Shown piece after piece: positions 1-64,000 of a stretch of DNA of 64,000 nt. The notes under the pieces are model-generated. The model was not told where the DNA came from. It saw nothing but the letters and a program-made list of their open reading frames with translations, and did no database searches. The stretch is taken from positions 1,798,001 through 1,862,000 of the forward strand of contig NZ_AP025460.1 in NCBI RefSeq assembly GCF_024347315.1. The letters are read 5' to 3'. Every line of letters starts with the position of its first letter. Within the stretch, counting starts at the first letter, position 1. This DNA is from Vibrio atlanticus (GTDB lineage Bacteria > Pseudomonadota > Gammaproteobacteria > Enterobacterales > Vibrionaceae). The translations under genes and the position numbers were made by a program.

Positions 1-45
1 AACAAACACCGATAGTAAGACAATGTTTAATATTATTTTTCTCAT
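1..45 (-). CDS. N-terminus of an unidentified exported or membrane protein, cut by the window edge
   Basis: An ATG on the minus strand at 45 opens a frame that stays open to base 1. The 15 visible residues, MRKIILNIVLLSVFV, are a short basic start followed by a hydrophobic stretch, as in a signal peptide or first membrane segment. A GAAGG Shine-Dalgarno-like sequence lies just upstream. The rest of the gene is outside the window, so no function can be given. Confidence 0.45.
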   Translation of the reverse strand, partial: MRKIILNIVLLSVFV

Positions 46-373
46 AACCTTCGTCCAAAAATTTTGTATATCAAATCAATACTGAGCTAAATAGTAACCT
101 AAGTAATTACCAACATTAAGTAACTCTTTTAACCAGTCAAAAACCGTACGTATATGATGCCAAAAATGGTGAGCTACACTTGTAAGAGAACATGGTTCAC
201 TCGGATAGGTATCATTGGATAGACGAGTTATCGCCGCTTTAAGTGGCTGACATCGCAACCACCTCGCCTCAACCATCGTGTCGAAACACTAAAGTGACTC
301 GAACGAGAAATGCCAAGTGTTTAGCATCACTCTTAAATGCAGATATGGATAATAAGCACTTAATAATTGCTTT
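46..373. other. Intergenic stretch without a convincing gene
   Basis: This 328-base stretch holds a 66-codon minus-strand open frame (76-276). It has no visible Shine-Dalgarno sequence before its ATG, no recognisable domain and an unusual composition rich in His, Trp and Cys. I treat it as probably non-coding. I see no terminator or repeat here. Confidence 0.4.
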
Positions 374-625
374 CTATTGAGGCCTATCTTCTGGGTTATC
401 ACGATACCAAGCTTCCAGCAGTTCCCGACCATAGATGACTTCAGTCTGCATATGCATGTAAAGAAGGAATGCAGCCAATAGAAAACTAACGCCGTTCAAC
501 CACCTTAATGCCTGTTTACGCTCTGCATCATAGAAAAACATACTGATACCAACAAGCAAGAACGGATAACAACCGATAAGAAGTAACAACCAGCCTAGGT
601 AACTTGATATTGCCATATCTGTCAT
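374..625 (-). CDS. Small two-helix membrane protein, unknown function
   Basis: The 83-residue product has two hydrophobic segments at about residues 9-31 and 44-58, with a short basic loop (AERKQALRW) between them and an acidic, hydrophilic C-terminus. That predicts a small inner-membrane protein with both ends on the same side. The start ATG is preceded by a purine-rich run with five G. I do not recognise the family. It is transcribed on the same strand as its neighbours but separated from them by more than 200 bases, so it is probably monocistronic. Confidence 0.6.
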   Translation of the reverse strand: MTDMAISSYLGWLLLLIGCYPFLLVGISMFFYDAERKQALRWLNGVSFLLAAFLLYMHMQTEVIYGRELLEAWYRDNPEDRPQ

Positions 626-737
626 TTCCGCCCCCTAAGAGCCATTAGAAAACTCAGTGTATATTAGAGTAACTATTCAGCTATTCGGAGTTCAGACAAT
701 CGAGTTTCGAGTCACTTCAAATTGGGGTTGATGCTGG

Positions 738-767
738 GAGGTTAAGCGTGAGAAACGCTACCACCTC
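738..767. other. Hairpin in the 626-859 intergenic region
   Basis: GAGGT (738-742) pairs with ACCTC (763-767) and the inner AGCGT (745-749) pairs with ACGCT (755-759). The result is an interrupted ten-pair stem with a GAGAA loop. No T-run follows on either strand, so this is not a classic terminator. Its role is unknown. Confidence 0.4.
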
Positions 768-859
768 ACCAAAACCATTGCACCGCAAACACAAAAATCG
801 ACCGAAACTAAAAAATGCCGAGCGTTGGGAATTAGTATTAAGCTAATAAAAACTAAGTG

Positions 860-1273
860 CTACTCTCCACTTTCAAAGTGAGCAAAAACTTCTGCACCAG
901 TCATATTTTGTGTTTCATTTTTAAATTCGTAGTATTCGGGCTTTTCATCAATAAATATCTGATGAGTTAGCTTGTAGTCATCCCCTGACATCAATAATCC
1001 GACAGGAAGGTGATACTGATTATTTGGCACTAAAAAGTAGAACAAATGAGTACCACATTTACTGCAGAAACCTCTTTCTGCCCAATCGGATGACTGATAT
1101 CTCACAACATTTGATTCACCTGATATTTTAACTGAATCAGCGCAATCAATAGCTAACATCGGACCGCCAGACCAATTTCTACACATACTACAATGACAAG
1201 CCCCCAATTCATTACTGGCGTACTCTACTTCCAACTCAACCGAGCCACATAGGCACTTTCCTTTACCTTTCAT
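860..1273 (-). CDS. GFA (glutathione-dependent formaldehyde-activating)/CENP-V family protein
   Basis: The 137-residue protein carries the spaced cysteine pattern of the GFA/CENP-V zinc fold. CLCG lies at the N-terminus (near residue 8), CHCSMCRNWSGG near residues 26-37, and a later FCSKCGTHLF segment near residues 69-78. Family members bind two zinc ions. The name comes from Gfa, which speeds the formaldehyde-glutathione adduct reaction, but most bacterial members have no proven substrate. Length is normal and the gene appears intact. There is no partner gene for formaldehyde oxidation nearby, so a formaldehyde role is not supported by context. Confidence 0.85.
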   Translation of the reverse strand: MKGKGKCLCGSVELEVEYASNELGACHCSMCRNWSGGPMLAIDCADSVKISGESNVVRYQSSDWAERGFCSKCGTHLFYFLVPNNQYHLPVGLLMSGDDYKLTHQIFIDEKPEYYEFKNETQNMTGAEVFAHFESGE

Positions 1274-1337
1274 GAATCCTCCAATCTTTGCAATGTGTGT
1301 GAAATGAATAGCTGATAACGCTTTTTATACCGATGAC

Positions 1338-1484
1338 TTAATAAGAAAGGTTATTTTTATTTCCCTTCTCCGACAGATACGCGGCATACTTTTTAGAGAT
1401 CCATTTATGAATATGAAGCCCTGTTTTACGAAAAAGATACCAATCTATAGCAGCCAGAATCACCAAACCGATTACAGTTCCCAT
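1338..1484 (-). CDS. 48-residue small membrane-anchored protein
   Basis: This is a short frame of 48 codons. ATG at 1484 is preceded by a GGAGG Shine-Dalgarno sequence at good spacing (8 bases), and the frame ends at TAA (1338-1340). The product begins MGTVIGLVILAAIDWYLF, which is one hydrophobic segment. A basic tail with two His, several Lys and a KKYAAYL segment follows. That is the layout of a single-pass small inner-membrane protein with a cytoplasmic basic tail. No family is recognised. The strong ribosome site and compact gap between neighbours support it being real. Confidence 0.6.
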   Translation of the reverse strand: MGTVIGLVILAAIDWYLFRKTGLHIHKWISKKYAAYLSEKGNKNNLSY

Positions 1485-1578
1485 AACAAAACCTCCATGC
1501 TCATTTAAATGTCACTCTAGCAAATAGTTAAGAAAATCACCGTGAGCCTAAACATACTATCAATGCAAGTTGGGTGAA

Positions 1579-1953
1579 TTAGCGCGACCTAATGTTTTCG
1601 GCGACACGCCACAACACACCACTTGGGTCAATGATACAAAACTCAAGCATTCCCCAAGGCTGCTCAACAACCTCGGAAACGGTAACTTCAAATTCCGACA
1701 CTACATTAGAGTTTTGGATATGTTGATACCAACTTTTTACGTCTTCAACCAGCAAGTGCATCATGTAATTGCGACAGTGCGCAGGTTCGTAAAAGTTTTG
1801 CAGAAGGAACGCACAACTGCCGTGTCTTAGATACGCGATATCGTGAAATTCAGACATCACTTCGAAGCCGATTGACTGGTAAAAACGCTTAGATAAATCG
1901 AAGTCTTTCGCGGGTACGAAAGACTTAATTTCTGAGACTTTGAGGTTTTCCAT
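1579..1953 (-). CDS. VOC-superfamily (glyoxalase/bleomycin-resistance-like) protein
   Basis: The 124-residue product has the beta-alpha-beta-beta-beta repeat of the vicinal oxygen chelate fold. Its N-terminus (IKSFVPAKDFDLSKRFYQSIGF) is the typical first motif of the family, and the C-terminal half ends with FCIIDPSGVLWRVAEN, the usual DPxGxxW strand. Members include glyoxalases, dioxygenases and antibiotic-binding proteins, and sequence alone does not give the substrate. One His and Glu pair of a metal site is possible (H86 in MHLLVED and E110 in MLEF) but not certain. The gene stands alone on the minus strand, 58 bases beyond the end of rsuA. Confidence 0.8.
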   Translation of the reverse strand: MENLKVSEIKSFVPAKDFDLSKRFYQSIGFEVMSEFHDIAYLRHGSCAFLLQNFYEPAHCRNYMMHLLVEDVKSWYQHIQNSNVVSEFEVTVSEVVEQPWGMLEFCIIDPSGVLWRVAENIRSR

Positions 1954-2011
1954 CCTACATCCTTATAGTGTTGATATTCTTGTGCTGACACGCTTTAAAC
2001 GATTAAAACGT

Positions 2012-2710
2012 TTATTCTGAGCCCTGCTGAAATGAGTCGACTTCGGCTTGGGTTAAGTAACGCCACTGACCTGCTTCAACATCTAAACGAACATCACCAA
2101 TCTGTTCACGGTGAAGGCCAACAACTCGATTACCTACCGCGGCAAACATTCGTTTAACTTGATGAAACTTACCTTCTGTAATGGTCAACAGCACCTCTTT
2201 ACTGGTAATCACTTCGAGCTCTGCCGGACGCGTCAGTTTTTGTTCGCCTTGCAATGGAATGCCCGCTTTGAACTTATCAGCGACATCGTCTTTGATATCT
2301 CGTGACAATGTCACGCGGTACACCTTCTTACATGACTTGGTTGGCAGTGTGATGTTGAATGACCAGCGCCCGTCATCAGTAATCAAGACTAAGCCTGTAG
2401 TGTCGGCATCTAAGCGCCCTGCGATATGCAGTTCTGATGCTTTCTCTAACTCTAGGTAATTGAAAAGCGATGGGTACACTTCGTCGATATTGGAACAGAT
2501 GGTGCCCGCAGGCTTGTGCATTAAGATGTATCTAAACTCTCGTAGCGTTAATGCATCACCATTAAGCAGGATAGCGTTACTTTCATGAATCTGAGTAGAC
2601 TCGTCTAGCACAACCACACTGTTCACACTCACCTCACCGTTTTGGATTCGCTGAACGGCTTCGAGTTTTGTTAGTTCTGTGCTTTTACAAAGGTATTTAT
2701 CAAGGCGCAT
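2012..2710 (-). CDS. rsuA: 16S rRNA pseudouridine(516) synthase RsuA
   Basis: RsuA isomerises U516 of 16S rRNA to pseudouridine during 30S assembly. The 232-residue product starts MRLDKYLCKSTELTK and has an S4 RNA-binding domain at about residues 1-60. The catalytic RluB/RsuA-family motif with its Asp is AGRLDADTTGLVLITDDG (about residues 97-114). EGKFHQVKRMFAAVGN near residue 180 is the second family motif. I place the start at 2710 rather than the longer ATG at 2728, because MRLDKY is the conserved N-terminus. The preceding zinc-ribbon gene overlaps this start as TAATG, which suggests translational coupling. Confidence 0.92.
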   Translation of the reverse strand: MRLDKYLCKSTELTKLEAVQRIQNGEVSVNSVVVLDESTQIHESNAILLNGDALTLREFRYILMHKPAGTICSNIDEVYPSLFNYLELEKASELHIAGRLDADTTGLVLITDDGRWSFNITLPTKSCKKVYRVTLSRDIKDDVADKFKAGIPLQGEQKLTRPAELEVITSKEVLLTITEGKFHQVKRMFAAVGNRVVGLHREQIGDVRLDVEAGQWRYLTQAEVDSFQQGSE

Positions 2711-2871
2711 TAATCGTCGGCACCACATTTAGCACAAGGCTTGTAAGTTCGTTCACCTTGCTCGATAACCACATAGTCACCAACGCACTTGTCACATAAA
2801 GCGAGCTTGGGGTAAGCCTCTTTTTGTTTCTTTGCGTTGATGTTGCCTTCGGTGGTGTATACGGTTCTCAT
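2710..2871 (-). CDS. 53-residue zinc-ribbon protein coupled to rsuA
   Basis: The product starts MRTVYTTEGNINAKK and has two CxxC knuckles, CDKC (about residue 26) and CAKCG near the end. It is therefore probably a small zinc-ribbon protein. The frame reads back to 2916, but the ATG at 2871 gives the more natural start. Its TAA shares a base with the ATG of rsuA, so the two are almost certainly cotranscribed and coupled. No function is known to me. The link with an rRNA-modifying enzyme makes an RNA- or ribosome-related role possible, which is inference only. Confidence 0.75.
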   Translation of the reverse strand: MRTVYTTEGNINAKKQKEAYPKLALCDKCVGDYVVIEQGERTYKPCAKCGADD

Positions 2872-3046
2872 TTTTATGCCTTGTTTTAATAACTTGCTAG
2901 GCGCAAATTGTATCACTGTTTACAGCTTTGATTGGAGTGGTGGTGCATAGATAAATTGTTTTTAAGCGCCGCCATTCCATGTTCTCGCCCCGTAACGGCT
3001 TAACCATGAACAACAAAGTCAACGTGCCACGCCTATCAGTGGTAAA

Positions 3047-3481
3047 ATGATAAAAGCTCACCAACCAATGAAGTCACTAATGAAAAATTGTAATCAATGC
3101 GGGAAATGCTGTATCAAATACGGAGATGGTGACCTTGCCGCAACTCAAGAAGAGATCGATTTGTGGGAGCTGTTCAACCCAGACATCTTTGAATATGTTC
3201 GAGGAAGCGAGATCTGGTTCGACCCTGAATCTGGCGAACGTTTAACTCGCTGCCCTTTTCTGGAGCTGGTTCCGACGAAAGACACCAAAGCTCAAGCCAA
3301 GTATACATGTAGTATTTACTTAGACCGACCAGAAGATTGCCGACACTACCCAAGCCTAATTAATGAGATGGTACGAGATGAGTGTGAAATGATTGAGGTG
3401 GTGGATTTACAAGACACGAAGAAAGCTCAAAGGAAACTCGACCTATTGATGAAAGACAGCCGCCCTTCAAGCTATTCGTAA
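3047..3481 (+). CDS. YkgJ-family cysteine cluster protein
   Basis: The 144-residue protein has the YkgJ signature of clustered cysteines. CNQCGKCC lies near residue 15, followed by RCPFLE, CSIYLDRPEDCRHYP and a late C near residue 124. These residues are thought to bind zinc or an iron-sulfur cluster. The family is widespread and mostly uncharacterised. The first ATG is used here, but Met8 or Met12 could be the true start, since neither has a strong Shine-Dalgarno sequence. It is divergent from the zinc-ribbon/rsuA pair and convergent with the Nudix gene. Confidence 0.82.
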   Translation: MIKAHQPMKSLMKNCNQCGKCCIKYGDGDLAATQEEIDLWELFNPDIFEYVRGSEIWFDPESGERLTRCPFLELVPTKDTKAQAKYTCSIYLDRPEDCRHYPSLINEMVRDECEMIEVVDLQDTKKAQRKLDLLMKDSRPSSYS

Positions 3482-3534
3482 GCGATGATCTCTTGAAGAT
3501 CAATCTTCAGCATTAGTTAATAGCCGCTAAAACC

Positions 3535-3936
3535 TTAAGCCAAATACTGGTTCGCTTCTAACCAATCAAGCGCAACCAGTGCTGCCAATGAACATACTGC
3601 TCTGTCGTTGCCATCAACTAACTTAAGCTCTTCGATTTCGGCATCTGGAGACAATTCACCAGTATAGTCAGCAAGATAACAAGTCAATTGCACTGATACG
3701 CCTTCCGCTTTGCCATCAGCTTGGCCTGTAAACGTCTCGACGTATTTGATGGAATCAGGCACTAAATCGACTGAGATCTCTTCTTTGATTTCGCGAACCA
3801 GTGCTTGTTCATCACTTTCACCAGCTTCACGCTTACCACCCGGTAGATAGAACAGTTCTTTGCCTTTTGATCTGACCATCAACAGCTTGCCGTCTTTGAT
3901 GAATATCCAAGCCAGCTTATCAATTACCTTATGCAT
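3535..3936 (-). CDS. Nudix hydrolase
   Basis: Nudix enzymes hydrolyse nucleoside diphosphates linked to another moiety, using a metal-binding loop. The 133-residue protein has the Nudix box around residues 33-56. GGKREAGESDEQALV is followed by REIKEEISV, which matches Gx5Ex7REUxEExGU except that the last Gly is Ser. The frame extends upstream to 4104, but those 56 extra residues look unlike protein. ATG 3936 has AAGG upstream and yields the standard Nudix N-terminus (MHKVIDKLAWIFIKDGKLL), so I chose it. The substrate is unknown and the gene stands alone. Confidence 0.88.
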   Translation of the reverse strand: MHKVIDKLAWIFIKDGKLLMVRSKGKELFYLPGGKREAGESDEQALVREIKEEISVDLVPDSIKYVETFTGQADGKAEGVSVQLTCYLADYTGELSPDAEIEELKLVDGNDRAVCSLAALVALDWLEANQYLA

Positions 3937-4164
3937 GTCGTTAGACCTTATTTCTGTTTTAGTTCTCATTATTACTGAATCTAGCCACACCATTAGTCGC
4001 GACCAAACAAAGCCTTGGTATGTTACACGCTGCAATGAATATACTCTATTGAATCGAATAGGAAATATCATCGCCAAACCGAAAAATGACAGCGTTCGAG
4101 ACAATGCTCGTCAACTGTCATTCGCGATGTTTACTGATTGTTCGTTAGCTGTTCGCGAATATTA

Positions 4165-4545
4165 TCAATCGACCAACCACTTAAGCGCAGAGTCGTGGTC
4201 TTCGAATGACTTAATCTCACCAGACACAAACCAACTCCCTACTTTTGAAGCGAATTCTTGCCAGCTTTTATCACCATAAATCGCGATTTTGTCTATCTTC
4301 GAATTGAGCTCTAATCCCAGTTTGAAATCATCCCAAGCAGCACGTAACTCCCAACCCGTTAAGGTGGAGATGTCGACCAGCATCTTGAGTTTAGATGAAT
4401 CGAGTTCTTCTAGCGTGGTATTTAGAATTGGCATCATTGCCTGATAGTCATCGTGTGTGAGTTTGCCTTTCGCTTTAAACACAACGATGGTTTCACCGCT
4501 AACACGTTCAATTCCAACCGATATTCCGTGACGTTCGATACTCAT
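4165..4545 (-). CDS. SpoIIAA-like (STAS/SEC14-like) protein
   Basis: The 126-residue protein matches the SpoIIAA-like family pattern. It has an N-terminal strand (ETIVVFKAKGKLTHDDYQAM), a LKMLVDISTLTGWELRAAWDD centre, a IDKIAIYGDKSWQ strand and a FVSGEIKSFEDHDSALKWL end. These proteins share the STAS/CRAL-TRIO fold and may bind lipids or act in protein switching. No anti-sigma partner or transporter is adjacent, so a sulfate-transport or sigma-regulation role is not supported. Length is normal and the gene is monocistronic. Confidence 0.85.
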   Translation of the reverse strand: MSIERHGISVGIERVSGETIVVFKAKGKLTHDDYQAMMPILNTTLEELDSSKLKMLVDISTLTGWELRAAWDDFKLGLELNSKIDKIAIYGDKSWQEFASKVGSWFVSGEIKSFEDHDSALKWLVD

Positions 4546-4658
4546 AGCCTAGCCCTCATAGTGGAAACTAGACTTAGCTTAGAGGATTAGACAGCAAAGA
4601 GATGAGACGTTGGCGTCAAAACAGACAAGCATCCGAACGAGTTTTAGTTACTGACATT

Positions 4659-5255
4659 TTAACGGCGTTTAATCGCAACGACCGAGTAAGTGTGCCAATG
4701 CTTCACCCTACCCAGCGACGTGAGTGCTTGTTCGTCTCGCTCATGGAATCGTACTATCTCAAAGTCGTTGAATAAGCTAAGTACTTTGGCTTTTGTTAAC
4801 GGCGTTGTTGGGGTTCGATAGCCATGTGCCCAACTGTCATCGACGCCCATGAAATCGCCTGCGAATACACCACCGATTTCAAGACAGTTTTCAATATTGT
4901 GCCAAACCCCGTCAAAACGGGTTGGGTCAGCAAAAAACAGACTCGAATTGGCAATCACTACGCCAGATTTAGGGTAATCATAGTGTTCAAATCCACTTTC
5001 AGATATTTTGACCAAAGATTTGCGACCAAAACGATCCCGACATATAGCAATCGAATCAGGATTAACGTCGAAGCCATACACTTGATACGCTTGTTGTTCT
5101 AAAAAGGCGATGTCACTACCTGTTCCACAACCACAATCAATCGCAACATTTAAGCCTGACTCATTCAGTTTGATTGCGAATTCAGTTCTCTTTAAATGAG
5201 GTTTGCTTAGTGCTTTTTGGTAATACTGACGCCAGATCTCAGAGTGATCATCCAT
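4659..5255 (-). CDS. Class I SAM-dependent methyltransferase
   Basis: The 198-residue protein has a Rossmann-type methyltransferase core. Motif I is VAIDCGCGTGSDIAFL (about residues 35-50), the acidic motif II is VYGFDVNPDSIAIC (residues 57-70), and a later SGVVIANSSLFF forms the post-motif strand. The N-terminal IWRQYYQKALSKPHLKRTEF resembles small TehB-like methyltransferases. The substrate is not known. The start overlaps the end of the upstream HAD gene by 8 bases, so it is the last gene of a three-gene operon with that phosphatase and a 2-hydroxyacid dehydrogenase. Confidence 0.85.
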   Translation of the reverse strand: MDDHSEIWRQYYQKALSKPHLKRTEFAIKLNESGLNVAIDCGCGTGSDIAFLEQQAYQVYGFDVNPDSIAICRDRFGRKSLVKISESGFEHYDYPKSGVVIANSSLFFADPTRFDGVWHNIENCLEIGGVFAGDFMGVDDSWAHGYRTPTTPLTKAKVLSLFNDFEIVRFHERDEQALTSLGRVKHWHTYSVVAIKRR

Positions 5256-5763
5256 GGTACTTCTCCAACAGTTCGCTTAGGGATTGAACTTGCATGACAT
5301 TCGGATGCCCTGACTTAAGATCAGCGCCCTCCGTGTTCAACCACACCGCTTTCAAACCCGCTTCAAGTGCTGGGTAAATGTCTTTGTCTAAGGTGTCACC
5401 CACCATGGTGATATCTTGTGGTGCTACACCGAGTTTGGAAATGATGGCAGGATAAAAGCCCGAATCGAACTTAGAAAAGCCAATGCTCGCCTTACAAAAG
5501 TAACCCAAGATATATTGAGACAGGCCAACACGCTCGAAGGCACGAATGATGTCGTCTTTACTGGAATCACCAGCATTGGTGGCAACGTAGACTTGATGAT
5601 TTTTGGAGAGTTCAGCCAGTAATGCACGAGCACCACTCACTTCTTGTACGATTTCCCAGTCACACATCTTCCCTTGTGCGTCTGGGAAATCGACCATCAG
5701 CGTATTGCCCCAGTCGAATAAGACTATTTCTGTTAATTCGATTAGCTTTGTCGTCTTGTTCAT
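5248..5763 (-). CDS. HAD-superfamily hydrolase
   Basis: HAD enzymes are mostly phosphatases that use an aspartyl-phosphate intermediate. The 171-residue protein from ATG 5763 has motif I FDWGNTL (first Asp present, second acidic position replaced by Gly, as in several subgroups), motif II YVATNAGD and motif IV MVGDTLDKDIYPALEAG. The frame runs upstream to 5994 into the dehydrogenase gene, but MNKTTKLIELTEIVLFDWG is the natural start. It lies 28 bases after the dehydrogenase and overlaps the methyltransferase. The substrate is unknown. The Gly in motif I may affect catalytic rate. Confidence 0.85.
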   Translation of the reverse strand: MNKTTKLIELTEIVLFDWGNTLMVDFPDAQGKMCDWEIVQEVSGARALLAELSKNHQVYVATNAGDSSKDDIIRAFERVGLSQYILGYFCKASIGFSKFDSGFYPAIISKLGVAPQDITMVGDTLDKDIYPALEAGLKAVWLNTEGADLKSGHPNVMQVQSLSELLEKYHG

Positions 5764-5791
5764 CTTGCCTCCTGCATTGGTCATAACTCTT

Positions 5792-6736
5792 CTACAAGCT
5801 ATCTTTTTGATAGGACAGAATGTTGTCGAAGGCGATATCGAAGTAGAGTTCGTAGCTATTTTGTTCAACATAGCCCAAATGTGGGGTCGCAGTGACGTTA
5901 GGCAGAGATAGTAACGGTTCAGTGTTCTCTGTTGCAGGCTCACAATCAAACACATCAATAGCGGCTGTTTTGGTCGGTACGCCACGTAGTTCATGATACA
6001 AGGCCATCGGTTCGACTAACTCGGCACGACTGATGTTCACAAACAGTGAGTTCAGTTTCATCAAGCTCAGGTCTCGTGCTGTAACACATCCTCTCGTGAC
6101 ATCATTCAAACGTAAGTGCAAGGAGAGCACATCAACTTCTCGAAAGAAGTCTTTTTTGGTTGTAGCAGCTTTGAAGCCATCTGCTTGTGCTTGATCTCGT
6201 GAGGTTTGGCTCCCCCATACCACAACAGACATCCCAAACGCTTTGGCATATTGTGCAATGCATTTGCCGATCTTACCGTAGCCCCAAATACCTAGCTTCA
6301 AGCCCTTCAACGTTCTGCCTAGGCCGAGTGAGCCTGAATCTTGCCATTGATTCTGTTTCAGGTTTGATGCATAAGTAGGAATATGACGAGAGGCGGCCAT
6401 AATCAACGCCCAACATAACTCAGAGGGCGCAACTGGCGAGCCTCGGCCTTCTAAAACGGTAACACCAAATCGTTCGCACATTTGCGGGTCGATATGGTTA
6501 CTCACTTTGCCCGTCTGGCTAATAAGCTTAAGGTTTGGGAGCTGCGATAACAGAGATTCGGTGATCTCGGTTCTTTCACGAATGAGCACAATGGCTTCAA
6601 ACGGGACCAACTTAGCGACGAGCTCTTGCTCTAAGTAAGTCTCGGTAAATACCGTGACATCGTGTTGTTCGAGTTTGTTGAAGCAATCGAGGTCTTTTAC
6701 AACGTTCTGGTAGTCATCCAATATCGCTATTTTCAC
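5792..6736 (-). CDS. D-2-hydroxyacid dehydrogenase family protein
   Basis: The 314-residue protein belongs to the D-isomer 2-hydroxyacid dehydrogenase family, which oxidises or reduces 2-hydroxy acids with NAD(P). The NAD-binding Rossmann domain begins at LGIWGYGKIGKCIAQYAK (about residues 148-165). The three catalytic residues sit in NISRAELVE (Arg), DVFDCEPA (Glu) and TPHLGY (His). The N-terminal substrate domain starts MKIAILDDYQN, a form common in members annotated as phosphoglycerate-dehydrogenase-like. It is the first gene of an operon with the HAD phosphatase and the methyltransferase. The substrate is not predictable. Confidence 0.88.
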   Translation of the reverse strand: MKIAILDDYQNVVKDLDCFNKLEQHDVTVFTETYLEQELVAKLVPFEAIVLIRERTEITESLLSQLPNLKLISQTGKVSNHIDPQMCERFGVTVLEGRGSPVAPSELCWALIMAASRHIPTYASNLKQNQWQDSGSLGLGRTLKGLKLGIWGYGKIGKCIAQYAKAFGMSVVVWGSQTSRDQAQADGFKAATTKKDFFREVDVLSLHLRLNDVTRGCVTARDLSLMKLNSLFVNISRAELVEPMALYHELRGVPTKTAAIDVFDCEPATENTEPLLSLPNVTATPHLGYVEQNSYELYFDIAFDNILSYQKDSL

Positions 6737-6832
6737 ATCACTCTCCTTGTGATTGTTAGTTATCTTGTATTGTTCAAATAAAGACTAAAGTGCCATACCT
6801 CGAGATTCAACATAGCACTCACAGGGACTTCA

Positions 6833-7297
6833 CTATTGATAAACCACTTTGAAACGCTCCAACATAAGTAACATGTCTTCACTTGGTGAGATCTTGAGCT
6901 CTTCACATTCACTTGAGAAGAAATTCCAGTGAGCTTCTCTCCACCATTCTAGTGTTTTGTCACCCTCGCCTTCTGCAGCAGCAAACTCAGCGGTCACTTC
7001 GTTGTATTGGCACGACGACACCGACGTGATCTCTACAATGCAAACTGGCTTACCATCCCAATCGGTGACGACTTGCAAGTGACCAACGACTGGTCTCGTC
7101 TCACCTTCATGGGTATACCAGTATTCAAGGCCGCAGGACGCTCGTTTTTCACCCTTGAGAATTAACTGAGCGCAGAGGTTGGCGTTGTATTCATCAGCAC
7201 AGTAATAGTCGGCACTAAAAGAGGTGTATTGCGAAGCAACGTCTGCTGGCAATGTGTTGAGGTAGCTATCAAGATAAGCTTTGCTTCTTTCTTCCAT
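6833..7297 (-). CDS. ASCH domain protein
   Basis: The 154-residue protein has the ASCH (PUA-like beta-barrel) fold pattern. CAQLILKGEKRASCGLEYWY (about residues 41-60) contains the conserved GxKxxx motif. VVGHLQVVTDWDGKPVCIVEITSV and the WREAHWNFF segment follow, as in the larger ASCH family members. ASCH proteins are predicted to bind RNA or modified nucleosides, and some relatives are N4-acetylcytidine amidohydrolases. A specific activity here is not established. The gene is monocistronic with a 511-base intergenic region upstream. Confidence 0.85.
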   Translation of the reverse strand: MEERSKAYLDSYLNTLPADVASQYTSFSADYYCADEYNANLCAQLILKGEKRASCGLEYWYTHEGETRPVVGHLQVVTDWDGKPVCIVEITSVSSCQYNEVTAEFAAAEGEGDKTLEWWREAHWNFFSSECEELKISPSEDMLLMLERFKVVYQ

Positions 7298-7808
7298 GAT
7301 CTTTCCAAATTCAATATTAGGTTGAGCCGATAAATACTTATAGATTAAGCATCTGGCTGCATTGGGAGTAACCTATCAAGTCAGGTTATTGCTGTAAACC
7401 GAGTGAATATCAAAATGTGGGCTGAGAAAGAAGAATATTGGTGGGAATGTTTGTCAATAGATACCAAATAAAACAGAAGCAGGATATACCTGCCTCTGTT
7501 GTTTATTAGTATGACGTTGTCCAGTTAATGAACTATTGAAGCCACTCAAGATCCACATAGCAAGACGATTACACGCTCAGTTTTCGCCCACTATCCATAC
7601 CCACCAGCATTCTTTCGAAGTCACAACACATAACCAATCGTGATGTTAAATCTATTGTTCAGTTTATTTATCCAACATCGATTTTTACGTATCGTACAAC
7701 CTCAAGCAATGCAGCAGCCCTACAGCGTTAAGTACGTTAGGCCAGCGACTAGTGGGATTGGTTAGCCACACATTGCCTTTACGAAATTAAATAACGATAG
7801 GAAATATC
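7298..7808. other. Long divergent intergenic region with two hairpins
   Basis: This 511-base gap separates the minus-strand ASCH gene and the plus-strand lipoprotein gene. It holds a small stem at 7369-7388 (TAACCT pairing with AGGTTA) and a terminator-like hairpin at 7472-7500. A plus-strand transcript ending at that hairpin would carry an 18-codon frame (7415-7471) with no good Shine-Dalgarno sequence. A small RNA is possible. The last 300 bases show only the lipoprotein leader, with AGGA before its ATG. Confidence 0.4.
7472..7500 (+). terminator. Hairpin terminator with no annotated gene before it
   Basis: AACAGAAGCAGG (7472-7483) pairs with CCTGCCTCTGTT (7489-7500) with one mismatch and a five-base loop. 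TGTTTATTAG follows. It lies between divergent genes, where a terminator is not expected, hence the small-RNA suggestion. Confidence 0.5.
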
Positions 7809-8528
7809 ATGAACAAATCACTTATCGCACTCGTTCTTACTGCTGTTTTAGCAGGTTGTTCATCTGGCGGTGGTTCTGAACCGGCACAACCTCAATTTGA
7901 TGGTGATTACGGTTTCGAAAATATTGACCCAGGTTTTGGAAACGGCGACTCTGATAGTGATGTCGACAATGGGTTTGATAATATCGACCCTGGATACGGC
8001 AAAGACGATTCAAAAAATATTGCTGATACCATTGAACAAGCTGATCTAGGCTTCGTCTACATCCCAGATATCGGTGATGTACCATTTTTTAATAAAGACA
8101 CAGGTGAAGCTCATATAAGCGCCGTAAAACAACGTTCTGATGATAACGAAACGCTATACAGCATCTACGTGGATGATAAGCGTGTTGGTGAAATCATCAT
8201 TCGTGATAACTATGTCAAAGTTAGCTCTGGAGACAAGATGATCTCAGGTGAGCAGAAGTCTTATCTTGATACTGAACATACCTTTTGGACTATTCGAGGT
8301 ACGAACGGCAATGTAGTTGGTGACTTTAAGCGTCTCGACGATGGTGTTTGGGTGTTCCGTGAAGAAATGAACCGTGAAACATTTGTGGTTAAGTATCACG
8401 ACGGTCAGTGGAACTTCATCCCTGTCGCAGACATTAAAAACAAGGTTAAAGACAACTTGCCGTCGCAAGCACAAGCCACCAAAGTGCGAGCAAAAATGCA
8501 GGTTAATAAGCTACGTACTTTGAAGTAA
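7809..8528 (+). CDS. Lipoprotein with a duplicated Asp/Gly-rich segment
   Basis: The 239-residue protein has a lipoprotein signal peptide MNKSLIALVLTAVLAGC with lipobox LAGC, so it should be lipidated on Cys17 and placed in the envelope. The +2 residue is Ser, which favours the outer membrane. After SSGGGSEP come two copies of a GFxNIDPGxG unit rich in Asp and Gly (about residues 35-70), then a beta-rich domain to a basic C-terminus ending with KMQVNKLRTLK. I do not recognise the family. The duplicated unit may be a flexible or metal-binding linker. Its neighbour downstream is a small beta-barrel gene. Confidence 0.75.
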   Translation: MNKSLIALVLTAVLAGCSSGGGSEPAQPQFDGDYGFENIDPGFGNGDSDSDVDNGFDNIDPGYGKDDSKNIADTIEQADLGFVYIPDIGDVPFFNKDTGEAHISAVKQRSDDNETLYSIYVDDKRVGEIIIRDNYVKVSSGDKMISGEQKSYLDTEHTFWTIRGTNGNVVGDFKRLDDGVWVFREEMNRETFVVKYHDGQWNFIPVADIKNKVKDNLPSQAQATKVRAKMQVNKLRTLK

Positions 8529-8555
8529 TACTTATCACCAATCCCATATCAAAAA

Positions 8556-8581
8556 GGCATCCTCAAATCCAAGAGGATGCC
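8556..8581. terminator. Hairpin after the lipoprotein gene
   Basis: GGCATCCTC (8556-8564) pairs perfectly with GAGGATGCC (8573-8581). Five A precede the stem and no T-run follows, so the canonical orientation is minus. It may still stop the plus-strand transcript. Confidence 0.55.
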
Positions 8582-8705
8582 GATCAAGCATCAACCAAGA
8601 ATACATAACTAAAAAGCTCAAGGAAGATCCGGACTAGGTTACTAATTTACTGGCATTCAGTACTTTGAATTCGCCGATATTTTGTATACATAAGCGAGAG
8701 ATCCA

Positions 8706-9206
8706 ATGACCATCAAAAAGTTCCCCCTTCTGACATTAGCCGCTGTCTTGCTGTTCACTATGTCTAACGCACAAGCCAATGAACAAAACCAAGAAGAAAC
8801 TGCGATAACATTTGGCCTATCAGCTGAACGAGGGTGGAGAGATTGGTCTGCTTCTTACATCAAATATCGTGGTCCGGGAAGCATAGGTTATGGCATTGAA
8901 TTTACTCGCTCGGCTTATAACGAAGATGAGGAATCATACGAATACAAGCAACGCGACAACGAATATCAGTTTCACGCCCCTATTGGAATCACAGAAAACT
9001 TGTACATCACTCCCGGTTACGGGATTAAGCGTACCCATACAGACGTCACTTTGGATAACCGCGAGTTCTCTGATAGCTCAACCAAACAAGTCGGTGGCTT
9101 AGATGCAACCTATATTATGGATAATGGCTTTGTTGTGACCGCAGGTTTCGATAAAGCAGAAGGTGAAGACATCGAGTTTTCGATTGGTGCAGGTATCGCG
9201 TGGTAA
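8706..9206 (+). CDS. Small outer-membrane beta-barrel protein
   Basis: The 166-residue product has a cleavable signal peptide (KKFPLLTLAAVLLFTMSNAQANE, cut probably after AQA). The mature part alternates hydrophobic and polar residues in strands such as ASYIKYRGPGSIGYGIEFTR, LYITPGYGIKRT and FVVTAGFDKAEG. The C-terminus, FSIGAGIAW, ends in an aromatic residue as OMP strands do. About 140 mature residues would allow an eight-stranded barrel. I do not recognise a specific family. It follows the lipoprotein gene by 177 bases, with a hairpin between them. Confidence 0.75.
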   Translation: MTIKKFPLLTLAAVLLFTMSNAQANEQNQEETAITFGLSAERGWRDWSASYIKYRGPGSIGYGIEFTRSAYNEDEESYEYKQRDNEYQFHAPIGITENLYITPGYGIKRTHTDVTLDNREFSDSSTKQVGGLDATYIMDNGFVVTAGFDKAEGEDIEFSIGAGIAW

Positions 9207-9311
9207 AGTCGACTTAAGGAATCATACGCAAACAAAAAGGACCTAGATTTCTCTAGACCCTTCTATATGAACAGCGTTTTGTACTCGACATTATCGAGTT
9301 ACACGAAGTGA

Positions 9312-9566
9312 TTAATCTTCGATGTAGAAAGCTTCTACTGTGCCTTTAAGAGTAATAAGCATTGGCTGACCAAAACGATCTAGCGCTTTAGGAGAAGGGA
9401 TCTTAACCCAACCTTCGCTGATGCAGTATTCTTCAACATCAGTACGCTCTTTACCATTTAGACGAATGCCGATTGGGTATTCGAAACACTCAGCCACGTG
9501 GTGTGGGCTGCGTGGGTTGCCTGCAAGATGATCTGGTAAAGCTGGTCTTGAATTAGTATCGCTCAT
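9312..9566 (-). CDS. DUF3297 family protein
   Basis: The 84-residue protein starting MSDTNSRPALPDHLAGNPRSPHH matches the DUF3297 family in length and in its HVAECFEYPIGIRLNGKERTDVEEY core. No enzyme activity is known to me. I chose ATG 9566 over 9572, because AGGT lies at proper spacing only for the former. The gene is convergent with the beta-barrel gene. Confidence 0.88.
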   Translation of the reverse strand: MSDTNSRPALPDHLAGNPRSPHHVAECFEYPIGIRLNGKERTDVEEYCISEGWVKIPSPKALDRFGQPMLITLKGTVEAFYIED

Positions 9567-9775
9567 GTTCATTACCTGTATGTACGTAAATAAAAAAAGT
9601 GCGTCATTCTAGTCAATATAGGCTTTGTGCTCAACAACTGCTGCAATAAATCGTAGAGATCGTTTTAATCAACAGCGAGTTGTTTGATTTAAAAGCGATA
9701 TAAGCACTTTTTCAAACGAAAATTTAACAAGATTAAACATTGTTAATAAAGAGAAAAATGATGAACTTAATAAAC

Positions 9776-9799
9776 GCACCCAGCCCACAGGCTGAGTGC
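9776..9799 (-). terminator. Terminator-like stem after the TonB receptor gene
   Basis: GCACCCAGCC (9776-9785) pairs with GGCTGAGTGC (9790-9799) with one mismatch. On the minus strand the stem is followed by a T-rich stretch, and it sits 14 bases after the receptor stop. Confidence 0.6.
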
Positions 9800-9812
9800 T
9801 TATTGGTAAGTC

Positions 9813-12029
9813 TTACCAGTCGTACGTTACACTTGCAATGACGTTACGACGATCACCGTAGAAACAATAGTAATCACACGTCGCAACGTACTCTTTGTCT
9901 GCTAAGTTTTTCGCTGCAACTTGGAACTTATAATCTTCAATACGGTAGCTCAATGTTGCGTCAAACAATGTGTAAGAAGACACTTTGTTCGTCTCAGTGT
10001 TGTCGGCGTAAGAATCACCAACATAACGAGCACCCGCGCCAATAGTTAAGCCATCTAATGGACCATTTAGGAAACGATAGTTTGCCCAAGCAGAAGCCAG
10101 TTGGTCAGCAATTTGTGACGGCGTATTTCCTACATTGCTGCTTGTAGCATCTTCTGTTATTTCAGAATCGATGAATGAAAAGTTACCAATCAAAGTTAAT
10201 GCTTCAGTCACGTTTGCAACGGCTTCTAATTCAAGGCCCCGGTTACGAACTTCACCAATTTGCGTTAGCTGACCGGCAACCTGACGTGCTAAGTTTTCTT
10301 TCGATACTTCAAACGCAGCAATGTTGAAGTAACCGTCAAAACTACGCGGTTGATATTTCAAACCCACTTCATATTGCTCGCCACGTTCCGGTTTCGCTGG
10401 ATTACCATTTTGGTCAAGCTGAATAATAGGGTTAAACGACTGAGCATAGCTCGCATAAGGTGTAAAACCACTATCCATCAGGTAAGCAACACCGAAGTTG
10501 GTTGTCCACTCTTCGCTATCGACCTTAGTTTTGGCGCCAGTAGTCGTGTTATGTGTCTTGTTTTGGGAATCGTCGTAACGAACACCGATTTGTACTGCCC
10601 ACTTATCCGCAATCATCATTTGGTCTTGTAAATAGAGGCCTAATTGATTATTTTTCGTTTTAGTGGTTTGACGATCTGATTCATCAAGTGGCGCAAACGT
10701 TGTTGGATTCAACAAAGCTACATTTGTGCTATATGACGGATTGAACACGTTAAAAATAGGGCTAGGAATATTTCCCACACCGGGGACAGGTAGAAGACGG
10801 TTTCCGTCACCAATAATTGGATCAGCCGCGTAATCTTTACTATCAATATCGATGCTTTGGTAATCAATACCAGTCAACAAGGTGTGTTCTACCGAACCCG
10901 TTGTAAATTTATGGATCAAACGATTATCGATATTAAACGCATCGGATGTCCCCTCTTCCGTCGATGCTTGTCGGATAATAGAAGAACGGGTTGGATCGTA
11001 AGGTGCTAGAGCTGTGTCACCAATATACCGCGAGTAATACATTTGACGTAGGTTTATGTCCATTTGGCTGTAACGAACGTTTTGCATTAAGTAGGTACGG
11101 TCATTAAAGTGATGTTCAAATTCATAACCTATCGAGATTTGTTCACGCTCAAACGTCTCCCAATCTGTATTTCCCAATGCCCGGCTATCACTGATTTTTC
11201 CATTTGGATTCGACGTTAACGTTCCTTCCATTGGTAGGAACTGGAGGTACGGGTCGGAATCATCTTTCTGGTAGCTAGTTAGCAGTGTGATTTTTGTGTC
11301 GTCTGTGAATTTATAAGCCAGAGAAGGAGCGATAAAAATGCGTTCAGCTTCTACACCATCGACACGGCTGCCATTTTTACGACCAAGCGCTTGCAGGCGA
11401 AACGCCATTTTATCGTTAACTTCAGAGTTCACATCTAAGCTAATTTGCTTTCGATCATCAGTACCGTATTCGATAGCAAACTTACCCGAACCACCATCAA
11501 ACTGTGGACGCTTACTGATTACGTTAATAACACCACCTGGAGGAGTTTGGCCATATAGCGCTGATCCTGGACCACGCAAGATTTCTACTCGTTCCAAGCC
11601 AAACGGGTCGATTTGCCAGCTGTAAAAGCCCGATGAATACAAACGCGTTCCGTCTTGATATAAACCACTGTTAGCTTGCTTAAAGCCGCGGATAACAAAC
11701 CAATCTTGCTTGTTGTCTTCACCAAAATAGTTCGCTTGGATACTAGGCGTGTACTGTAATGCATCGGCAATACTGATTGACGCTCGGTCGTCCATCTGTT
11801 CACGAGTAACAATAGAAATTGCACGTGGTGTCTCACCTATCGCAACGTCTGTTTTTGTTGCTGTTCGACTGCTTAATCCTACGTAACTAAAATCAGGACC
11901 TACTGAGCTGTCTTCAAGTTGCTGTCCAATAACAACAACGGTTTCATCTTCGTTAGCTTGAGCCATTCCTGACGATATAACTAAAGCGACCGCAAGTGCT
12001 GTTGGGGTACGCATAAAGTGCCGATTCAT
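9813..12029 (-). CDS. TonB-dependent siderophore receptor, next to fhuCDB
   Basis: The 738-residue outer-membrane receptor takes up a ferric siderophore using TonB energy. From ATG 12029 it has a signal peptide (NRHFMRTPTALAVALVISSG, cut after AQA), a TonB box (ETVVVIG), a plug domain (about residues 55-165, with ERVEILRGPGSALYGQTPPG) and a 22-strand barrel ending VTYDW. The plug motif PGGVINVISK and the overall form match the FhuA/FpvA-type siderophore receptors. Its place beside fhuCDB points to a hydroxamate siderophore, probably ferrichrome-like, which is inference. The leader contains a Fur box and a hairpin just before the start. Confidence 0.9.
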   Translation of the reverse strand: MNRHFMRTPTALAVALVISSGMAQANEDETVVVIGQQLEDSSVGPDFSYVGLSSRTATKTDVAIGETPRAISIVTREQMDDRASISIADALQYTPSIQANYFGEDNKQDWFVIRGFKQANSGLYQDGTRLYSSGFYSWQIDPFGLERVEILRGPGSALYGQTPPGGVINVISKRPQFDGGSGKFAIEYGTDDRKQISLDVNSEVNDKMAFRLQALGRKNGSRVDGVEAERIFIAPSLAYKFTDDTKITLLTSYQKDDSDPYLQFLPMEGTLTSNPNGKISDSRALGNTDWETFEREQISIGYEFEHHFNDRTYLMQNVRYSQMDINLRQMYYSRYIGDTALAPYDPTRSSIIRQASTEEGTSDAFNIDNRLIHKFTTGSVEHTLLTGIDYQSIDIDSKDYAADPIIGDGNRLLPVPGVGNIPSPIFNVFNPSYSTNVALLNPTTFAPLDESDRQTTKTKNNQLGLYLQDQMMIADKWAVQIGVRYDDSQNKTHNTTTGAKTKVDSEEWTTNFGVAYLMDSGFTPYASYAQSFNPIIQLDQNGNPAKPERGEQYEVGLKYQPRSFDGYFNIAAFEVSKENLARQVAGQLTQIGEVRNRGLELEAVANVTEALTLIGNFSFIDSEITEDATSSNVGNTPSQIADQLASAWANYRFLNGPLDGLTIGAGARYVGDSYADNTETNKVSSYTLFDATLSYRIEDYKFQVAAKNLADKEYVATCDYYCFYGDRRNVIASVTYDW

Positions 12030-12068
12030 ATATTTCTCCTTCAATACGGCTATGAACCAATTGCAAAA

Positions 12069-12106
12069 AAGAACAAATGATTTTTACTTTTAAATCATTT
12101 GTTCTT
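12069..12106 (-). terminator. Perfect 15-bp hairpin with T-run in the receptor leader
   Basis: AAGAACAAATGATTT (12069-12083) pairs perfectly with AAATCATTTGTTCTT (12092-12106) around an eight-base loop. On the minus strand six T residues follow at once. It lies 40 bases before the receptor ATG and after the Fur box, so transcription from the Fur promoter must pass it. It could be an attenuator, or the terminator of a lost gene. Confidence 0.75.
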
Positions 12107-12130
12107 GAACCTAACTAGGCTCTTAAAAAC

Positions 12131-12253
12131 TCAAGCGACAACACTTTCTAGTGCTTGGTGCGCTTGAGCCAAATTCCCTTTACTCAACTCAATAAGATTG
12201 CCGGTATCCATTTTTAGAATACGTTCAGCTTCTTCGCTGAAATGGCTAACTAG
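12131..12253 (-). pseudogene. Short orphan coding fragment (41 codons) between Fur box and receptor
   Basis: An open frame of 41 codons ends at TGA (12131-12133). It is bounded upstream by a stop directly next to the Fur box. The protein-like residues are HFSEEAERILKMDTGNLIE, then LSKGNLAQAHQALESVVA, an amphipathic helix pattern. The only ATG is internal (12211), giving 26 residues without a strong Shine-Dalgarno sequence. It looks like the C-terminal remnant of a lost gene whose Fur promoter and terminator remain. A leader peptide is the alternative. I do not recognise the parent family. Confidence 0.45.
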
Positions 12254-12257
12254 TTAT

Positions 12258-12276
12258 TATTGTGATTATCATTATT
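12258..12276 (-). promoter_or_regulatory. Fur box of the TonB receptor transcript
   Basis: On the minus strand the 19 bases AATAATGATAATCACAATA match the consensus GATAATGATAATCATTATC at 15 of 19 positions. This predicts iron repression of the receptor. Confidence 0.75.
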
Positions 12277-12413
12277 ATTAAAAGAGTAAAATAATCCCGT
12301 ATAAACCCAACGCAGCAACCTGATTACTATGTTTTACTCTGGGCCTATTCTCTAGAAACTCATTCGGCTGATACTCGTTAATGAGCTATTGCTAATGGCT
12401 ATAAGTAACTAAG

Positions 12414-15321
<2,908 letters not shown>

Positions 15322-15325
<4 letters not shown>

Positions 15326-16101
15326 GCTGGCTCCAAATCACCAGGCATCGCGACTGGGTAACCCGCAGAGTGTTGAGTAATGTGCATAGGCACACCATAG
15401 ATATCTTTCAATGTCGATTCTTTGAACACCTCATCAACCTCACCTTCGACTAATAGCTCGCCACTATGTAAGGCAATAATATGGTCGCAGAAACGTGCAG
15501 CCATATTGATGTCGTGTATCACAATGATCACGCCAATTTCCAATGTTTCACTCAGGCGCTTAATCAATGTCAGCATTTCAATCTGATGACCAATATCGAG
15601 CGCTGCTAAAGGCTCATCCAGCAAAAGGTATTTGGTGCGTTGAGCCAACAACATCGCAAGCCACACACGCTGGCGTTCACCACCCGATAAAGTATCCACC
15701 AAACGATCAGCGTATTGCGTTGTGTCGGTAAGTTGCATCGCCTCTTCAACGTATTGCTTATCTTTACTTGAAAGTCGACCTAATAAGCCGTGCCAAGGGT
15801 AGCGACCAAAGCTCACCAGGTCTTTGCCGGATAAACTGTCGGTTGCAGGTAAATGTTGAGGTAAGTAAGCAATTTGTTGTGCGAAGTCCTTATCAGACCA
15901 TTTAGCGACCGCTTTATTTTTCAGGAAAATATCACCTGAAGTGGCGCGCTGCTGCTTCGCTAACAACTTTAATAAAGTCGATTTTCCCGAGCCGTTATGC
16001 CCAACCAAAGCGTAGATTTTTCCTTGCTCAAACGACACATCAAATGTCTTGAGCAGTTGCTTATCCCCTACGCTAAAACCGAGTCCCTTTGCTTCGAGCA
16101 T
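15322..16101 (-). CDS. fhuC: Ferric hydroxamate ABC ATPase FhuC
   Basis: FhuC hydrolyses ATP to drive FhuB. The 259-residue product has Walker A GHNGSGKS (about residues 34-41), Q-loop AYLPQHLPAT, ABC signature LSGGERQRVWLA, Walker B YLLLDEPLAALD and the switch His in IIVIHDINMA. AFGRYPWHG-type sequence (VSFGRYPWHGLLGR) is typical of FhuC. I chose ATG 16101 (MLEAKGLGFSVG) with AAGG upstream. ATG 16125 is the alternative and adds eight residues. It heads the fhuCDB operon and probably has its own Fur-regulated promoter. Confidence 0.93.
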
Positions 16102-16206
16102 ACCTTCAACCTTAAAACACATCATTCACTAAAGAATTAATGAAATACGAACATATTCATAAAATCATTAACAGACACGCTTTTATACACTTGCAAAAAC
16201 GCTAAC

Positions 16207-16225
16207 GCAAACGATTTTCATTTAG
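16207..16225 (-). promoter_or_regulatory. Weak Fur-box candidate upstream of fhuC
   Basis: The minus-strand 19-mer starting CTAAATGAAAATCG matches the Fur consensus at about 12 of 19 positions. It lies about 105 bases before fhuC, in the only intergenic region ahead of the operon. Confidence 0.45.
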
Positions 16226-16418
16226 ATTAAACTGAATGTCATACTAATTTATCCCTATATTTTAGAGAGTTAGAAGCTTAATTTAGAGAAGGTAATCTGA
16301 CGTTGATTCAAGATATTGTCGCAACGAAGTTTAAGAATTTATGAAAATGCGCTCATAAACCGATAGATGAGGAAGGCAGAGAGTTTCGTGGCTGTTAGGC
16401 TGTTTCCGAATATTCAGC

Positions 16419-16880
16419 CTAAAACGAAACGCTCATGACGTGATGATTGGGTTCGGTTTCAATCTCAACGATTGACCAACCAAGAGAAAGGTACAAAGGC
16501 GCAATATTGGTATAGGCGTACAAGTTAGACGTTGAATCCTTCGAGGATTGAGATTGATAGTAAACTGGCATTTGTTCAACACCACGATTAATCAATTCAC
16601 TCGCAATTCCTTGGCCGCGCCATTGAGGTTCAACAAACACGGCGTTGATCCACACCACATCCCGCACTTGATAAGGTTCCTGAAAATGGGAATATGCCAA
16701 ACCACCAATGACCACATTCTCGCGAAGTACTGTTATTACTGGGGGAAGTTGTACGCTGTCTTTATAGGTATCTTTAAACTTGAAATCAGACCATTGGCTT
16801 TGAAATAAGCCTTCTAATTCACTCCAACAAGGTGAACTTTCATCACAATTTCTAAAGATTACTTTCTGCATTTTTTTCAT
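16419..16880 (-). CDS. GNAT-family N-acetyltransferase
   Basis: The 153-residue protein has the GNAT acetyl-CoA motif. VWINAVFVEPQWRGQGIASELINRG (about residues 75-99) contains the Q/RxxGxG/A pyrophosphate-binding loop as RGQGIA. The late APLYLSLGWSIVE is the usual C-terminal strand-helix. The acceptor substrate is unknown. It is probably the last gene of an operon after the PcfJ-like and zinc-ribbon genes, with a 58-base gap before it. Length is normal. Confidence 0.82.
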   Translation of the reverse strand: MKKMQKVIFRNCDESSPCWSELEGLFQSQWSDFKFKDTYKDSVQLPPVITVLRENVVIGGLAYSHFQEPYQVRDVVWINAVFVEPQWRGQGIASELINRGVEQMPVYYQSQSSKDSTSNLYAYTNIAPLYLSLGWSIVEIETEPNHHVMSVSF

Positions 16881-16938
16881 CCTTTGAAAGGGAGTAATTC
16901 GGCCATCCTAGCCTTGGTTTATATCAGTGTAGATAAAG

Positions 16939-17073
16939 CTACTCTTCTTCTTCGTAACTGTCTGCTGGGTCTTCATTGATTTCTTCGCCACACCCCAAGC
17001 ATTCGGCTTGCAAATCCGTTGGCATCACAATAATCAAACCACAATGCGGGCATAAATCACCTTGTTGAAACAT
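16939..17073 (-). CDS. 44-residue acidic zinc-ribbon protein
   Basis: This small gene has start ATG 17073 and stop TAG (16939-16941). The product is MFQQGDLCPHCGLIIVMPTD followed by LQAECLGCGEEINEDPADSY and four Glu. It has two CxxC knuckles (CPHCG and CLGCG), predicting a one-zinc ribbon with a strongly acidic tail. It lies 24 bases after the PcfJ-like gene on the same strand. No function is known to me. Confidence 0.7.
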   Translation of the reverse strand: MFQQGDLCPHCGLIIVMPTDLQAECLGCGEEINEDPADSYEEEE

Positions 17074-17097
17074 CCCGTTATTCCTTCTACGTCACAG

Positions 17098-18228
17098 CTA
17101 TTGCTTCGGATACTTTTGCTTACTCGCTTCTAACCAATCATGAATAACTTGGCGAGCAGACTCGGATGGCGGTGCATTTCGTTTCCCACAAATCTGGTCA
17201 ATTTCAAACGGAAACGCTTTGCTCGAGACACGACGTAAACCTATGGTTAAACGCTGAGGTTTGAACATGCGGAATACCACATAGCGATCACTCATGATTC
17301 GATTGTGATAGACGCCAATGCAATGTTTTTGTTCCACGCCCTCTTGTTCAAGGTCGTAGTAATCAGTAAGCGGATGAATATTGTCATTACCGAGTAAAGG
17401 AACCGGATAAGGGATGTCCATGTCCATAGGCCGATTTCCTTCTAGACGGCGTAACTGACGCTGTTCTGTCCACCTATCATGCAGTTGCTCAAACATAGCA
17501 AAGGAATTTTGACTTGTGATGGCGCGTAATGGATCGTCCATCTCCAAATCTTGACCCAGTAAAATCGCGTCTTGGAACATGGCCATCTTTGAAGGCGCAT
17601 TGAGCCTTCCCTCTTCAACCATCGCAATGCCCAATCGACTGCCGGTTAGAAATGGATGAACTTGGTCCAAACGAAGCGCTGTGTAGCCAACTTTGGAATA
17701 GTGCTTGAATTTAAGAACACGTCTTTGTAGCGGTTCAAGAATTCGTACAATGTGGTCGAGCTCATCACCGACGTTGTAGTTAAGCTCTAGCTTATCGATG
17801 AATTTTAGGGTCGCTTTACTGCCATCTAAGCCCAGTTTGGCTAAGATTCTCTTTTGTCCTAGGCGACTCAGTTCCAATGCTTTCTTGTTATCGACACTGT
17901 ATTTCATACAGATCAAAGCCAAAATAACTGGCCTTAATTCAAGCAATTGCGCGGCTTCATAGGTATTTGCTGCAAGCCAAAGCATCTGGTATTGATACTC
18001 TGGAAAGTCGTCGGTGATTTCACGATAACGCGCAGGCAATGAGTCTAACCAACGACCATTCACGTCAAACTGCTCAACAAGGTTGAGGCTCAGCCCAATG
18101 CCCCCATCAAGCGGTCGCCGACCATCTTCAAACACATGAAAGCCGACAAGCTTTTGAGACCAATCTCGGATCTCAATATCGTAGTCGAAACCTAACGTCC
18201 TAGTGGGAATGGTGAGTAGTGCTGTCAT
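17098..18228 (-). CDS. PcfJ-like domain protein
   Basis: The 376-residue protein is mainly helical. Near its C-terminus (about residues 291-340) it has EQEGVEQKHCIGVYHNRIMS followed by RYVVFRMFKPQRLTIGLRR. This fits the PcfJ-like pattern of a conserved His-Cys pair, then Tyr and a beta hairpin. PcfJ-like proteins are found on plasmids and in chromosomes with no firmly proven activity. The N-terminal 250 residues are not recognisable. It starts an operon with a zinc-ribbon and a GNAT gene. Confidence 0.65.
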   Translation of the reverse strand: MTALLTIPTRTLGFDYDIEIRDWSQKLVGFHVFEDGRRPLDGGIGLSLNLVEQFDVNGRWLDSLPARYREITDDFPEYQYQMLWLAANTYEAAQLLELRPVILALICMKYSVDNKKALELSRLGQKRILAKLGLDGSKATLKFIDKLELNYNVGDELDHIVRILEPLQRRVLKFKHYSKVGYTALRLDQVHPFLTGSRLGIAMVEEGRLNAPSKMAMFQDAILLGQDLEMDDPLRAITSQNSFAMFEQLHDRWTEQRQLRRLEGNRPMDMDIPYPVPLLGNDNIHPLTDYYDLEQEGVEQKHCIGVYHNRIMSDRYVVFRMFKPQRLTIGLRRVSSKAFPFEIDQICGKRNAPPSESARQVIHDWLEASKQKYPKQ

Positions 18229-18463
18229 TGATGCCTCTTCGTTATTGGCGCATTAAACCGTAAAGCCTATCTAACAGAATAAGCTAGCGCTTCAACCACT
18301 ATAACAACCTTTTGTAAATTTCTTATCAATCAAAGCGATATAAATACGATAGTGCTTAGAAGATCATTGAATGATGATTTTATGCAATATGAGATCTCTT
18401 CGATATCATTTGCGCTAGCAAAAACTATGCTTGTTATATAACTGATAACACGAGGCTTTAATT

Positions 18464-18886
18464 ATGGAATACCGACATATTCTGGTCGCTGTTGAAATGT
18501 CCGACGACACTAAGATTCTGATTGATCGAGCGACCTTCTTCGCAAACAAACTAGAGGCTGGCATTTCGTTTGTTTATATCGACGGCACGCATGGAGAGAT
18601 TTACCCTGAACTCGTTGATATTCAGGGAAATGAAGGCGATCTACCCATCAATGAAGATTCCGTTAAACATTTGAAAGAGTTTGAGGCCTACGCTAAACAC
18701 CCAATCAAGCACATATTCGTGGGAACGGGAGATTTGAATGATAAGCTCAAAAATACCATCGAGGTAAATGGCGTTGACCTACTACTATGTGGCCATCACC
18801 ACGATTTTTGGCATAAAATCATTTCCCATTCGAAACAGATTATCGACACATCTCCAGTCGATATTCTAATCGTTCCAATGGATTAG
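18464..18886 (+). CDS. UspA-family universal stress protein
   Basis: The 140-residue cytoplasmic protein has the Usp fold. It starts YRHILVAVEMSDDTKILIDRA, has LLLCGHHHDFWHKIISHSKQ in the nucleotide-loop region and ends DTSPVDILIVPMD. The classic ATP-binding GxxGxxxxxxxxG(S/T) motif is altered (GHHHDFWHKIISHS), so this resembles the UspA type that does not hold ATP tightly. Members are induced by starvation and stress. The gene is alone, with about 190 bases to the Cry-DASH operon. Confidence 0.88.
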   Translation: MEYRHILVAVEMSDDTKILIDRATFFANKLEAGISFVYIDGTHGEIYPELVDIQGNEGDLPINEDSVKHLKEFEAYAKHPIKHIFVGTGDLNDKLKNTIEVNGVDLLLCGHHHDFWHKIISHSKQIIDTSPVDILIVPMD

Positions 18887-19017
18887 ATACTGCCGTTCGA
18901 ACTTTAAAAACTTCCTGCATTGCCAACCTCTATCGGTATTATTGGTTGGCTTACATCCCCTATTCAATCTTCCTATTTACCTCAACCCAACTATCAACCA
19001 CTTGCTGAAATCATTTG

Positions 19018-19044
19018 TGATCTTGTCGGCTTATCAACTCGTAA
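19018..19044 (+). promoter_or_regulatory. Candidate ECF (RpoE/ChrR-type) promoter of the photolyase operon
   Basis: TGATC (19018-19022) and CGTAA (19040-19044) are separated by 17 bases. This resembles the promoter signature recalled for group ECF11 sigma factors controlled by ChrR in the singlet-oxygen response. The pair lies 35 bases before the Cry-DASH ATG. Photolyase and cryptochrome genes belong to that regulon in Rhodobacter. The assignment is inference. Confidence 0.5.
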
Positions 19045-19078
19045 GCGTCTAATAATTAACAAATCACGAGTGTAAGCA

Positions 19079-20461
19079 ATGAAAAAGATTGGTCTCTATC
19101 TTTTTACAAACGACTTAAGAATCAACGACAATCAGTTGCTTCACCAAGCCGCGCAGGTGGTCGATGAACTCGTTTGCGTTATTGTCGAACCTACGCTCTC
19201 TCGCTTCTCTGCTGAATTTGCACAAGAGCACAGTTATGGAGCGCATCGCCAAACCTTTATTTCACAATCGATAGCCAATCTAGAAGCCAATTTAGTGAAG
19301 CTTGGACAGCAACTGGTTGTGATCTGCAGTAACCATCTAGCACCCGACACTGCTGAACAAACACTCAACAAAATCATTGTTACGCAAAACTGTACCCACT
19401 TTTTCGCCAATGCACATTGCGGCTACGACGAGCGTCAATTGATTCATACAGTACACAGTGGTCACCCTGACTTAATGACACGCTTGCCACATCACGCCAC
19501 CTTGTTTGACTTACATGAGCTGCCGTTTGAATTATCAAAAGTCCCGAGCTCGTTTACCAAATTTAGAAAGCTAATCGAACACTTGAACATTAATGGCGGC
19601 GAGACGGTTATTGCACACCTTCCACCAGCAGTGACACCAACACCAGTAACGGCAACCCCACTATTCAGTTCTCCAAATTTAGAAAGAGCAGTAACAAACG
19701 AATATTTGGGTGGCGAAGACGCAGGACTAGCGCATTTAGAAAACTACTTCTCACATGATTACGCCCTTAACTACAAACAGACTCGAAACGCATTTGACGG
19801 CATCGAAAACTCAACCAAGTTTTCGCCGTGGTTGGCACTCGGCTGCGTTTCGCCTAAAACGATTTATCGCCATTTGAAACAGTTCGAAACCGAACATGGC
19901 AGTAACGATTCAACCTATTGGATCTACTTTGAGTTGTTGTGGCGTGAATATTTCTATTGGAAATGTTTATCTCTGGGCTCATCGTTATTCGATGATTCTT
20001 CAAAACAAGAACTCAACACCCCAAACTCCTCAGCAACGCCGAACCTGAATTTCGCCAAATGGAAAAGTGGCAATACCAACTACCCGATTGTCGATGCGTG
20101 TATGCGCCAACTTAATGAAACAGGCTACATGTCTAATCGAGGAAGACAGCTGGCCGCTAGCTGTTTGATCTACGAACTAGGGATCGATTGGCGACACGGC
20201 GCAGCCTATTTTGAGAGCCAACTTATCGACTATGACGTGGCATCAAACTGGGGTAATTGGGCTTACATAGCCGGAGCCCTGAACTCTCAGGTAAACACCC
20301 AAACCAACAAACAAAAGAATGCCAACCAAGCACAACCTAAATCACACCATTTCGACTTGGCTAAGCAGACCGATATGTATGACCCAGACCATGCGTTTAT
20401 CAACAAATGGAATGCGAGCAGCAAAGAACCTGTCTTAACTAACAATCAGGATGTGTTATGA
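19079..20461 (+). CDS. DASH-family cryptochrome/photolyase
   Basis: The 460-residue flavoprotein has an N-terminal photolyase alpha/beta domain starting KKIGLYLFTNDLRINDN. The C-terminal FAD domain includes TRNAFDGIENSTKFSPWLALG, FELLWREYFYWK, NYPIVDACMRQLNETGYMSN and a late DYDVASNWGNWAYIAG. DASH proteins repair cyclobutane dimers in single-stranded DNA and may sense light. The QxxxRNxxD-like end and the length fit Cry-DASH. Its stop overlaps the start of the next photolyase by 4 bases (ATGA). It heads a three-gene operon with a candidate ECF promoter. Confidence 0.9.
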   Translation: MKKIGLYLFTNDLRINDNQLLHQAAQVVDELVCVIVEPTLSRFSAEFAQEHSYGAHRQTFISQSIANLEANLVKLGQQLVVICSNHLAPDTAEQTLNKIIVTQNCTHFFANAHCGYDERQLIHTVHSGHPDLMTRLPHHATLFDLHELPFELSKVPSSFTKFRKLIEHLNINGGETVIAHLPPAVTPTPVTATPLFSSPNLERAVTNEYLGGEDAGLAHLENYFSHDYALNYKQTRNAFDGIENSTKFSPWLALGCVSPKTIYRHLKQFETEHGSNDSTYWIYFELLWREYFYWKCLSLGSSLFDDSSKQELNTPNSSATPNLNFAKWKSGNTNYPIVDACMRQLNETGYMSNRGRQLAASCLIYELGIDWRHGAAYFESQLIDYDVASNWGNWAYIAGALNSQVNTQTNKQKNANQAQPKSHHFDLAKQTDMYDPDHAFINKWNASSKEPVLTNNQDVL

Positions 20462-22017
20462 ACTTCAAAACCGTGCGCCTTGTCTTAGGCGATCAACTCA
20501 ATGTCCAGCACTCTTGGTTTCAACAGGTTGATGACGACGTCATTTATATTATTGCCGAACTCAAGCAAGAGACTGACTACGTTGCATCGCACATCCAAAA
20601 GGTGGCCGCTTTTTTCTCTGCGATGGGCTACTTTGCCGACGAGCTCAAACAACAAGGTCATCAGGTACTCCACCTAACTCTGGATGACACCACTCAATTT
20701 GAAAACCTCGATGCTCTATTGCAACACTACGTCCACGAGTTTGCTGCTGAAAAGTTTGAATACCAACGGCCAGACGAATATCGACTTCTCCAACAATTGG
20801 CAAAGCTGAAGTTAACCGGAGTAACCAAAGGCTGTAGCGATTCTGAGCACTTCCTGTTTCCGTTTGACGAGATTGAAACCCAATTTCCAAAAGACAAACA
20901 CATCATGATGGAACACTTCTATCGTCGAATGAGAAAGCGTTTCGACATCCTGCTCGACGATGGCAAACCGGTTGGCGGTAAATGGAATTACGATGCAAAC
21001 AATCGCAAGAAGCTAAAGAAACAAGACATCGAGAACTTGCCGCAACCATTAATGTTTGCCAACGACATTTCTGAGATTTTAAAACGCATCGAGCATCATC
21101 AAGTTCAAACCATTGGTGAAGTTGGTGATCAGTTATTATGGCCAGTCAACCGAGCGCAAAGCCTGTCTCTACTCGCTCACTTCTGCCAAGTCTGTTTACC
21201 GTTGTTTGGTCAGTTTCAAGATGCAATGACGACCGAGCACGATTCAAAATGGAGTTTGTATCACAGTCGCCTCTCCTTTTCGCTGAACAGTAAACTGCTA
21301 AGCCCCCAAGAAGTGATTGATGCAGCGCTGTCGGCTTATCAGTCCTCTTCTAAGCCAAACGCACCCACTATCGATATTGCGCAAGTTGAAGGGTTCGTAC
21401 GCCAAATTCTAGGTTGGAGAGAATACATACGTGGCGTTTATTGGTCGAACATGCCTGCTTACGCCAACAAAAACCACTACGCAGCAGACCGTCAGTTGCC
21501 TCATTATTTTTGGGATGGGCAAACCAAGATGAATTGTATGAAGCACGCGATTGATCAATCCCTCGAGTTTGCTTATGCGCACCACATTCAAAGGCTCATG
21601 ATCACTGGTAACTTCTGCTTAATTACAGGCATTGCTCCGGATCAAGTCGACAGTTGGTACCTTGGTATTTATGTTGATGCGATTGAGTGGGTCGAAATGC
21701 CGAATACGCGAGGTATGGCACTTTTTGCTGATGGCGGGATCGTCGGAACCAAACCATACTCTGCCAGCGGTTCTTACATTAATCGCATGAGTGATTACTG
21801 CAAAGGCTGTCATTACCAAATTAAAGAGCGCAGTGGCGAGAGTTCTTGTCCATTCAACAGCTTGTACTGGCGCTTCATGAACAAACATCGCGAGGCCTTA
21901 AATCGCAACCCTCGAATGGGCATGCTTTATCGGTCTTGGGACAATATGGATGAGCAAGACCAACAAGCGATACTCGATACCGCAGAACAACGACTGACTA
22001 ACTTGGAGAACTTATAA
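20458..22017 (+). CDS. Iron-sulfur bacterial cryptochrome/photolyase (FeS-BCP, PhrB-type)
   Basis: The 519-residue protein belongs to the prokaryotic (6-4) photolyase family that binds a [4Fe-4S] cluster as well as FAD. The cysteines are visible in DYCKGCHYQ and GESSCPF (about residues 438-461), together with the Cys in GNFCLITGI (about residue 384). The FAD domain has LGWREYIRGVYW, the family signature WYLGIYVDAIEWVEMPNTRG and GTKPYSASG. It repairs UV photoproducts in double-stranded DNA in the studied members. It is coupled by overlaps to the Cry-DASH gene upstream and to the SDR gene downstream. Confidence 0.93.
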   Translation: MNFKTVRLVLGDQLNVQHSWFQQVDDDVIYIIAELKQETDYVASHIQKVAAFFSAMGYFADELKQQGHQVLHLTLDDTTQFENLDALLQHYVHEFAAEKFEYQRPDEYRLLQQLAKLKLTGVTKGCSDSEHFLFPFDEIETQFPKDKHIMMEHFYRRMRKRFDILLDDGKPVGGKWNYDANNRKKLKKQDIENLPQPLMFANDISEILKRIEHHQVQTIGEVGDQLLWPVNRAQSLSLLAHFCQVCLPLFGQFQDAMTTEHDSKWSLYHSRLSFSLNSKLLSPQEVIDAALSAYQSSSKPNAPTIDIAQVEGFVRQILGWREYIRGVYWSNMPAYANKNHYAADRQLPHYFWDGQTKMNCMKHAIDQSLEFAYAHHIQRLMITGNFCLITGIAPDQVDSWYLGIYVDAIEWVEMPNTRGMALFADGGIVGTKPYSASGSYINRMSDYCKGCHYQIKERSGESSCPFNSLYWRFMNKHREALNRNPRMGMLYRSWDNMDEQDQQAILDTAEQRLTNLENL

Positions 22018-22757
22018 TGGTGGAACAACTCAGATTACACATATTGGTCATTGGTGGCAGCGGCGGTATTGGGTTCGCCGTGGTTAAGCACCTATTGTCT
22101 GAGCTGTCTCGCTTTGATTTTCTCGATGTCCATGTCGACGCGACTTATCATTCACAACGACCGGAATTAGAAGATAGCCGTCTAAATTGGCACCAAGTCG
22201 ATGCCACCAACGAAGCTGATATTGAGCAGCTAAGCACTCAATTCGAGCGATTGGATTGGTTAATAAATTGCGTGGGTATGCTTCATACGCCAGATCTGGG
22301 GCCGGAAAAGAACCTATCTTCTATCGACCCAGAATTTTTTCTGAAAAACATATCGGTAAACACCCTACCTAGCTTGTTACTGGCCAAGCACTTCACGCCA
22401 ATTCTTAAAGCCAGTGACAATCCAAAATTTGCAGTGGTATCGGCCAAAGTCGGCAGCATTTCAGACAATCGATTAGGTGGATGGTATAGCTATCGCTCAT
22501 CTAAAGCCGCACTCAACATGTTCATCAAAACCATGTCGATTGAATGGCAACGTACATTGAAAAAAGGCACGGTGTTAGCGCTCCACCCTGGTACAACTGA
22601 CACCGCTCTATCTAAGCCCTTTCAGACCAATGTGCCGCAAGGTAAGTTGTTTGAGTCTAGTTATGTAGCTCATCAGTTGGTGGATATCATTCGAACTGCT
22701 ACGCCGGATAAAAGCGGTCATTTCTACGCGTATGATGGTGAGCAATTGACTTGGTAG
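22017..22757 (+). CDS. SDR-family NAD(P)-dependent oxidoreductase
   Basis: The 246-residue protein is a classical short-chain dehydrogenase. It has the cofactor motif GGSGGIGFAV (about residues 13-22), NCVGMLHT in place of NNAG, a catalytic Ser in VVSAKVGSIS and the YxxxK pair in YSYRSSKAALNM. The substrate is unknown. Its ATG shares one base with the stop of the FeS photolyase gene (TAATG), so it is translated in the same operon. SDR genes beside Cry-DASH and FeS-BCP genes recur in Vibrio as far as I recall. Confidence 0.88.
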   Translation: MVEQLRLHILVIGGSGGIGFAVVKHLLSELSRFDFLDVHVDATYHSQRPELEDSRLNWHQVDATNEADIEQLSTQFERLDWLINCVGMLHTPDLGPEKNLSSIDPEFFLKNISVNTLPSLLLAKHFTPILKASDNPKFAVVSAKVGSISDNRLGGWYSYRSSKAALNMFIKTMSIEWQRTLKKGTVLALHPGTTDTALSKPFQTNVPQGKLFESSYVAHQLVDIIRTATPDKSGHFYAYDGEQLTW

Positions 22758-22823
22758 TGAGTAATGCCAATCGCTGGCTTCGATGAATGGTAAAATTTTA
22801 TGAAAGCTAAAAAAAGAGAAAAC

Positions 22824-22847
22824 CCAACAAAGCTGTGACTCTGTTGG
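22824..22847 (+). terminator. Hairpin after the photolyase operon
   Basis: CCAACA (22824-22829) pairs with TGTTGG (22842-22847), with an ATTTAG tail on the plus strand and AAAA on the other side. It lies between the SDR gene and the convergent RIO kinase gene and is probably bidirectional. Confidence 0.5.
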
Positions 22848-22958
22848 ATTTAGTAGTTAACGCGACGCTGTTGGTTGAAACTAAAAATGTCGTTTCAACG
22901 AAGGGCACTCTGAGGATTCAACTAAGGATCAACACTGATCATTACTTTACTATTACCG

Positions 22959-23858
22959 CTACTCAGCCCAGTTGAACTTACTCTCGTCGACACCTTCTTT
23001 TTCTTCCTTAACACGCTCGCGTCGGCTTTGCTCTTCAGCGCGGGCTGCGTCAATTTCTTGCATAATGGCATCAATATCTGCCAAGGCGTCACTTTCGGTA
23101 AACTCACCCGTTAGCTTGCTGTCAGGCTTCAAATCACCTTTCTCAAACAGTGCCCACATTTCTTTAGCATACTCAGTGGTCGCCAATTCAGGGGCAAACT
23201 GAGCGTAATAGTCACGGATATTATTAACATCACGAGTCAGCATCCACTCGGCATTGTTGTTCGCAGATGCATCGACCGCTTGCGGCAAATCGATAATCAC
23301 AGGACCATATTCATCAACCAATACGTTGAATTCAGACAAGTCGCCATGAATTAAACCAACGCAAAGCATCTTAACGACATAAGTCATCATCACCGCATGA
23401 TCTTCAATCGCTTGTTCAGGCGGCATCACCACATCATTCAATCTTGGCGCGACATAACCTTCGTCATCAGTGACCAACTCCATCAGAAGTACGCCATCAA
23501 AGCAGCCATAAGGGACAGGCACGCGAACGCCTGCTTCTGCCAGCTTATACAAGGCATCCACTTCTGCACTTTGCCATACTTTTTCTTGTTGCTCGCGACC
23601 GAAACCAGAGCCTTTTTCCATCGCTCTAGCGCGGCGGCTATTGCGGACTTTTCGCCCTTCTCGATATGCCGTTGCTTTTTTAAAGCTACGTTGGCTTATT
23701 TCCTTGTACACCTTGGCACAACGGATCGTATCACCACAGCGTACTATGTACACTGACGCTTCTTTGCCACTCATGAGTTGGCTTTTCACCTCGTCGACTA
23801 AACCATCGTCAACTAAAGGCTGTATTCTTTTAGGTATCTTCATGTCGTCTTTATACAT
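22959..23858 (-). CDS. RIO1-like serine protein kinase (PA4780-type)
   Basis: The 299-residue protein has the RIO kinase fold. The ATP loop is LMSGKEASVYIVRCGDTIRC and the catalytic Lys is in AKVYKE. The catalytic loop is GLIHGDLSEFNVLVDE, and IIDLPQAVD holds the metal Asp. A Lys/Arg-rich N-terminal part includes REGRKVRNSRRARAM and the C-terminus is acidic. Bacterial RIO kinases have few proven targets; ribosome or RNA metabolism is the usual guess. The longer start (23858) is preceded by an AGGT at good spacing. ATG 23843 (MKIPKRIQ) is the alternative. Confidence 0.9.
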   Translation of the reverse strand: MYKDDMKIPKRIQPLVDDGLVDEVKSQLMSGKEASVYIVRCGDTIRCAKVYKEISQRSFKKATAYREGRKVRNSRRARAMEKGSGFGREQQEKVWQSAEVDALYKLAEAGVRVPVPYGCFDGVLLMELVTDDEGYVAPRLNDVVMPPEQAIEDHAVMMTYVVKMLCVGLIHGDLSEFNVLVDEYGPVIIDLPQAVDASANNNAEWMLTRDVNNIRDYYAQFAPELATTEYAKEMWALFEKGDLKPDSKLTGEFTESDALADIDAIMQEIDAARAEEQSRRERVKEEKEGVDESKFNWAE

Positions 23859-23932
23859 GAGTTACCTGACAGATAAAATATTAACTCGTTAAATGAGTGG
23901 TTATTCTCAATAGATTCTTAAATGAAGGGAGA

Positions 23933-24076
23933 TTATGTGGGTTTTGTCTTATGGCGACGACAACGTTCAGAGCAATAAATCACCTCTTCCCAACAACGCT
24001 GCCATTTTTTACGCCACGAGAATGGTTTGAGGCAAACGGGACATGTCTTGGTGGGTAAATGTGGTTTCTTGTGCAT
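23933..24076 (-). CDS. DUF2256 family protein (47 residues)
   Basis: This short gene has ATG 24076 and TAA 23933-23935. The product [20 protein letters not shown] continues [19 protein letters not shown] and ends RRHKTKPT. The CPVC knuckle, the FxWRKKW segment and the YCSxRCR end are the DUF2256 signature, a tiny zinc-binding protein. In gamma-proteobacteria it is often found close to photolyase/cryptochrome genes, which fits this location. Function is unknown. It lies upstream of the RIO kinase gene on the same strand. Confidence 0.85.
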
Positions 24077-24120
24077 GACCGCTTCCTTGTCGATGAATCC
24101 ATTAACCTATTCGTTAACGA

Positions 24121-24390
24121 AAGATTCCCTATTACGCTCGTCCCTCATTTTAGGGAATGACGAAGGTAATACTAACAAAGCTAGATTCCCTATTATGCTC
24201 GTTCCTCGCTTGAGGGAATGACGAAGGTAATATTAACAAAGCTAGATTCCCTATTACGCTCGTTCCTCGCCTTAGGGAATGACGTCGTATTCTAATCGTT
24301 CCTGACTCTAGGGAGTGACGACAGTGTGGTTACTAACAGCCCCCCGACTCCGTCATCCTCGAGAAGGAGGAACGACTGAGTCGGGGATCT
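24121..24390. repeat. Tandem array of a dispersed palindromic repeat (locus 1 of 3)
   Basis: Three copies with a 61-base period begin at 24123, 24184 and 24245. Each has GATTCCCTATTA, then CTCGTTCCTC and TAGGGAATGACG, so ATTCCCTA pairs with TAGGGAAT. A degenerate fourth unit follows. The array ends in a separate palindrome in which CCCCGACTC pairs with GAGTCGGGG (about 24342-24386). Related sequences occur at 42471-42700 and 49331-49437. No protein is encoded. Confidence 0.85.
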
Positions 24391-24461
24391 GCTTTATCCA
24401 AACGGATTCGGCTTTATCTGAACTGACTCTGCTCAAATTCAACTAAGTCCGTTCAATCCAG

Positions 24462-27400
24462 TTAAGCAATAACCTTGTACTGCTTCTCCATCTCACTCAC
24501 GCCAAGGCCTGAATGTTTTGTCACTTTAAGTTGCACGGGCACACGCTCTTTCAGTGCTTCAACGTGGCTGATTACGCCGATCATCTTGCCTGACGCGTTC
24601 AGGTTATCGAGCGCGTTAAGTGCGATATCCAATGTATCGCTGTCTAGCGTGCCGAAACCTTCATCCAAGAACAGTGAATCAATACTGGTTTTGTGACTTA
24701 CAAGATCAGATAGCGCGAGTGCCAATGCCAAACTCACTAGGAAGCTTTCGCCACCTGACAAGGTCTTAGTATCACGCATCACATCGCCCTGCCATGTGTC
24801 GAGCACTTGCAGTTCTAAGCCATCATCGGCTTTACGTTTAAGTTCGTAACGACCATGCAAACGCTGTAGCTGCTTGTTCGCCAAGTACACCAAGTTTTCC
24901 AGTGTTAGACCTTGAGCAAACTTACGGAACTTGTCGCCGTTCTTAGAACCAATAAGTGAATTCAGGCGTGAAATATCATCAAAGTCGACCTGTTGCTCGT
25001 CTATTTGCTTGAACAGATCTTGCTGGTTGCTGCGGTTCTGGTTATCCGTTTCAAGATTGGCAGAAATTGCACCGATCTTTGTCGCATGGCTTTGTTGTGC
25101 GTTTTGGCATTCAGTAGTCGCTTCTTCAACTTGCTGTTGGTCTTGCTCTTGCCATGCTTTAGCATTTGCGTGGTTTTGTAGCTCCACTTGCGTCGCTTTG
25201 GCGGTGTTCAACCTTGCTTTCGCACTGACAATCGCTTCGTCTAAAGACTTCTTCTGGATTTGAAGTTGAGTTCTAACCTCTTCATCCAACAATGCTGCTT
25301 CAAAATCAGCCTCACCTTCGAATGGGCTCGTTTTCAGTGCTTCTAACCAAGCATTCGACGCTTGTATGTAACTTGACTGCTTGCTAGTCAACTCTTCACA
25401 GAAGCTAATGTGTTTGGTTTGCTCAGTTCGATGTTCCAGCTCGCAACGGTTAAGCACTAACTGCGCAGCATCAAATGCATTTACCGCTTCAGTGACTTTT
25501 TGCTTCATCGCATTGCTGGTGGCTTGAATGTCTTTGTCACCAAACAACTCTGTTCTTTCAGAAACTACACGAGTCAGTTCTGACGCTAGAGACTCACTCT
25601 GTTGCGTCAGTGTCGCGAGCTCTTTCTCTGCGCTACTTAGCTTGTCATCTAAAGTTTTCAATTCGGCATTTTGAGTAATCAGTTGCTTCTCAATATCGGC
25701 CTGTTGCTGTTTAGTTTGCTGCCATGTGTTTGATGCTTGCGATTTCGCAGTAAACCAATCATCAATATGTTCAAGTTCAGGCGCTTCAATAGCCGTTTGA
25801 ACAATGCTCTCTTTCAGAGCGTTCCATTGCTGTTCTTTCGCTTGAGCAATCTGAGCCACTTGTTCATTTGTGCTGTGGTTTTGCTTATTCAAATCAGCGA
25901 AGCGTTGCTCGGCCAACTCGAGATTAGATTGCGCTTTGTCAGCCATAACGCTCACTGATAAACGTTGTTTTTCAGCTTCTGCATAGTGTGCTTTAGCATC
26001 ACCCAACGCTTTGAGTTGCTGCGAGAACTGACTTAGTTGAAGTTCACACTGCTGAGCAAAGGTCGCGACTGTAGCTTCATTGCCTAAATCGTTTACCGTT
26101 AGCAGTGCTAGCTCTGGAGCCGTGCCTGCGAAATCCGATAAGCTCTGTTGAAGCTTGCCGACAACGCCTTGCCAATTCAGTTGAGCTTGTTGAATATCCG
26201 CTTGCGTACGTTGAATGTCATCGTTAAGCGCCGCAATCATAGGGGCAAGAGAATCCAACTGCTGACGATGCTCTTGGCCTTCTTTTTTGATGGCCGTTAA
26301 CTCTAGGTTTTCCGTTTCTTTTTGAGCAACCAAATTTGCAATATCTTGCGACTGCTCAATCGAATGGTCTGTTGAACCACACAGCGGGCACTCAGAGCCT
26401 GATTCTAGAGCTGCACGGTATTTCGCCAACTCGCCTTCTTGATCAATCAAACGCGTTAATCGCTCAAGCGAAGTCTCTTTCTCTTTATATCGCTCCACCA
26501 ACACTTCACGTTCTTTCGAAAGCTTGTCGACCAACTGAGTGTTAGTTTGATGTGCCTGTGTTTTTGCATGCAGCTGTTGCTGGGCATTTAGGAAACCACG
26601 ATTTATCTCGAGTAATGAGTGCGTATTGCGGTTCCAAAACTCCAACAGATCTTTTTGCGCATTCAGCACTTGCTCACTGGTGTTGCCTTGCAATGCTTCC
26701 CACTGTTGCTTTGCACTACTCTCTAGCACCACCAATTCAGCTAAGGCCTTATCTTGCGCTGCTTTAGCGTCTTGCGCAGATTTGATGATCGTTTGCTGTG
26801 CATCAACCGCACACAAAGCTTGCTTCGCTGAGTTTAGTTGTTCTGCATGCTGACGCTCTAGAGTACGAACTTGCTCTACCTTTGCTTGCCACTGACCTAG
26901 GTATTTTTCCAGATGTTGGTCAGCTTGATGCGTATTTAGGTACTCAGTGCAGAGTTGATCTTGTTGCTTCAGTGCATCTGTTTTTTGGACTAAAACAACC
27001 TGTTGATTGCGCTGCTGCGTATGTTGTTCGTTTAGCGTATTTGCTGCATTAACGGCCGCAGTTTGCTTATCTTTGAGTACGGCAATTCGGTTATCTAGCG
27101 GACGGACAAGATCGATGATCTTCTCTTGATCTTGTTGCTCGGTTTTTACTTGTTCGACAATTGCACTGCTTTGAGTCAATTTAGTTTGCGCGTCTTGCTT
27201 TTCTGCATCACGAACGGCAAGTAACTTGGTGCTGTTATCTAGGTGAGCTTGAGTAGTGTTCACCTCTTGTTCGCAACGCTTTAAATCTTTATGCAACGGG
27301 CGCAGCTTTTCAGCCGGCTCACTGTTTGCCAAGCGCTCTAATGAAGGTTGGTTACGGCCTAGTTCATCTTGAGCGGTTTTACAATCGTGCTCACTGGTTG

Positions 27401-28178
27401 CAATAGTTTGCTCAGCTTTGGTCACGTCTTTCCACCAGCTAAGATGCGCTTGCCACTCTTTTAATTGCTCGGCTAAACGCTTCTGCTCGGCTTCTAGCGT
27501 TTCTCGTTCTGCGGTTAGCTCTTTGATTTGCTCTTCAGACAGTAAACTCACACCTTCTGCTTTCGCTTTAAGGTGATTAAGCGACTCTTCACTCGACTTG
27601 AAATGATCGTAGATGCGCTCAGAGATCAGGCTATATACTTCTGTGCCCGTCAGCTCTTCAAGTAGCTCGGCACGGTCGTTAGCATTGGCGTTTAAGAACG
27701 CTGCAAACTCACCCTGAGACAACATGATGGATTTAGTGAAGCGCGAAAAATCGAGACCGGTTACCTGCTCCACCAACTTTGTCTTCTTGGTCAGCATGGT
27801 CTCTAAGACTTTGTCGGTGTCAGCATCGGCAAATTCACACGTTGGCGTTTGTAATGCGCCATCGTGTTTTCCGCGCGCTCGCTTTTGGTGGAAGTTCGAG
27901 CGGTAGGTTTTGCCCTGTACTTCAAACTCCAGCTCAGCAAAACACTCACCCGTGCCACGCGTCATTAATTCATTGTTGCCTTTAGCGATGCTCTTTAAAC
28001 GCGGTGTGCGGTGGAACAATGCTAAACAAATCGCATCAAGAATGGTGGTTTTACCCGCCCCTGTTGGGCCAGTAATCGCAAACAAGCCATTTTCCGCAAA
28101 CGGTGATTGGGTAAAATCGAGCTTCCAACGTCCTTTCAAAGAGTTCAGGTTTTCAAATTCTAGGCTTAAAATCTTCAT
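24462..28178 (-). CDS. sbcC: Nuclease SbcCD subunit C (SMC-like ATPase)
   Basis: SbcC is the Rad50-type ATPase of the SbcCD nuclease, which opens hairpins and cleaves double-strand ends. The 1238-residue protein has Walker A GPTGAGKTTILDAI (about residue 36) and two very long coiled coils around a zinc-hook CPLC motif (about residue 596). The C-terminal signature is TLSGGESFLVSLALALAL (about residue 1144) and Walker B is SLFLDEGFGTLD. Length is typical for Vibrio, longer than in E. coli. It follows sbcD by 5 bases and both belong to one operon. Confidence 0.96.
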   Translation of the reverse strand: MKILSLEFENLNSLKGRWKLDFTQSPFAENGLFAITGPTGAGKTTILDAICLALFHRTPRLKSIAKGNNELMTRGTGECFAELEFEVQGKTYRSNFHQKRARGKHDGALQTPTCEFADADTDKVLETMLTKKTKLVEQVTGLDFSRFTKSIMLSQGEFAAFLNANANDRAELLEELTGTEVYSLISERIYDHFKSSEESLNHLKAKAEGVSLLSEEQIKELTAERETLEAEQKRLAEQLKEWQAHLSWWKDVTKAEQTIATSEHDCKTAQDELGRNQPSLERLANSEPAEKLRPLHKDLKRCEQEVNTTQAHLDNSTKLLAVRDAEKQDAQTKLTQSSAIVEQVKTEQQDQEKIIDLVRPLDNRIAVLKDKQTAAVNAANTLNEQHTQQRNQQVVLVQKTDALKQQDQLCTEYLNTHQADQHLEKYLGQWQAKVEQVRTLERQHAEQLNSAKQALCAVDAQQTIIKSAQDAKAAQDKALAELVVLESSAKQQWEALQGNTSEQVLNAQKDLLEFWNRNTHSLLEINRGFLNAQQQLHAKTQAHQTNTQLVDKLSKEREVLVERYKEKETSLERLTRLIDQEGELAKYRAALESGSECPLCGSTDHSIEQSQDIANLVAQKETENLELTAIKKEGQEHRQQLDSLAPMIAALNDDIQRTQADIQQAQLNWQGVVGKLQQSLSDFAGTAPELALLTVNDLGNEATVATFAQQCELQLSQFSQQLKALGDAKAHYAEAEKQRLSVSVMADKAQSNLELAEQRFADLNKQNHSTNEQVAQIAQAKEQQWNALKESIVQTAIEAPELEHIDDWFTAKSQASNTWQQTKQQQADIEKQLITQNAELKTLDDKLSSAEKELATLTQQSESLASELTRVVSERTELFGDKDIQATSNAMKQKVTEAVNAFDAAQLVLNRCELEHRTEQTKHISFCEELTSKQSSYIQASNAWLEALKTSPFEGEADFEAALLDEEVRTQLQIQKKSLDEAIVSAKARLNTAKATQVELQNHANAKAWQEQDQQQVEEATTECQNAQQSHATKIGAISANLETDNQNRSNQQDLFKQIDEQQVDFDDISRLNSLIGSKNGDKFRKFAQGLTLENLVYLANKQLQRLHGRYELKRKADDGLELQVLDTWQGDVMRDTKTLSGGESFLVSLALALALSDLVSHKTSIDSLFLDEGFGTLDSDTLDIALNALDNLNASGKMIGVISHVEALKERVPVQLKVTKHSGLGVSEMEKQYKVIA

Positions 28179-28183
28179 ACTGG

Positions 28184-29437
28184 TTACTCTTCTACTTTGT
28201 TTGGTGTTTGAGCGCTTTCAGACACTTCAACCATTACTTGTTTAAACTTCACCGTCATTCGCTCTAAACGTGCTTTTTCAGAATCGGTTTCAAACTCTTC
28301 TAAGGCAATACGCTTCGTAAACACGTCCATCGGGCTCAGTTCAGATAAGGTTTCTGCCGACTCTTGCTCTAATGCTTGATTGCGACGCTCTCTTGCTCTG
28401 CGCAGTTGAAGTACTTCCACATTCAAACCGTCAGTCAATGAACGCATACGTTCTTGTAGATCCGACAAGTAATCTTGCGCTTGCACTTCTATCGATAACC
28501 ACACGCTTTGTTCGCTATCTAAACCTATGTATTGGTTCAGCTGAGATTCGATCTCGTTCAAGTCGCCTTTGATTTCAGCTAGGGGTTGGAACGTTGGAAC
28601 TGGCAATTGACAAATGGTGCGCTCGCCTTCAACAAAATCAACCACACATACCTGCTTTTGAGATTTAAGTTCATCAAAGCTTAATGGTATTGGTGAGCCG
28701 CAGTAACGAATGTATTCACGCTTTGCCACCACTTGTGGACGGTGGATATGACCAAGTGCAATATAGTCTGCGTCTGGGAAGCCATCAGCGGCAAAACCAT
28801 CAAGGTTGCCGACATAGATGTCGCGTACAGAATCCGATTGTTGAACACCCATCGCCGTTAAATGACCAGTAGCGATAATCGGCATGTGCTCGCTGTTTTC
28901 AAACGTCGCACGTTTTTCTAAAGCGGCATCATAAACACTTTGGTAGTGCTGTTTAATCGCTTCGCCGAGTTGTTTTTGGCGTTCAACACCGGTGACACCC
29001 GCCTGGCTGGTCAACACATCGCGAGGGCGAATAAAAGGAATGGCACAAACCAGCGCTTCTACATCGCCGTTCTTGCCTTTTAGTTCAACAACCTGAGTCG
29101 CATGATCTTCATTGGTATTAGGAATCACGTCTGCGCCCATGTATTTGAGCAGCTGTTGTGTCTCTTTTAGCACAGACACCGAATCGTGATTTCCACCTAA
29201 CAACACCAATTGACAGCCGATCTTGTTCGAGTCGACCACGAACTTGTTATACATCTCACGAGCGTAACTCGGCGGTGTGCTGGTATCGAAAATGTCGCCA
29301 GCAACAATGATCGCGTCGATGTCGTGCTCTGTAACTTGCTCAAGTAACCATTGTAAAAACCGTTCATGTTCATTCTTACGGCTTTTATTGTAGAAGTTTT
29401 GGCCAAGATGCCAATCGGACGTGTGAAGAATCTTCAT
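28184..29437 (-). CDS. sbcD: Nuclease SbcCD subunit D (Mre11-like)
   Basis: SbcD is the metal-dependent nuclease subunit of SbcCD. The 417-residue protein has all phosphoesterase motifs: HTSDWHLGQNFYNKSR at the N-terminus, VAGDIFDTSTPP, LLGGNHDSVS, ATGHLTAMG and ALGHIHRPQ. The C-terminal part (residues about 290-417) is helical and binds SbcC. Length agrees with E. coli SbcD (400) with a small C-terminal extension. It is the first gene of the sbcDC operon. Confidence 0.96.
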   Translation of the reverse strand: MKILHTSDWHLGQNFYNKSRKNEHERFLQWLLEQVTEHDIDAIIVAGDIFDTSTPPSYAREMYNKFVVDSNKIGCQLVLLGGNHDSVSVLKETQQLLKYMGADVIPNTNEDHATQVVELKGKNGDVEALVCAIPFIRPRDVLTSQAGVTGVERQKQLGEAIKQHYQSVYDAALEKRATFENSEHMPIIATGHLTAMGVQQSDSVRDIYVGNLDGFAADGFPDADYIALGHIHRPQVVAKREYIRYCGSPIPLSFDELKSQKQVCVVDFVEGERTICQLPVPTFQPLAEIKGDLNEIESQLNQYIGLDSEQSVWLSIEVQAQDYLSDLQERMRSLTDGLNVEVLQLRRARERRNQALEQESAETLSELSPMDVFTKRIALEEFETDSEKARLERMTVKFKQVMVEVSESAQTPNKVEE

Positions 29438-29582
29438 TGCTGCTCACTGGAAGTCGGTAATACCTTTAATCTACCAAAATAGTCGACATAATTCCCTTTT
29501 ATAAGCTTGTGAAAACCAACTAATTTCAGGCTTTGGACCAACTCCGCCCATAGCGTGACCAATCGTTATTTTTGACATAAAA

Positions 29583-29605
29583 AACCGCTCAACGTTAGAG
29601 CGGTT
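29583..29605 (-). terminator. Intrinsic terminator of the GST gene
   Basis: AACCGCTC (29583-29590) pairs perfectly with GAGCGGTT (29598-29605) around a seven-base loop. On the minus strand a T-run follows. It lies about 50 bases after the GST stop. Confidence 0.75.
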
Positions 29606-29654
29606 ATAGTTGTCTGTGGCCTAAACTATACGCCATAAATTACCTAATCTTTAT

Positions 29655-30310
29655 TTAGCGAGCTTCTGCTAGACTAGCCAAGTAGTTATTCGTTAAATAA
29701 AAGCCGCTGAACTTGTCAATAAAGTCCGCTGGAACGGTTTTATCGGTCAATCCAGATTCAATCAGCGCCGCTTGCCACCTCTGTACTTTCGGGAAGCTTT
29801 CTAGCATATCGAGCCTGAACGCTCTTTAATTACAAATGCTCGGTGTAACAGTGGTAACCAAGCGATGTCGACGTTAGAGATGTAGTCCCCTTTAAAGAAC
29901 TCAGTATCACCCAGTTTTTTCTCTGCCTTTAGGAACGCCTTTTGTAAATTGGCTAAGCGTGTTTCAAATGTCTCTTTGTCTTTACTCGCCATGGTGCCGC
30001 ACTGTGGTATGTAATGTTTGCTCGCTTGATAAGACCAAGCACGGTCGAGTGCTTTCTGCTCGGGTGAAACCTCTTCAATCGGCGTATATTTATCGTCTAG
30101 GTATTCAACAATTGCATCAGATTCAAAAAGGACGGTGTCGTTCTCTGTAATTAATACAGGTACCTGCCCGTTCGGTGAGATATCCAAAAACCACTGTGGT
30201 TTGTTATTCAGCTCAATATACTCAATTTCAAACGGGACGTTTTTCATTACTAGTGAACCCATTACACGTTGAACAAATGGGCAGTTTTTAAAGCTAATCA
30301 ATTTAATCAT
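29655..30310 (-). pseudogene. Glutathione S-transferase broken by a single-base frameshift
   Basis: The first 166 codons encode a GST. An N-terminal thioredoxin-like domain starts MIKLISFKNCPFVQRVM and includes SPNGQVPVLITEND and the cis-Pro/ESDAIVEYLDD motif. A helical C-terminal domain follows. After KERSG the frame changes: a stop appears at 29801, but the next frame resumes DMLESFPKVQRWQAALIESG and continues to a natural TAA at 29655 (SLAEAR). Restoring one A near 29812 gives GFDMLE and an intact protein of about 218 residues. Either the gene is freshly inactivated or there is a sequencing error. Confidence 0.88.
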
Positions 30311-30594
30311 TTTTGCCTCCGAATCGGGTTAATAATTTCTTGTTACACCCCTAAGACGAACCCAAAATCCAAAAGACGAAGAATAATTCGTTATTTCACG
30401 AAATAATTTAATTTGTTGTTATCAAGACGTTTAAAACCAACAGAGAAATGCGAAATCTTTGCAAAGAATAATTAATAGCTAGGGAGGCAAGACAGAGGGA
30501 TACAGTACTAATTACTAATTTAGCAAGCTAACAAGCCGTACTTTCCTCAACAGCGTTCAACTGATGAGGAGAAGTTAACGAAAGCAGAGTAAAA

Positions 30595-31191
30595 CTAAAC
30601 AACCAAAGATAGTGCAATAGATGCCATGATCACTCCTACAACAAACTCCAACATCTTCCATGATCTCGGGTTCTTAAACATTGGAGCTAAGAAGCGAGCG
30701 CCATAGCCTAGTAAAAAAAAGAACACGAATGAAGCCGATACTGCACCTGCACCAAACAACATTTGATTTGGTTGATATTGTGTAGAGATAGAACCAAGCA
30801 ATACCACAGTATCCAGATACACATGCGGATTAAGCCAAGTAAACGCTAAACACATGGTAACTGCTTTGGTTAAAGAGTTTTTGGTTTCGACACCGGCTTC
30901 TAAGGCATGATTTTCGGTAAATGCTGAGCGAAAGCTCAAGAATGAGTAAACGCCTAAAAAGATAGCCCCACCGTAACGAGCAAACTGCTCAACTTGAGGG
31001 AACTGCTCAACGATTGCACCAAAGCCCATCACACCAAAGCTAATGAGTATGGCGTCAGAAATGGCACATACAGCGCAAACTGCCAATACGTGTTGGTTCT
31101 TAAGCCCTTGCTTTAAAACAAACGCATTTTGAGAGCCAATCGCAAGAATCAACGAAAGGCCAAGGGAGAAACCTGCAAAGTAAGTCGACAT
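30595..31191 (-). CDS. argO: LysE/ArgO-family basic amino-acid exporter
   Basis: The 198-residue protein has five to six transmembrane helices and the LysE-family start GFSLGLSLILAIGSQNAFVLKQG. That N-terminal motif with SQNAFVLKQG is shared by ArgO and LysE. The middle TWLNPHVYLDTVVLLGSIS is also characteristic. ArgO exports arginine and its analogue canavanine. The choice of arginine over lysine is from family resemblance only. It is 14 bases after a GNAT gene on the same strand and probably cotranscribed. Confidence 0.85.
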   Translation of the reverse strand: MSTYFAGFSLGLSLILAIGSQNAFVLKQGLKNQHVLAVCAVCAISDAILISFGVMGFGAIVEQFPQVEQFARYGGAIFLGVYSFLSFRSAFTENHALEAGVETKNSLTKAVTMCLAFTWLNPHVYLDTVVLLGSISTQYQPNQMLFGAGAVSASFVFFFLLGYGARFLAPMFKNPRSWKMLEFVVGVIMASIALSLVV

Positions 31192-31205
31192 CTAAGGCTA
31201 GCCTC

Positions 31206-31664
31206 TTAACGCAACTCAATACGCATAAACTGGCTGTGCGGATCCAACACATAATCAGCAAAGGGTTCACAGTATCCAAAGCCAAACTTTTCATACAGGT
31301 TACGTGCGGCCTTAAAGTAGTCTTCCGATCCCGTTTCTAGGCTAATACCTCGATATTGGCGAGCGGTTGCCGTATCCAAAACGTGTTGCAATAGCTTGCT
31401 TGCGACACCGGACTTTCTTGCAAACTGCGAGGTTCTCATCGATTTGAGTTCAGCGTGTTGGGTATTCAGCTCTTTAATGGCGACACACCCAAGCAGTTGG
31501 CTGTCTTTCCAAGCACTGAAAAAAGTAATCTCTGGCGACTTGAGCCCCTCTAGATCCAATGCATGAACGCTTTCGACTGGCGATGTCGCATACATATCAG
31601 CTAAATGCTCTTCGAGTAGCTCAATAACCTCTCCACCCGACAAATCATCAATTTTTATTTCCAT
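31206..31664 (-). CDS. GNAT-family N-acetyltransferase
   Basis: The 152-residue protein has the GNAT core. AELKSMRTSQFARKSGVASKLLQHVLDTA (about residues 71-99) includes the acetyl-CoA loop RKSGVA, and GISLETGSEDYFKAARNLYEKFGF is the C-terminal half. This arrangement is that of YafP/YsnE-like putative acetyltransferases. The acceptor is unknown. It lies just before argO, which may point to an amino acid or amine as substrate, but that is a guess. Confidence 0.85.
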   Translation of the reverse strand: MEIKIDDLSGGEVIELLEEHLADMYATSPVESVHALDLEGLKSPEITFFSAWKDSQLLGCVAIKELNTQHAELKSMRTSQFARKSGVASKLLQHVLDTATARQYRGISLETGSEDYFKAARNLYEKFGFGYCEPFADYVLDPHSQFMRIELR

Positions 31665-31960
31665 AACTCTTTAATTATCCTTAATAATTTTTAATCCATT
31701 GTAGATACAGTTACTGGCTCTACTCTCAGGAAACCGTGAACATCATACCTAGCTTCCTTAGGTTCGCATCCTTTATTACACTGAGCTTACAGTAACCAAC
31801 AAAGAATACATTGGGAGCACTGGCAAACTCTGAAGTTTACACTAACACCAATTTTCCTTCCGATGAGAGTCTATATTAATCTTCAAGATTTTCTTGTTAT
31901 TTTTAAGTTCTAGTTTACTATGCGCCACCCCAATTTTTTCAGCAAATGCTGCAGGCAAAC

Positions 31961-32704
31961 ATGTCCGCCAACGCACTCTATACCGGCCTATCCGGTTACT
32001 ATGATTTAATGTGTGTCGATATTGACTACCAAGCGCAGAGTGACTGCGTTCGTAGGTTACATCAGATTTTTGGAAATAAAGGAAAAACACACCTCGACCT
32101 TGGATGTGGCACTGGACCACACGTTCGCCATTTTATTGATTACGGCTATCAAAGTAGTGGCCTTGATCTGAATAAACCAATGCTCGACATTGCTCAAGTT
32201 CGTTGCCCTGAAGCTAACTTTTCAGTACAAAACATGAGTAACTTTGAGGTCTCAGAACCGCTCGATCTTATCACTTGTTTCTTGTATTCCATCCATTACA
32301 ACGACGGTATTGAGAGACTAAAAGAGTGCATTGCAAGCGTGCACCGAGCTTTGAAACCCGAAGGTGTCTTCTGCTTCAACGTGGTTGATAAAGAGAAGAT
32401 AAGCAATGACTTGTTTGTTCGACATACAGCCAACAAAGAAAATGATGACTTTACCTTTCGCTCAGGTTGGTACTACTCCGGCGAAGGTAGTAAGCAAATG
32501 TTAAAGCTAAGTATCGAAAAAACGACTGCGGGTGAAACTCAAGTATGGAATGACGTACACCCTATGGTGGCATTCTCGTTTAAGGAATTGATCGAGATAT
32601 TGAAGCCCTACTTTGAGGTTCATATTTTTGAGCACGATTATGACAAGCTGCTGCCTTGGGATACCAAATCAGGTAATGCTTTGGTCACTTGTGTAAAAAT
32701 CTAG
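31961..32704 (+). CDS. Class I SAM-dependent methyltransferase
   Basis: The 247-residue product from ATG 31961 starts MSANALYTGLSGYYDLMCVDID. It has SAM motif I THLDLGCGTGPHVRHFID (about residues 45-62), motif II SSGLDLNKPMLDIAQ and the central LDLITCFLYSIHYN. The length and the YYDLMCVDIDY start are usual for a large group of small-molecule methyltransferases. The substrate is unknown. Alternative ATG 31946 adds five residues. It is transcribed away from the GNAT/argO pair. Confidence 0.85.
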   Translation: MSANALYTGLSGYYDLMCVDIDYQAQSDCVRRLHQIFGNKGKTHLDLGCGTGPHVRHFIDYGYQSSGLDLNKPMLDIAQVRCPEANFSVQNMSNFEVSEPLDLITCFLYSIHYNDGIERLKECIASVHRALKPEGVFCFNVVDKEKISNDLFVRHTANKENDDFTFRSGWYYSGEGSKQMLKLSIEKTTAGETQVWNDVHPMVAFSFKELIEILKPYFEVHIFEHDYDKLLPWDTKSGNALVTCVKI

Positions 32705-32751
32705 GTAAGCCAATTCCAAACGAATTAAACCGATACAAGCACACAAAAAAC

Positions 32752-32799
32752 AACCCACACTCGCCGTTCTCTTTATAGAGTATCGAGCCAATGTGGGTT
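32752..32799. terminator. Bidirectional terminator-like hairpin
   Basis: AACCCACA (32752-32759) pairs with TGTGGGTT (32792-32799) with an inner region that may also fold. A-rich sequence precedes it and T-rich sequence follows. It lies between the convergent methyltransferase and TonB receptor genes. Confidence 0.65.
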
Positions 32800-32844
32800 C
32801 TTCGTTTATATATGTATCTTGCTACCAAATCAAACACAGATTGA

Positions 32845-34911
32845 TTAGAAGTCCGCTGTCATACCTACGTAGTAAGTACGTGGCTCTTCAACATAACCCA
32901 TACTCTCTAGCTCTTGTGATACAGCTTCATCAGTCAAGTTAGTGATACCAGCGCGCAGTCGAACAGAATCATTAACGTTGTACACCGTACCGATATTCAG
33001 TGTTGTGTATGCGTCTTGCGTTAAGTCGCTTTCGATATTGCGCTCTCCACGGTAACGCGCACTAATAAAGGTATTCAGATCGAAAGTTGGGCTCCAGTTC
33101 AGTTTAACTAAACCTGAATGCTTGTAACGCTCAAGCAGTTCTTCACCCGTTGACTTATCTTCTGTGTCTAAGAACGTGTAGTTACCAGACACGCCCCACT
33201 CATCGGTAATCTGGAATTGACCCGTAAGTTCAGCACCTTGAACCACCGCCTCAGATACATTGGTATAAGTACGCTTCCCTTTCACATAGCCAGTAGAGCT
33301 AGAAGTGTCTGCGCACCCTTTACCCGATTCAAACACTCCGCCGTTCTCGCAGTACGTTTCATCGCGATCAATAAGATCATTGATTTCGTTGCGGAACAAG
33401 GCACCTTCAACATTCCAACGTGGTTGGTTGTATATTGCTGCAATTTCATAGTTCAAGCTCGTTTCAGGCTTCAGGTTTTCGTTGCCATATAAATCGCACG
33501 CTCCCTTACAGCTATTAACTGTGTAGTCGGCTTGGTTTTGAGTCAACGAAGGCGCTTTAAACGCCTTACCCACGCCGCCTTTGATGATGAGGTCATCAGT
33601 CGTTTGGTGAACCAAGTACACACGCGGGCTGAATTCTTCACCGTACAATTCGTGTTTATCTAAACGTCCACCAATGGTTGCGGTGAGTTGTTCAGTCATC
33701 AACCACTGGTCTTGAACAAACAAAGCACCTTGATACGCTTCTGATGTACCGTTGATCAAGTTTTCTTTGTTGGTTAATTCGCTCAACTGGTAGTCCATAC
33801 CAAAAGTTACGGTGTGACTATCACCGAGATAAGTCGTTGCTGACGCTTCTACTATTTGAGTTAGCTCTTCTACATCGCTACTGTAATTGTTACCTAGATC
33901 AGCGGCATCGTTGTCTGTCACGTTTTCACGAGAGTAACGAACTTGTGTGTCACCCCAGTTCCAAAAACCGCTGTGTGTAATCGCTTGACTGTTACGTACA
34001 ACATTACTATCCACTAGGTTCGAACCTGTAGCGTGTTCTGCTAAACCATCACGTTTATCGTCACTATAGCCAAGGTCCAAATCAATCGTCTGATTGTCTG
34101 TCATATTCCATGTCAGGTTGGCAAGCAAACTTAAAGTGTCGCGTTCCTCTAGAGCGGTAATATTCTCACGACCATTACCTGTATATGGTTGCCATGCGTC
34201 ACGCGAGGTTTGATTTAAAGAAAAACGCGCAAATAACTCATCATAAATCAATGCACCGGACGTGGTAAAACCAACAGAATATTCTTCGCCACCATCTCCG
34301 TCTAATGGAGATGAAGTGTCCATGTTAATCGTTGAGCTCCAATCATTTTCTGGAGCTTTGGTGATGATGTTGATTGTGCCACCCATACCATCTGAACCGT
34401 AAAGTGCAGACATTGGGCCGCGGATGATTTCAACACGTTCGATTGACTCAGCTGGAATAGTCGAGAGATCGAAATCGTTACCACGAATGATGGCACTTGC
34501 AGAGCTTAAGCGACGGCCATTCACCATGATAAGCGTATAGTCTGAATCCATACCACGAATAGAGATCATCTGACGGCCAGCACGTGTGCTATCAAAATCA
34601 GATTCCACACTCGTTGATTCTGCAACGATGTCAGCCAAAGTGATTCCAGGGCTGTCTTCGATGTCTTGAGCGGTGATAACCGACATTGAAGCTGGCACTT
34701 GTTTTAGAGCCATTTCAGTACGAGTTGCCGTAACAACCATTTGCTCATCTGTCGCTTGCGCTTCTTTTTGCGCTAACACGTTAGCCGATAGTGAGGTGCA
34801 AATAACAGCTACTGCGACCGAAAGGGGTTTACGAATCATAAGAGGTTTGCGAACTATAAGGGATTTGCGAACTAAAAGAGGCTTGCGAATCAAAAGAGAT
34901 TTCTCAGACAT
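32845..34911 (-). CDS. TonB-dependent outer-membrane receptor (CirA/FepA-like)
   Basis: The 688-residue protein is an outer-membrane receptor for a ferric catecholate or related ligand. It has a TonB box (EQMVVTATRTE), a plug (about residues 65-190) with RQMISIRGMDSDYTLIMVNG and IERVEIIRGPMSALYGSDGM, and a barrel ending YYVGMTADF. The N-terminus is odd. Four in-frame copies of an 18-base unit give repeated RKPL/RKSL residues before a normal signal sequence (LSVAVAVICTSLSANVLAQ). The true start may be the internal Met at codon 25. A Fur box lies just upstream. Confidence 0.9.
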   Translation of the reverse strand: MSEKSLLIRKPLLVRKSLIVRKPLMIRKPLSVAVAVICTSLSANVLAQKEAQATDEQMVVTATRTEMALKQVPASMSVITAQDIEDSPGITLADIVAESTSVESDFDSTRAGRQMISIRGMDSDYTLIMVNGRRLSSASAIIRGNDFDLSTIPAESIERVEIIRGPMSALYGSDGMGGTINIITKAPENDWSSTINMDTSSPLDGDGGEEYSVGFTTSGALIYDELFARFSLNQTSRDAWQPYTGNGRENITALEERDTLSLLANLTWNMTDNQTIDLDLGYSDDKRDGLAEHATGSNLVDSNVVRNSQAITHSGFWNWGDTQVRYSRENVTDNDAADLGNNYSSDVEELTQIVEASATTYLGDSHTVTFGMDYQLSELTNKENLINGTSEAYQGALFVQDQWLMTEQLTATIGGRLDKHELYGEEFSPRVYLVHQTTDDLIIKGGVGKAFKAPSLTQNQADYTVNSCKGACDLYGNENLKPETSLNYEIAAIYNQPRWNVEGALFRNEINDLIDRDETYCENGGVFESGKGCADTSSSTGYVKGKRTYTNVSEAVVQGAELTGQFQITDEWGVSGNYTFLDTEDKSTGEELLERYKHSGLVKLNWSPTFDLNTFISARYRGERNIESDLTQDAYTTLNIGTVYNVNDSVRLRAGITNLTDEAVSQELESMGYVEEPRTYYVGMTADF
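34832..34903 (-). repeat. Four tandem 18-bp units at the start of the TonB receptor gene
   Basis: Units begin at 34832, 34850, 34868 and 34886 and share CGAA(T/C)-type starts with AGAGG or GGGAT cores. They encode repeated IRKPLL / VRKSLI / VRKPLM / IRKPL. A degenerate fifth unit lies at 34815-34831. Copy number changes would lengthen the basic part of the signal peptide without changing frame. Confidence 0.8.
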
Positions 34912-34934
34912 GATATTTATTCTTATATGTAATT

Positions 34935-34953
34935 AGTAATGATAATGGTTTGC
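34935..34953 (-). promoter_or_regulatory. Fur box before the CirA/FepA-like receptor
   Basis: AGTAATGATAATGGTTTGC matches the Fur consensus at 13 of 19 positions, 24 bases before the ATG. A second, weaker AATGAATAATCAT-type box lies near 35005-35025. Iron repression is predicted. Confidence 0.6.
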
Positions 34954-35092
34954 ATTAAACAGCCAGTTATCACTCCAATCAACGAAAGTTTCATGCTGAA
35001 AATTCATTATGATTATTCATTTATCAAATAATGCAGACGAAATATATTCAATTCATTAGCATTGAGCCCGTGACATTCATGTGTCAGATAAC

Positions 35093-36013
35093 TTAGGAGT
35101 ATGTCTCTTTAAATAGTTCACGAATCCAACGACACATAGGGTCATTGTGGAAACGTTTATGCCAGTAGAGATATACGTCTTCTGATGGGCTCCTGATCGC
35201 TTTGGGTACGCGTTTACAAACAAGGTTTCTCTGTTTTGCTGCTTGTTGAGCGAAAGGTGTCGGTAGGTGAAAGATGATATCGGTCGCTTCAGCCATATCT
35301 GGAGCGACGTTAAAGTTAGACAGTTGAATCGGTATCGATAGCTGACGCTGCTTATCGATCAAGCCCAAATCTTTGAAACGACTTTCAATCGAGAGCTTCT
35401 TATCCCCTTGCAGTGAGATCTGGCCGAGTTGGCTACTCAATAAATCATCAACGGTGATCTCTTTATCCGCCAGAGGGTGGTCTTTGCTCATTAATAACCG
35501 ATAATCGCGACTGATTACGAACATTCGATACAGGTTTTGTTCAGAACTTAATGGTTCATGCGTCGACAATACAAAGTGCGCATCACCTGATAACAGAGGT
35601 TCAAAGTGTCGTTTAGGAATCGAGTCGATATCGACAACCATATTCGGCGCTTGTTGGCGGATTTGTGCCACGACTTTTGGCAAAAGGTGTGAAACCTGAG
35701 GAACCAAGCCAAAGAACCGAACGGTACTATTACTCGTCTCCGGTTCAAATACGTCTCCATGGACCAATTTCTCAAGGCGTGTGAGCACAGAATTGAGGTC
35801 TTGCTTGATGACTTCTGCTTTCGGGGTTAGCTCATAACCATAGGCTGCGCGGACTAACAAGTCATCGTTGAATACCGTTCGTAGTTTTTGTAGTGAACGA
35901 CTCACCGTCGGTTGGCTCATGTCCAACGCCAAGGCTGTGTTTGATACGTGCTTCTCTTCAAGAAGGTGTTTAAGAATAACGAGTAGGTTAAGGTCGACCT
36001 GGGCAAGATTCAT
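35093..36013 (-). CDS. LysR-family transcriptional regulator
   Basis: The 306-residue protein from ATG 36013 has an N-terminal winged helix-turn-helix, DLNLLVILKHLLEEKHVSNT then ALDMSQPTVSRSLQKLR (about residues 8-50). A substrate-binding domain ends at residue about 300. The overall form is like NodD/LeuO-type LysR proteins. It lies upstream of the TonB receptor on the same strand, separated by 180 bases. It may be unrelated to the receptor, or may control it. The target and ligand are unknown. ATG 36028 is an alternative start. Confidence 0.86.
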   Translation of the reverse strand: MNLAQVDLNLLVILKHLLEEKHVSNTALALDMSQPTVSRSLQKLRTVFNDDLLVRAAYGYELTPKAEVIKQDLNSVLTRLEKLVHGDVFEPETSNSTVRFFGLVPQVSHLLPKVVAQIRQQAPNMVVDIDSIPKRHFEPLLSGDAHFVLSTHEPLSSEQNLYRMFVISRDYRLLMSKDHPLADKEITVDDLLSSQLGQISLQGDKKLSIESRFKDLGLIDKQRQLSIPIQLSNFNVAPDMAEATDIIFHLPTPFAQQAAKQRNLVCKRVPKAIRSPSEDVYLYWHKRFHNDPMCRWIRELFKETYS

Positions 36014-36182
36014 TATAAGGATATTCAAAATACTGAAGATTCAATATGCGTATAGTGCTATTTCCCCAGAATTAATACAATTGATAATCACTCTTACTTT
36101 GATGTCATACAATGTGAAGTGCCGAATTTGATGCTAACTAAGTTTTTGAAAGGCTTATTTGGGTGACTTTAGACACAAAAAA

Positions 36183-36200
36183 AGAAGCCAAATGGCCTCT
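36183..36200 (-). terminator. Intrinsic terminator of the DHH gene
   Basis: On the minus strand AGAGGCCA pairs with TGGCTTCT (one G-U) around TT, and eight T residues follow. It lies 33 bases after the DHH stop. Confidence 0.75.
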
Positions 36201-36232
36201 CTTTACCCTATTCACTCTCGCTACTATTTTCG

Positions 36233-37231
36233 TTAGCGCTCAACACTCGGCGAATAATAAGCGTCCAACAGTGAAATGAAATTCCCTCTATCAAGTTCGC
36301 TAAGTTGATTAATGCCAGCCGCTGCTTTTCTTCCTCCGCCAGTTACAAAGCTAGAGCAAATTTCATCTGCGCCTGTTCTATTGGATAGTGGTGCTCTTAG
36401 GCTAACAGTATAAGATTCGCCATCTTGGTTTTTCGTTAATACTGCTTGCGCTCGGTTTGGATCTTGATTCACGATCTCATTGCCAAATACACCGCTGATA
36501 CGTCTTGCCCAAGTCTCACCGGGCAGTTCAAACACACGTGCGAACGCACTTTCATACGCAGGGGCAAGGTTTGATAATTGCTGGCGGTCATTCTGGTAAG
36601 CCGCTCGTAATTGATAGAACACCGAGTCTTTGTCATCCATAAGATCGAACGGGTTCGGATATTGATAAAGGTTTTGGTAGAGCTCAGCTGGCGTGAAGTG
36701 CAAATCGCTCAATGATGTACCGTAGCCGTTGTAATTAACCAAGGTACCTAACTCTTCTAAGAACTCAATTTGTGATTGTTCGAATCCATTTTCATCAGCT
36801 AACTGTGCGGCCACTACTTTTAAATTATCACCAAAGGCCGCCGCGATTGCCCAAGCTACGTGTGCACCATTTAGCTTCTGGTTAATCAATAAACTCGTGC
36901 AACTCTCTGCCGAGGTATCTATCAGAGTGTTTAAATACTCAGAGGTTGGCACGTCCCCTGTTCGATGGTGATCGCAGTAAAACACATCGATGTTGGCATC
37001 TAACAGTGAGTGCAATGCTGGCAGGTTCTTCTCCATCGACACATCAAGAACGGTAACGGAAGATACATCATTTGGAGTGCCCGGATCTATGATTTGACTG
37101 GCAACTCGAGAAACTAACTTAATATCACGCTTTACACCGGTGACGAGCACGCTTTTTCTCGGTTCACTTAATCGCAGTTGTAACAACGCGATGATGCCGT
37201 CTGCGTCTCCATTGAATACGTCGTAGTGCAT
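36233..37231 (-). CDS. DHH-family phosphoesterase
   Basis: The 332-residue protein starts YDVFNGDADGIIALLQL, the first DHH metal motif. It has VTVLDVSMEK, the name-giving DHHR at about residue 92 (VFYCDHHRTG) and a C-terminal DHHA1-like ending with GGGRKAAAGI. Family members cleave short nucleic acids, cyclic dinucleotides or polyphosphate. This type resembles bacterial DHH proteins annotated as acetyltransferase or NrnA-like. The exact substrate is unknown. It is monocistronic with its own terminator. Confidence 0.85.
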   Translation of the reverse strand: MHYDVFNGDADGIIALLQLRLSEPRKSVLVTGVKRDIKLVSRVASQIIDPGTPNDVSSVTVLDVSMEKNLPALHSLLDANIDVFYCDHHRTGDVPTSEYLNTLIDTSAESCTSLLINQKLNGAHVAWAIAAAFGDNLKVVAAQLADENGFEQSQIEFLEELGTLVNYNGYGTSLSDLHFTPAELYQNLYQYPNPFDLMDDKDSVFYQLRAAYQNDRQQLSNLAPAYESAFARVFELPGETWARRISGVFGNEIVNQDPNRAQAVLTKNQDGESYTVSLRAPLSNRTGADEICSSFVTGGGRKAAAGINQLSELDRGNFISLLDAYYSPSVER

Positions 37232-37418
37232 GCTGTTCCTCTTCCGTAAGATTTAACGTTTATTCGAAACGCGCCAAAGACATGGATCACGTCAACGCGT
37301 TCGTTCATCGTTAGTCTGTCATTATTTTAGTTTTATTCCACAGATACTTAAGTCTATTTTGTAATGCCTTATTCTTATTTCTATCGATTCAGGAACTTGC
37401 CTATCCTTCAGGCACAAA

Positions 37419-37443
37419 AAAGGCGCGAATAATTCACGCCTTT
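37419..37443 (-). terminator. Intrinsic terminator of the chemoreceptor gene
   Basis: AAAGGCG (37419-37425) pairs with CGCCTTT (37437-37443). On the minus strand the stem is followed by TTTTTTG. It lies about 70 bases after the stop of the chemoreceptor gene. Confidence 0.7.
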
Positions 37444-37513
37444 GTTTTCTATGAACTCACGCCTTGGGTTTCAAATACTTAACATATTTGGTTTCTAACT
37501 TGCTCTAGCAGTC

Positions 37514-39295
37514 TTATGACGTCTTGAACTGTGCTACCGCTTGATCCATATCGTTCGCTTGCTCAGCTACTTTATCGACTTCGACCAAGCAATGCTGCGC
37601 CGAAGCGTTGTTATCATTCGAGATGGTATTCAACTCAGTAATTGAGTCACTCACTTGCGTCATTACAGCGCCCTGCTCTTCAATCGCTGAAGCAATACGT
37701 TCTGAGTTGCCTTGAATACTTTCCATATCACTCAAGATCAGTTGCAAGCTTGCATCCAGTTCTTCTGAATCTTTAAGTGTCAGCTGGCCTTGCTGGTTAC
37801 ACTCGCCAATCTCTGTCATAGAAGCATTCATTTGGCTCTGGATTGCAGTGACTACACTGGTGATTTCAGTGGTTGATTGGTGCGTTCTGCTTGCTAACGC
37901 TCGGACTTCATCCGCAACAACTGCGAAGCCACGACCTTGCTCACCAGCACGAGCGGCTTCAATGGCTGCGTTCAGTGCCAATAGATTAGTCTGTTCCGCT
38001 ATACCTTGGATAATGTTAACGGCACTCCCAATTTGATCGACATGGTGATTCAAAGAACTAATCGACTCTTGGCTACTTGAAAGGCGTTCAGACAACTGGG
38101 TAATGTTATTGATGGTATCAACCACCACTTCACGACCTTTGTCGGCATTCACTTTCGCTTGATGAACGCCTTCAGCCGCAACCGATGTACTTTCTGATAT
38201 TTCCCCAATAGTCAGTACCATCTCTTGCACTGAAGTTGTCATTGTTGAGGTGTGGTTTGCTTGAACTTCGAACTGTTTGATGACCGATTCTAGCTCGTCA
38301 TGCATGCTCGACGTACTTTGTGTCAATTGATGTGACTTAGATTGAGACGTTGCAATCAACCCTTCAAGCTGATCTAGCAGTTGATTGAAGTATTCGCCTA
38401 GCTTACCGAGTTCGTCTTTGCCATTCTCCGTCGCACGAATAGACACGTCGTTCGAATCGACAATATTACGGATCACAGTAAGTAGAGATTCAATCTTACC
38501 GATGATTGAACGTACGATTAACCAGCTGAATAGAATGATCGCCACTAACAGTGTGACGCAAAGGGTGTTGTTGATCAGCGATAGTTTATCCATCTCTTGC
38601 TGTGCCTGTTGATCTAACACGGCCGAGAATTCTTTGAATTGAGTCTCGATAACGTGCGAACCTGTACGCGCTTGTCCTAGTAACCCTTCGTTATGTTTTA
38701 ACCCTATCACTCGTTTCTGATCTACGACTTGACGAGCTGCTTCTATCAAAGCAGCTGAGCCACCCGCATTAGAAGTAATAGACAGAACACTTGGGTCGAA
38801 CTCACCCTTCTCGATCAAATCATTGAAGAGATACAGCTCAATTTTTTGCTCGGCGCTTGCTGAAGCACTTATGTTATCGAGTACAGCATGAAATTCCCCT
38901 AACAATCCTTTGTCTCGTGCTAGTCCATACACTTGGCTGGCTTTAACAAGGTTAACAAAGCTTGTGTGGTACGTTTCGATATCTTCACGCAAATGCGTAC
39001 TGTTGGCCAAACCCAGATCATTCAGCACAGCATTAAGCTCAGATTCAGACGCTAAGAATTTTTTGTAATTTACGTCGAACTTGTCGAGGTATTTCAGATC
39101 ACTGCGAAGTAAGAAATCTTTCTCGTTACGACGAAGGTTTAGCAGTCGCACTTCAAGTTCTTTGGTAATTTGTTTGGCTTCGCTCATTTTAGCGGTGGTG
39201 TCCGCAAATTGAGATGTGGTAAACAACAATGAAATCATGCCGAAGATGGAGAACACCCCCAACGAATAGAGCTTTTTCTTTATATTCATATACAT
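37514..39295 (-). CDS. Methyl-accepting chemotaxis protein
   Basis: The 593-residue inner-membrane chemoreceptor has a first TM segment ([20 protein letters not shown], residues about 10-29), a helical periplasmic ligand domain of about 215 residues and a second TM segment ([18 protein letters not shown]). A HAMP domain (about residues 265-320) and a cytoplasmic signalling domain follow. The hairpin tip is [20 protein letters not shown] at about residue 450. The periplasmic domain pattern with [10 protein letters not shown] resembles helical-bimodular (HBM) sensors. The ligand is unknown. It is monocistronic. ATG 39289 is an alternative start. Confidence 0.92.
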
Positions 39296-39851
39296 GGCTC
39301 GTCTTTACTAAATTAACTATAAGTATCTAATTGATCGCATCAAAGCATGGATATACGGCTAGTGCGATCGAGTTATTGTTATGATTTTTTATCAGTAATG
39401 GGGTTGAGTTTTTGCATCGGCCCTGCCCGCCAGTAGTGACATCATCAATACATTCAAACAAAGAAGACCCAACCCATTAACGACAGATTAATCAATAACA
39501 CATTTTCGCTACATGTACATTAATAGAATTATAAAACTGAGAGACAGATATTTGACGGGGTATAAATAGCTGAACGCCTTGCTATTAAGGCTTTGAATTA
39601 AAACAGTTTGGGCAATTATTGATCTGACGGCTGTGAATGACATTTTTTTGGCTCATCAGCGGAGCAAGAACGAAGAGCAATATTGGGAGGTTTTGACTTG
39701 TTTTTGAAACGGTGAGTCCATCGATTAGTGATTGTATAGTCGAGAGAAAACGGCGAAAAAATGGACCTACTCAATTCGAGTCAGGTCCATTTTTAGATTT
39801 CTTAATCAATTGCTTTGCAGCTAATAAGTTAGGGTTCTAACTTAAGGCTGA
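39296..39851. other. Intergenic region with promoter of the chemoreceptor and a terminator
   Basis: This 556-base gap separates the chemoreceptor gene start and the end of the MarR gene. The right end holds a strong bidirectional terminator (39756-39795). The first 200 bases presumably contain the chemoreceptor promoter. I see no open frame with a ribosome site in the rest. Confidence 0.5.
39756..39795. terminator. Strong bidirectional terminator after the CDF/MarR operon
   Basis: AAAAATGGACCT (39757-39768) pairs with AGGTCCATTTTT (39783-39794), extended inward by ACTC with GAGT across a one-base bulge. A and T tracts on both sides let it work in both directions. Confidence 0.8.
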
Positions 39852-40268
39852 CTAAAACGCTTTTACCATCTTAGATAGGCACTTCAGTAATACCACTTTC
39901 TCATCTTCTTCGATGTCTTGCGTTAATTCATTAACTAGGTTCAAGTGAAGCTGATTGTGGTGAACATGAATCTTCTGCCCCTCATCAGTTAGAGCAACCA
40001 CGATTGCACGACGATCCGTTGGGTGTTCATGGCGTTCAATCAATTCGGCTTTAACCAGCTTTTCGATTTGAACGGTCAATGTACCCGTGGTGATGCCCAG
40101 CTTTTCAGCGAGCTCTTTCATTCTTAACGCGCCATGCATACCAAGTACTTCAATAGTGTGTACTTGAGCCAGGGAGTAACCCGTCTCTTTGACAACAGAC
40201 TGCTCCCACGAAGACATTTTATCGTAGAACTCAGTCAGTATTTGGTTAAGCTGTTCTATATTTCGCAT
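39852..40268 (-). CDS. MarR-family transcriptional regulator
   Basis: The 138-residue regulator from ATG 40268 starts MRNIEQLNQILTEFYDKMSS and has a winged helix-turn-helix at about residues 45-95. The helices LRMKELAEKLGITTGTLTVQ and the wing HPTDRRAIVVALTDEG are the standard MarR signature. The frame extends to 40397, but the 43 extra residues read back into the transporter gene and are not protein-like. The start lies 23 bases inside the end of the CDF gene, so both are translated from one mRNA. It probably represses that operon through the palindromes upstream of the transporter. Confidence 0.9.
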   Translation of the reverse strand: MRNIEQLNQILTEFYDKMSSWEQSVVKETGYSLAQVHTIEVLGMHGALRMKELAEKLGITTGTLTVQIEKLVKAELIERHEHPTDRRAIVVALTDEGQKIHVHHNQLHLNLVNELTQDIEEDEKVVLLKCLSKMVKAF

Positions 40269-41256
40269 GGTCGTTTGAATGCACTTCAAGAGTAAGATGA
40301 TTAATCTTATCAAACTTGGAGAGCATTTGTTTATATTCAGACACGGTTTTATCACTGTTTGATTCAAGAGTAATTGCTGCTGAATAGTGATGCCCACTCA
40401 CCTTCCACATATGGAAATCGGTGACCGACGCATAAGGCGTTAAGGTTTCGGTCACTGAGTCGCGATAATCTTGGTCGATATTCTCATCAAGCAGGATTGG
40501 ACTGGTTTGTTTCATAAGGTTCATCGTCCACTTAGCAATCACAAATGCGCCAACCATTCCCATTGCTGCATCTAACCAGTTCCAACCGTAAAACTTACCA
40601 AACAGCAGCGCAACAATGGCCAACAGTGAAGTCAACGTATCCGCCAACACATGCATGTAGGCTGCGCGTAGGTTATGGTCATGATGGTGCTCACCATGCT
40701 TATGATTATGGTCGCTGTCGTGATCATGGCTATGTGAATGACCGTGATTCTTACTATGATTGTTACTATGATTGTTACTATGATCGTGGCCATGCTCGTG
40801 TCCGTGATCATGATGGTGATCGCTGAGTAAAAACATACTCACCACATTCACAGTTAAACCAATACAGGCAACGATGATCGCTTCATTGAACTGAATCGCT
40901 TGTGGGTTAAATAAACGATGCACTGATTCCACCAGCATCAATAATGACACAATACCCAATGCAATCGCGCTGGTGTAGCCCCCTAACACGCTGACTTTGC
41001 CAGTACCAAACGAGAAACGTTCACTCTCGGCATGTTTCTTCGCATATCGGTATGCAAATAAGGTGATACCAAACGCTGCAGCATGCGTTCCCATGTGCCA
41101 ACCATCGGCAAGCAATGCCATTGAACCATAAATAGTACCCGCAACGATCTCGACAACCATAGTAACGACGGTCAATAACAAGACATAAAGCGTGCGTTTC
41201 TCACCTTGGCTGTTATGTGAAGAAAAGTTGTGTTGGTGACGTGTTGGAAAACTCAA
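40246..41256 (-). CDS. Cation diffusion facilitator (DmeF-like) with His-rich loop
   Basis: CDF proteins export divalent metals from the cytoplasm by proton exchange. The 336-residue protein has six TM helices, with the first metal site in LLADGWHMGTHAAAF and the second around AAYMHVLADTLTSLLA. A very long His/Asp-rich loop (about residues 145-195) with HHHDHGHEHGHDH and HSHDHDSDHNHKHGEHHHDH lies between TM4 and TM5. The N-terminal HQHNFSSHNSQGEKRTL start matches the DmeF subgroup, which exports cobalt and nickel. The metal is not proven. It is in an operon with a MarR regulator, not the RcnR/CsoR type usual for DmeF. Confidence 0.9.
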   Translation of the reverse strand: MSFPTRHQHNFSSHNSQGEKRTLYVLLLTVVTMVVEIVAGTIYGSMALLADGWHMGTHAAAFGITLFAYRYAKKHAESERFSFGTGKVSVLGGYTSAIALGIVSLLMLVESVHRLFNPQAIQFNEAIIVACIGLTVNVVSMFLLSDHHHDHGHEHGHDHSNNHSNNHSKNHGHSHSHDHDSDHNHKHGEHHHDHNLRAAYMHVLADTLTSLLAIVALLFGKFYGWNWLDAAMGMVGAFVIAKWTMNLMKQTSPILLDENIDQDYRDSVTETLTPYASVTDFHMWKVSGHHYSAAITLESNSDKTVSEYKQMLSKFDKINHLTLEVHSNDHAKYRTA

Positions 41257-41310
41257 AATGGCGTCCTTAGCTGATGTTTGCGGTTAGATGATCGTTGTTA
41301 ATAAAAGCCC

Positions 41311-41339
41311 TTTGATTGACAAGTAATTTGACAATCAAA
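41311..41339. promoter_or_regulatory. Inverted repeat, candidate MarR operator 1
   Basis: TTTGATTGACAA (41311-41322) and TTGACAATCAAA (41328-41339) form arms that match at 11 of 12 positions. The site lies 55-83 bases upstream of the CDF start. Confidence 0.6.
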
Positions 41340-41356
41340 GCAATTGATTGAAATTT

Positions 41357-41373
41357 AGTTTGATCATCAAACT
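41357..41373. promoter_or_regulatory. Perfect palindrome, candidate MarR operator 2
   Basis: AGTTTGAT and ATCAAACT flank a central C in a perfect 17-base palindrome. Together with operator 1 it shares the TTTGAT/ATCAAA half-site, as expected for a MarR dimer binding twice. Confidence 0.6.
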
Positions 41374-41483
41374 TTGTCAACGATGAATTTTGAAACTCTG
41401 ATTTGCGTGACGAATAGTTGATGGTGCGCTCTAGGTCGTTTCAGAACTTATTGATTCAGTAAAAAAATGGGCTTTGCAGGGAC

Positions 41484-41507
41484 AAAAAAGCCCACGCGAG
41501 GTGGGCT
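41484..41507 (-). terminator. Intrinsic terminator of the LysR gene
   Basis: AGCCCAC (41489-41495) pairs with GTGGGCT (41501-41507). On the minus strand six T residues follow. It lies 26 bases after the LysR stop. Confidence 0.75.
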
Positions 41508-41533
41508 AATTGAATCAAACTTAATGATTGTAT

Positions 41534-42445
41534 TTATTTGTTTTGTAATGAAATAATCTCATCATTCACCCAGCCTAATAACTGCTTGGTCGCTTTAGAC
41601 AAGACTTGGTTCTGCCTCACGATATAGCCAAGGCTGGTGCTAGAGAAATTGGTCAATGGCGTAACCTTTGAATTCAAATGCTGCTTGGTGGATATCGCAA
41701 ACTCAGGAATGATGGCGACACCAAACCCAGCTTCTGCCCAGTCGATTTGAGCATCGACACTCCCTACTTCCATGACTCTATGATTGGGTAGATTAAGGCT
41801 TGGTAAACCTTCATCAATGAAGTCACGGGTTCTCGTATCGTGGCCAAGTAGAATCAAGGTGAGTTCTGTCTCTATATCGTCACCTTTAACCTCGTTTCCT
41901 GTCTTGCTATCAGAGTATTGCATGTCTAGGCCATCGCCTAACGCACACCATGAAAGCTCTTGAAGCTTTGTGAAATACAACGACTCATTGTGCTGCTCTT
42001 TTGCGATAACAAAGCCAAGATCCGCCTGAGCATTCTTAACTAAACTCGATGCCTGAGATGAGGTGGTATTCAAGAGCGTAAGGTCAATACCGGGATACTG
42101 CGCTTTGAACTTCTGGAAAGGACGAATTAGCAAGAATCGAGAAATGATGTCGCTCACGGCAATAGTTAACGTGCCTATTTTGAGGTCGTTAATGGCGTTG
42201 AGATCGGCCTGACAAATCTGCAGTTCGAGTAACGTTCTTTGACTTGTCTCTAGTAACCTTTCACCTGCTTGAGTCAGTTGAAACGGACTTCGCTCTATCA
42301 ACTTGATGCGTGTTTGTTGTTCCAGTTGTTTTAGGTGCAAACTCACATTGGGTTGTGTCATATGCAGTGCGTTGGCTGCTTTTCCGAAATGCTTATATTC
42401 CGCTAGCGTCACAAACGTCTTCAACAAATTAATATCGAGCATCAT
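41534..42445 (-). CDS. LysR-family transcriptional regulator
   Basis: The 303-residue protein has the LysR winged helix-turn-helix at its start: LLKTFVTLAEYKHFGKAANA then MTQPNVSLHLKQLEQQTRIKL. A ligand-binding domain follows. Arg in RTRDFIDEG is at a usual ligand contact region. The target is unknown. It is divergent from purA across a repeat-rich spacer of about 370 bases, so regulation of that purA paralogue is possible but the long spacer weakens the case. ATG codons 1 and 2 are both possible starts. Confidence 0.87.
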   Translation of the reverse strand: MMLDINLLKTFVTLAEYKHFGKAANALHMTQPNVSLHLKQLEQQTRIKLIERSPFQLTQAGERLLETSQRTLLELQICQADLNAINDLKIGTLTIAVSDIISRFLLIRPFQKFKAQYPGIDLTLLNTTSSQASSLVKNAQADLGFVIAKEQHNESLYFTKLQELSWCALGDGLDMQYSDSKTGNEVKGDDIETELTLILLGHDTRTRDFIDEGLPSLNLPNHRVMEVGSVDAQIDWAEAGFGVAIIPEFAISTKQHLNSKVTPLTNFSSTSLGYIVRQNQVLSKATKQLLGWVNDEIISLQNK

Positions 42446-42470
42446 TTTCTCTCTCTCATGTTACTCACAT

Positions 42471-42700
42471 CGTTCCTTACAGTGAGGGACTACCCCACCC
42501 GTCATTCCCTACAGTGAGGAACGAACATGATAGGGAATCTCGTTTGTGATTTGAGATTCCTGATACCTCGTTCCTCGATTCTGGAATGACGGTTATTTTG
42601 AAGTTTCTCTACTAATTATCATCATTCCCTAAAGTGAGGGACTAGCCCAACCTGTCATTCCCTACAAAGAGGAACGAACATGATAGGGAATCTCGCTTGT
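42471..42700. repeat. Two copies of the dispersed palindromic repeat (locus 2 of 3)
   Basis: Two copies (42471-42549 and 42621-42700) share GTCATTCCCTACA, then GAGGAACGAACATGATAG and GGAATCTCG. They are separated by about 70 bases that hold a third, diverged unit with GAGATTCCTGATACCTCG. ATTCCCTA and TAGGGAAT are inverted within each copy. The array lies between LysR and purA and probably contains no gene. Confidence 0.85.
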
Positions 42701-42813
42701 AGGTTAAGACTTTAAATATATATGAAATCCTTATCAAGATAATAAAGATAATTAATTTCTCTTATCCACTTTGTAGGCCTAACATGATTTCTCAATCAGT
42801 CAGGAGAAAAATT

Positions 42814-44073
42814 ATGCCATCTATTGTTGTTGTAGGCGCAAACTGGGGCGACGAAGGCAAAGGCCGTATCGTTGATTTTTTAGCAGACCAAGCTTCTGCT
42901 AGCATTCGCTTTCAAGGCGGAAACAATGCCGGCCATACCGTAGTAAACGACTTCGGTACATTCAAACTGCACCAACTACCAAGTGGTATTTTTAACCCTG
43001 ACTGTACAGCGGTTCTTGGCCCTGGCATGGTGATCAGCCCTGCAGCGCTAACTGAAGAGATCGCAGAAGTACAAGCGGCGGGCATCAAAGTGAAGATGGC
43101 GATTTCAGATCGCGCAACACTGTGTCTACCTTTGCACGCGCTTGAAGATACACTTGAAGAAGAACGTTTAGGCGATGGCGCTTATGGCTCAACACGTCAA
43201 GGTATTGCACCAGCGTACGGCGATCGTGTGATGAAGAAAGGTATTCTTGTGGGTTGGCTGAATCAACCTGAGATTTTAGAGCAACGCATTCAATTCCTGC
43301 TTGATTGGAAGATGCCTCAACTTAAGGCTCTATACCCTCAATGTGATTTCACTCAAACAGCTTCTGAAATGACAGAATGGCTACTTGAAGTAACTAAAAC
43401 GTGGCGCCCGTTCATTTGCAACGTAACTGAGCCGCTTAAAGCACTGCAATCACAAGACGCGAACCTACTGTTTGAAGCTCAGCTAGGTGCAGGCCGTGAC
43501 CTTGTTTACGGTGAATACCCTTGGACGACATCTTCTAATGTAACCGCAGCTTACGCGGGTATCGGTAGTGGCTTACCTGCCCTTCGCCCCGAGCGAGTTA
43601 TTGCTGTTGCTAAATCGTTCAGCTCGTCTGTTGGTACTGGCACGCTAGTAACAGCAATGGAAGAGCAAGACAGCTTCCGTGAAAGCTCTAACGAGTACGG
43701 TGCAACCACGGGTCGCCCACGTGATATGGGTTACTTTGATGCGGTAGCAACTCGCAACGGCGTTGACCTACAAGCCGCGACTGAAATCGCACTGACTAAG
43801 ATAGACTGCCTGTCTGGTTTGTCTGAACTTAAGATCTGTACGGCTTACTCAGGTGAACACACTGAAAACCCGATTTGGCCACAAACGGCTGAGCTTAAGC
43901 CTGTATATGAAGATATGGCAGGTTGGGATGAAGACATCACTGGCTGCCGCACGTTTGAGAGTCTTCCTCAAGCAGCACAAGATTACGTAACTCGTATCGA
44001 AGAGTTGATGGGTGTTCCAATTGTAATGGTATCGGTAGGTCCAGAGCGCGAGCAAATGATCATTCGAGGTTAG
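42814..44073 (+). CDS. Divergent adenylosuccinate synthetase paralogue
   Basis: PurA condenses IMP and aspartate using GTP. The 419-residue product from ATG 42814 (AGGAGA upstream at good spacing) keeps the P-loop GDEGKGR with the catalytic Asp, the His in NNAGHT and the aspartate loop GATTGRPR with both key Arg. It also keeps TKIDCL, which contacts the guanine. It differs from housekeeping PurA at several binding segments. The GTTGRGIGPAY region is GSTRQGIAPAYGDR, the R143 position reads KK, and EGAQGTLLD is EAQLGAGRDL. It may be a paralogue with altered nucleotide or amino-acid preference. A housekeeping purA elsewhere is expected. Confidence 0.85.
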   Translation: MPSIVVVGANWGDEGKGRIVDFLADQASASIRFQGGNNAGHTVVNDFGTFKLHQLPSGIFNPDCTAVLGPGMVISPAALTEEIAEVQAAGIKVKMAISDRATLCLPLHALEDTLEEERLGDGAYGSTRQGIAPAYGDRVMKKGILVGWLNQPEILEQRIQFLLDWKMPQLKALYPQCDFTQTASEMTEWLLEVTKTWRPFICNVTEPLKALQSQDANLLFEAQLGAGRDLVYGEYPWTTSSNVTAAYAGIGSGLPALRPERVIAVAKSFSSSVGTGTLVTAMEEQDSFRESSNEYGATTGRPRDMGYFDAVATRNGVDLQAATEIALTKIDCLSGLSELKICTAYSGEHTENPIWPQTAELKPVYEDMAGWDEDITGCRTFESLPQAAQDYVTRIEELMGVPIVMVSVGPEREQMIIRG

Positions 44074-44088
44074 AGCTCTACTCAAATC

Positions 44089-44118
44089 TTTCAGCTAAAG
44101 CGGTTGTTTTAGCTGAAA
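44089..44118. terminator. Bidirectional terminator between purA paralogue and hsdR
   Basis: TTTCAGCTAAA (44089-44099) pairs perfectly with TTTAGCTGAAA (44108-44118) around an eight-base loop. It lies between two convergent genes. Confidence 0.7.
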
Positions 44119-44158
44119 TACTCATTGATAAAATCAAATGTCATCAAATTTAAAGCGA

Positions 44159-47100
44159 CTACACATTCTTCTTATAATTCTCAGCCTGCTCTAGCACGCC
44201 TTTGTAAACATCATCATTGGCGACTGGTGGGAAGCCGTATTTGTGTAGCAGTAAGATTAAATCCACTTTCAACTTGGCTTTGATATCATCGCGCCCTGCC
44301 CAGTCTGGATATTGGGCGACATTGTCTACGGTAGTTTTCATCTCCTTCGCCAGTTCGAGCATCTTGTCATCGTCGTAAGTGAAATCGTACTTCTTGCGCA
44401 TGTGGTTCAAGATATCGAGGAACGCTTTCTCTTCTAGGTCGATGCCTAGGTCTTCAAACGAGCCCATTTCTTTCACGATATCAAAGATAATGTCCGTCAT
44501 TTCTTGAGAGAAGGTATCGAACTCCTCACCATTCAACACATCATTTTCACGACGTTCGTTATACTGCTCCACCAGCGATTGGAAGCGCTTAGAGAAATTC
44601 ATGCCTTGTAGTTGATTGACCTTTTTAAAGTCACTTATCGCCTTCTCTAGTAGCTTTTGAAGTAGCTGAATCTTGGTGTTAGGCAACTTAATTTTGTTGA
44701 TTCGAGCTAGGTAATCTTCGTCAAAAATATCGATAGCTTCGGCGTGCTCATCACCAATGGTAAAGATCTCTTCTACTCCATCGGCACGGAGTGCTTCTGC
44801 CACTAACTCTCGAACGCGCTTATTCATTTGTGCCGTGTCTGGTGCATCACCTTTGGTTAACTTAAAGATGATGGAGCGAACTGCGATATAGAAGTGAATT
44901 TGGTCACGCTCTTGCTGAGATAACAATTCACTACCACAGCAAACATCATAAGCAGCCTTCATACGGCCGACTAAAGCCATGAATCGGGTTTCGCCTTTCT
45001 TGGTTTGAAGAATGTATTCTGCCGACTGATTAAGGCACTCAAGCTGCTTGCACGGCTCTCCTGTGTAATAACCGGACGTATCGAACTTGTGGAACATCTG
45101 CCTTAACAGATCGAGATGGTTCTTCACCTCAATCACGGAAAAGCGAATATCTTCAAAGTTAGTCTCATCAGCCTTTGAATACATCGCTAAGGCTTGATTC
45201 ATACGTGACTTGATACCAATGTAATCGACAACGAGCCCTTTCGCCTTGCCTTCAAACTTACGGTTAACACGTGAGATAGTTTGAATCAGGTTGTGTTTCT
45301 GCAACGGCTTATCAATGTAGATAGTATCCAATTCAGGCACGTCAAAGCCTGTTAGCCACATATCGACCACAATGGCTATTTTGAAATTCGACTTGGGACT
45401 TTTAAACTGCTGGTCGAGCGATTTTCGATGTTCCTTTGTCCCTAGCAGGCTGTACTGATCAGGGTCATCGTCTTTGCCGCGCGTCATCACCATTTGCACC
45501 ATCGCAAGTGGCTTTAACTCTTCTTTCTCTTTATCAGTTAGCTCGACGCCATCAATTGATAGCTTTTCCTCGAACCATTCTGGCTTTAATATTTTGACTT
45601 GCTTATAAAAATCAAACGCGATTTCACGACTCGCACAGACAAACATCGCCTTGCCCTTTATCGTAGAACCTTCTTTAACTCGCCCTTCATAATGTTCAAC
45701 AAAGTCTTTCGCCAAAGCTTCAATACGATCAGGGTCACCAAGAATCGCGTTCATATTGGCAGAAGCTTTCTTACTCTCTTCTATCTGATGTTCATTGGTG
45801 CCTGCTTCTGCGCACGCTTGGTAGTATTTCTCTACCTCTTCAAGCTTGCTGTTATCAAGAATGACTTTGGCTGCTCGGCCTTCATAAACAATACGAACCG
45901 TAATTTCATCATTAACAGATTCTGTCATGGTGTAGCTGTCTACTGCATCACCGAATACATCAAGGGTGGCATCGATCGGCGTTCCGGTGAAGCCAACGTA
46001 AGTCGCGCTTGGTAGAGAGTCGTGCAGATACTTAGCAAAGCCGTATGTCTCTTTCACATCGACGGCTACACCATCTTGATATTTGATCACCACTTTCTTA
46101 TCGAGGTTGACCTGTGAACGGTGCGCTTCATCCGAAATACAGATGATATTAGTACGCTCAGAAAGCAGTTCGATGTCTTCGGTGAACTTATGAATGGTAG
46201 TCAGGAACACACCACCACTCTTGATGCCTTGTAGCTTGTCTCTTAAATCTTGACGGCTTTTAACTGGCACCACCATCTCATCACCAATGTAATCAGAGGC
46301 ATTACAGAACTGTTTAGAAAGCTGATCATCAAGATCATTGCGGTCGGTAATAAGTACAATGGTCGGGCTTTCAAAATCGATGCTTTTCATCAATAGGCGA
46401 GATAGAAACTGCATGGTAAAGCTCTTACCACACCCTGTAGCACCAAAGTAAGTACCGCCTTTACCACTACCGTATGGCTTACGTTCTTTATCGATGTTGT
46501 AGTAAAGCTTACGCGCTGCGTAGTACTGCGGGTAACGACAACAGATTTTTATCTCTTTCTTTGATGTATCAGGGAAGAAGACAAAGTTCTTCACCACATC
46601 AAGTAATCTGGTTTGGTTAAACAACCCAGTAATCATGGTATAGAGGGAGTTAATACCATCCTTTTCGGTAGACTCGTTGCCCGTTACTTTTCGCCATGCG
46701 TAGAAGAACTCATACGGCGCAAACAAGTTACCCATTTTGTTGTTCACACCATCACTGATGATGCACATAGCGTTGTAGACGAACAGCTTGGGAATATCAC
46801 GGCGATAACGCACGCAGATTTGCTTCCATGCATCAAAAATGGTCGCGTCTTTCTCTCGCACGGCACTCTTGAATTCAAACACCACCAGCGGCAAGCCGTT
46901 CACATAAAGGATGCCATCAGGGATTCGAACTTGTTCATCGACACCTTCAATCTCTAGCTGGTTAACGATTTTATAGATATTGGTGTCAGTCGCTTTTAAC
47001 CGATTTGTTTCTAGGTACGTAACCTTACCTTCAGCAACTTCTCTATCAGTATTATCAGGTTTAGATTTATTCTCTAGCAACGGCACAAACATCAAGCGTA

Positions 47101-47455
47101 AGGCTTGTGCCAAATGTCTTGTATCGATTAACTCAATATAGAGGTCTTTCTTTGAGCGATCTTCACGCTTAAATAAGAAGCCATTGGTTAGCCATTGGCA
47201 GAAGGTTTTATTGCTATGGTACAAATCACTGGCAGGCAACGTTGAGATCACACGGACAATAGTGTCGATTTCGCTCTCGGTAATACTGTCACCTCGGTAC
47301 TGCTTGGCAAGGTAACTACGTAAGTCATCGACAATGAGTACTTGTTCTTTGTCTTCACACGCTATTTGTTCACCCACTACGTGTGGGTAGCCTTGCTCAC
47401 CCAATAGCTCAATAATGGCTTGTTCGAGTTTGGCTTCAGTAAATTTTAAGCTCAT
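44159..47455 (-). CDS. hsdR: Type I restriction enzyme subunit R (HsdR)
   Basis: HsdR translocates DNA and cleaves it when the target site is unmodified. The 1098-residue protein has an N-terminal nuclease domain with PDGILYVNGLPLVVFEFKSA (about residues 175-195), the PD-(D/E)xK core. The SF2 motor has Walker A ATGCGKSFTMQF, CISDEAHRS and VGFTGTP, and the C-terminal part is helical and binds HsdM. Length is normal and the gene is intact. It is the last gene of the operon and needs HsdM and HsdS for function. The hsdS copy here is frameshifted. Confidence 0.95.
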   Translation of the reverse strand: MSLKFTEAKLEQAIIELLGEQGYPHVVGEQIACEDKEQVLIVDDLRSYLAKQYRGDSITESEIDTIVRVISTLPASDLYHSNKTFCQWLTNGFLFKREDRSKKDLYIELIDTRHLAQALRLMFVPLLENKSKPDNTDREVAEGKVTYLETNRLKATDTNIYKIVNQLEIEGVDEQVRIPDGILYVNGLPLVVFEFKSAVREKDATIFDAWKQICVRYRRDIPKLFVYNAMCIISDGVNNKMGNLFAPYEFFYAWRKVTGNESTEKDGINSLYTMITGLFNQTRLLDVVKNFVFFPDTSKKEIKICCRYPQYYAARKLYYNIDKERKPYGSGKGGTYFGATGCGKSFTMQFLSRLLMKSIDFESPTIVLITDRNDLDDQLSKQFCNASDYIGDEMVVPVKSRQDLRDKLQGIKSGGVFLTTIHKFTEDIELLSERTNIICISDEAHRSQVNLDKKVVIKYQDGVAVDVKETYGFAKYLHDSLPSATYVGFTGTPIDATLDVFGDAVDSYTMTESVNDEITVRIVYEGRAAKVILDNSKLEEVEKYYQACAEAGTNEHQIEESKKASANMNAILGDPDRIEALAKDFVEHYEGRVKEGSTIKGKAMFVCASREIAFDFYKQVKILKPEWFEEKLSIDGVELTDKEKEELKPLAMVQMVMTRGKDDDPDQYSLLGTKEHRKSLDQQFKSPKSNFKIAIVVDMWLTGFDVPELDTIYIDKPLQKHNLIQTISRVNRKFEGKAKGLVVDYIGIKSRMNQALAMYSKADETNFEDIRFSVIEVKNHLDLLRQMFHKFDTSGYYTGEPCKQLECLNQSAEYILQTKKGETRFMALVGRMKAAYDVCCGSELLSQQERDQIHFYIAVRSIIFKLTKGDAPDTAQMNKRVRELVAEALRADGVEEIFTIGDEHAEAIDIFDEDYLARINKIKLPNTKIQLLQKLLEKAISDFKKVNQLQGMNFSKRFQSLVEQYNERRENDVLNGEEFDTFSQEMTDIIFDIVKEMGSFEDLGIDLEEKAFLDILNHMRKKYDFTYDDDKMLELAKEMKTTVDNVAQYPDWAGRDDIKAKLKVDLILLLHKYGFPPVANDDVYKGVLEQAENYKKNV

Positions 47456-47587
47456 CGCCTTTTCCTACTGCTGTTTGACGTTGTTTGTTGTTTTCTAAAT
47501 TGAGTTATTTAAATTTGTTTTGTAGTAACTCGGTTTCGGGCTTTGTTCCATTTTCTCAACACCGCAGATCTTGTCACCTCCGCAGAA

Positions 47588-49270
47588 TCAGATATATTTT
47601 GAATAATATTTCTGAATTAAAGCGAACATATTACGCTTACGCTTGTACGTGGTAGCGAGTTGCGCCACCTGACTATAAAATGTCGCCAATTGAGTAGGAT
47701 GCGATTTCAGCATATTCTCTAAACGTCGAAGTAACTCTAAAGCTTGATCGTAAGCCGTATTATTGGTCTGTTCGATATAAGATGAGACTGCTCGCAGATA
47801 ATAATCCAGCGTATTTTCAGGTTTATCATCCACAATATGATCGGCAAGCGAAATAAGTCCTTGTATTGATATTTTATGTTCGGCAACCCATTCGCACGCT
47901 TTGTCTAATTGCTGGTTATCGATATAGAACAGAACCAAGGCATCCGTACGATCAGAAGCTTGATTATAGCGGTCTGGTTGTTGATAGGCATTGGCAAGTA
48001 GCAGTTCAGTGCGGGAGAAAAATTCAACATCATCAATTTGGTAATTGGCTTTAAACTTCGCTAACTGTTGATAATATTGAAAGCTTGGTGATTGTTCTAA
48101 CAAACGGTTAGCTAATACCCATGCAGAATGGATTTCACCTAGTTCAACATAAAGACGGAATTGAGCTTGTTCGCACGCACGAAGTTCATAATCACTCGCC
48201 ATTTTTTTCGCCTTAGCTAACCAAAACTCAGCTTCTAACGGCTCTTGCTCATCAATGAACATATCAACAACTTCAAGATAATCTCGACACGTTCGTGCTA
48301 TTTTTTGTTTAATTTCCGCCACTTCACGCCAATCGGAGCTGTGTTTCATTAACGGAACTGCCCATGAGCGTAAGTTCCAGCTACTCTCATCTTGCGATGC
48401 TTGATCTATCGCTTGGCGGCATAAGGTTAGAAAGTGGGTGTTAGATTGCCAAATCGCTCCAAAACTCTCTTCAATCGAAGGAAATACGTCAAATTCGTAA
48501 TGGGTCAAACGCTCAAACATCCACTGCGCTTTCTCTTGCTCACTCCAATTAAGCTTTGCCAGCGTCTTTGGCATGTGTTCGTTAATCATGCTTTCAATGC
48601 CATAACGATCGCCATTGGAGTCATCAATTTGCTCTAGCACCTTATTCAACCGTTCAACAAGGTAGTTGATTAATTTCCATTGATGATCGGCGTTAAGGCT
48701 TTGCATTGATTCAATGATCATGTTCAATTGAATTTCTGCTGAGTTGAAATAATCATGGCTTTCTCGCCAATCCCAGAGCTGTTCTCGCGGTAAGGCTTGG
48801 GTAACCAACTTTTTCAGCTCGCCATATACGGCTGGCTTTCCGCGTATTTCAATTTTTGTCAGCAGTGCATTCCATGTGTACTCATCTTCTTCTAGGTATT
48901 CGAGTAGCATCTCTACCATGGCCTCTTCACCAAGGCTTTGCAGGTGATTTTTTATGGTATCTCGTTCACTACTTTGGTTTAAAGCTTGTTCTTGGTCTTG
49001 TAGGCAAAGGGCAACCGCCACGCCGTGCTTGCACAACATTTGATATTGCGCCGCAGGGCAAGTACAAGTGCCAACCAGATCGCCAGTGAAATCGAGGCTC
49101 ACTTGATAATTGAGGCTGCCTTTGACCTGTGCGGTCGCGGTGTTGCCAACAAGGTTAAGCTTGCGTACTGCACCACTGCGTGAAAGCAAGATGCCTTTTT
49201 GCAAAGTGCTTGTTTCACACAGTGTCGTCAATTCAGAAATGTCGATTTCACGAGTATTAGTTGCGTTCAT
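47588..49270 (-). CDS. SWIM zinc-finger protein embedded in the hsd locus
   Basis: The 560-residue protein has a SWIM domain at about residues 60-85: LVGTCTCPAAQYQMLCKHGV fits the CxCxnCxH pattern with Cys69, Cys71, Cys80 and His82. The rest is helical and looks like a repeat of TPR-like pairs, for example EAEFWLAKAKKMASDYEL and ALELLRRLENML. SWIM domains bind DNA or proteins and occur with helicases and transposases. It lies between hsdS and hsdR on the same strand, so it is likely cotranscribed. Its role in restriction or in protection of the cell is not known. No DNase motif is visible. Confidence 0.82.
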   Translation of the reverse strand: MNATNTREIDISELTTLCETSTLQKGILLSRSGAVRKLNLVGNTATAQVKGSLNYQVSLDFTGDLVGTCTCPAAQYQMLCKHGVAVALCLQDQEQALNQSSERDTIKNHLQSLGEEAMVEMLLEYLEEDEYTWNALLTKIEIRGKPAVYGELKKLVTQALPREQLWDWRESHDYFNSAEIQLNMIIESMQSLNADHQWKLINYLVERLNKVLEQIDDSNGDRYGIESMINEHMPKTLAKLNWSEQEKAQWMFERLTHYEFDVFPSIEESFGAIWQSNTHFLTLCRQAIDQASQDESSWNLRSWAVPLMKHSSDWREVAEIKQKIARTCRDYLEVVDMFIDEQEPLEAEFWLAKAKKMASDYELRACEQAQFRLYVELGEIHSAWVLANRLLEQSPSFQYYQQLAKFKANYQIDDVEFFSRTELLLANAYQQPDRYNQASDRTDALVLFYIDNQQLDKACEWVAEHKISIQGLISLADHIVDDKPENTLDYYLRAVSSYIEQTNNTAYDQALELLRRLENMLKSHPTQLATFYSQVAQLATTYKRKRNMFALIQKYYSKYI

Positions 49271-49330
49271 TATATTATGGTTCCACCTACGCTTTGCTTT
49301 GTTCTATTTCGGATTCATCTAATTCCCACC

Positions 49331-49437
49331 TTCGTCATCTCAGAACCGAGGAACGAGGTATCTGAGATCTCGCTTTTCACCACCGCCAAAAACGAGATTC
49401 CTGATAAGTTCGTCCCTCACTTTCTGGAATGACGAAA
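49331..49437. repeat. Dispersed palindromic repeat (locus 3 of 3)
   Basis: This is one unit with CGTCATCTCAGAACCGAGG, GAACGAGGTATCTGAGATCTC and a second half with GAGATTCCTGATAAGTTCG followed by GTCCCTCACTTTCTGGAATG and ACG. It resembles the units at 24.1 and 42.5 kb. It lies in the gap between the SWIM gene and hsdS. Confidence 0.75.
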
Positions 49438-49439
49438 GG

Positions 49440-50823
49440 TTACTCTGCAATTGCTATAGCTTGTTCTACTTGCAGGTTTTCTAAGTCGATTTCGCCGGAA
49501 AGCAATTTAGGGAGCAAGGTGTCGCGCAACTTTTCTAGACTGATATTTTGTGCATTATTCTTTGCTGTCATATCAACTAGGTTGCTCACAATAGAGCTAT
49601 ATTTATCTAGAATGTCTTTAGGTGGTGTTAAGATTTTAACCTTGCGTAATTCTGCCTGCTTGATGCCTAAGACTGTAGAACCTGAAGCTCGACCTTCCAT
49701 ATCCGCCTTTGCTTGGGTTGTTTGTAGCCAGTCAAATAAAAATACTGGATTGCAAACATCAGAGTTTGCTCTAAGCCCATATAATCTTTGGCTTAAGCAA
49801 AAGTCTTGTGACCCATCAAAGAAGTACAGTTCACCCATCGGGGCTTCAGATGTCATGATGATATCGCCTTTGACAAGAGGCTCTTTCATCCATTTTCTAT
49901 ATGTAGTTTCATCAAGAAAGCGGATTGTATCTGGTCGAACAATCTTCTTAGATTTAATGTTTTTTGCCGAAATTGCTGGATAACCTTCTTCAACCCAATC
50001 ACTACCGAGTTTTTTAGGTGTTTTTCCGCGATGGTCGATAATCATCGATGTATGACTATCTAGTGTTCCAACGTCCCAACCTTCGGGTATCAAGCCCAAC
50101 TCAGACTCAACGAGCTTTTCTGGGAAAAGCGAGGCAACTTCTTTTGAAAGAAAAGGCGCATCCATCCCTTTTGGCTGTTCGCCATTCATTTTGGCTTTTA
50201 CTGGGTCAAAATCGACAAACCAAGACTTGAACAACGTTTGTGCCATTTGCTCTAGGGTTTGGTTAATTTGGTTGTTGAGTATGATTTTATTACTTACTTG
50301 ACATAATACTTCGCTGAGATTGAGCTGCTCAGAGAGTGTTGGAAATTTAGTCTCATACTCCATAATTTTCTTGGGTGAAGTATGTAATATTTTTGTCCCG
50401 GTGGCGCGTTGGAAAACAAAGTTGTTGAAAGGTTGACTTAAAAACAGCCAGTACAGGTATTCAGGGCATACTAAACTAGGTTCTTTTATAATTACTTTTC
50501 CTAGTCGTTGATTATGTAAGTATATTTCCCCATCATCTGGAATCATGCCTGGTATTCCCAAGATTTCGCCACCTGATGTTTGACAGGTCATCGCAAGCAA
50601 TATATCCCCGGGAGTCAAAATATAATCGGTAGGAAACTCCGATGTATACCGCTTTAGTTTCGTCTCCGAAAATCGAAACCCACCACTATAATCGAAATTG
50701 CCGATTGCAACGACAATGGGGCCATTATCAATACCTTCTCGCATGTTATTCCCCCTTAAAAGCAAAACCATGTTTCACATCAATAAGGTCGCCCAATGAA
50801 TGTGTTTTCCAATCACTCCCCAT
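49440..50823 (-). pseudogene. hsdS: Type I restriction specificity subunit HsdS, frameshifted near its start
   Basis: HsdS recognises DNA through two target-recognition domains separated by conserved helices. Reading from ATG 50823, the frame gives MGSDWKTHSLGDLIDVKHG then FAFKGE and a stop. The next frame resumes at once as GNNMREGIDNGPIVVAIGNF and runs 440 residues to TAA 49440. The break lies in a run of five G (C5 on the plus strand, 50751-50755). Four G would give intact KGNN. The conserved repeats LNNQINQTLEQMAQTLFKSW and NISLEKLRDTLLPKLLSGEI remain. The ATG lies 11 bases inside the end of hsdM. A phase switch, a mutation or an error are all possible. Confidence 0.88.
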
Positions 50824-52459
50824 AACCCAACGCCTCCAAGTTTTGGCGAATCGCTTTATCCAACTCTTGAGATTGATTCATTTGGCTGTATAGGGTTTGT
50901 GAAAGCTCACTCATCTTGGTTTCAAACGGAATGCCGTCATCTTCAACTTCCGCAGCGCCTACGTAACGCCCCGGCGTCAGTACAAAATCATTAGCCTTGA
51001 TATCAGCAATCGTCGCTGACTTGCTAAAACCAGCTTGGTCTTGATACTTCTCTACTTTACCGTCACCACGCTCAATACGCGCTTTGAGTTCTGCGTCATC
51101 ACAACGCCAAGCATGGTATGTGTCGGCAATCAGCGCGATGTCGTCTTTAGTGAGCTCTTTATTGGTGCGGCTAATCATGGTGCCCATTTCACGGGCATCA
51201 ATAAACAGCGTCTCTTTTTGGCGGTTACGGAAACCTTTGGTGGTGTTCTCGGTTTTGTCTTTAGTGATAAACCAAATGCACACAGGGATCTGCGTAGTAA
51301 AGAACAGCTGCCCCGGCAGAGCAATCATACATTCAACGCGATCGTTCTCGATAAGCTGCTCGCGGATTTCCCCTTCACCGGACGTGTTTGAACTCATTGA
51401 GCCGTTCGCTAATACAAAACCCGCCGTGCCTGTTTCACTTAGCTTCGAGAGCATGTGCAAAATCCAACCGTAGTTGGCGTTGCCTGTTGGTGGAGTACGA
51501 TAGCCGGCAAAGCGCGCATCATCGGTTAGCTCTGCTTCATTACGCCAACCTTTAAGGTTAAACGGTGGATTCGCCATGATGTAATCGGCTTTTAAGTCTT
51601 TATGCTGGTCAGCAAAGAAGGTATCAGCTGCACGCTCACCTAAGTTGCCCGATAAACCGCGAATGGCTAAGTTCATCTTCGCCAGTTTATAAGTAGTGGA
51701 GGTCAGCTCTTGACCATAGATTGCGATGTCTTTAGTACGCCCTTCGTGCTCTTTAATGAACTTTAACGACTGAACAAACATACCGCCCGAGCCACAAGCC
51801 GGATCGTAGATTTTGCCTTGGAAAGGTTCTAGCATTTCAGCTAACAGTGTTACCACTGACTTAGGCGTGTAGAACTCGCCACCACCTTTGCCTTCGGTTG
51901 CTGCAAACTTACCTAGAAAGTATTCGTAAACCCGACCGATTAAGTCTTCTTCGCTCATGTCACATTCGTTCGCCAGCGTATCAATGTTTTCAATGCTGTC
52001 GATAAGTGACGCCAGCTTTTTCACTTCCAGACCTTGGCGCGAGAAGTAGTTGTCTGGCAGAGCGTCTTTTAAGCTTGGGTTGTTTTTTTCGATAGTCGAT
52101 AAAGCGGTATCAATGATGATAGCGATATCGTCTTGCTTAGCGCGCGCTTTAACAAATGACCAACGCGCATCTTCTGGCAAAAAGAAGATGTTGTCTTGTT
52201 GGTAGAACTCTTTCATCTCAACAAAAGCTTCTTGCCCATCGTCTATCATCTTCTGACGGCGTGCTTCAAACTTGTCGCTGATGAACTTTAAGAACACAAG
52301 ACTTAATACCACGTGTTTGTATTCAGATGACTCAACACTGCCACGCAACTGATTAGCGGTATCCCAAAGGGTCTCTTCAAAGCCTTTGGTCGCTTTTTTA
52401 GCTTTTGACGCGGGCTTAGCTTTTGAGGCGGGTTTCTTGTTAGCGGGTGCTTTTGCCAT
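50813..52459 (-). CDS. hsdM: Type I modification methyltransferase subunit HsdM
   Basis: HsdM makes N6-adenine methylation on DNA chosen by HsdS. The 548-residue protein from ATG 52459 starts with a Lys/Ala-rich tail (MAKAPANKKPASKAK), then a helical N-terminal HsdM domain. SAM motif I is KIYDPACGSGGMFVQS and the catalytic motif IV is IMANPPFNLKGW. GGEFYTPKSVVTLLAEML is typical. The frame runs to 52510, but the extra residues lack support. It overlaps hsdS by 11 bases, so translation of both subunits is coupled. Confidence 0.94.
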   Translation of the reverse strand: MAKAPANKKPASKAKPASKAKKATKGFEETLWDTANQLRGSVESSEYKHVVLSLVFLKFISDKFEARRQKMIDDGQEAFVEMKEFYQQDNIFFLPEDARWSFVKARAKQDDIAIIIDTALSTIEKNNPSLKDALPDNYFSRQGLEVKKLASLIDSIENIDTLANECDMSEEDLIGRVYEYFLGKFAATEGKGGGEFYTPKSVVTLLAEMLEPFQGKIYDPACGSGGMFVQSLKFIKEHEGRTKDIAIYGQELTSTTYKLAKMNLAIRGLSGNLGERAADTFFADQHKDLKADYIMANPPFNLKGWRNEAELTDDARFAGYRTPPTGNANYGWILHMLSKLSETGTAGFVLANGSMSSNTSGEGEIREQLIENDRVECMIALPGQLFFTTQIPVCIWFITKDKTENTTKGFRNRQKETLFIDAREMGTMISRTNKELTKDDIALIADTYHAWRCDDAELKARIERGDGKVEKYQDQAGFSKSATIADIKANDFVLTPGRYVGAAEVEDDGIPFETKMSELSQTLYSQMNQSQELDKAIRQNLEALGYGE

Positions 52460-52582
52460 GTTCTTAATTACTCGAATAATGTAGGACTTGGCTCTGAACA
52501 GCAGAGCCAAGATTTATTGCGTAGTATTGTATCGTAAATGCGACTTTTTGCATTTAATAGAGCGTCGGTTTAGCCGATTAAT

Positions 52583-54532
52583 TTACGCCATTGAATGGTC
52601 GCCAGAGCGTTCCACGTGAGGTATAACCGAATCCGGAAATGCTTCGGTACTAAATACCACCAAGTTTTGACCCGCCCTCGTCATGGCTACGTAGAGTTTA
52701 CGCAACGATTCTTGCAACGCTTCCTCTCGTTCTGATTCTGTGAAATCAAGATGCTTAGCTTGGTTAATGATATGCCCAGCACCCAATACGAATGTTGTGG
52801 GTGCTTCCATGCCCGTACAGCTATTCACCGACATAATTTTGATTCTGCTGCCCACAACGGTTTTAAGATCGTCCTTATCGTTATAATTCACAACGGTGTT
52901 ATGACCCGTTCTGGCCTCAATCTCTCTTTTTAAATTCCACGGCTTATATTGACGGCTGTAAACCACCATAATGTGATGCAGTGGTACTTTTTGAGACTTA
53001 ACTAGAGCTTCAATCTCATTTAAGAAACGAGCATTCTCATCTTGGTGGCTTCTTGAGTAGATAATATGAGGCTTACTTCCCCGCGCCATTTGGTCAAAGT
53101 CAGGCTTAACGTAATCTTCGGGGCTGCTATCTAACTCGTCTAAAAGTGAATTTGACGCGGTCATGATTTCATAGGTTGTTCGGTATGAATGGTTTAAACG
53201 TTTAGTTCTACCGCGAACATTCAATCCGACACTTTTCCAACTTAACCGTCTTTTTAGAAAACCTTGATTAGGATCGGCACACATGAAAATGCTTCCTCCG
53301 GGTACTAGAGACCTTTTAACCACCTCAAGCCAAGACGGCGCAAAAAATTGTGCTTCATCAATCATAAAATGATCGAAGCTCTGTAACGAACTAGCAGATA
53401 ACGCGAGTTCTTTAATATAAATATGGGGAAGATAACCTTTAGGATCTGAGAGTTTTTCAATTAAAATCTCATACAGTTGCCAAACATGTTCCCTTTGACT
53501 TTTCTGTAATGCAAAACCTCGCCCCTGTCGGTCATATTCTAGATACTCATCTTTATCTTTAATTAAGTAGTCGTTGATATACTCAAGTTCATCCCAAATT
53601 TGACTGTCTTTAAGCGACAATTCTGTATAGCAAGCATGGGCATTATTAAGAATTTTTTTCTTTGCGGCTTCAACATCTTTCTCTTTAAACAGTGCGCTTA
53701 CATAATTAAATGTTGCTTTGTATTGCTGCCACGCAAAGGAGTGAAATGTTTGTATTTCAAGGTTTTCAGGTTTTCCGCCTAACCATGTTTTAAACTTGAG
53801 CTTAATATCTTCAACCACCGGGTTGTTATGTATAATCAGCCGTACCTTTTTCTCAGGGAATTTCTTACAATAGAGAATTGCTCGATTTATTAAAATGAGC
53901 GTTTTGCCACTTCCGGCGACTCCATTGATCAAACGAACCGAGAACTCATCCTGCTGCTCTTCATCCTGATCTACCGACTCCAGAATATCTAGCCGAGTCG
54001 CTAATTCTTGGTCATAATCCAGGAAAAAAGGCAATAACCTAGCCGAGTTATCACTCACTAGATGCTGTCTACGAGTACTGCACTGTGTCGGGATAGCGGA
54101 CTCCGGGAAGAGCTTCTTTTTTATACTGGTAAAATGTTCAGCCGAAAGTTCTATCAACTTGTCGATGATGATTCGCTCACCATTAGCATAGAAATCTATT
54201 TGACTAATAACTTGAACATAATCAGGTAAATGAGAATGGTTCGAATCTAGGTTTTCTACCACTGCGAGATATCTGACTTCCGCACAATTTCGTTTCACCA
54301 ATAAGTCATTGAATCGACTCAACACCTGAATATCCGCTCGGCTTGGCACTTCTGAATGAGACCCAACAAAAACCCAGCTATTACAAGGTCCTTCAACAAT
54401 ACAGGGGGCCACTTTTAAGGCATCGTCTAGAGGCTCACGAATAAAAAAATCATCGCCCAATCGAGCAAATACCTTTTTGAAATGACGTCGATGCTTGCGG
54501 TCTAAGCCTGTAATCGTATCTATATGTGCCAT
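52583..54532 (-). CDS. UvrD/Rep-like SF1 helicase, defence-locus neighbour of hsdM
   Basis: The 649-residue protein has SF1A helicase motifs. Walker A is NGVAGSGKTLILINRA (about residue 205), motif II is FMIDEAQFFAPSW, motif III is IFMCADPNQGF and motif VI is LYVAMTRAGQNLVVF. The N-terminal 190 residues are of no recognised type and may be a nuclease-like or adaptor domain. The middle region is long and rich in charged residues. Its start overlaps the stop of the Upf1-like helicase by one base, so both form one operon. It lies 123 bases before hsdM. I do not recognise a named system. Confidence 0.85.
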   Translation of the reverse strand: MAHIDTITGLDRKHRRHFKKVFARLGDDFFIREPLDDALKVAPCIVEGPCNSWVFVGSHSEVPSRADIQVLSRFNDLLVKRNCAEVRYLAVVENLDSNHSHLPDYVQVISQIDFYANGERIIIDKLIELSAEHFTSIKKKLFPESAIPTQCSTRRQHLVSDNSARLLPFFLDYDQELATRLDILESVDQDEEQQDEFSVRLINGVAGSGKTLILINRAILYCKKFPEKKVRLIIHNNPVVEDIKLKFKTWLGGKPENLEIQTFHSFAWQQYKATFNYVSALFKEKDVEAAKKKILNNAHACYTELSLKDSQIWDELEYINDYLIKDKDEYLEYDRQGRGFALQKSQREHVWQLYEILIEKLSDPKGYLPHIYIKELALSASSLQSFDHFMIDEAQFFAPSWLEVVKRSLVPGGSIFMCADPNQGFLKRRLSWKSVGLNVRGRTKRLNHSYRTTYEIMTASNSLLDELDSSPEDYVKPDFDQMARGSKPHIIYSRSHQDENARFLNEIEALVKSQKVPLHHIMVVYSRQYKPWNLKREIEARTGHNTVVNYNDKDDLKTVVGSRIKIMSVNSCTGMEAPTTFVLGAGHIINQAKHLDFTESEREEALQESLRKLYVAMTRAGQNLVVFSTEAFPDSVIPHVERSGDHSMA

Positions 54533-56262
54533 TAATCTACTTCCACCTTATAACAGTGACGAACCAGAGATTTATAATCTTCAATGTTTTGTCGCACCTT
54601 AGGATCATCCACCTGTTGCAGCATGCCTTCTGGGATTTCGGGGCCGATAATAACCAACTTAGTCTGGGGTCTAGTAATGGCGACATTGAGACGTTCCGCT
54701 TGGAAAAAGAATTCAGCGATAGCGCTAATGTATTGCGGATCTGAGGAGCAGAATGAAACTATAATCATTTCCCGCTCTTGGCCTTGCATCCTTTCCACGG
54801 TATCCGTTACCACTAATTTTGATCCAAATATCCCCAACTTATCCTGAAGGCAAGACTTTAAAGCTTTGCCATGACCCCGAAACGGTGTAACGACACCTAT
54901 CTCTTCAGCAGATAGACCCGCTTCAACAGCCGCGGTTATCAAATCGGCCACTAACGCCGCTTCTTTTCTATCTACACTTCGGGCATTGACCCCTGGAGTT
55001 TTGATAAATACAGAAGGTCGATCGCTAGAGAGGACGTCGGAATACTTGTGAGGTTTTTTAGGTAGAGAAAATGATGACAGCGTTGGTGGTCTTTTCGATT
55101 CTAATTCGCCCTTGTAATAACAGTTACTAGGCCATTCAGTTAAGGCTGGAGACATCCGATAAGTTTGGCTTAACAATACCGAAACCTTTTCATTGCCAAG
55201 AATCATCTTAGAGAAAGCCGAACTGTCCTCAAGAACGGATTGAGAAAGTATCACAGGAGGAAGCTGCTTATGATCCCCAACGAATACAAATCGACACCCT
55301 TTCCTCATTGCCATTAACGCCAATGGAACGGTAATTTGGCTAGCTTCGTCAAAAATGATGGTATCAAATGTAAAGCTTTCAAGTCGCTCACTACAGGTAG
55401 CAAAAGGTGTCGCACCAATCACATACCCAGTGTCCGGTATATCTTGCCATTTTGATGCGTATTCAAAATGCTGAACCTTGTCACTCAGTGATTTCTTACC
55501 GCCACTCGCGCAAACTTTTGCAACAGGAACCCCTTCCTCTACAATTTTGTTGAGCGCATTATTGATCGCCATGTGGGTATGAGAAGTCATGAAAACTCTT
55601 TGCCCTGCCTCTACAAGAAGCTTGGCGATAATACTAATAACTTTTGTTTTACCCGTTCCGGGAGGACCTTGAATACACGCTAAGTATTTAGATGCGACAC
55701 CAATACCAACAGCTTCACTCTGTTTTTCATTTAATCCTCGAGATTCGGCATAATCCGCAGCCTCATCAAAGTCTTCGTCATAAATCGTTTCCGTATTTAA
55801 ATGTCCGGAAAGCATGGGTAGCAATACGTCTCTGCCGACTTTCGATGTTGCTACATCAGCCAAAGCTTTATCATAAAACGGTTTTAAGTCCATGCCTGCG
55901 GGGTCGGCATAACAGCCTTCACTTAATTGTGGAAGTAAGCTTTGATCGACTTTGACTTTGAGCAGCCATTCTCCATCGTTTTCAGCTTCAATAGCTACTT
56001 GACCAAATACTTTATGGTTACTTGGGTCGCCAAGATGCAAGCAAATCATATCGCCTTCTCTAAAGCGTGATTCGTTATCACCTAATACGACTTCCAGGTG
56101 ATTAGACCCGGAACATCTTACTGACTCTATTCGTTGAGTTTCGCCTTTTAATAGTTTTTCTTCTAAAGGTTTCTTCCAAGTTTCTAGAAGTTTTTCCATG
56201 CTAGCTTCATGTTCTGCATACACAAAAGCTTGTAGTTCTTTTAATACCGAAGTGAGTTCCAT
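54532..56262 (-). CDS. Upf1/SMUBP2-like SF1B helicase
   Basis: The 576-residue protein is an SF1B helicase of the DNA2/NAM7/Upf1 type. It has Walker A IQGPPGTGKTKVISIIAKL (about residue 196), motif II TIIFDEASQITVPLALMAM, motif III FVGDHKQLPPVILSQ, motif V VERMQGQEREMIIVSF and motif VI ERLNVAITRPQTKLVIIG. The N-terminal 190 residues hold a beta-barrel-like stalk as in Upf1 relatives. No nuclease motif is evident. It starts the minus-strand run Upf1-like, UvrD-like, hsdM, hsdS, SWIM, hsdR. A role with type I restriction is by context only. Confidence 0.87.
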   Translation of the reverse strand: MELTSVLKELQAFVYAEHEASMEKLLETWKKPLEEKLLKGETQRIESVRCSGSNHLEVVLGDNESRFREGDMICLHLGDPSNHKVFGQVAIEAENDGEWLLKVKVDQSLLPQLSEGCYADPAGMDLKPFYDKALADVATSKVGRDVLLPMLSGHLNTETIYDEDFDEAADYAESRGLNEKQSEAVGIGVASKYLACIQGPPGTGKTKVISIIAKLLVEAGQRVFMTSHTHMAINNALNKIVEEGVPVAKVCASGGKKSLSDKVQHFEYASKWQDIPDTGYVIGATPFATCSERLESFTFDTIIFDEASQITVPLALMAMRKGCRFVFVGDHKQLPPVILSQSVLEDSSAFSKMILGNEKVSVLLSQTYRMSPALTEWPSNCYYKGELESKRPPTLSSFSLPKKPHKYSDVLSSDRPSVFIKTPGVNARSVDRKEAALVADLITAAVEAGLSAEEIGVVTPFRGHGKALKSCLQDKLGIFGSKLVVTDTVERMQGQEREMIIVSFCSSDPQYISAIAEFFFQAERLNVAITRPQTKLVIIGPEIPEGMLQQVDDPKVRQNIEDYKSLVRHCYKVEVD

Positions 56263-56520
56263 ACCTAGCTTACCAATGTGAATTTGTACTCAAAAATGAG
56301 AATATTCATCAATACGAATAACCCAACCTTATTTTTTGAACGGTCATCACGTCAACTACACATTCACGAAACTGTTAATTACATCTCTTACTAGACGTAG
56401 ATCACCGCTTAGATTAACTATATGTCATTGGATAATGGTGGATTTTACAACGTGCTATGGGATCTCTTGGGACCAAGAAATGGTTAAGAGTCTGATAAAA
56501 AAAGGAATTTCAGACACAAA

Positions 56521-56541
56521 AAAGCCCACGCTAGGTGGGCT
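56521..56541 (-). terminator. Intrinsic terminator next to the tRNA-like scar
   Basis: AGCCCAC (56523-56529) pairs with GTGGGCT (56535-56541). On the minus strand a run of T follows the stem. It stands 14 bases downstream of the tRNA-like 3' end (minus strand), which is how a native tRNA terminator would be placed. Confidence 0.75.
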
Positions 56542-56554
56542 CTTTCGTATAATG

Positions 56555-56573
56555 TGGTGCCGCTACTGGACTC
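56555..56573 (-). other. tRNA 3'-end-like scar, candidate island attachment site
   Basis: On the minus strand the bases GAGTCCAGTAGCGGCACCA look like the last 19 bases of a tRNA, ending in CCA. They resemble the T-arm end and acceptor of a Vibrio tRNA-Thr. The 5' part is absent. A terminator follows 14 bases downstream. This is the usual layout of the far end (attachment repeat) of an element integrated in a tRNA gene. The element would then lie to the right (56.6 kb onward). Confidence 0.55.
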
Positions 56574-56871
56574 TACTATCAAACCTATCCTTTTGATTAT
56601 AATAATAATTAAAACAATAGAGTTTTAAGATGTTACCTCTGGTGTTACTTAAGACACAATTTACCCTTCTACGCTTGCTCAAGCTAAAACTCGACAACAA
56701 TGATTTCATAGACTTCCACTGTGTGATGGAGTCGTGGTGCTTCATGACCACTGTCAAACCGTAAAGCGATATGAGCAGATTTATGGCTTACATCGACAGT
56801 AACACCTCGTAAACTGTATACAAAACATCAGAGACTAGGGAGAGCTATAGCTCTTATCAAACCGTTAATTC
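56574..56871. other. Spacer between the scar and the IS element
   Basis: I see no open frame with a ribosome site in these 298 bases. They hold a perfect 14-base palindrome AGAGCTATAGCTCT (56841-56854) close to the IS end. No integrase gene is present here. Confidence 0.5.
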
Positions 56872-56921
56872 TGATACCTATCCGGCGTTTTTCAAGGTAG
56901 TTGTCATCATTCGCTTGTTTA

Positions 56922-57929
56922 CTAAGCAGCTTCTCTTTCTGGATTTAGGTGAATGTCACCAACAGGTTCACAGTTTCTGATATCACCTGGCCAGCGTTCA
57001 GGGTTTAGCTCTTTTGCTGCGAGTAATACCTTTGCTCGGCGCTTCAAGATCTCTTTATCTTTTCCATTGTGACGCTCTGAAGGCGTGACGTAATTTAGCT
57101 TACTGTGCTTATGCTCGGTGTTGTACCAGCGTACGAAGGCTTCAACCCAACTTCGACTACTGTTGATACTTTCAAAGCCCTTTGTTGGCCAGCTTGGCAT
57201 GTACTTTACCGTGCGGAACAATGATTCGACATACGGGTTATCATCGCTGACTCTTGGGCGGCTATACGATGAGGTAATACCTAACTCTTCCATTTTTGCT
57301 TTAAACGTCAGCGACTTCATCGGTGCACCATTATCTGAGTGAAGAACCAGCGCTTGATTGAAGCATTGCTCTCGCATCAACGTTCGTTGCAGAAGTTGTG
57401 ACGCCAGCTCACCGCATTCACGCTCATACACTTCATAACCAACGATTTTTCGACTGTAGATGTCCTCGATGACATACAGGTAATAGTGTTGGCCTCGAAC
57501 TTTTGAAGGTAAGTAAGTGATATCCCATGTATAGACTTGGTTCGAATCTGTCGCTGTGTAACTTGATGGCTTCGCTTGCTTCTGCCTACTTCTTTGACGA
57601 CCTCGTCTGTGGAGTTGTCCCTGTGCACTCAGCACCCGATAGTAACTCGATTCAGAGGCGATATACTCACCTCGGTCAAGCAGTGTCGGGACGATTTGAG
57701 TCGGAGGTAAGCTTGCGAACTCAGAGCGGTTACACACCTCGATAATCGCATCACGCTCTTGCTGAGAGAGCTTGTTAGCAGGCTCTGGCCTGATGCATAT
57801 CGGCCTTTTGTCAGCTTGAACTTCACCTTGCTGATACCAGCGACGATACGTTCTCAAGTCGATTTGAACTTCATGGCAAGCTGGCTCTAAACGGCATCCG
57901 CATTGCTTCGCTTCAAGGATAAGAGTCAC
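56922..57929 (-). CDS. IS3-family transposase OrfB (DDE)
   Basis: OrfB carries the catalytic domain of the transposase. The product of 335 residues (GTG start) has an HTH_21-like start and an rve/DDE domain. The Asp motif is VYTWDITYLP, the second is LVLHSDNGAPM and the Glu is in SDDNPYVESLFRTVKY. It is normally made as an OrfAB fusion by -1 frameshifting, and its frame continues upstream into orfA without a stop. No missing catalytic residue is evident, so the element could be active. Confidence 0.92.
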   Translation of the reverse strand: MTLILEAKQCGCRLEPACHEVQIDLRTYRRWYQQGEVQADKRPICIRPEPANKLSQQERDAIIEVCNRSEFASLPPTQIVPTLLDRGEYIASESSYYRVLSAQGQLHRRGRQRSRQKQAKPSSYTATDSNQVYTWDITYLPSKVRGQHYYLYVIEDIYSRKIVGYEVYERECGELASQLLQRTLMREQCFNQALVLHSDNGAPMKSLTFKAKMEELGITSSYSRPRVSDDNPYVESLFRTVKYMPSWPTKGFESINSSRSWVEAFVRWYNTEHKHSKLNYVTPSERHNGKDKEILKRRAKVLLAAKELNPERWPGDIRNCEPVGDIHLNPEREAA

Positions 57930-57955
57930 TATGGTCTGCCTTTCATCGGTTGAGG

Positions 57956-58456
57956 TTAATCGTCCTCTGGCTCTTCCCCGTAAAAGGCTCTCAGCTTTTT
58001 TCTTAGTACCAAGAGGGCGGCCGTTTCAGCGAGTGCTTTTTCTTTGAGTCGTAAATCTTTCTTCAACTCTTTGATTTCAAGTTTGTCAGCTTTAGCCTGC
58101 TTCTTTGCTTCAGCTTCCTGCTCTTTACTCGACTTAAACCCTTGCATACATTCGCTGCGCCAACTTTGGATTTGTTCAGGGAAAAGACCTTTTTCACGAC
58201 AATATTGGCTGAGTTCACTTTCGGTCATCGAGTAAGACTCGGCAACAATGGCGAGTTTAGTTTGAGCAGACCACTGCTCTGATGAAGTGTTGCTATTTGG
58301 CACGGCGGCTCCTGAACGTCTGAGTTGCTGGCGCCAATGATACAGGGTCGCAGTGCTAATTCCTTCCTCTTCCGACACTTCTTTAACTGACATCGAATAG
58401 GGAGGCAACAGCTTCTTCAATATAGCTTCTTTTCTTTCTACTGAGATACGAGACAC
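57956..58456 (-). CDS. IS3-family transposase OrfA with slippery site
   Basis: OrfA is the DNA-binding part of the IS3 transposase. The 166-residue protein has an HTH (VKEVSEEEGISTATLYHWRQ), a second HTH-like segment (AQTKLAIVAESYSMTESELS) and a coiled coil (KEQEAEAKKQAKADKLEIKE). Near its end the slippery heptamer A AAA AAG lies at 57995-58001 (minus strand). After a -1 shift there is no stop before the OrfB frame. OrfAB would thus be the complete transposase. OrfA alone usually regulates transposition. Confidence 0.9.
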   Translation of the reverse strand: MSRISVERKEAILKKLLPPYSMSVKEVSEEEGISTATLYHWRQQLRRSGAAVPNSNTSSEQWSAQTKLAIVAESYSMTESELSQYCREKGLFPEQIQSWRSECMQGFKSSKEQEAEAKKQAKADKLEIKELKKDLRLKEKALAETAALLVLRKKLRAFYGEEPEDD

Positions 58457-58665
58457 AATTACTCTTTATCGCCCAAACTGGTTAAATTTTAACAGTGACA
58501 ACTATCCTGCCAGAGGGGGTATCCGTCGCGTTACAACTAATGTTTCAATGACAACATCTCATTTTGTAACCCTTATATGCGACTAAGCATTAATAACATT
58601 GTCGCTAATAGGGTATTAAGGTAATCTATTGAATGCACATCAAATGATTGAGCAATATTAAAAGA

Positions 58666-58690
58666 AAACACTCGCTTTTTCTGAGTGTTT
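58666..58690. terminator. Hairpin in the leader of the SF2/GHKL/PLD operon
   Basis: AAACACTC (58666-58673) pairs perfectly with GAGTGTTT (58683-58690). It lies 38 bases before the helicase ATG. The T-run orientation fits the minus strand better, so it may be an old terminator, or it may control the operon. Confidence 0.45.
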
Positions 58691-58728
58691 AACTACGAAT
58701 TACTGAGTTCAACTTTTAAAGGCTAAAA

Positions 58729-60381
58729 ATGCTTGTAGAAATTCTTTCAAACTTTTCTGAAGATGAATTATTGGATTTTTTACCCAAAAGCTCCATCAAC
58801 TTTGCACTAGATCTTGAGACTGATAACGATCAGGCAAAAGAAGACACTTCTTTCAATAAAGCCAAACTGGCAGGGATTGTTGCTAGTGTAAAACGAGTTG
58901 AGTTTTTATTTGAAAAACCATTACGTGACAAGCTCATTGAGCGACTAAGTCCACAGCAATTAGCCGAGCTATTCCCAAGCTTTAAACTTCAACCAAACCA
59001 AGTAACACCACAACATTATGATGCTGTTATCAGCTGGTCAGAAGAGAATCCCAACCTGTTTGCGTCAACGTTAGGTCTTTCAACACTTTATAACAACCAA
59101 CTAGGTCAAGACACGAAGCTTGAAAGTATTGCTCGTATCGAACCTGCCTATGGCCTTTATCCTTACCAGCAAGATATCAGTCAGCAAGTGTTTAGCAATC
59201 TTCGTACCAATAAAAAGAGAGTTTTGATTCATTTACCAACTGGCTCGGGCAAAACACGCACTGCGATGAATATTGCCTCAGAACATTTAAGAGAATCGGA
59301 CAATAATCTTGTGCTTTGGTTAGCAGACCGAGAGGAGCTGTGTTCACAAGCTTATGAAGAGTTCTCTAAAGCATGGCACTCTCTTGGGAACCGCCCTACC
59401 TCTTTATATGGTTTCTACTCAAGTTCTACAGAAAGTCTAAGTGGTATTGATTCTGGTTTTGTTGTTGCAGGCCTTCATAAGTTTTTAAGCTTAAGAAAAA
59501 CCAACTCAAAACAGCTACAGCTTCTATATAAAGAGCTCGCTGAAAAAGTTACCTTAGTCATTTTTGATGAAGCACACAAAGCTATTGCTCCAAAATTCCA
59601 AGAAGTAGTGCAAGATTTCATTAGTGATAAAGCCTTTCACGCTGACCTAATCGGTTTAACGGCTACACCAGGCCGAAGCTACTCTGAAGACGGTCTGTCT
59701 GAAGAAGATAAACGCTTAGCTATTTTTTTCAATAACAATAAAGTATCTATGCAAATATCGGGATATCTATCTCCGATAGATTACCTTGTTGAAAAAGGTT
59801 ACTTAGCAAAAGCTAACTTTAAGTCCCTTAACTACGATCACTCAAACATTGCGGCTTATGAACTTCGAGATGCTGGCGGTGTGGAAACAATGACAACATT
59901 AGCGAACAACTTAGAACGCAATAAAAATATAATCAAAACTATAATTAGTGAATGTAACCTAAATTCTCAAATCATCGTATTTGCCTGTACCGTTGAGCAC
60001 AGTATTAACTTAGCAACAGCTCTTGCATACCAAGGTATTAATGCAGCCTCTATTGATAGTAAAAACGACTCTCCTGAAAGCAGGCGAGCTAAGATTGCTC
60101 AATATAAAAATGGGGAACTACAAGTCCTCGTGAACTTTAATGTTTTGACTGCTGGATTTGATGCACCAAAGACAAATGTCACAGTTATTGCTAAACCAAT
60201 GAACTCGTTAGTGCAATATTTGCAAATGGCAGGTCGCGCTATGCGCGGTCATAAAAGTGGTGGCAACCGAGAATGCAGCATTTATACAGTTATGGACAAC
60301 ATACCCGAATTTCAAAGTATCAGCCTAGCATTTAGTCATTGGAATGACATGTGGGTGGAAAAGGAAAAAATTAATGAGTAA
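58729..60381 (+). CDS. SF2 DEAH-box helicase of the GHKL/PLD operon
   Basis: The 550-residue protein is an SF2 helicase of the type found in restriction and defence systems. It has a Q-like LYPYQQDISQQV, Walker A LPTGSGKTRTA (about residues 169-179), motif II VIFDEAHKA (280-283 is DEAH), motif III LTATPGRSY and motif VI QYLQMAGRAMRG. The first 140 residues are a non-motor N-terminal domain I do not recognise. Its stop overlaps the start of the GHKL gene by 8 bases. It is the first gene of an operon with a GHKL ATPase and PLD proteins. The coding DNA is visibly A+T-richer than the restriction genes. Confidence 0.88.
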   Translation: MLVEILSNFSEDELLDFLPKSSINFALDLETDNDQAKEDTSFNKAKLAGIVASVKRVEFLFEKPLRDKLIERLSPQQLAELFPSFKLQPNQVTPQHYDAVISWSEENPNLFASTLGLSTLYNNQLGQDTKLESIARIEPAYGLYPYQQDISQQVFSNLRTNKKRVLIHLPTGSGKTRTAMNIASEHLRESDNNLVLWLADREELCSQAYEEFSKAWHSLGNRPTSLYGFYSSSTESLSGIDSGFVVAGLHKFLSLRKTNSKQLQLLYKELAEKVTLVIFDEAHKAIAPKFQEVVQDFISDKAFHADLIGLTATPGRSYSEDGLSEEDKRLAIFFNNNKVSMQISGYLSPIDYLVEKGYLAKANFKSLNYDHSNIAAYELRDAGGVETMTTLANNLERNKNIIKTIISECNLNSQIIVFACTVEHSINLATALAYQGINAASIDSKNDSPESRRAKIAQYKNGELQVLVNFNVLTAGFDAPKTNVTVIAKPMNSLVQYLQMAGRAMRGHKSGGNRECSIYTVMDNIPEFQSISLAFSHWNDMWVEKEKINE

Positions 60382-62182
60382 TAGATTTTTAAGCGCAGAA
60401 ACTGTCATTGAGTCATTAAGAGATAACGGTTACAACAATACTGCTTATGCGCTCGCTGAGCTAATTGATAATAGTTTACAAGCTACTGCAACTCGCGTCG
60501 AAGTTGGCTTCATTGAAGAGCAGCTTGCTGCTAGGAAAAATTATACTGTCTCGGAGATTTCACTTTGGGATAACGGTATTGGTATGGATATCGATACTCT
60601 TCGTGTAGCTATGCAATTCGGTGGTGGTACTCATAAAAAAGATACTGGAGGTATGGGTAAATTCGGTATGGGGCTACCTAATTCATCTATCTCACAATGT
60701 AAGCGTGTTGAAGTATGGAGTTGGAAAAATGGTAGCGAGCCTCACTTCACTTATTTAGACGTCGATGAGATGAAAACTGGTCAGCTTGAAGATGTCCCAG
60801 TGCCACAGGCTAAGCCTATCCCAGCGAAATATGAAAAAGCCTTTTTCACCAAAAGGCCGGAATCTGGCACATTAATTATTTGGTCTAAACTTGACCGCCT
60901 TAGCTGGAAAACTGGCAAATCGATATATCGCCATTGTGAACATTTGGTAGGCCGAATGTATCGCAACTTCATCAGTGATGACAATATTAAAATTGAAAGC
61001 ATCACCTACCGTAAATCAGGTGACGATAGACTTGATGTCTACGACAAAGAGACATTCAAAGCAAACGATCCGATGTACCTTAAAAAGCAAACATCTTTAC
61101 CTGAACTACCTGGCAATTACAAGGGTGAAGCGTTCTTTGAAAAAATGGATGAAGAGGTTATCTCGGTAGAATATATCGACGAAAAAGGTGAACCAAAACG
61201 AGATGATGTAACAGTCACGACATCCATGGTTAAGAAAAATATATCCAATCGAATTCTAAAAGAAACCACAGGGAAATTAGGTGGTACTTCTTGGGGGAAG
61301 CACTGCAGCAAAAACGTGGGCGTATCGATAGTTCGAGCTAATAGAGAGCTAGTCTTGAGAGATTCATTCTTAACATCAGCGTTAAGAGAGAGTAAAGGCC
61401 GATTTGTAGGTATTGAAGTTTCTTTCCCTCCCACTCTTGATGCAGTGTTTGGCGTCACAAACAATAAACAAGATGCAATAAGGTTAATACCTTATGAGAT
61501 GAAAAGCATTTTTACACAGGCTGGTTTTGATTCTGAGCAAGAATATTTACGAGACCTAGAAGAAAACTCAGATTCATTACTACAAGTATTAAAAGTCGTT
61601 GCTGTGATTAAGAAACAAGTTACTGCATTAACTAAAAGCCTAGAGACTATAAATGTTGAAGGCAAGGCTGTTAAAGGTGACGAACCGAAGACTACTTCTG
61701 AAGGTGCCGCTTCTAAAGCAACCCAAGGCTCTGCACATAGAGAAACACATGGTCATAAAACAAAAGATGCTCCACCTAAAGAATTAAAAAAGAAAGACGT
61801 TATAGACCACCTCAAAACAGTGGGTGGTATGAGTGAGCAAGAAGCTGAAGAAAAAGCTGAACGCTTAATTCTTACCGGTAATCGATTTCTAATTGAAGAT
61901 GTGGCGAGAGATTCAGAAGCATTTTTTGACGTGTCTACTAGCAAAGGTTTAACACTTGTTTTATTCAATACTAACCACGTCTTCTATCAAAAACTCATCA
62001 GCAAACTTGGTCCTGATGAACTTGAAATAATGCAAACCACAATTGCAGGCTTCGCTCGAGTAATGAACGAAACTACTGATGAAAGACGCTTGGCATATTT
62101 AAACACGATTCGTCGCGAGTGGGGACTGGTCATCAGCGAGTTTTTAGAAGAACCATCAGTCGATGACTTGGATGAGTTTTAA
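60374..62182 (+). CDS. GHKL (MORC/Hsp90-like) ATPase
   Basis: The 602-residue protein starting MSNRFLSAETVIESLRDNGY has the GHKL ATP-binding site. The N-box is LAELIDNSLQAT (Glu29, Asn33), the G1 box is LWDNGIGM (Asp66) and the G2 loop is GGMGKFGMGLPN (about residues 92-103). This is the MORC-type or Hsp90-like arrangement. A transducer-like part runs to residue about 400, then comes a Lys/Thr/Ala-rich linker (EPKTTSEGAASKATQGS), then a C-terminal domain. I chose ATG 60374, because AAGGA lies just upstream. It is coupled to both flanking genes. The biochemical role is likely ATP-driven clamping. Confidence 0.85.
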   Translation: MSNRFLSAETVIESLRDNGYNNTAYALAELIDNSLQATATRVEVGFIEEQLAARKNYTVSEISLWDNGIGMDIDTLRVAMQFGGGTHKKDTGGMGKFGMGLPNSSISQCKRVEVWSWKNGSEPHFTYLDVDEMKTGQLEDVPVPQAKPIPAKYEKAFFTKRPESGTLIIWSKLDRLSWKTGKSIYRHCEHLVGRMYRNFISDDNIKIESITYRKSGDDRLDVYDKETFKANDPMYLKKQTSLPELPGNYKGEAFFEKMDEEVISVEYIDEKGEPKRDDVTVTTSMVKKNISNRILKETTGKLGGTSWGKHCSKNVGVSIVRANRELVLRDSFLTSALRESKGRFVGIEVSFPPTLDAVFGVTNNKQDAIRLIPYEMKSIFTQAGFDSEQEYLRDLEENSDSLLQVLKVVAVIKKQVTALTKSLETINVEGKAVKGDEPKTTSEGAASKATQGSAHRETHGHKTKDAPPKELKKKDVIDHLKTVGGMSEQEAEEKAERLILTGNRFLIEDVARDSEAFFDVSTSKGLTLVLFNTNHVFYQKLISKLGPDELEIMQTTIAGFARVMNETTDERRLAYLNTIRREWGLVISEFLEEPSVDDLDEF

Positions 62183-63108
62183 TGTCGGGTTTAATTTCAA
62201 ACACAGAACTAACTAAACAATTAGAAGTAATACTTCCAAGTTGTAAAAAATTAACTATCATTTCTGCATTCATGACTCAGCCAGCTACCCGCTGGCTGAG
62301 TCTTTTAATCGCAGAAAATAAACCTATTGTTCAGCTAGTCGGTCGTTTCACACCTAATGACTTCGTTAAGGGCTCAAGCGATTTAAACGCGCTACGTGAT
62401 TGTATCAAAAATGGTTACCAGGTTAAGGCTCTAGTAAACCTACATGCTAAAATTTATCAAATTGACGAAGACACCATTTTTAATGGGAGTGCAAACTTAA
62501 CTGGCAAAGGTTTAGCACTAGTCAATGATAGTAATCTAGAATCATGTAGCCAAGTCACGCCTAGTCCTGAGTCCAGGACTTTTATAAATAAGATTGCTAC
62601 ATCCGCAATAGAGATAACTCTTCCTACGCTTGATAAAATGGAAGAATACCTTAAACAATTCCGGGATGAAGATACCGGTGACTCACCCGCTATTTGGCCA
62701 GAAGAGATACTTTCTCTCGCGACAGAGTTATTCGTCTCCGATTTCCCATTAGGAAAGCCTGGGGCAAGTGTAAATGAATACACTCTAAACCCATCTCTTC
62801 CATTTGCTCAAATTGAACATTCTAAGGATAACGTTGAGATAGCATCTATTATTTTCAAGCAAAGTAAAGCCTATCGATGGTTAAAAGCTCAAGTTAAAGA
62901 AAATAAAAGTGGGCGTGACTTGGGCTTTGGTCAAGTATCACGTTTGCTCCACGACGCGCTTTCCGATGATCCTGCACCATATCGTCAAGATGTAAAAAAC
63001 TTGCAAAGTAACTTGTACAGATACGTTGAAATATATTCATTTGATGAAATGGCAATAAAAACCCCAGGAAGAAGGAGTGAAGTTTTAATTTTAAAAGATT
63101 ATAATTAG
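62182..63108 (+). CDS. Single-HKD phospholipase D-like protein
   Basis: The 308-residue protein has one PLD catalytic motif, LHAKIYQIDED (His88, Lys90, Asp95), followed by FNGSANLTGKG. Such proteins act as dimers and are often nucleases, as in BfiI and Nuc. The second half has no HKD motif. There are no TM segments or signal peptide, so it is cytoplasmic. ATG 62182 shares a base with the stop of the GHKL gene (TAATG). It is probably the nuclease or a sensor of a four-gene operon. The target is not known. Confidence 0.85.
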   Translation: MSGLISNTELTKQLEVILPSCKKLTIISAFMTQPATRWLSLLIAENKPIVQLVGRFTPNDFVKGSSDLNALRDCIKNGYQVKALVNLHAKIYQIDEDTIFNGSANLTGKGLALVNDSNLESCSQVTPSPESRTFINKIATSAIEITLPTLDKMEEYLKQFRDEDTGDSPAIWPEEILSLATELFVSDFPLGKPGASVNEYTLNPSLPFAQIEHSKDNVEIASIIFKQSKAYRWLKAQVKENKSGRDLGFGQVSRLLHDALSDDPAPYRQDVKNLQSNLYRYVEIYSFDEMAIKTPGRRSEVLILKDYN

Positions 63109-63214
63109 TTGGAAATGTTGAAGCTGTTACTATCTATATTTATTTTTCTAAACTTGGGTAATAAATAATCAGAAAGTGACTATTTAATAATAGAAGAGAA
63201 AATGGAGATAACTA

Positions 63215-64000
63215 GTGACAAAAGTTCCTAAATCTAGTGAGTTATTAGACCACCTACCCCCTGTTTACTTTCCAAATGAAACAAACATTGTAGATGACCT
63301 ATTTCTTCCTGTCGCCAAAACATCTTTTAGCTTTGATTGCCTCTCAGGATACTTCTCATCTAAAGCCTTATCTGAACTAGCGGAGCCACTAGCCTATCTA
63401 TTTGAAAAACCGAGTACTTATGGAAGATTCATTATAAGCCCGAACCTAAGTGAAGAAGATAAAAATGCACTATTGGAAGCTTATTCTTGTGATGAATCAA
63501 TACTTCATTACTTGGTAGATGAAAACAACTTAGATAAAGACGCTATCTCAAAACATACGCTAGAGGTTATGAAGTATTTGATCTCTAAAAAAAGGTTAGA
63601 TATTCGTATTGTACTTATGAAAAAAGGGATGATGCATGCCAAAATCTGGCTTTTTAATACAAGTTGTGGGAAAGTTGCAATTCATGGGTCGGGAAATGCG
63701 ACAAAATCAGGTTTAATGACTAATTTTGAGCAACTTATTTTTAGTAGAGCGTGGGACTCTAATAGTAACAATATAATTATTGACTCCTATCAATTGAGAT
63801 TTTTGGATTTTTGGGATGACAGACGTAACGATTCATACACCTTAAAGTTGAATGACAAAACTGTTTCCAAAATGTTTCATTCAACAAAAATATCTGACAC
63901 GTCAAATGATAATTTCAATAAACTTCTAGATGATCTGAAAGCACATATAGAGGGTGAATATAACATGAAAAAGCTGACAATACCAAAGTGGCTAAACTAC
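63215..64000 (+). CDS. Second PLD-like protein, possibly PLD-helicase fusion, cut by the window end
   Basis: A GTG start at 63215 is preceded by GGAGA (63204-63208). The frame is open for 262 codons to the window end. It has a PLD motif KKGMMHAKIWLFNTS (His141, Lys143, but Asn in the usual Asp position), then IHGSGNATKSGL. The N-terminal strand CLSGYFSSKALSELAEPL is like that of PLD-type nucleases. The last visible residues (KKLTIPKWLNY) resemble the lead-in of an SF2/SNF2 helicase domain, so a PLD-helicase fusion is plausible. That is inference. It follows the first PLD gene by 106 bases. Confidence 0.75.
   Translation, partial: MTKVPKSSELLDHLPPVYFPNETNIVDDLFLPVAKTSFSFDCLSGYFSSKALSELAEPLAYLFEKPSTYGRFIISPNLSEEDKNALLEAYSCDESILHYLVDENNLDKDAISKHTLEVMKYLISKKRLDIRIVLMKKGMMHAKIWLFNTSCGKVAIHGSGNATKSGLMTNFEQLIFSRAWDSNSNNIIIDSYQLRFLDFWDDRRNDSYTLKLNDKTVSKMFHSTKISDTSNDNFNKLLDDLKAHIEGEYNMKKLTIPKWLNY

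Follow-up and report, generated by a model that had tools for sequence, protein, structure and literature searches.

A helicase, MORC-like ATPase and HKD nuclease cassette linked to ssp genes as a probable restriction arm of phosphorothioate modification

Main finding

In a window of Vibrio atlanticus DNA (the whole stretch of 64,000 nucleotides that was analysed) we find three adjacent genes, encoding an SF2 helicase, a MORC-like GHKL ATPase and an HKD nuclease, which probably constitute an undescribed restriction arm of phosphorothioate restriction-modification (R-M), with SspABCD as the marking arm. The association of this trio with ssp genes is well supported. The original prediction had proposed an undescribed defence operon of four genes. 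What holds of it is a set that profile libraries leave unnamed and that is probably a DNA-targeting defence; the unit of four does not hold, since genes 1 to 3 form a conserved cassette and gene 4, pbeA, belongs to the known PbeABCD/CxC system.

The trio and its proteins

Coordinates are given in Table 1. Two ATG starts are available for the GHKL gene: 60344 gives 612 aa, and 60374 gives 602 aa together with the predicted 8-base overlap with the helicase. A database copy (P0001) also has 602 aa. The open reading frames bear out both this overlap and the single base shared by the GHKL and PLD genes; the protein listing used in confirming the genes covered 120 of 2,582 proteins. Chance reading frames are ruled out, since the proteins match their families over the full length and recur in many further genomes.

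Table 1. Features of the region. Positions beyond 64000 continue the window numbering (position in L003 + 63000).
Feature	Position	Strand	Remarks
HsdR, type I R-M	44159-47455	-	
HsdS, type I R-M	49440-50771	-	
HsdM, type I R-M	50813-52510	-	
Left direct-repeat copy, proposed left island boundary	56434-56573	.	imperfect, 125/141 identical
Insertion sequence	56883-58519	-	1,637 bp; HTH_Tnp_1 + rve ORFs
Gene 1, SF2 helicase/translocase	58729-60381	+	550 aa; ResIII 4.6e-26, Helicase_C 6.2e-14
Gene 2, MORC-like GHKL ATPase	60374-62182	+	602 aa; HATPase_c_3 4.1e-20
Gene 3, HKD (phospholipase D fold) nuclease	62182-63108	+	308 aa; PLDc_2 2.5e-10
pbeA (PLD-SF2 helicase)	63215-65302	+	695 aa; window holds the start only (63215-64000)
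pbeB-position ORF	65306-65521	+	71 aa; matched to no profile
pbeC	65522-67651	+	171 bits
pbeD-like	67651-68073	+	140 aa; TIGR04062 23.3 bits (cutoff 74.25); no PADLOC match
sspD	68202-69107	-	PADLOC 418 bits
sspC	69116-72457	-	PADLOC 1125 bits
sspB	72444-73475	-	PADLOC 311 bits
sspA	73806-74864	+	PADLOC 424 bits
TIGR04096 methyltransferase-like gene	74851-76911	-	702 bits

The helicase carries motif I (PTGSGKTRT), a DEAH box and a SAT-type motif; among 13 homologues the DEAH box is kept in 11 and degenerate in 2. Its nearest named profiles are RadD/YejH, Hef and EcoAI-type HsdR, all far under their cutoffs. The ATPase combines a GHKL and S5-type core with a C-terminal extension, and shows the Bergerat ATP-binding motifs and an S5-type domain with a conserved lysine (PMC2292703 gives the strict prokaryotic MORC signature as a GhXhhpXXRhl motif in the S5 domain). 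The nuclease has a single HKD motif on an HKD fold, with HxK...GSxN present in 32/32 sequences and invariant catalytic residues. Its predicted secondary structure has C-terminal helices and then a hairpin, an arrangement that resembles a winged helix. The MORC and HKD folds are predicted with high confidence, and active-site residues of the trio proteins are conserved across homologues. In none of the three proteins was a phosphorothioate-binding or sulfur-sensing domain found.

Conservation of the cassette

We analysed the best 80 of 316 relatives, which gave 78 loci from many phyla; the counts out of 78 below all refer to this sample. The four genes had been expected to travel together. Genes 1 to 3 do so in 54/78 loci, gene 4 does not. 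Order and strand are the same, with gaps below 1.5 kb, in 48/78. Around the GHKL gene a helicase is found in 71/78 loci and the PLD gene or a substitute in 57/78; the latter is absent by ORF search in 21/78, one of which is recovered by tblastn. These PLD-less loci include 9 to 10 of Nostoc type, in part with a shortened helicase, as well as 4 gammaproteobacterial loci that have neither helicase nor PLD. Either the nuclease is dispensable in some loci, or these have decayed or rely on a different one. A protein to which Pfam gives no family, NucX, takes the place of the PLD protein in L007, L013 and L091, and in one metagenome-assembled genome (MAG) a single ORF encodes GHKL and PLD. Helicase and GHKL diverge together (distance correlation 0.95 over 55 loci, reached by 0/2000 permutations). 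With 58729-62728 as query, no DNA-level match was found in complete E. coli genomes. Two distant GHKL homologues (H13 and H14, 24-27% identity) have neither the trio nor sspBCD nearby (0/2).

Linkage to ssp genes

Linkage was seen in 398 Pseudomonadota genomes drawn irrespective of gene neighbours. Here sspC occurs in 11 genomes and GHKL matches in 22, six of them full length (428-813 bits). All six full-length matches fall in genomes with sspC, at a distance of 2.6-7.5 kb from that gene (Fisher 3.1e-9, own genome excluded), against none of the 16 matches restricted to the N-terminus. Among 198 Bacteroidota genomes, the centre genome set aside, the three long GHKL matches are 2.5-6.8 kb away from sspC (Fisher 6.7e-5).

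The relatives show the same picture. At least one of sspBCD is near 65/78 loci, and near 41/44 where both flanks reach at least 9 kb. For the 54 complete-trio loci, sspBCD is nearby in 48 and sspC stands elsewhere in the genome in 6. No sspBCD is in reach at 13/78 loci, and 3 of these 13 genomes have no SspC match (L043, L063 and L073); none of the three has three separate trio ORFs, and L063 and L073 are MAGs. Among plasmid records, 14 of 54 of which were examined, those with homologues at 31-35% identity carry trio and SspC on the same record in 12/12 cases. The trio often runs directly into sspD (for example in L030, L058, L085 and L099). GHKL and SspC distances are moderately correlated (0.49, uncorrected for species phylogeny; 0/2000 permutations reached this value).

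Downstream genes and the island

The original prediction had read gene 4 as a second PLD gene cut off by the window end. It is in fact the start of the PLD-helicase pbeA, which PADLOC profile PDLC02707 matches across residues 17-679 with 578 bits (for NCBIfam TIGR04095 the 335 bits across 255-689 fall short of the cutoff of 600). It opens a PbeABCD set adjoining the trio and is not part of the latter. Reading past base 64000, as had been suggested, shows that the plus-strand run continues with the pbeB-position, pbeC and pbeD-like genes, in the order expected for PbeABCD; PbeB and PbeD are assigned by position and size. It also reveals the Ssp genes, which lie outside the window. All of SspA, B, C and D match PADLOC profiles near full length, with Pfam DUF4007, PAPS_reduct and Aminotran_5 domains; SspA is a cysteine desulfurase, SspB the DUF4007 protein, SspC an ATPase and SspD PAPS-reductase-like. 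No SspE profile match was seen among the trio proteins or the neighbouring proteins scanned. With PbeA or PbeC near 3/78 trio-related loci, trio and Pbe form an occasional combination.

The trio, the PbeABCD set, SspDCB, SspA and the TIGR04096 gene share a putative island of 37,824 bp that ends on the right with a tyrosine integrase and terminates at tRNA-Val, the 3' end of which overlaps the second repeat copy (L004:12117-12257). As predicted, the DNA is A+T-rich, with a G+C of 0.38 (58729-64000) against 0.436 (1-56433). The insertion sequence and type I restriction locus named in the prediction are both present, and both are neighbours of the trio, not components. The former belongs to the island, where it separates the left boundary from the trio; a second, inverted copy at L004:7772-9408 is 100% identical to it. 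The type I locus was rejected as a part of the trio: it lies left of the boundary repeat, outside the island. A separate gene at 54532-56262 is the source of the MkoA profile matches.

Partners of SspC-drawn regions

Among 43 Ssp regions, 14 hold helicase and GHKL, 6 SspFGH, 5 PbeA and PbeC, and 18 none of these, in counts that favour trio-linked Ssp because the alignment used as SspC query came entirely from loci linked to the trio. None of the 14 helicase-GHKL regions shows SspFGH or a PbeA-PbeC pair. The four scans found 11, 10, 30 and 6 Ssp genomes, and regions were taken from 10, 9, 19 and 5 of these. Omitted were the centre genomes (G000, G412, G411 and G413), G666 (the same plasmid as the trio-carrying L005) and weak partial matches in Cyanobacteriota. 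Included are L126 and L136, from genomes already met via the GHKL scan, and L122, which is the same contig as L082; contig ends truncate several of the regions. No strong SspE was seen in the 43 regions with a model that is insensitive, being built from one sequence, and with PADLOC run on chosen ORFs only. Elsewhere, a trio-type cassette shares its locus with SspFGH in L007 and L091, and a weak SspE-like ORF follows the PLD gene in L019, L020, L023 and L035. The neighbour set of L098 was rejected as SspFGH, being HerA/DndH-like.

Proposed role and alternatives

In the model that we favour, SspABCD would exchange a backbone oxygen of host DNA for sulfur at its motif, as known for Ssp. The SF2 helicase would survey DNA as a double-strand translocase, as in type I and III enzymes, and the MORC-like ATPase would form a dimeric clamp, driven by ATP, which bridges or loops DNA and so gives licence for cleavage. 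The HKD nuclease would cut strands, probably as a dimer given its single HKD motif. Most likely the trio would, like DndFGH and SspFGH, attack unmarked DNA and spare the marked DNA of the host. In this genome, one island and one marking module would then serve both the trio and a second, known arm, PbeABCD. The enzyme activities, complex formation and antiphage effect of the trio are all inferred. As to the part played by sulfur, we would put protection at about an even chance and activation at a clearly smaller one, and leave the rest to other forms of dependence.

Activation is the basis of one alternative, in which the trio would be an effector like SspE or Pbe and host phosphorothioate would switch on or license its attack on invading DNA or replication. 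SspE and PbeABCD are reported to need phosphorothioation, PbeABCD acting without cleavage of viral DNA (PMC6459918 and PMC8092258), the trio adjoins Pbe in this genome, and the restriction of complete trios to sspC genomes in the sample tested fits activation as well as protection. Nonetheless we consider this alternative unlikely: the invariant catalytic residues of the HKD protein argue for cleavage, and a sulfur-sensing domain was not found in the trio. Moreover, type I and III R-M systems are translocase/nuclease enzymes that attack unmarked DNA, and the pairing of translocase and nuclease in the trio resembles them.

The trio could also be a wholly independent defence system, its genes merely co-residing with ssp in defence islands, where defence genes cluster. 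The 13/78 loci without sspBCD in reach and the moderate GHKL-SspC co-divergence (0.49) would agree with this, as would R-M systems with paraMORC/MORC, helicase and nuclease but without phosphorothioation, predicted in 2008 (PMC2292703). It is however highly improbable in view of the placement of all six full-length GHKL genes within 7.5 kb of sspC, a gene found in 11/398 genomes, the 0/16 N-terminal-only matches in sspC genomes, the presence of SspBCD nearby or SspC in the genome for 54/54 complete-trio loci, and the frequent direct continuity with sspD. Also quite improbable is a role as accessory of modification, in repair, dosage control or SspABCD loading. Helicases and MORC/MutL-type ATPases do serve repair too, Ssp marking involves nicking by SspB (PMC12707154), and all 14 helicase-GHKL regions are free of SspFGH and PbeA-PbeC, so that the trio can do without a further effector, yet it is absent from many Ssp loci. 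Against an accessory speaks its absence from the 11/43 regions where SspFGH or Pbe is present instead, so that it behaves as an alternative to these effectors, and the intact active site of its nuclease.

A restriction arm of this kind would be a concrete candidate for the missing Ssp partner. According to PMC8092258, both sspE and sspFGH are lacking from 2,211 of 2,678 sspBCD loci (83.9% as printed), and its authors raised the question of further, unknown restriction partners. A 2025 review (PMC12707154) lists three proposed restriction branches: dndFGH/sspFGH, sspE and pbeABCD. It is fairly likely, if somewhat less so than the restriction role itself, that the trio is a fourth branch, perhaps the commonest partner of SspABCD, explaining many of these loci; in our trio-favouring sample it occupies 14/43 regions, against 6 for SspFGH and 5 for PbeA+PbeC. 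Such a role would place bacterial MORC-like ATPases, for which gene neighbourhoods are the main source of knowledge, in a defined epigenetic context. If true, a bacterial MORC-type clamp reads or enforces a DNA-backbone mark, the counterpart of eukaryotic MORC downstream of chromatin marks, and two or more attacking arms can make use of one marking module within a single mobile island.

Comparison with known systems

A profile search of each protein, proposed earlier as a check, gives the trio no name in PADLOC (2023) or NCBIfam (2026), and no description of it together with phosphorothioation was found among published open-access papers. It had been judged distinct from Mokosh, Dpd, Mza, Hachiman and Druantia, and this stands: only partial, weak single-domain matches occur. 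For DISARM, Zac (ZacB), Druantia, Hachiman, Dpd and Mokosh full-length core matches are missing (DrmC 40.3 bits over residues 21-153, HamB 26.5 bits, DpdF 26.6 bits). MzaB has a related N-terminal GHKL domain, matched with 70.9 bits over residues 21-187; as its cutoff is 850 and the other Mza proteins are unmatched, Mza was rejected as well. SauUSI, BfiI, NgoAVII and Nuc share the HKD fold and active site of the trio PLD protein, in other surroundings of domains or partners; in SauUSI the HKD domain is fused to a helicase, and in the trio the two are separate.

Similar in composition are the MORC/paraMORC R-M operons predicted in 2008 by Iyer, Abhiman and Aravind (PMC2292703). As described there, these share with the trio a GHKL-S5 ATPase, an SF2 helicase, a nuclease (HKD in a few) and a predicted looping clamp; unlike the trio they come with DNA methylases, and the terms phosphorothio-, desulfurase and PAPS are absent from that text. 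An individual trio operon may be drawn in Figure 2 of that paper, our comparison resting on its text.

PbeABCD, the CxC ABC-ATPase/DndE system, is like the trio phosphorothioate-linked and equipped with an HKD nuclease and an SF2 helicase. The two are fused in PbeA, which works with the ABC ATPase PbeC and small proteins, whereas in the trio helicase and HKD nuclease are two proteins, joined by a MORC-like ATPase as the third. The trio proteins were rejected as Pbe components: GHKL and PLD have no Pbe match, and the helicase matches the PbeA profile partially (99.5 bits, residues 127-519 only), in the shared helicase core. Nor are they SspE or SspFGH, as the PADLOC profiles for SspE, SspF, SspG and SspH match none of the three. 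SspFGH, likewise an arm of three genes, damages DNA without the mark (PMC8092258), and both SspABCD-SspE and SspFGH share with the trio the same marking module and the same position beside sspBCD; they differ in their effectors, SspE being of DUF262/DUF1524 type and SspFGH ATPase/FtsK-like, where the trio has a helicase, a GHKL ATPase and an HKD nuclease.

Genomic setting of the trio

The original prediction described four plus-strand genes of a defence operon (helicase, GHKL ATPase and two PLD nucleases) at the right end of the window (G000:C1:1798001-1862000), and all four are present at the predicted positions. The last one, however, is more than a second PLD protein. Followed into the adjoining 37 kb, analysed as L003 and L004, the interrupted gene encodes 695 residues with an HKD domain and then an SF2 helicase, and in a profile search it matches PbeA across almost its full length. 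Downstream of pbeA come a 71-aa ORF, an ABC ATPase of the PbeC/DndD type and a protein of 140 aa with weak similarity to TIGR04062, an order that agrees with the one given for PbeABCD in passages of PMC6459918 and PMC10853773. After this set, sspD, sspC and sspB lie on the minus strand and sspA on the plus strand, followed by a gene of the TIGR04096 subfamily. Genes for the TIGR04096 protein, a DNA phosphorothioation-associated putative methyltransferase, recur close to trio-Ssp loci.

We read the 37,824 bp between two copies of an imperfect repeat as an integrated island, with both insertion sequence copies inside, one near each end. The type I restriction locus predicted beside the four genes does exist (HsdR, HsdS and HsdM according to Pfam), but its genes lie left of the island, outside it. 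Two overlapping helicase genes are also found left of this boundary: one product is UvrD-like, with a NERD+UvrD profile as top PADLOC match (88 bits), and the other is an SF1 AAA_11/AAA_12 helicase whose C-terminal part gives MkoA-like matches (162 bits).

Features of the island, its surroundings and loci elsewhere (L003 and L004: DNA right of the window; L003 position + 63000 = window numbering; other L-numbers: GHKL-related or Ssp loci)
Feature	Location	Strand	Details
SF2 helicase	window 58729-60381	+	
MORC-like GHKL ATPase	window 60374-62182	+	
HKD (PLD) nuclease	window 62182-63108	+	
TIGR04096 gene	L003:11851-13911	-	702 bits
HEPN-like ORF; PDC-S40 match	L003:14076-15404		PF18735 below cutoff at 26.1 bits; PADLOC candidate family PDC-S40 matched over full length (285 bits); adjoins Ssp genes
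Imperfect 141-bp repeat	window 56434-56573; L004:12117-12257		125/141 identical
tRNA-Val gene	L004:12238-12314		3' end overlapped by right repeat copy
Tyrosine integrase gene	L004:10823-12064		Pfam Phage_integrase, Arm-DNA-bind_3; adjoins right repeat
Insertion sequence, 1,637 bp	window 56883-58519; L004:7772-9408		two 100% identical copies, opposite orientation
Overlapping helicase genes	window 52583-56262	-	
HelX-GHKL-NucX cassettes	L007:5705-10107; L013:10445-14895; L091:8305-12822		variant
Single GHKL-PLD ORF	L063:9980-12637		885 residues; cyanobacterial MAG
Nostoc-type loci	L050, L053, L054, L055, L060, L071, L072, L076, L082, L086		helicase (often shortened) and GHKL; PLD undetected
~810-aa protein	L108:14137-18376; L109:2053-4506; L110:2675-5098		Bacteroidota Ssp loci

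Conservation and linkage to ssp genes

Scanned with the GHKL alignment, 84,980 species genomes gave 316 relatives, the best 80 of which (78 loci) were analysed using neighbour profiles made from the window and plasmid loci. The first three predicted genes do travel together: among these best 80 relatives 71/78 loci have the helicase by profile search, 57 have PLD or its substitute, and 54 have the complete trio. By our own reading of phylum names the loci span Pseudomonadota, Bacteroidota, Cyanobacteriota, Actinomycetota, Bacillota, Chloroflexota, Planctomycetota, Gemmatimonadota, Armatimonadota and Acidobacteriota, together with Nitrosopumilus as a MAG. Over 55 loci the correlation of helicase with GHKL distances is 0.95, while that of GHKL with SspC distances is 0.49: a tight pair that changes its partners to a moderate degree.

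For the same best 80 of 316 relatives, at least one of SspB, SspC and SspD is encoded near 65 of the 78 loci, near 41 of the 44 having at least 9 kb on both flanks, and near 48 of the 54 complete trios. A genome-wide check of the 13 remaining loci recovered SspC in 10, including all six with a complete trio; the whole genomes of L043, L063 and L073 gave no SspC match.

The association also appears in a neighbour-blind test, in which SspC and GHKL were scanned independently. SspC occurs in 11 of 398 Pseudomonadota genomes and GHKL matches in 22 (6 whole-protein, 16 restricted to the N-terminal domain). All six whole-protein matches are in SspC genomes, 2.6 to 7.5 kb from sspC, and none of the 16 N-terminal matches is in such a genome (Fisher's exact test for association, own genome excluded: 3.1e-9). 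Among 198 Bacteroidota genomes 10 have SspC and 9 GHKL; each of the four long matches (>350 model positions), one of them in the centre genome, has sspC at a distance of 2.5 to 6.8 kb (Fisher 6.7e-5, centre genome excluded). Two of the five short matches are in genomes with an SspC match: G443 holds a more distant GHKL pair ~5 kb from sspC (L108), and in G553 the SspC match is weak and on a different contig from the GHKL match.

Seen from SspC, in 43 regions from four phyla, helicase and GHKL occur in 14 (PLD too in 11 of these), a count biased by an SspC alignment derived from trio-linked loci. By phylum the pair is found in 5/10 regions of Pseudomonadota, 3/9 of Bacteroidota, 1/5 of Actinomycetota and 5/19 of Cyanobacteriota. 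At least two of the three SspFGH genes are present in 6/43 regions and PbeA with PbeC in 5/43; 18/43 have none of the three partner kinds, several being ended by contig ends or having a broken SspC. At the thresholds used, no SspC region combines two kinds. Combinations are seen in loci found otherwise: trio and Pbe in V. atlanticus, trio and PbeA in L022, and SspFGH beside the variant cassettes of L007 and L091.

An ~810-aa protein recurs in Bacteroidota Ssp loci, and its L108 and L109 copies match HATPase_c_3 weakly. Its gene in L108 overlaps another GHKL gene, a more distant one, ~5 kb from sspC. It is perhaps another GHKL-based Ssp partner.

Protein anatomy, proposed mechanism and variants

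The HKD residues of PLD (H88, K90, G102, S103, N105, N118, E120) are invariant in 32/32 aligned proteins and E29, D32, N33, D66, G70, G95, G98, G100 and K365 of GHKL in 36/36; the helicase DEAH is retained in 11/13 sequences. Residues 1-158 of the PLD model (pLDDT 92) match SauUSI, Nuc, BfiI and NgoAVII structurally, and approximately residues 1-430 of the GHKL model (pLDDT 87) match MORC3, MORC4, SMCHD1, MORC2 and MutL.

Our reading is that the trio would act as a sulfur-protected, ATP-dependent restriction machine. Judging from their families, the helicase would translocate along DNA like type I/III helicases, the MORC-like dimer would clamp and loop it (compare the looping model treated in PMC2292703), and the HKD dimer would cut. 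That the sulfur mark protects DNA from the trio has roughly an even chance of being right; that the mark instead activates the trio is possible, though less likely.

Departures from the trio are of several kinds. In the subclade of L007, L013 and L091 the helicase (HelX) is diverged, with motif II lost from the L007 and L013 copies, and the place of PLD is taken by NucX, a protein of 359-376 aa for which Pfam gave no match and whose QVKSS stretch we take to be reminiscent of PD-(D/E)xK nucleases. An ORF search found no separate PLD or NucX in 21 of the 78 loci (best 80 of 316 relatives). Tblastn recovers PLD in one of these, L063, where it shares an ORF with GHKL, either as a genuine fusion or through a local deletion. 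Many of the others are Nostoc-type, several with shortened helicases and some with split SspC, and are possibly decayed. Four gammaproteobacterial loci (L039, L043, L046, L047) have GHKL without helicase or PLD; Ssp genes remain in the genome or region of three. Loci lacking PLD, some also the helicase, suggest that GHKL may work with other nucleases, or that such loci may have decayed.

Comparison with known systems

As predicted, the trio is not assigned to a named system: its three proteins match profiles of PADLOC 2.0.0 (2023) and NCBIfam 20.0 (June 2026) either partially or below cutoff. We found no account of it in open-access papers, and by word count GHKL, MORC, MutL, Hsp90 and gyrase are absent from the main texts of PMC10853773 and PMC12839542. 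For A. baumannii, a passage of PMC12421847 reports that in 5,518 of 5,530 cases the other ssp genes stood without sspE, and that the region contained other restriction-type genes. Helicase-GHKL-HKD restriction operons were already put forward as a general idea in PMC2292703.
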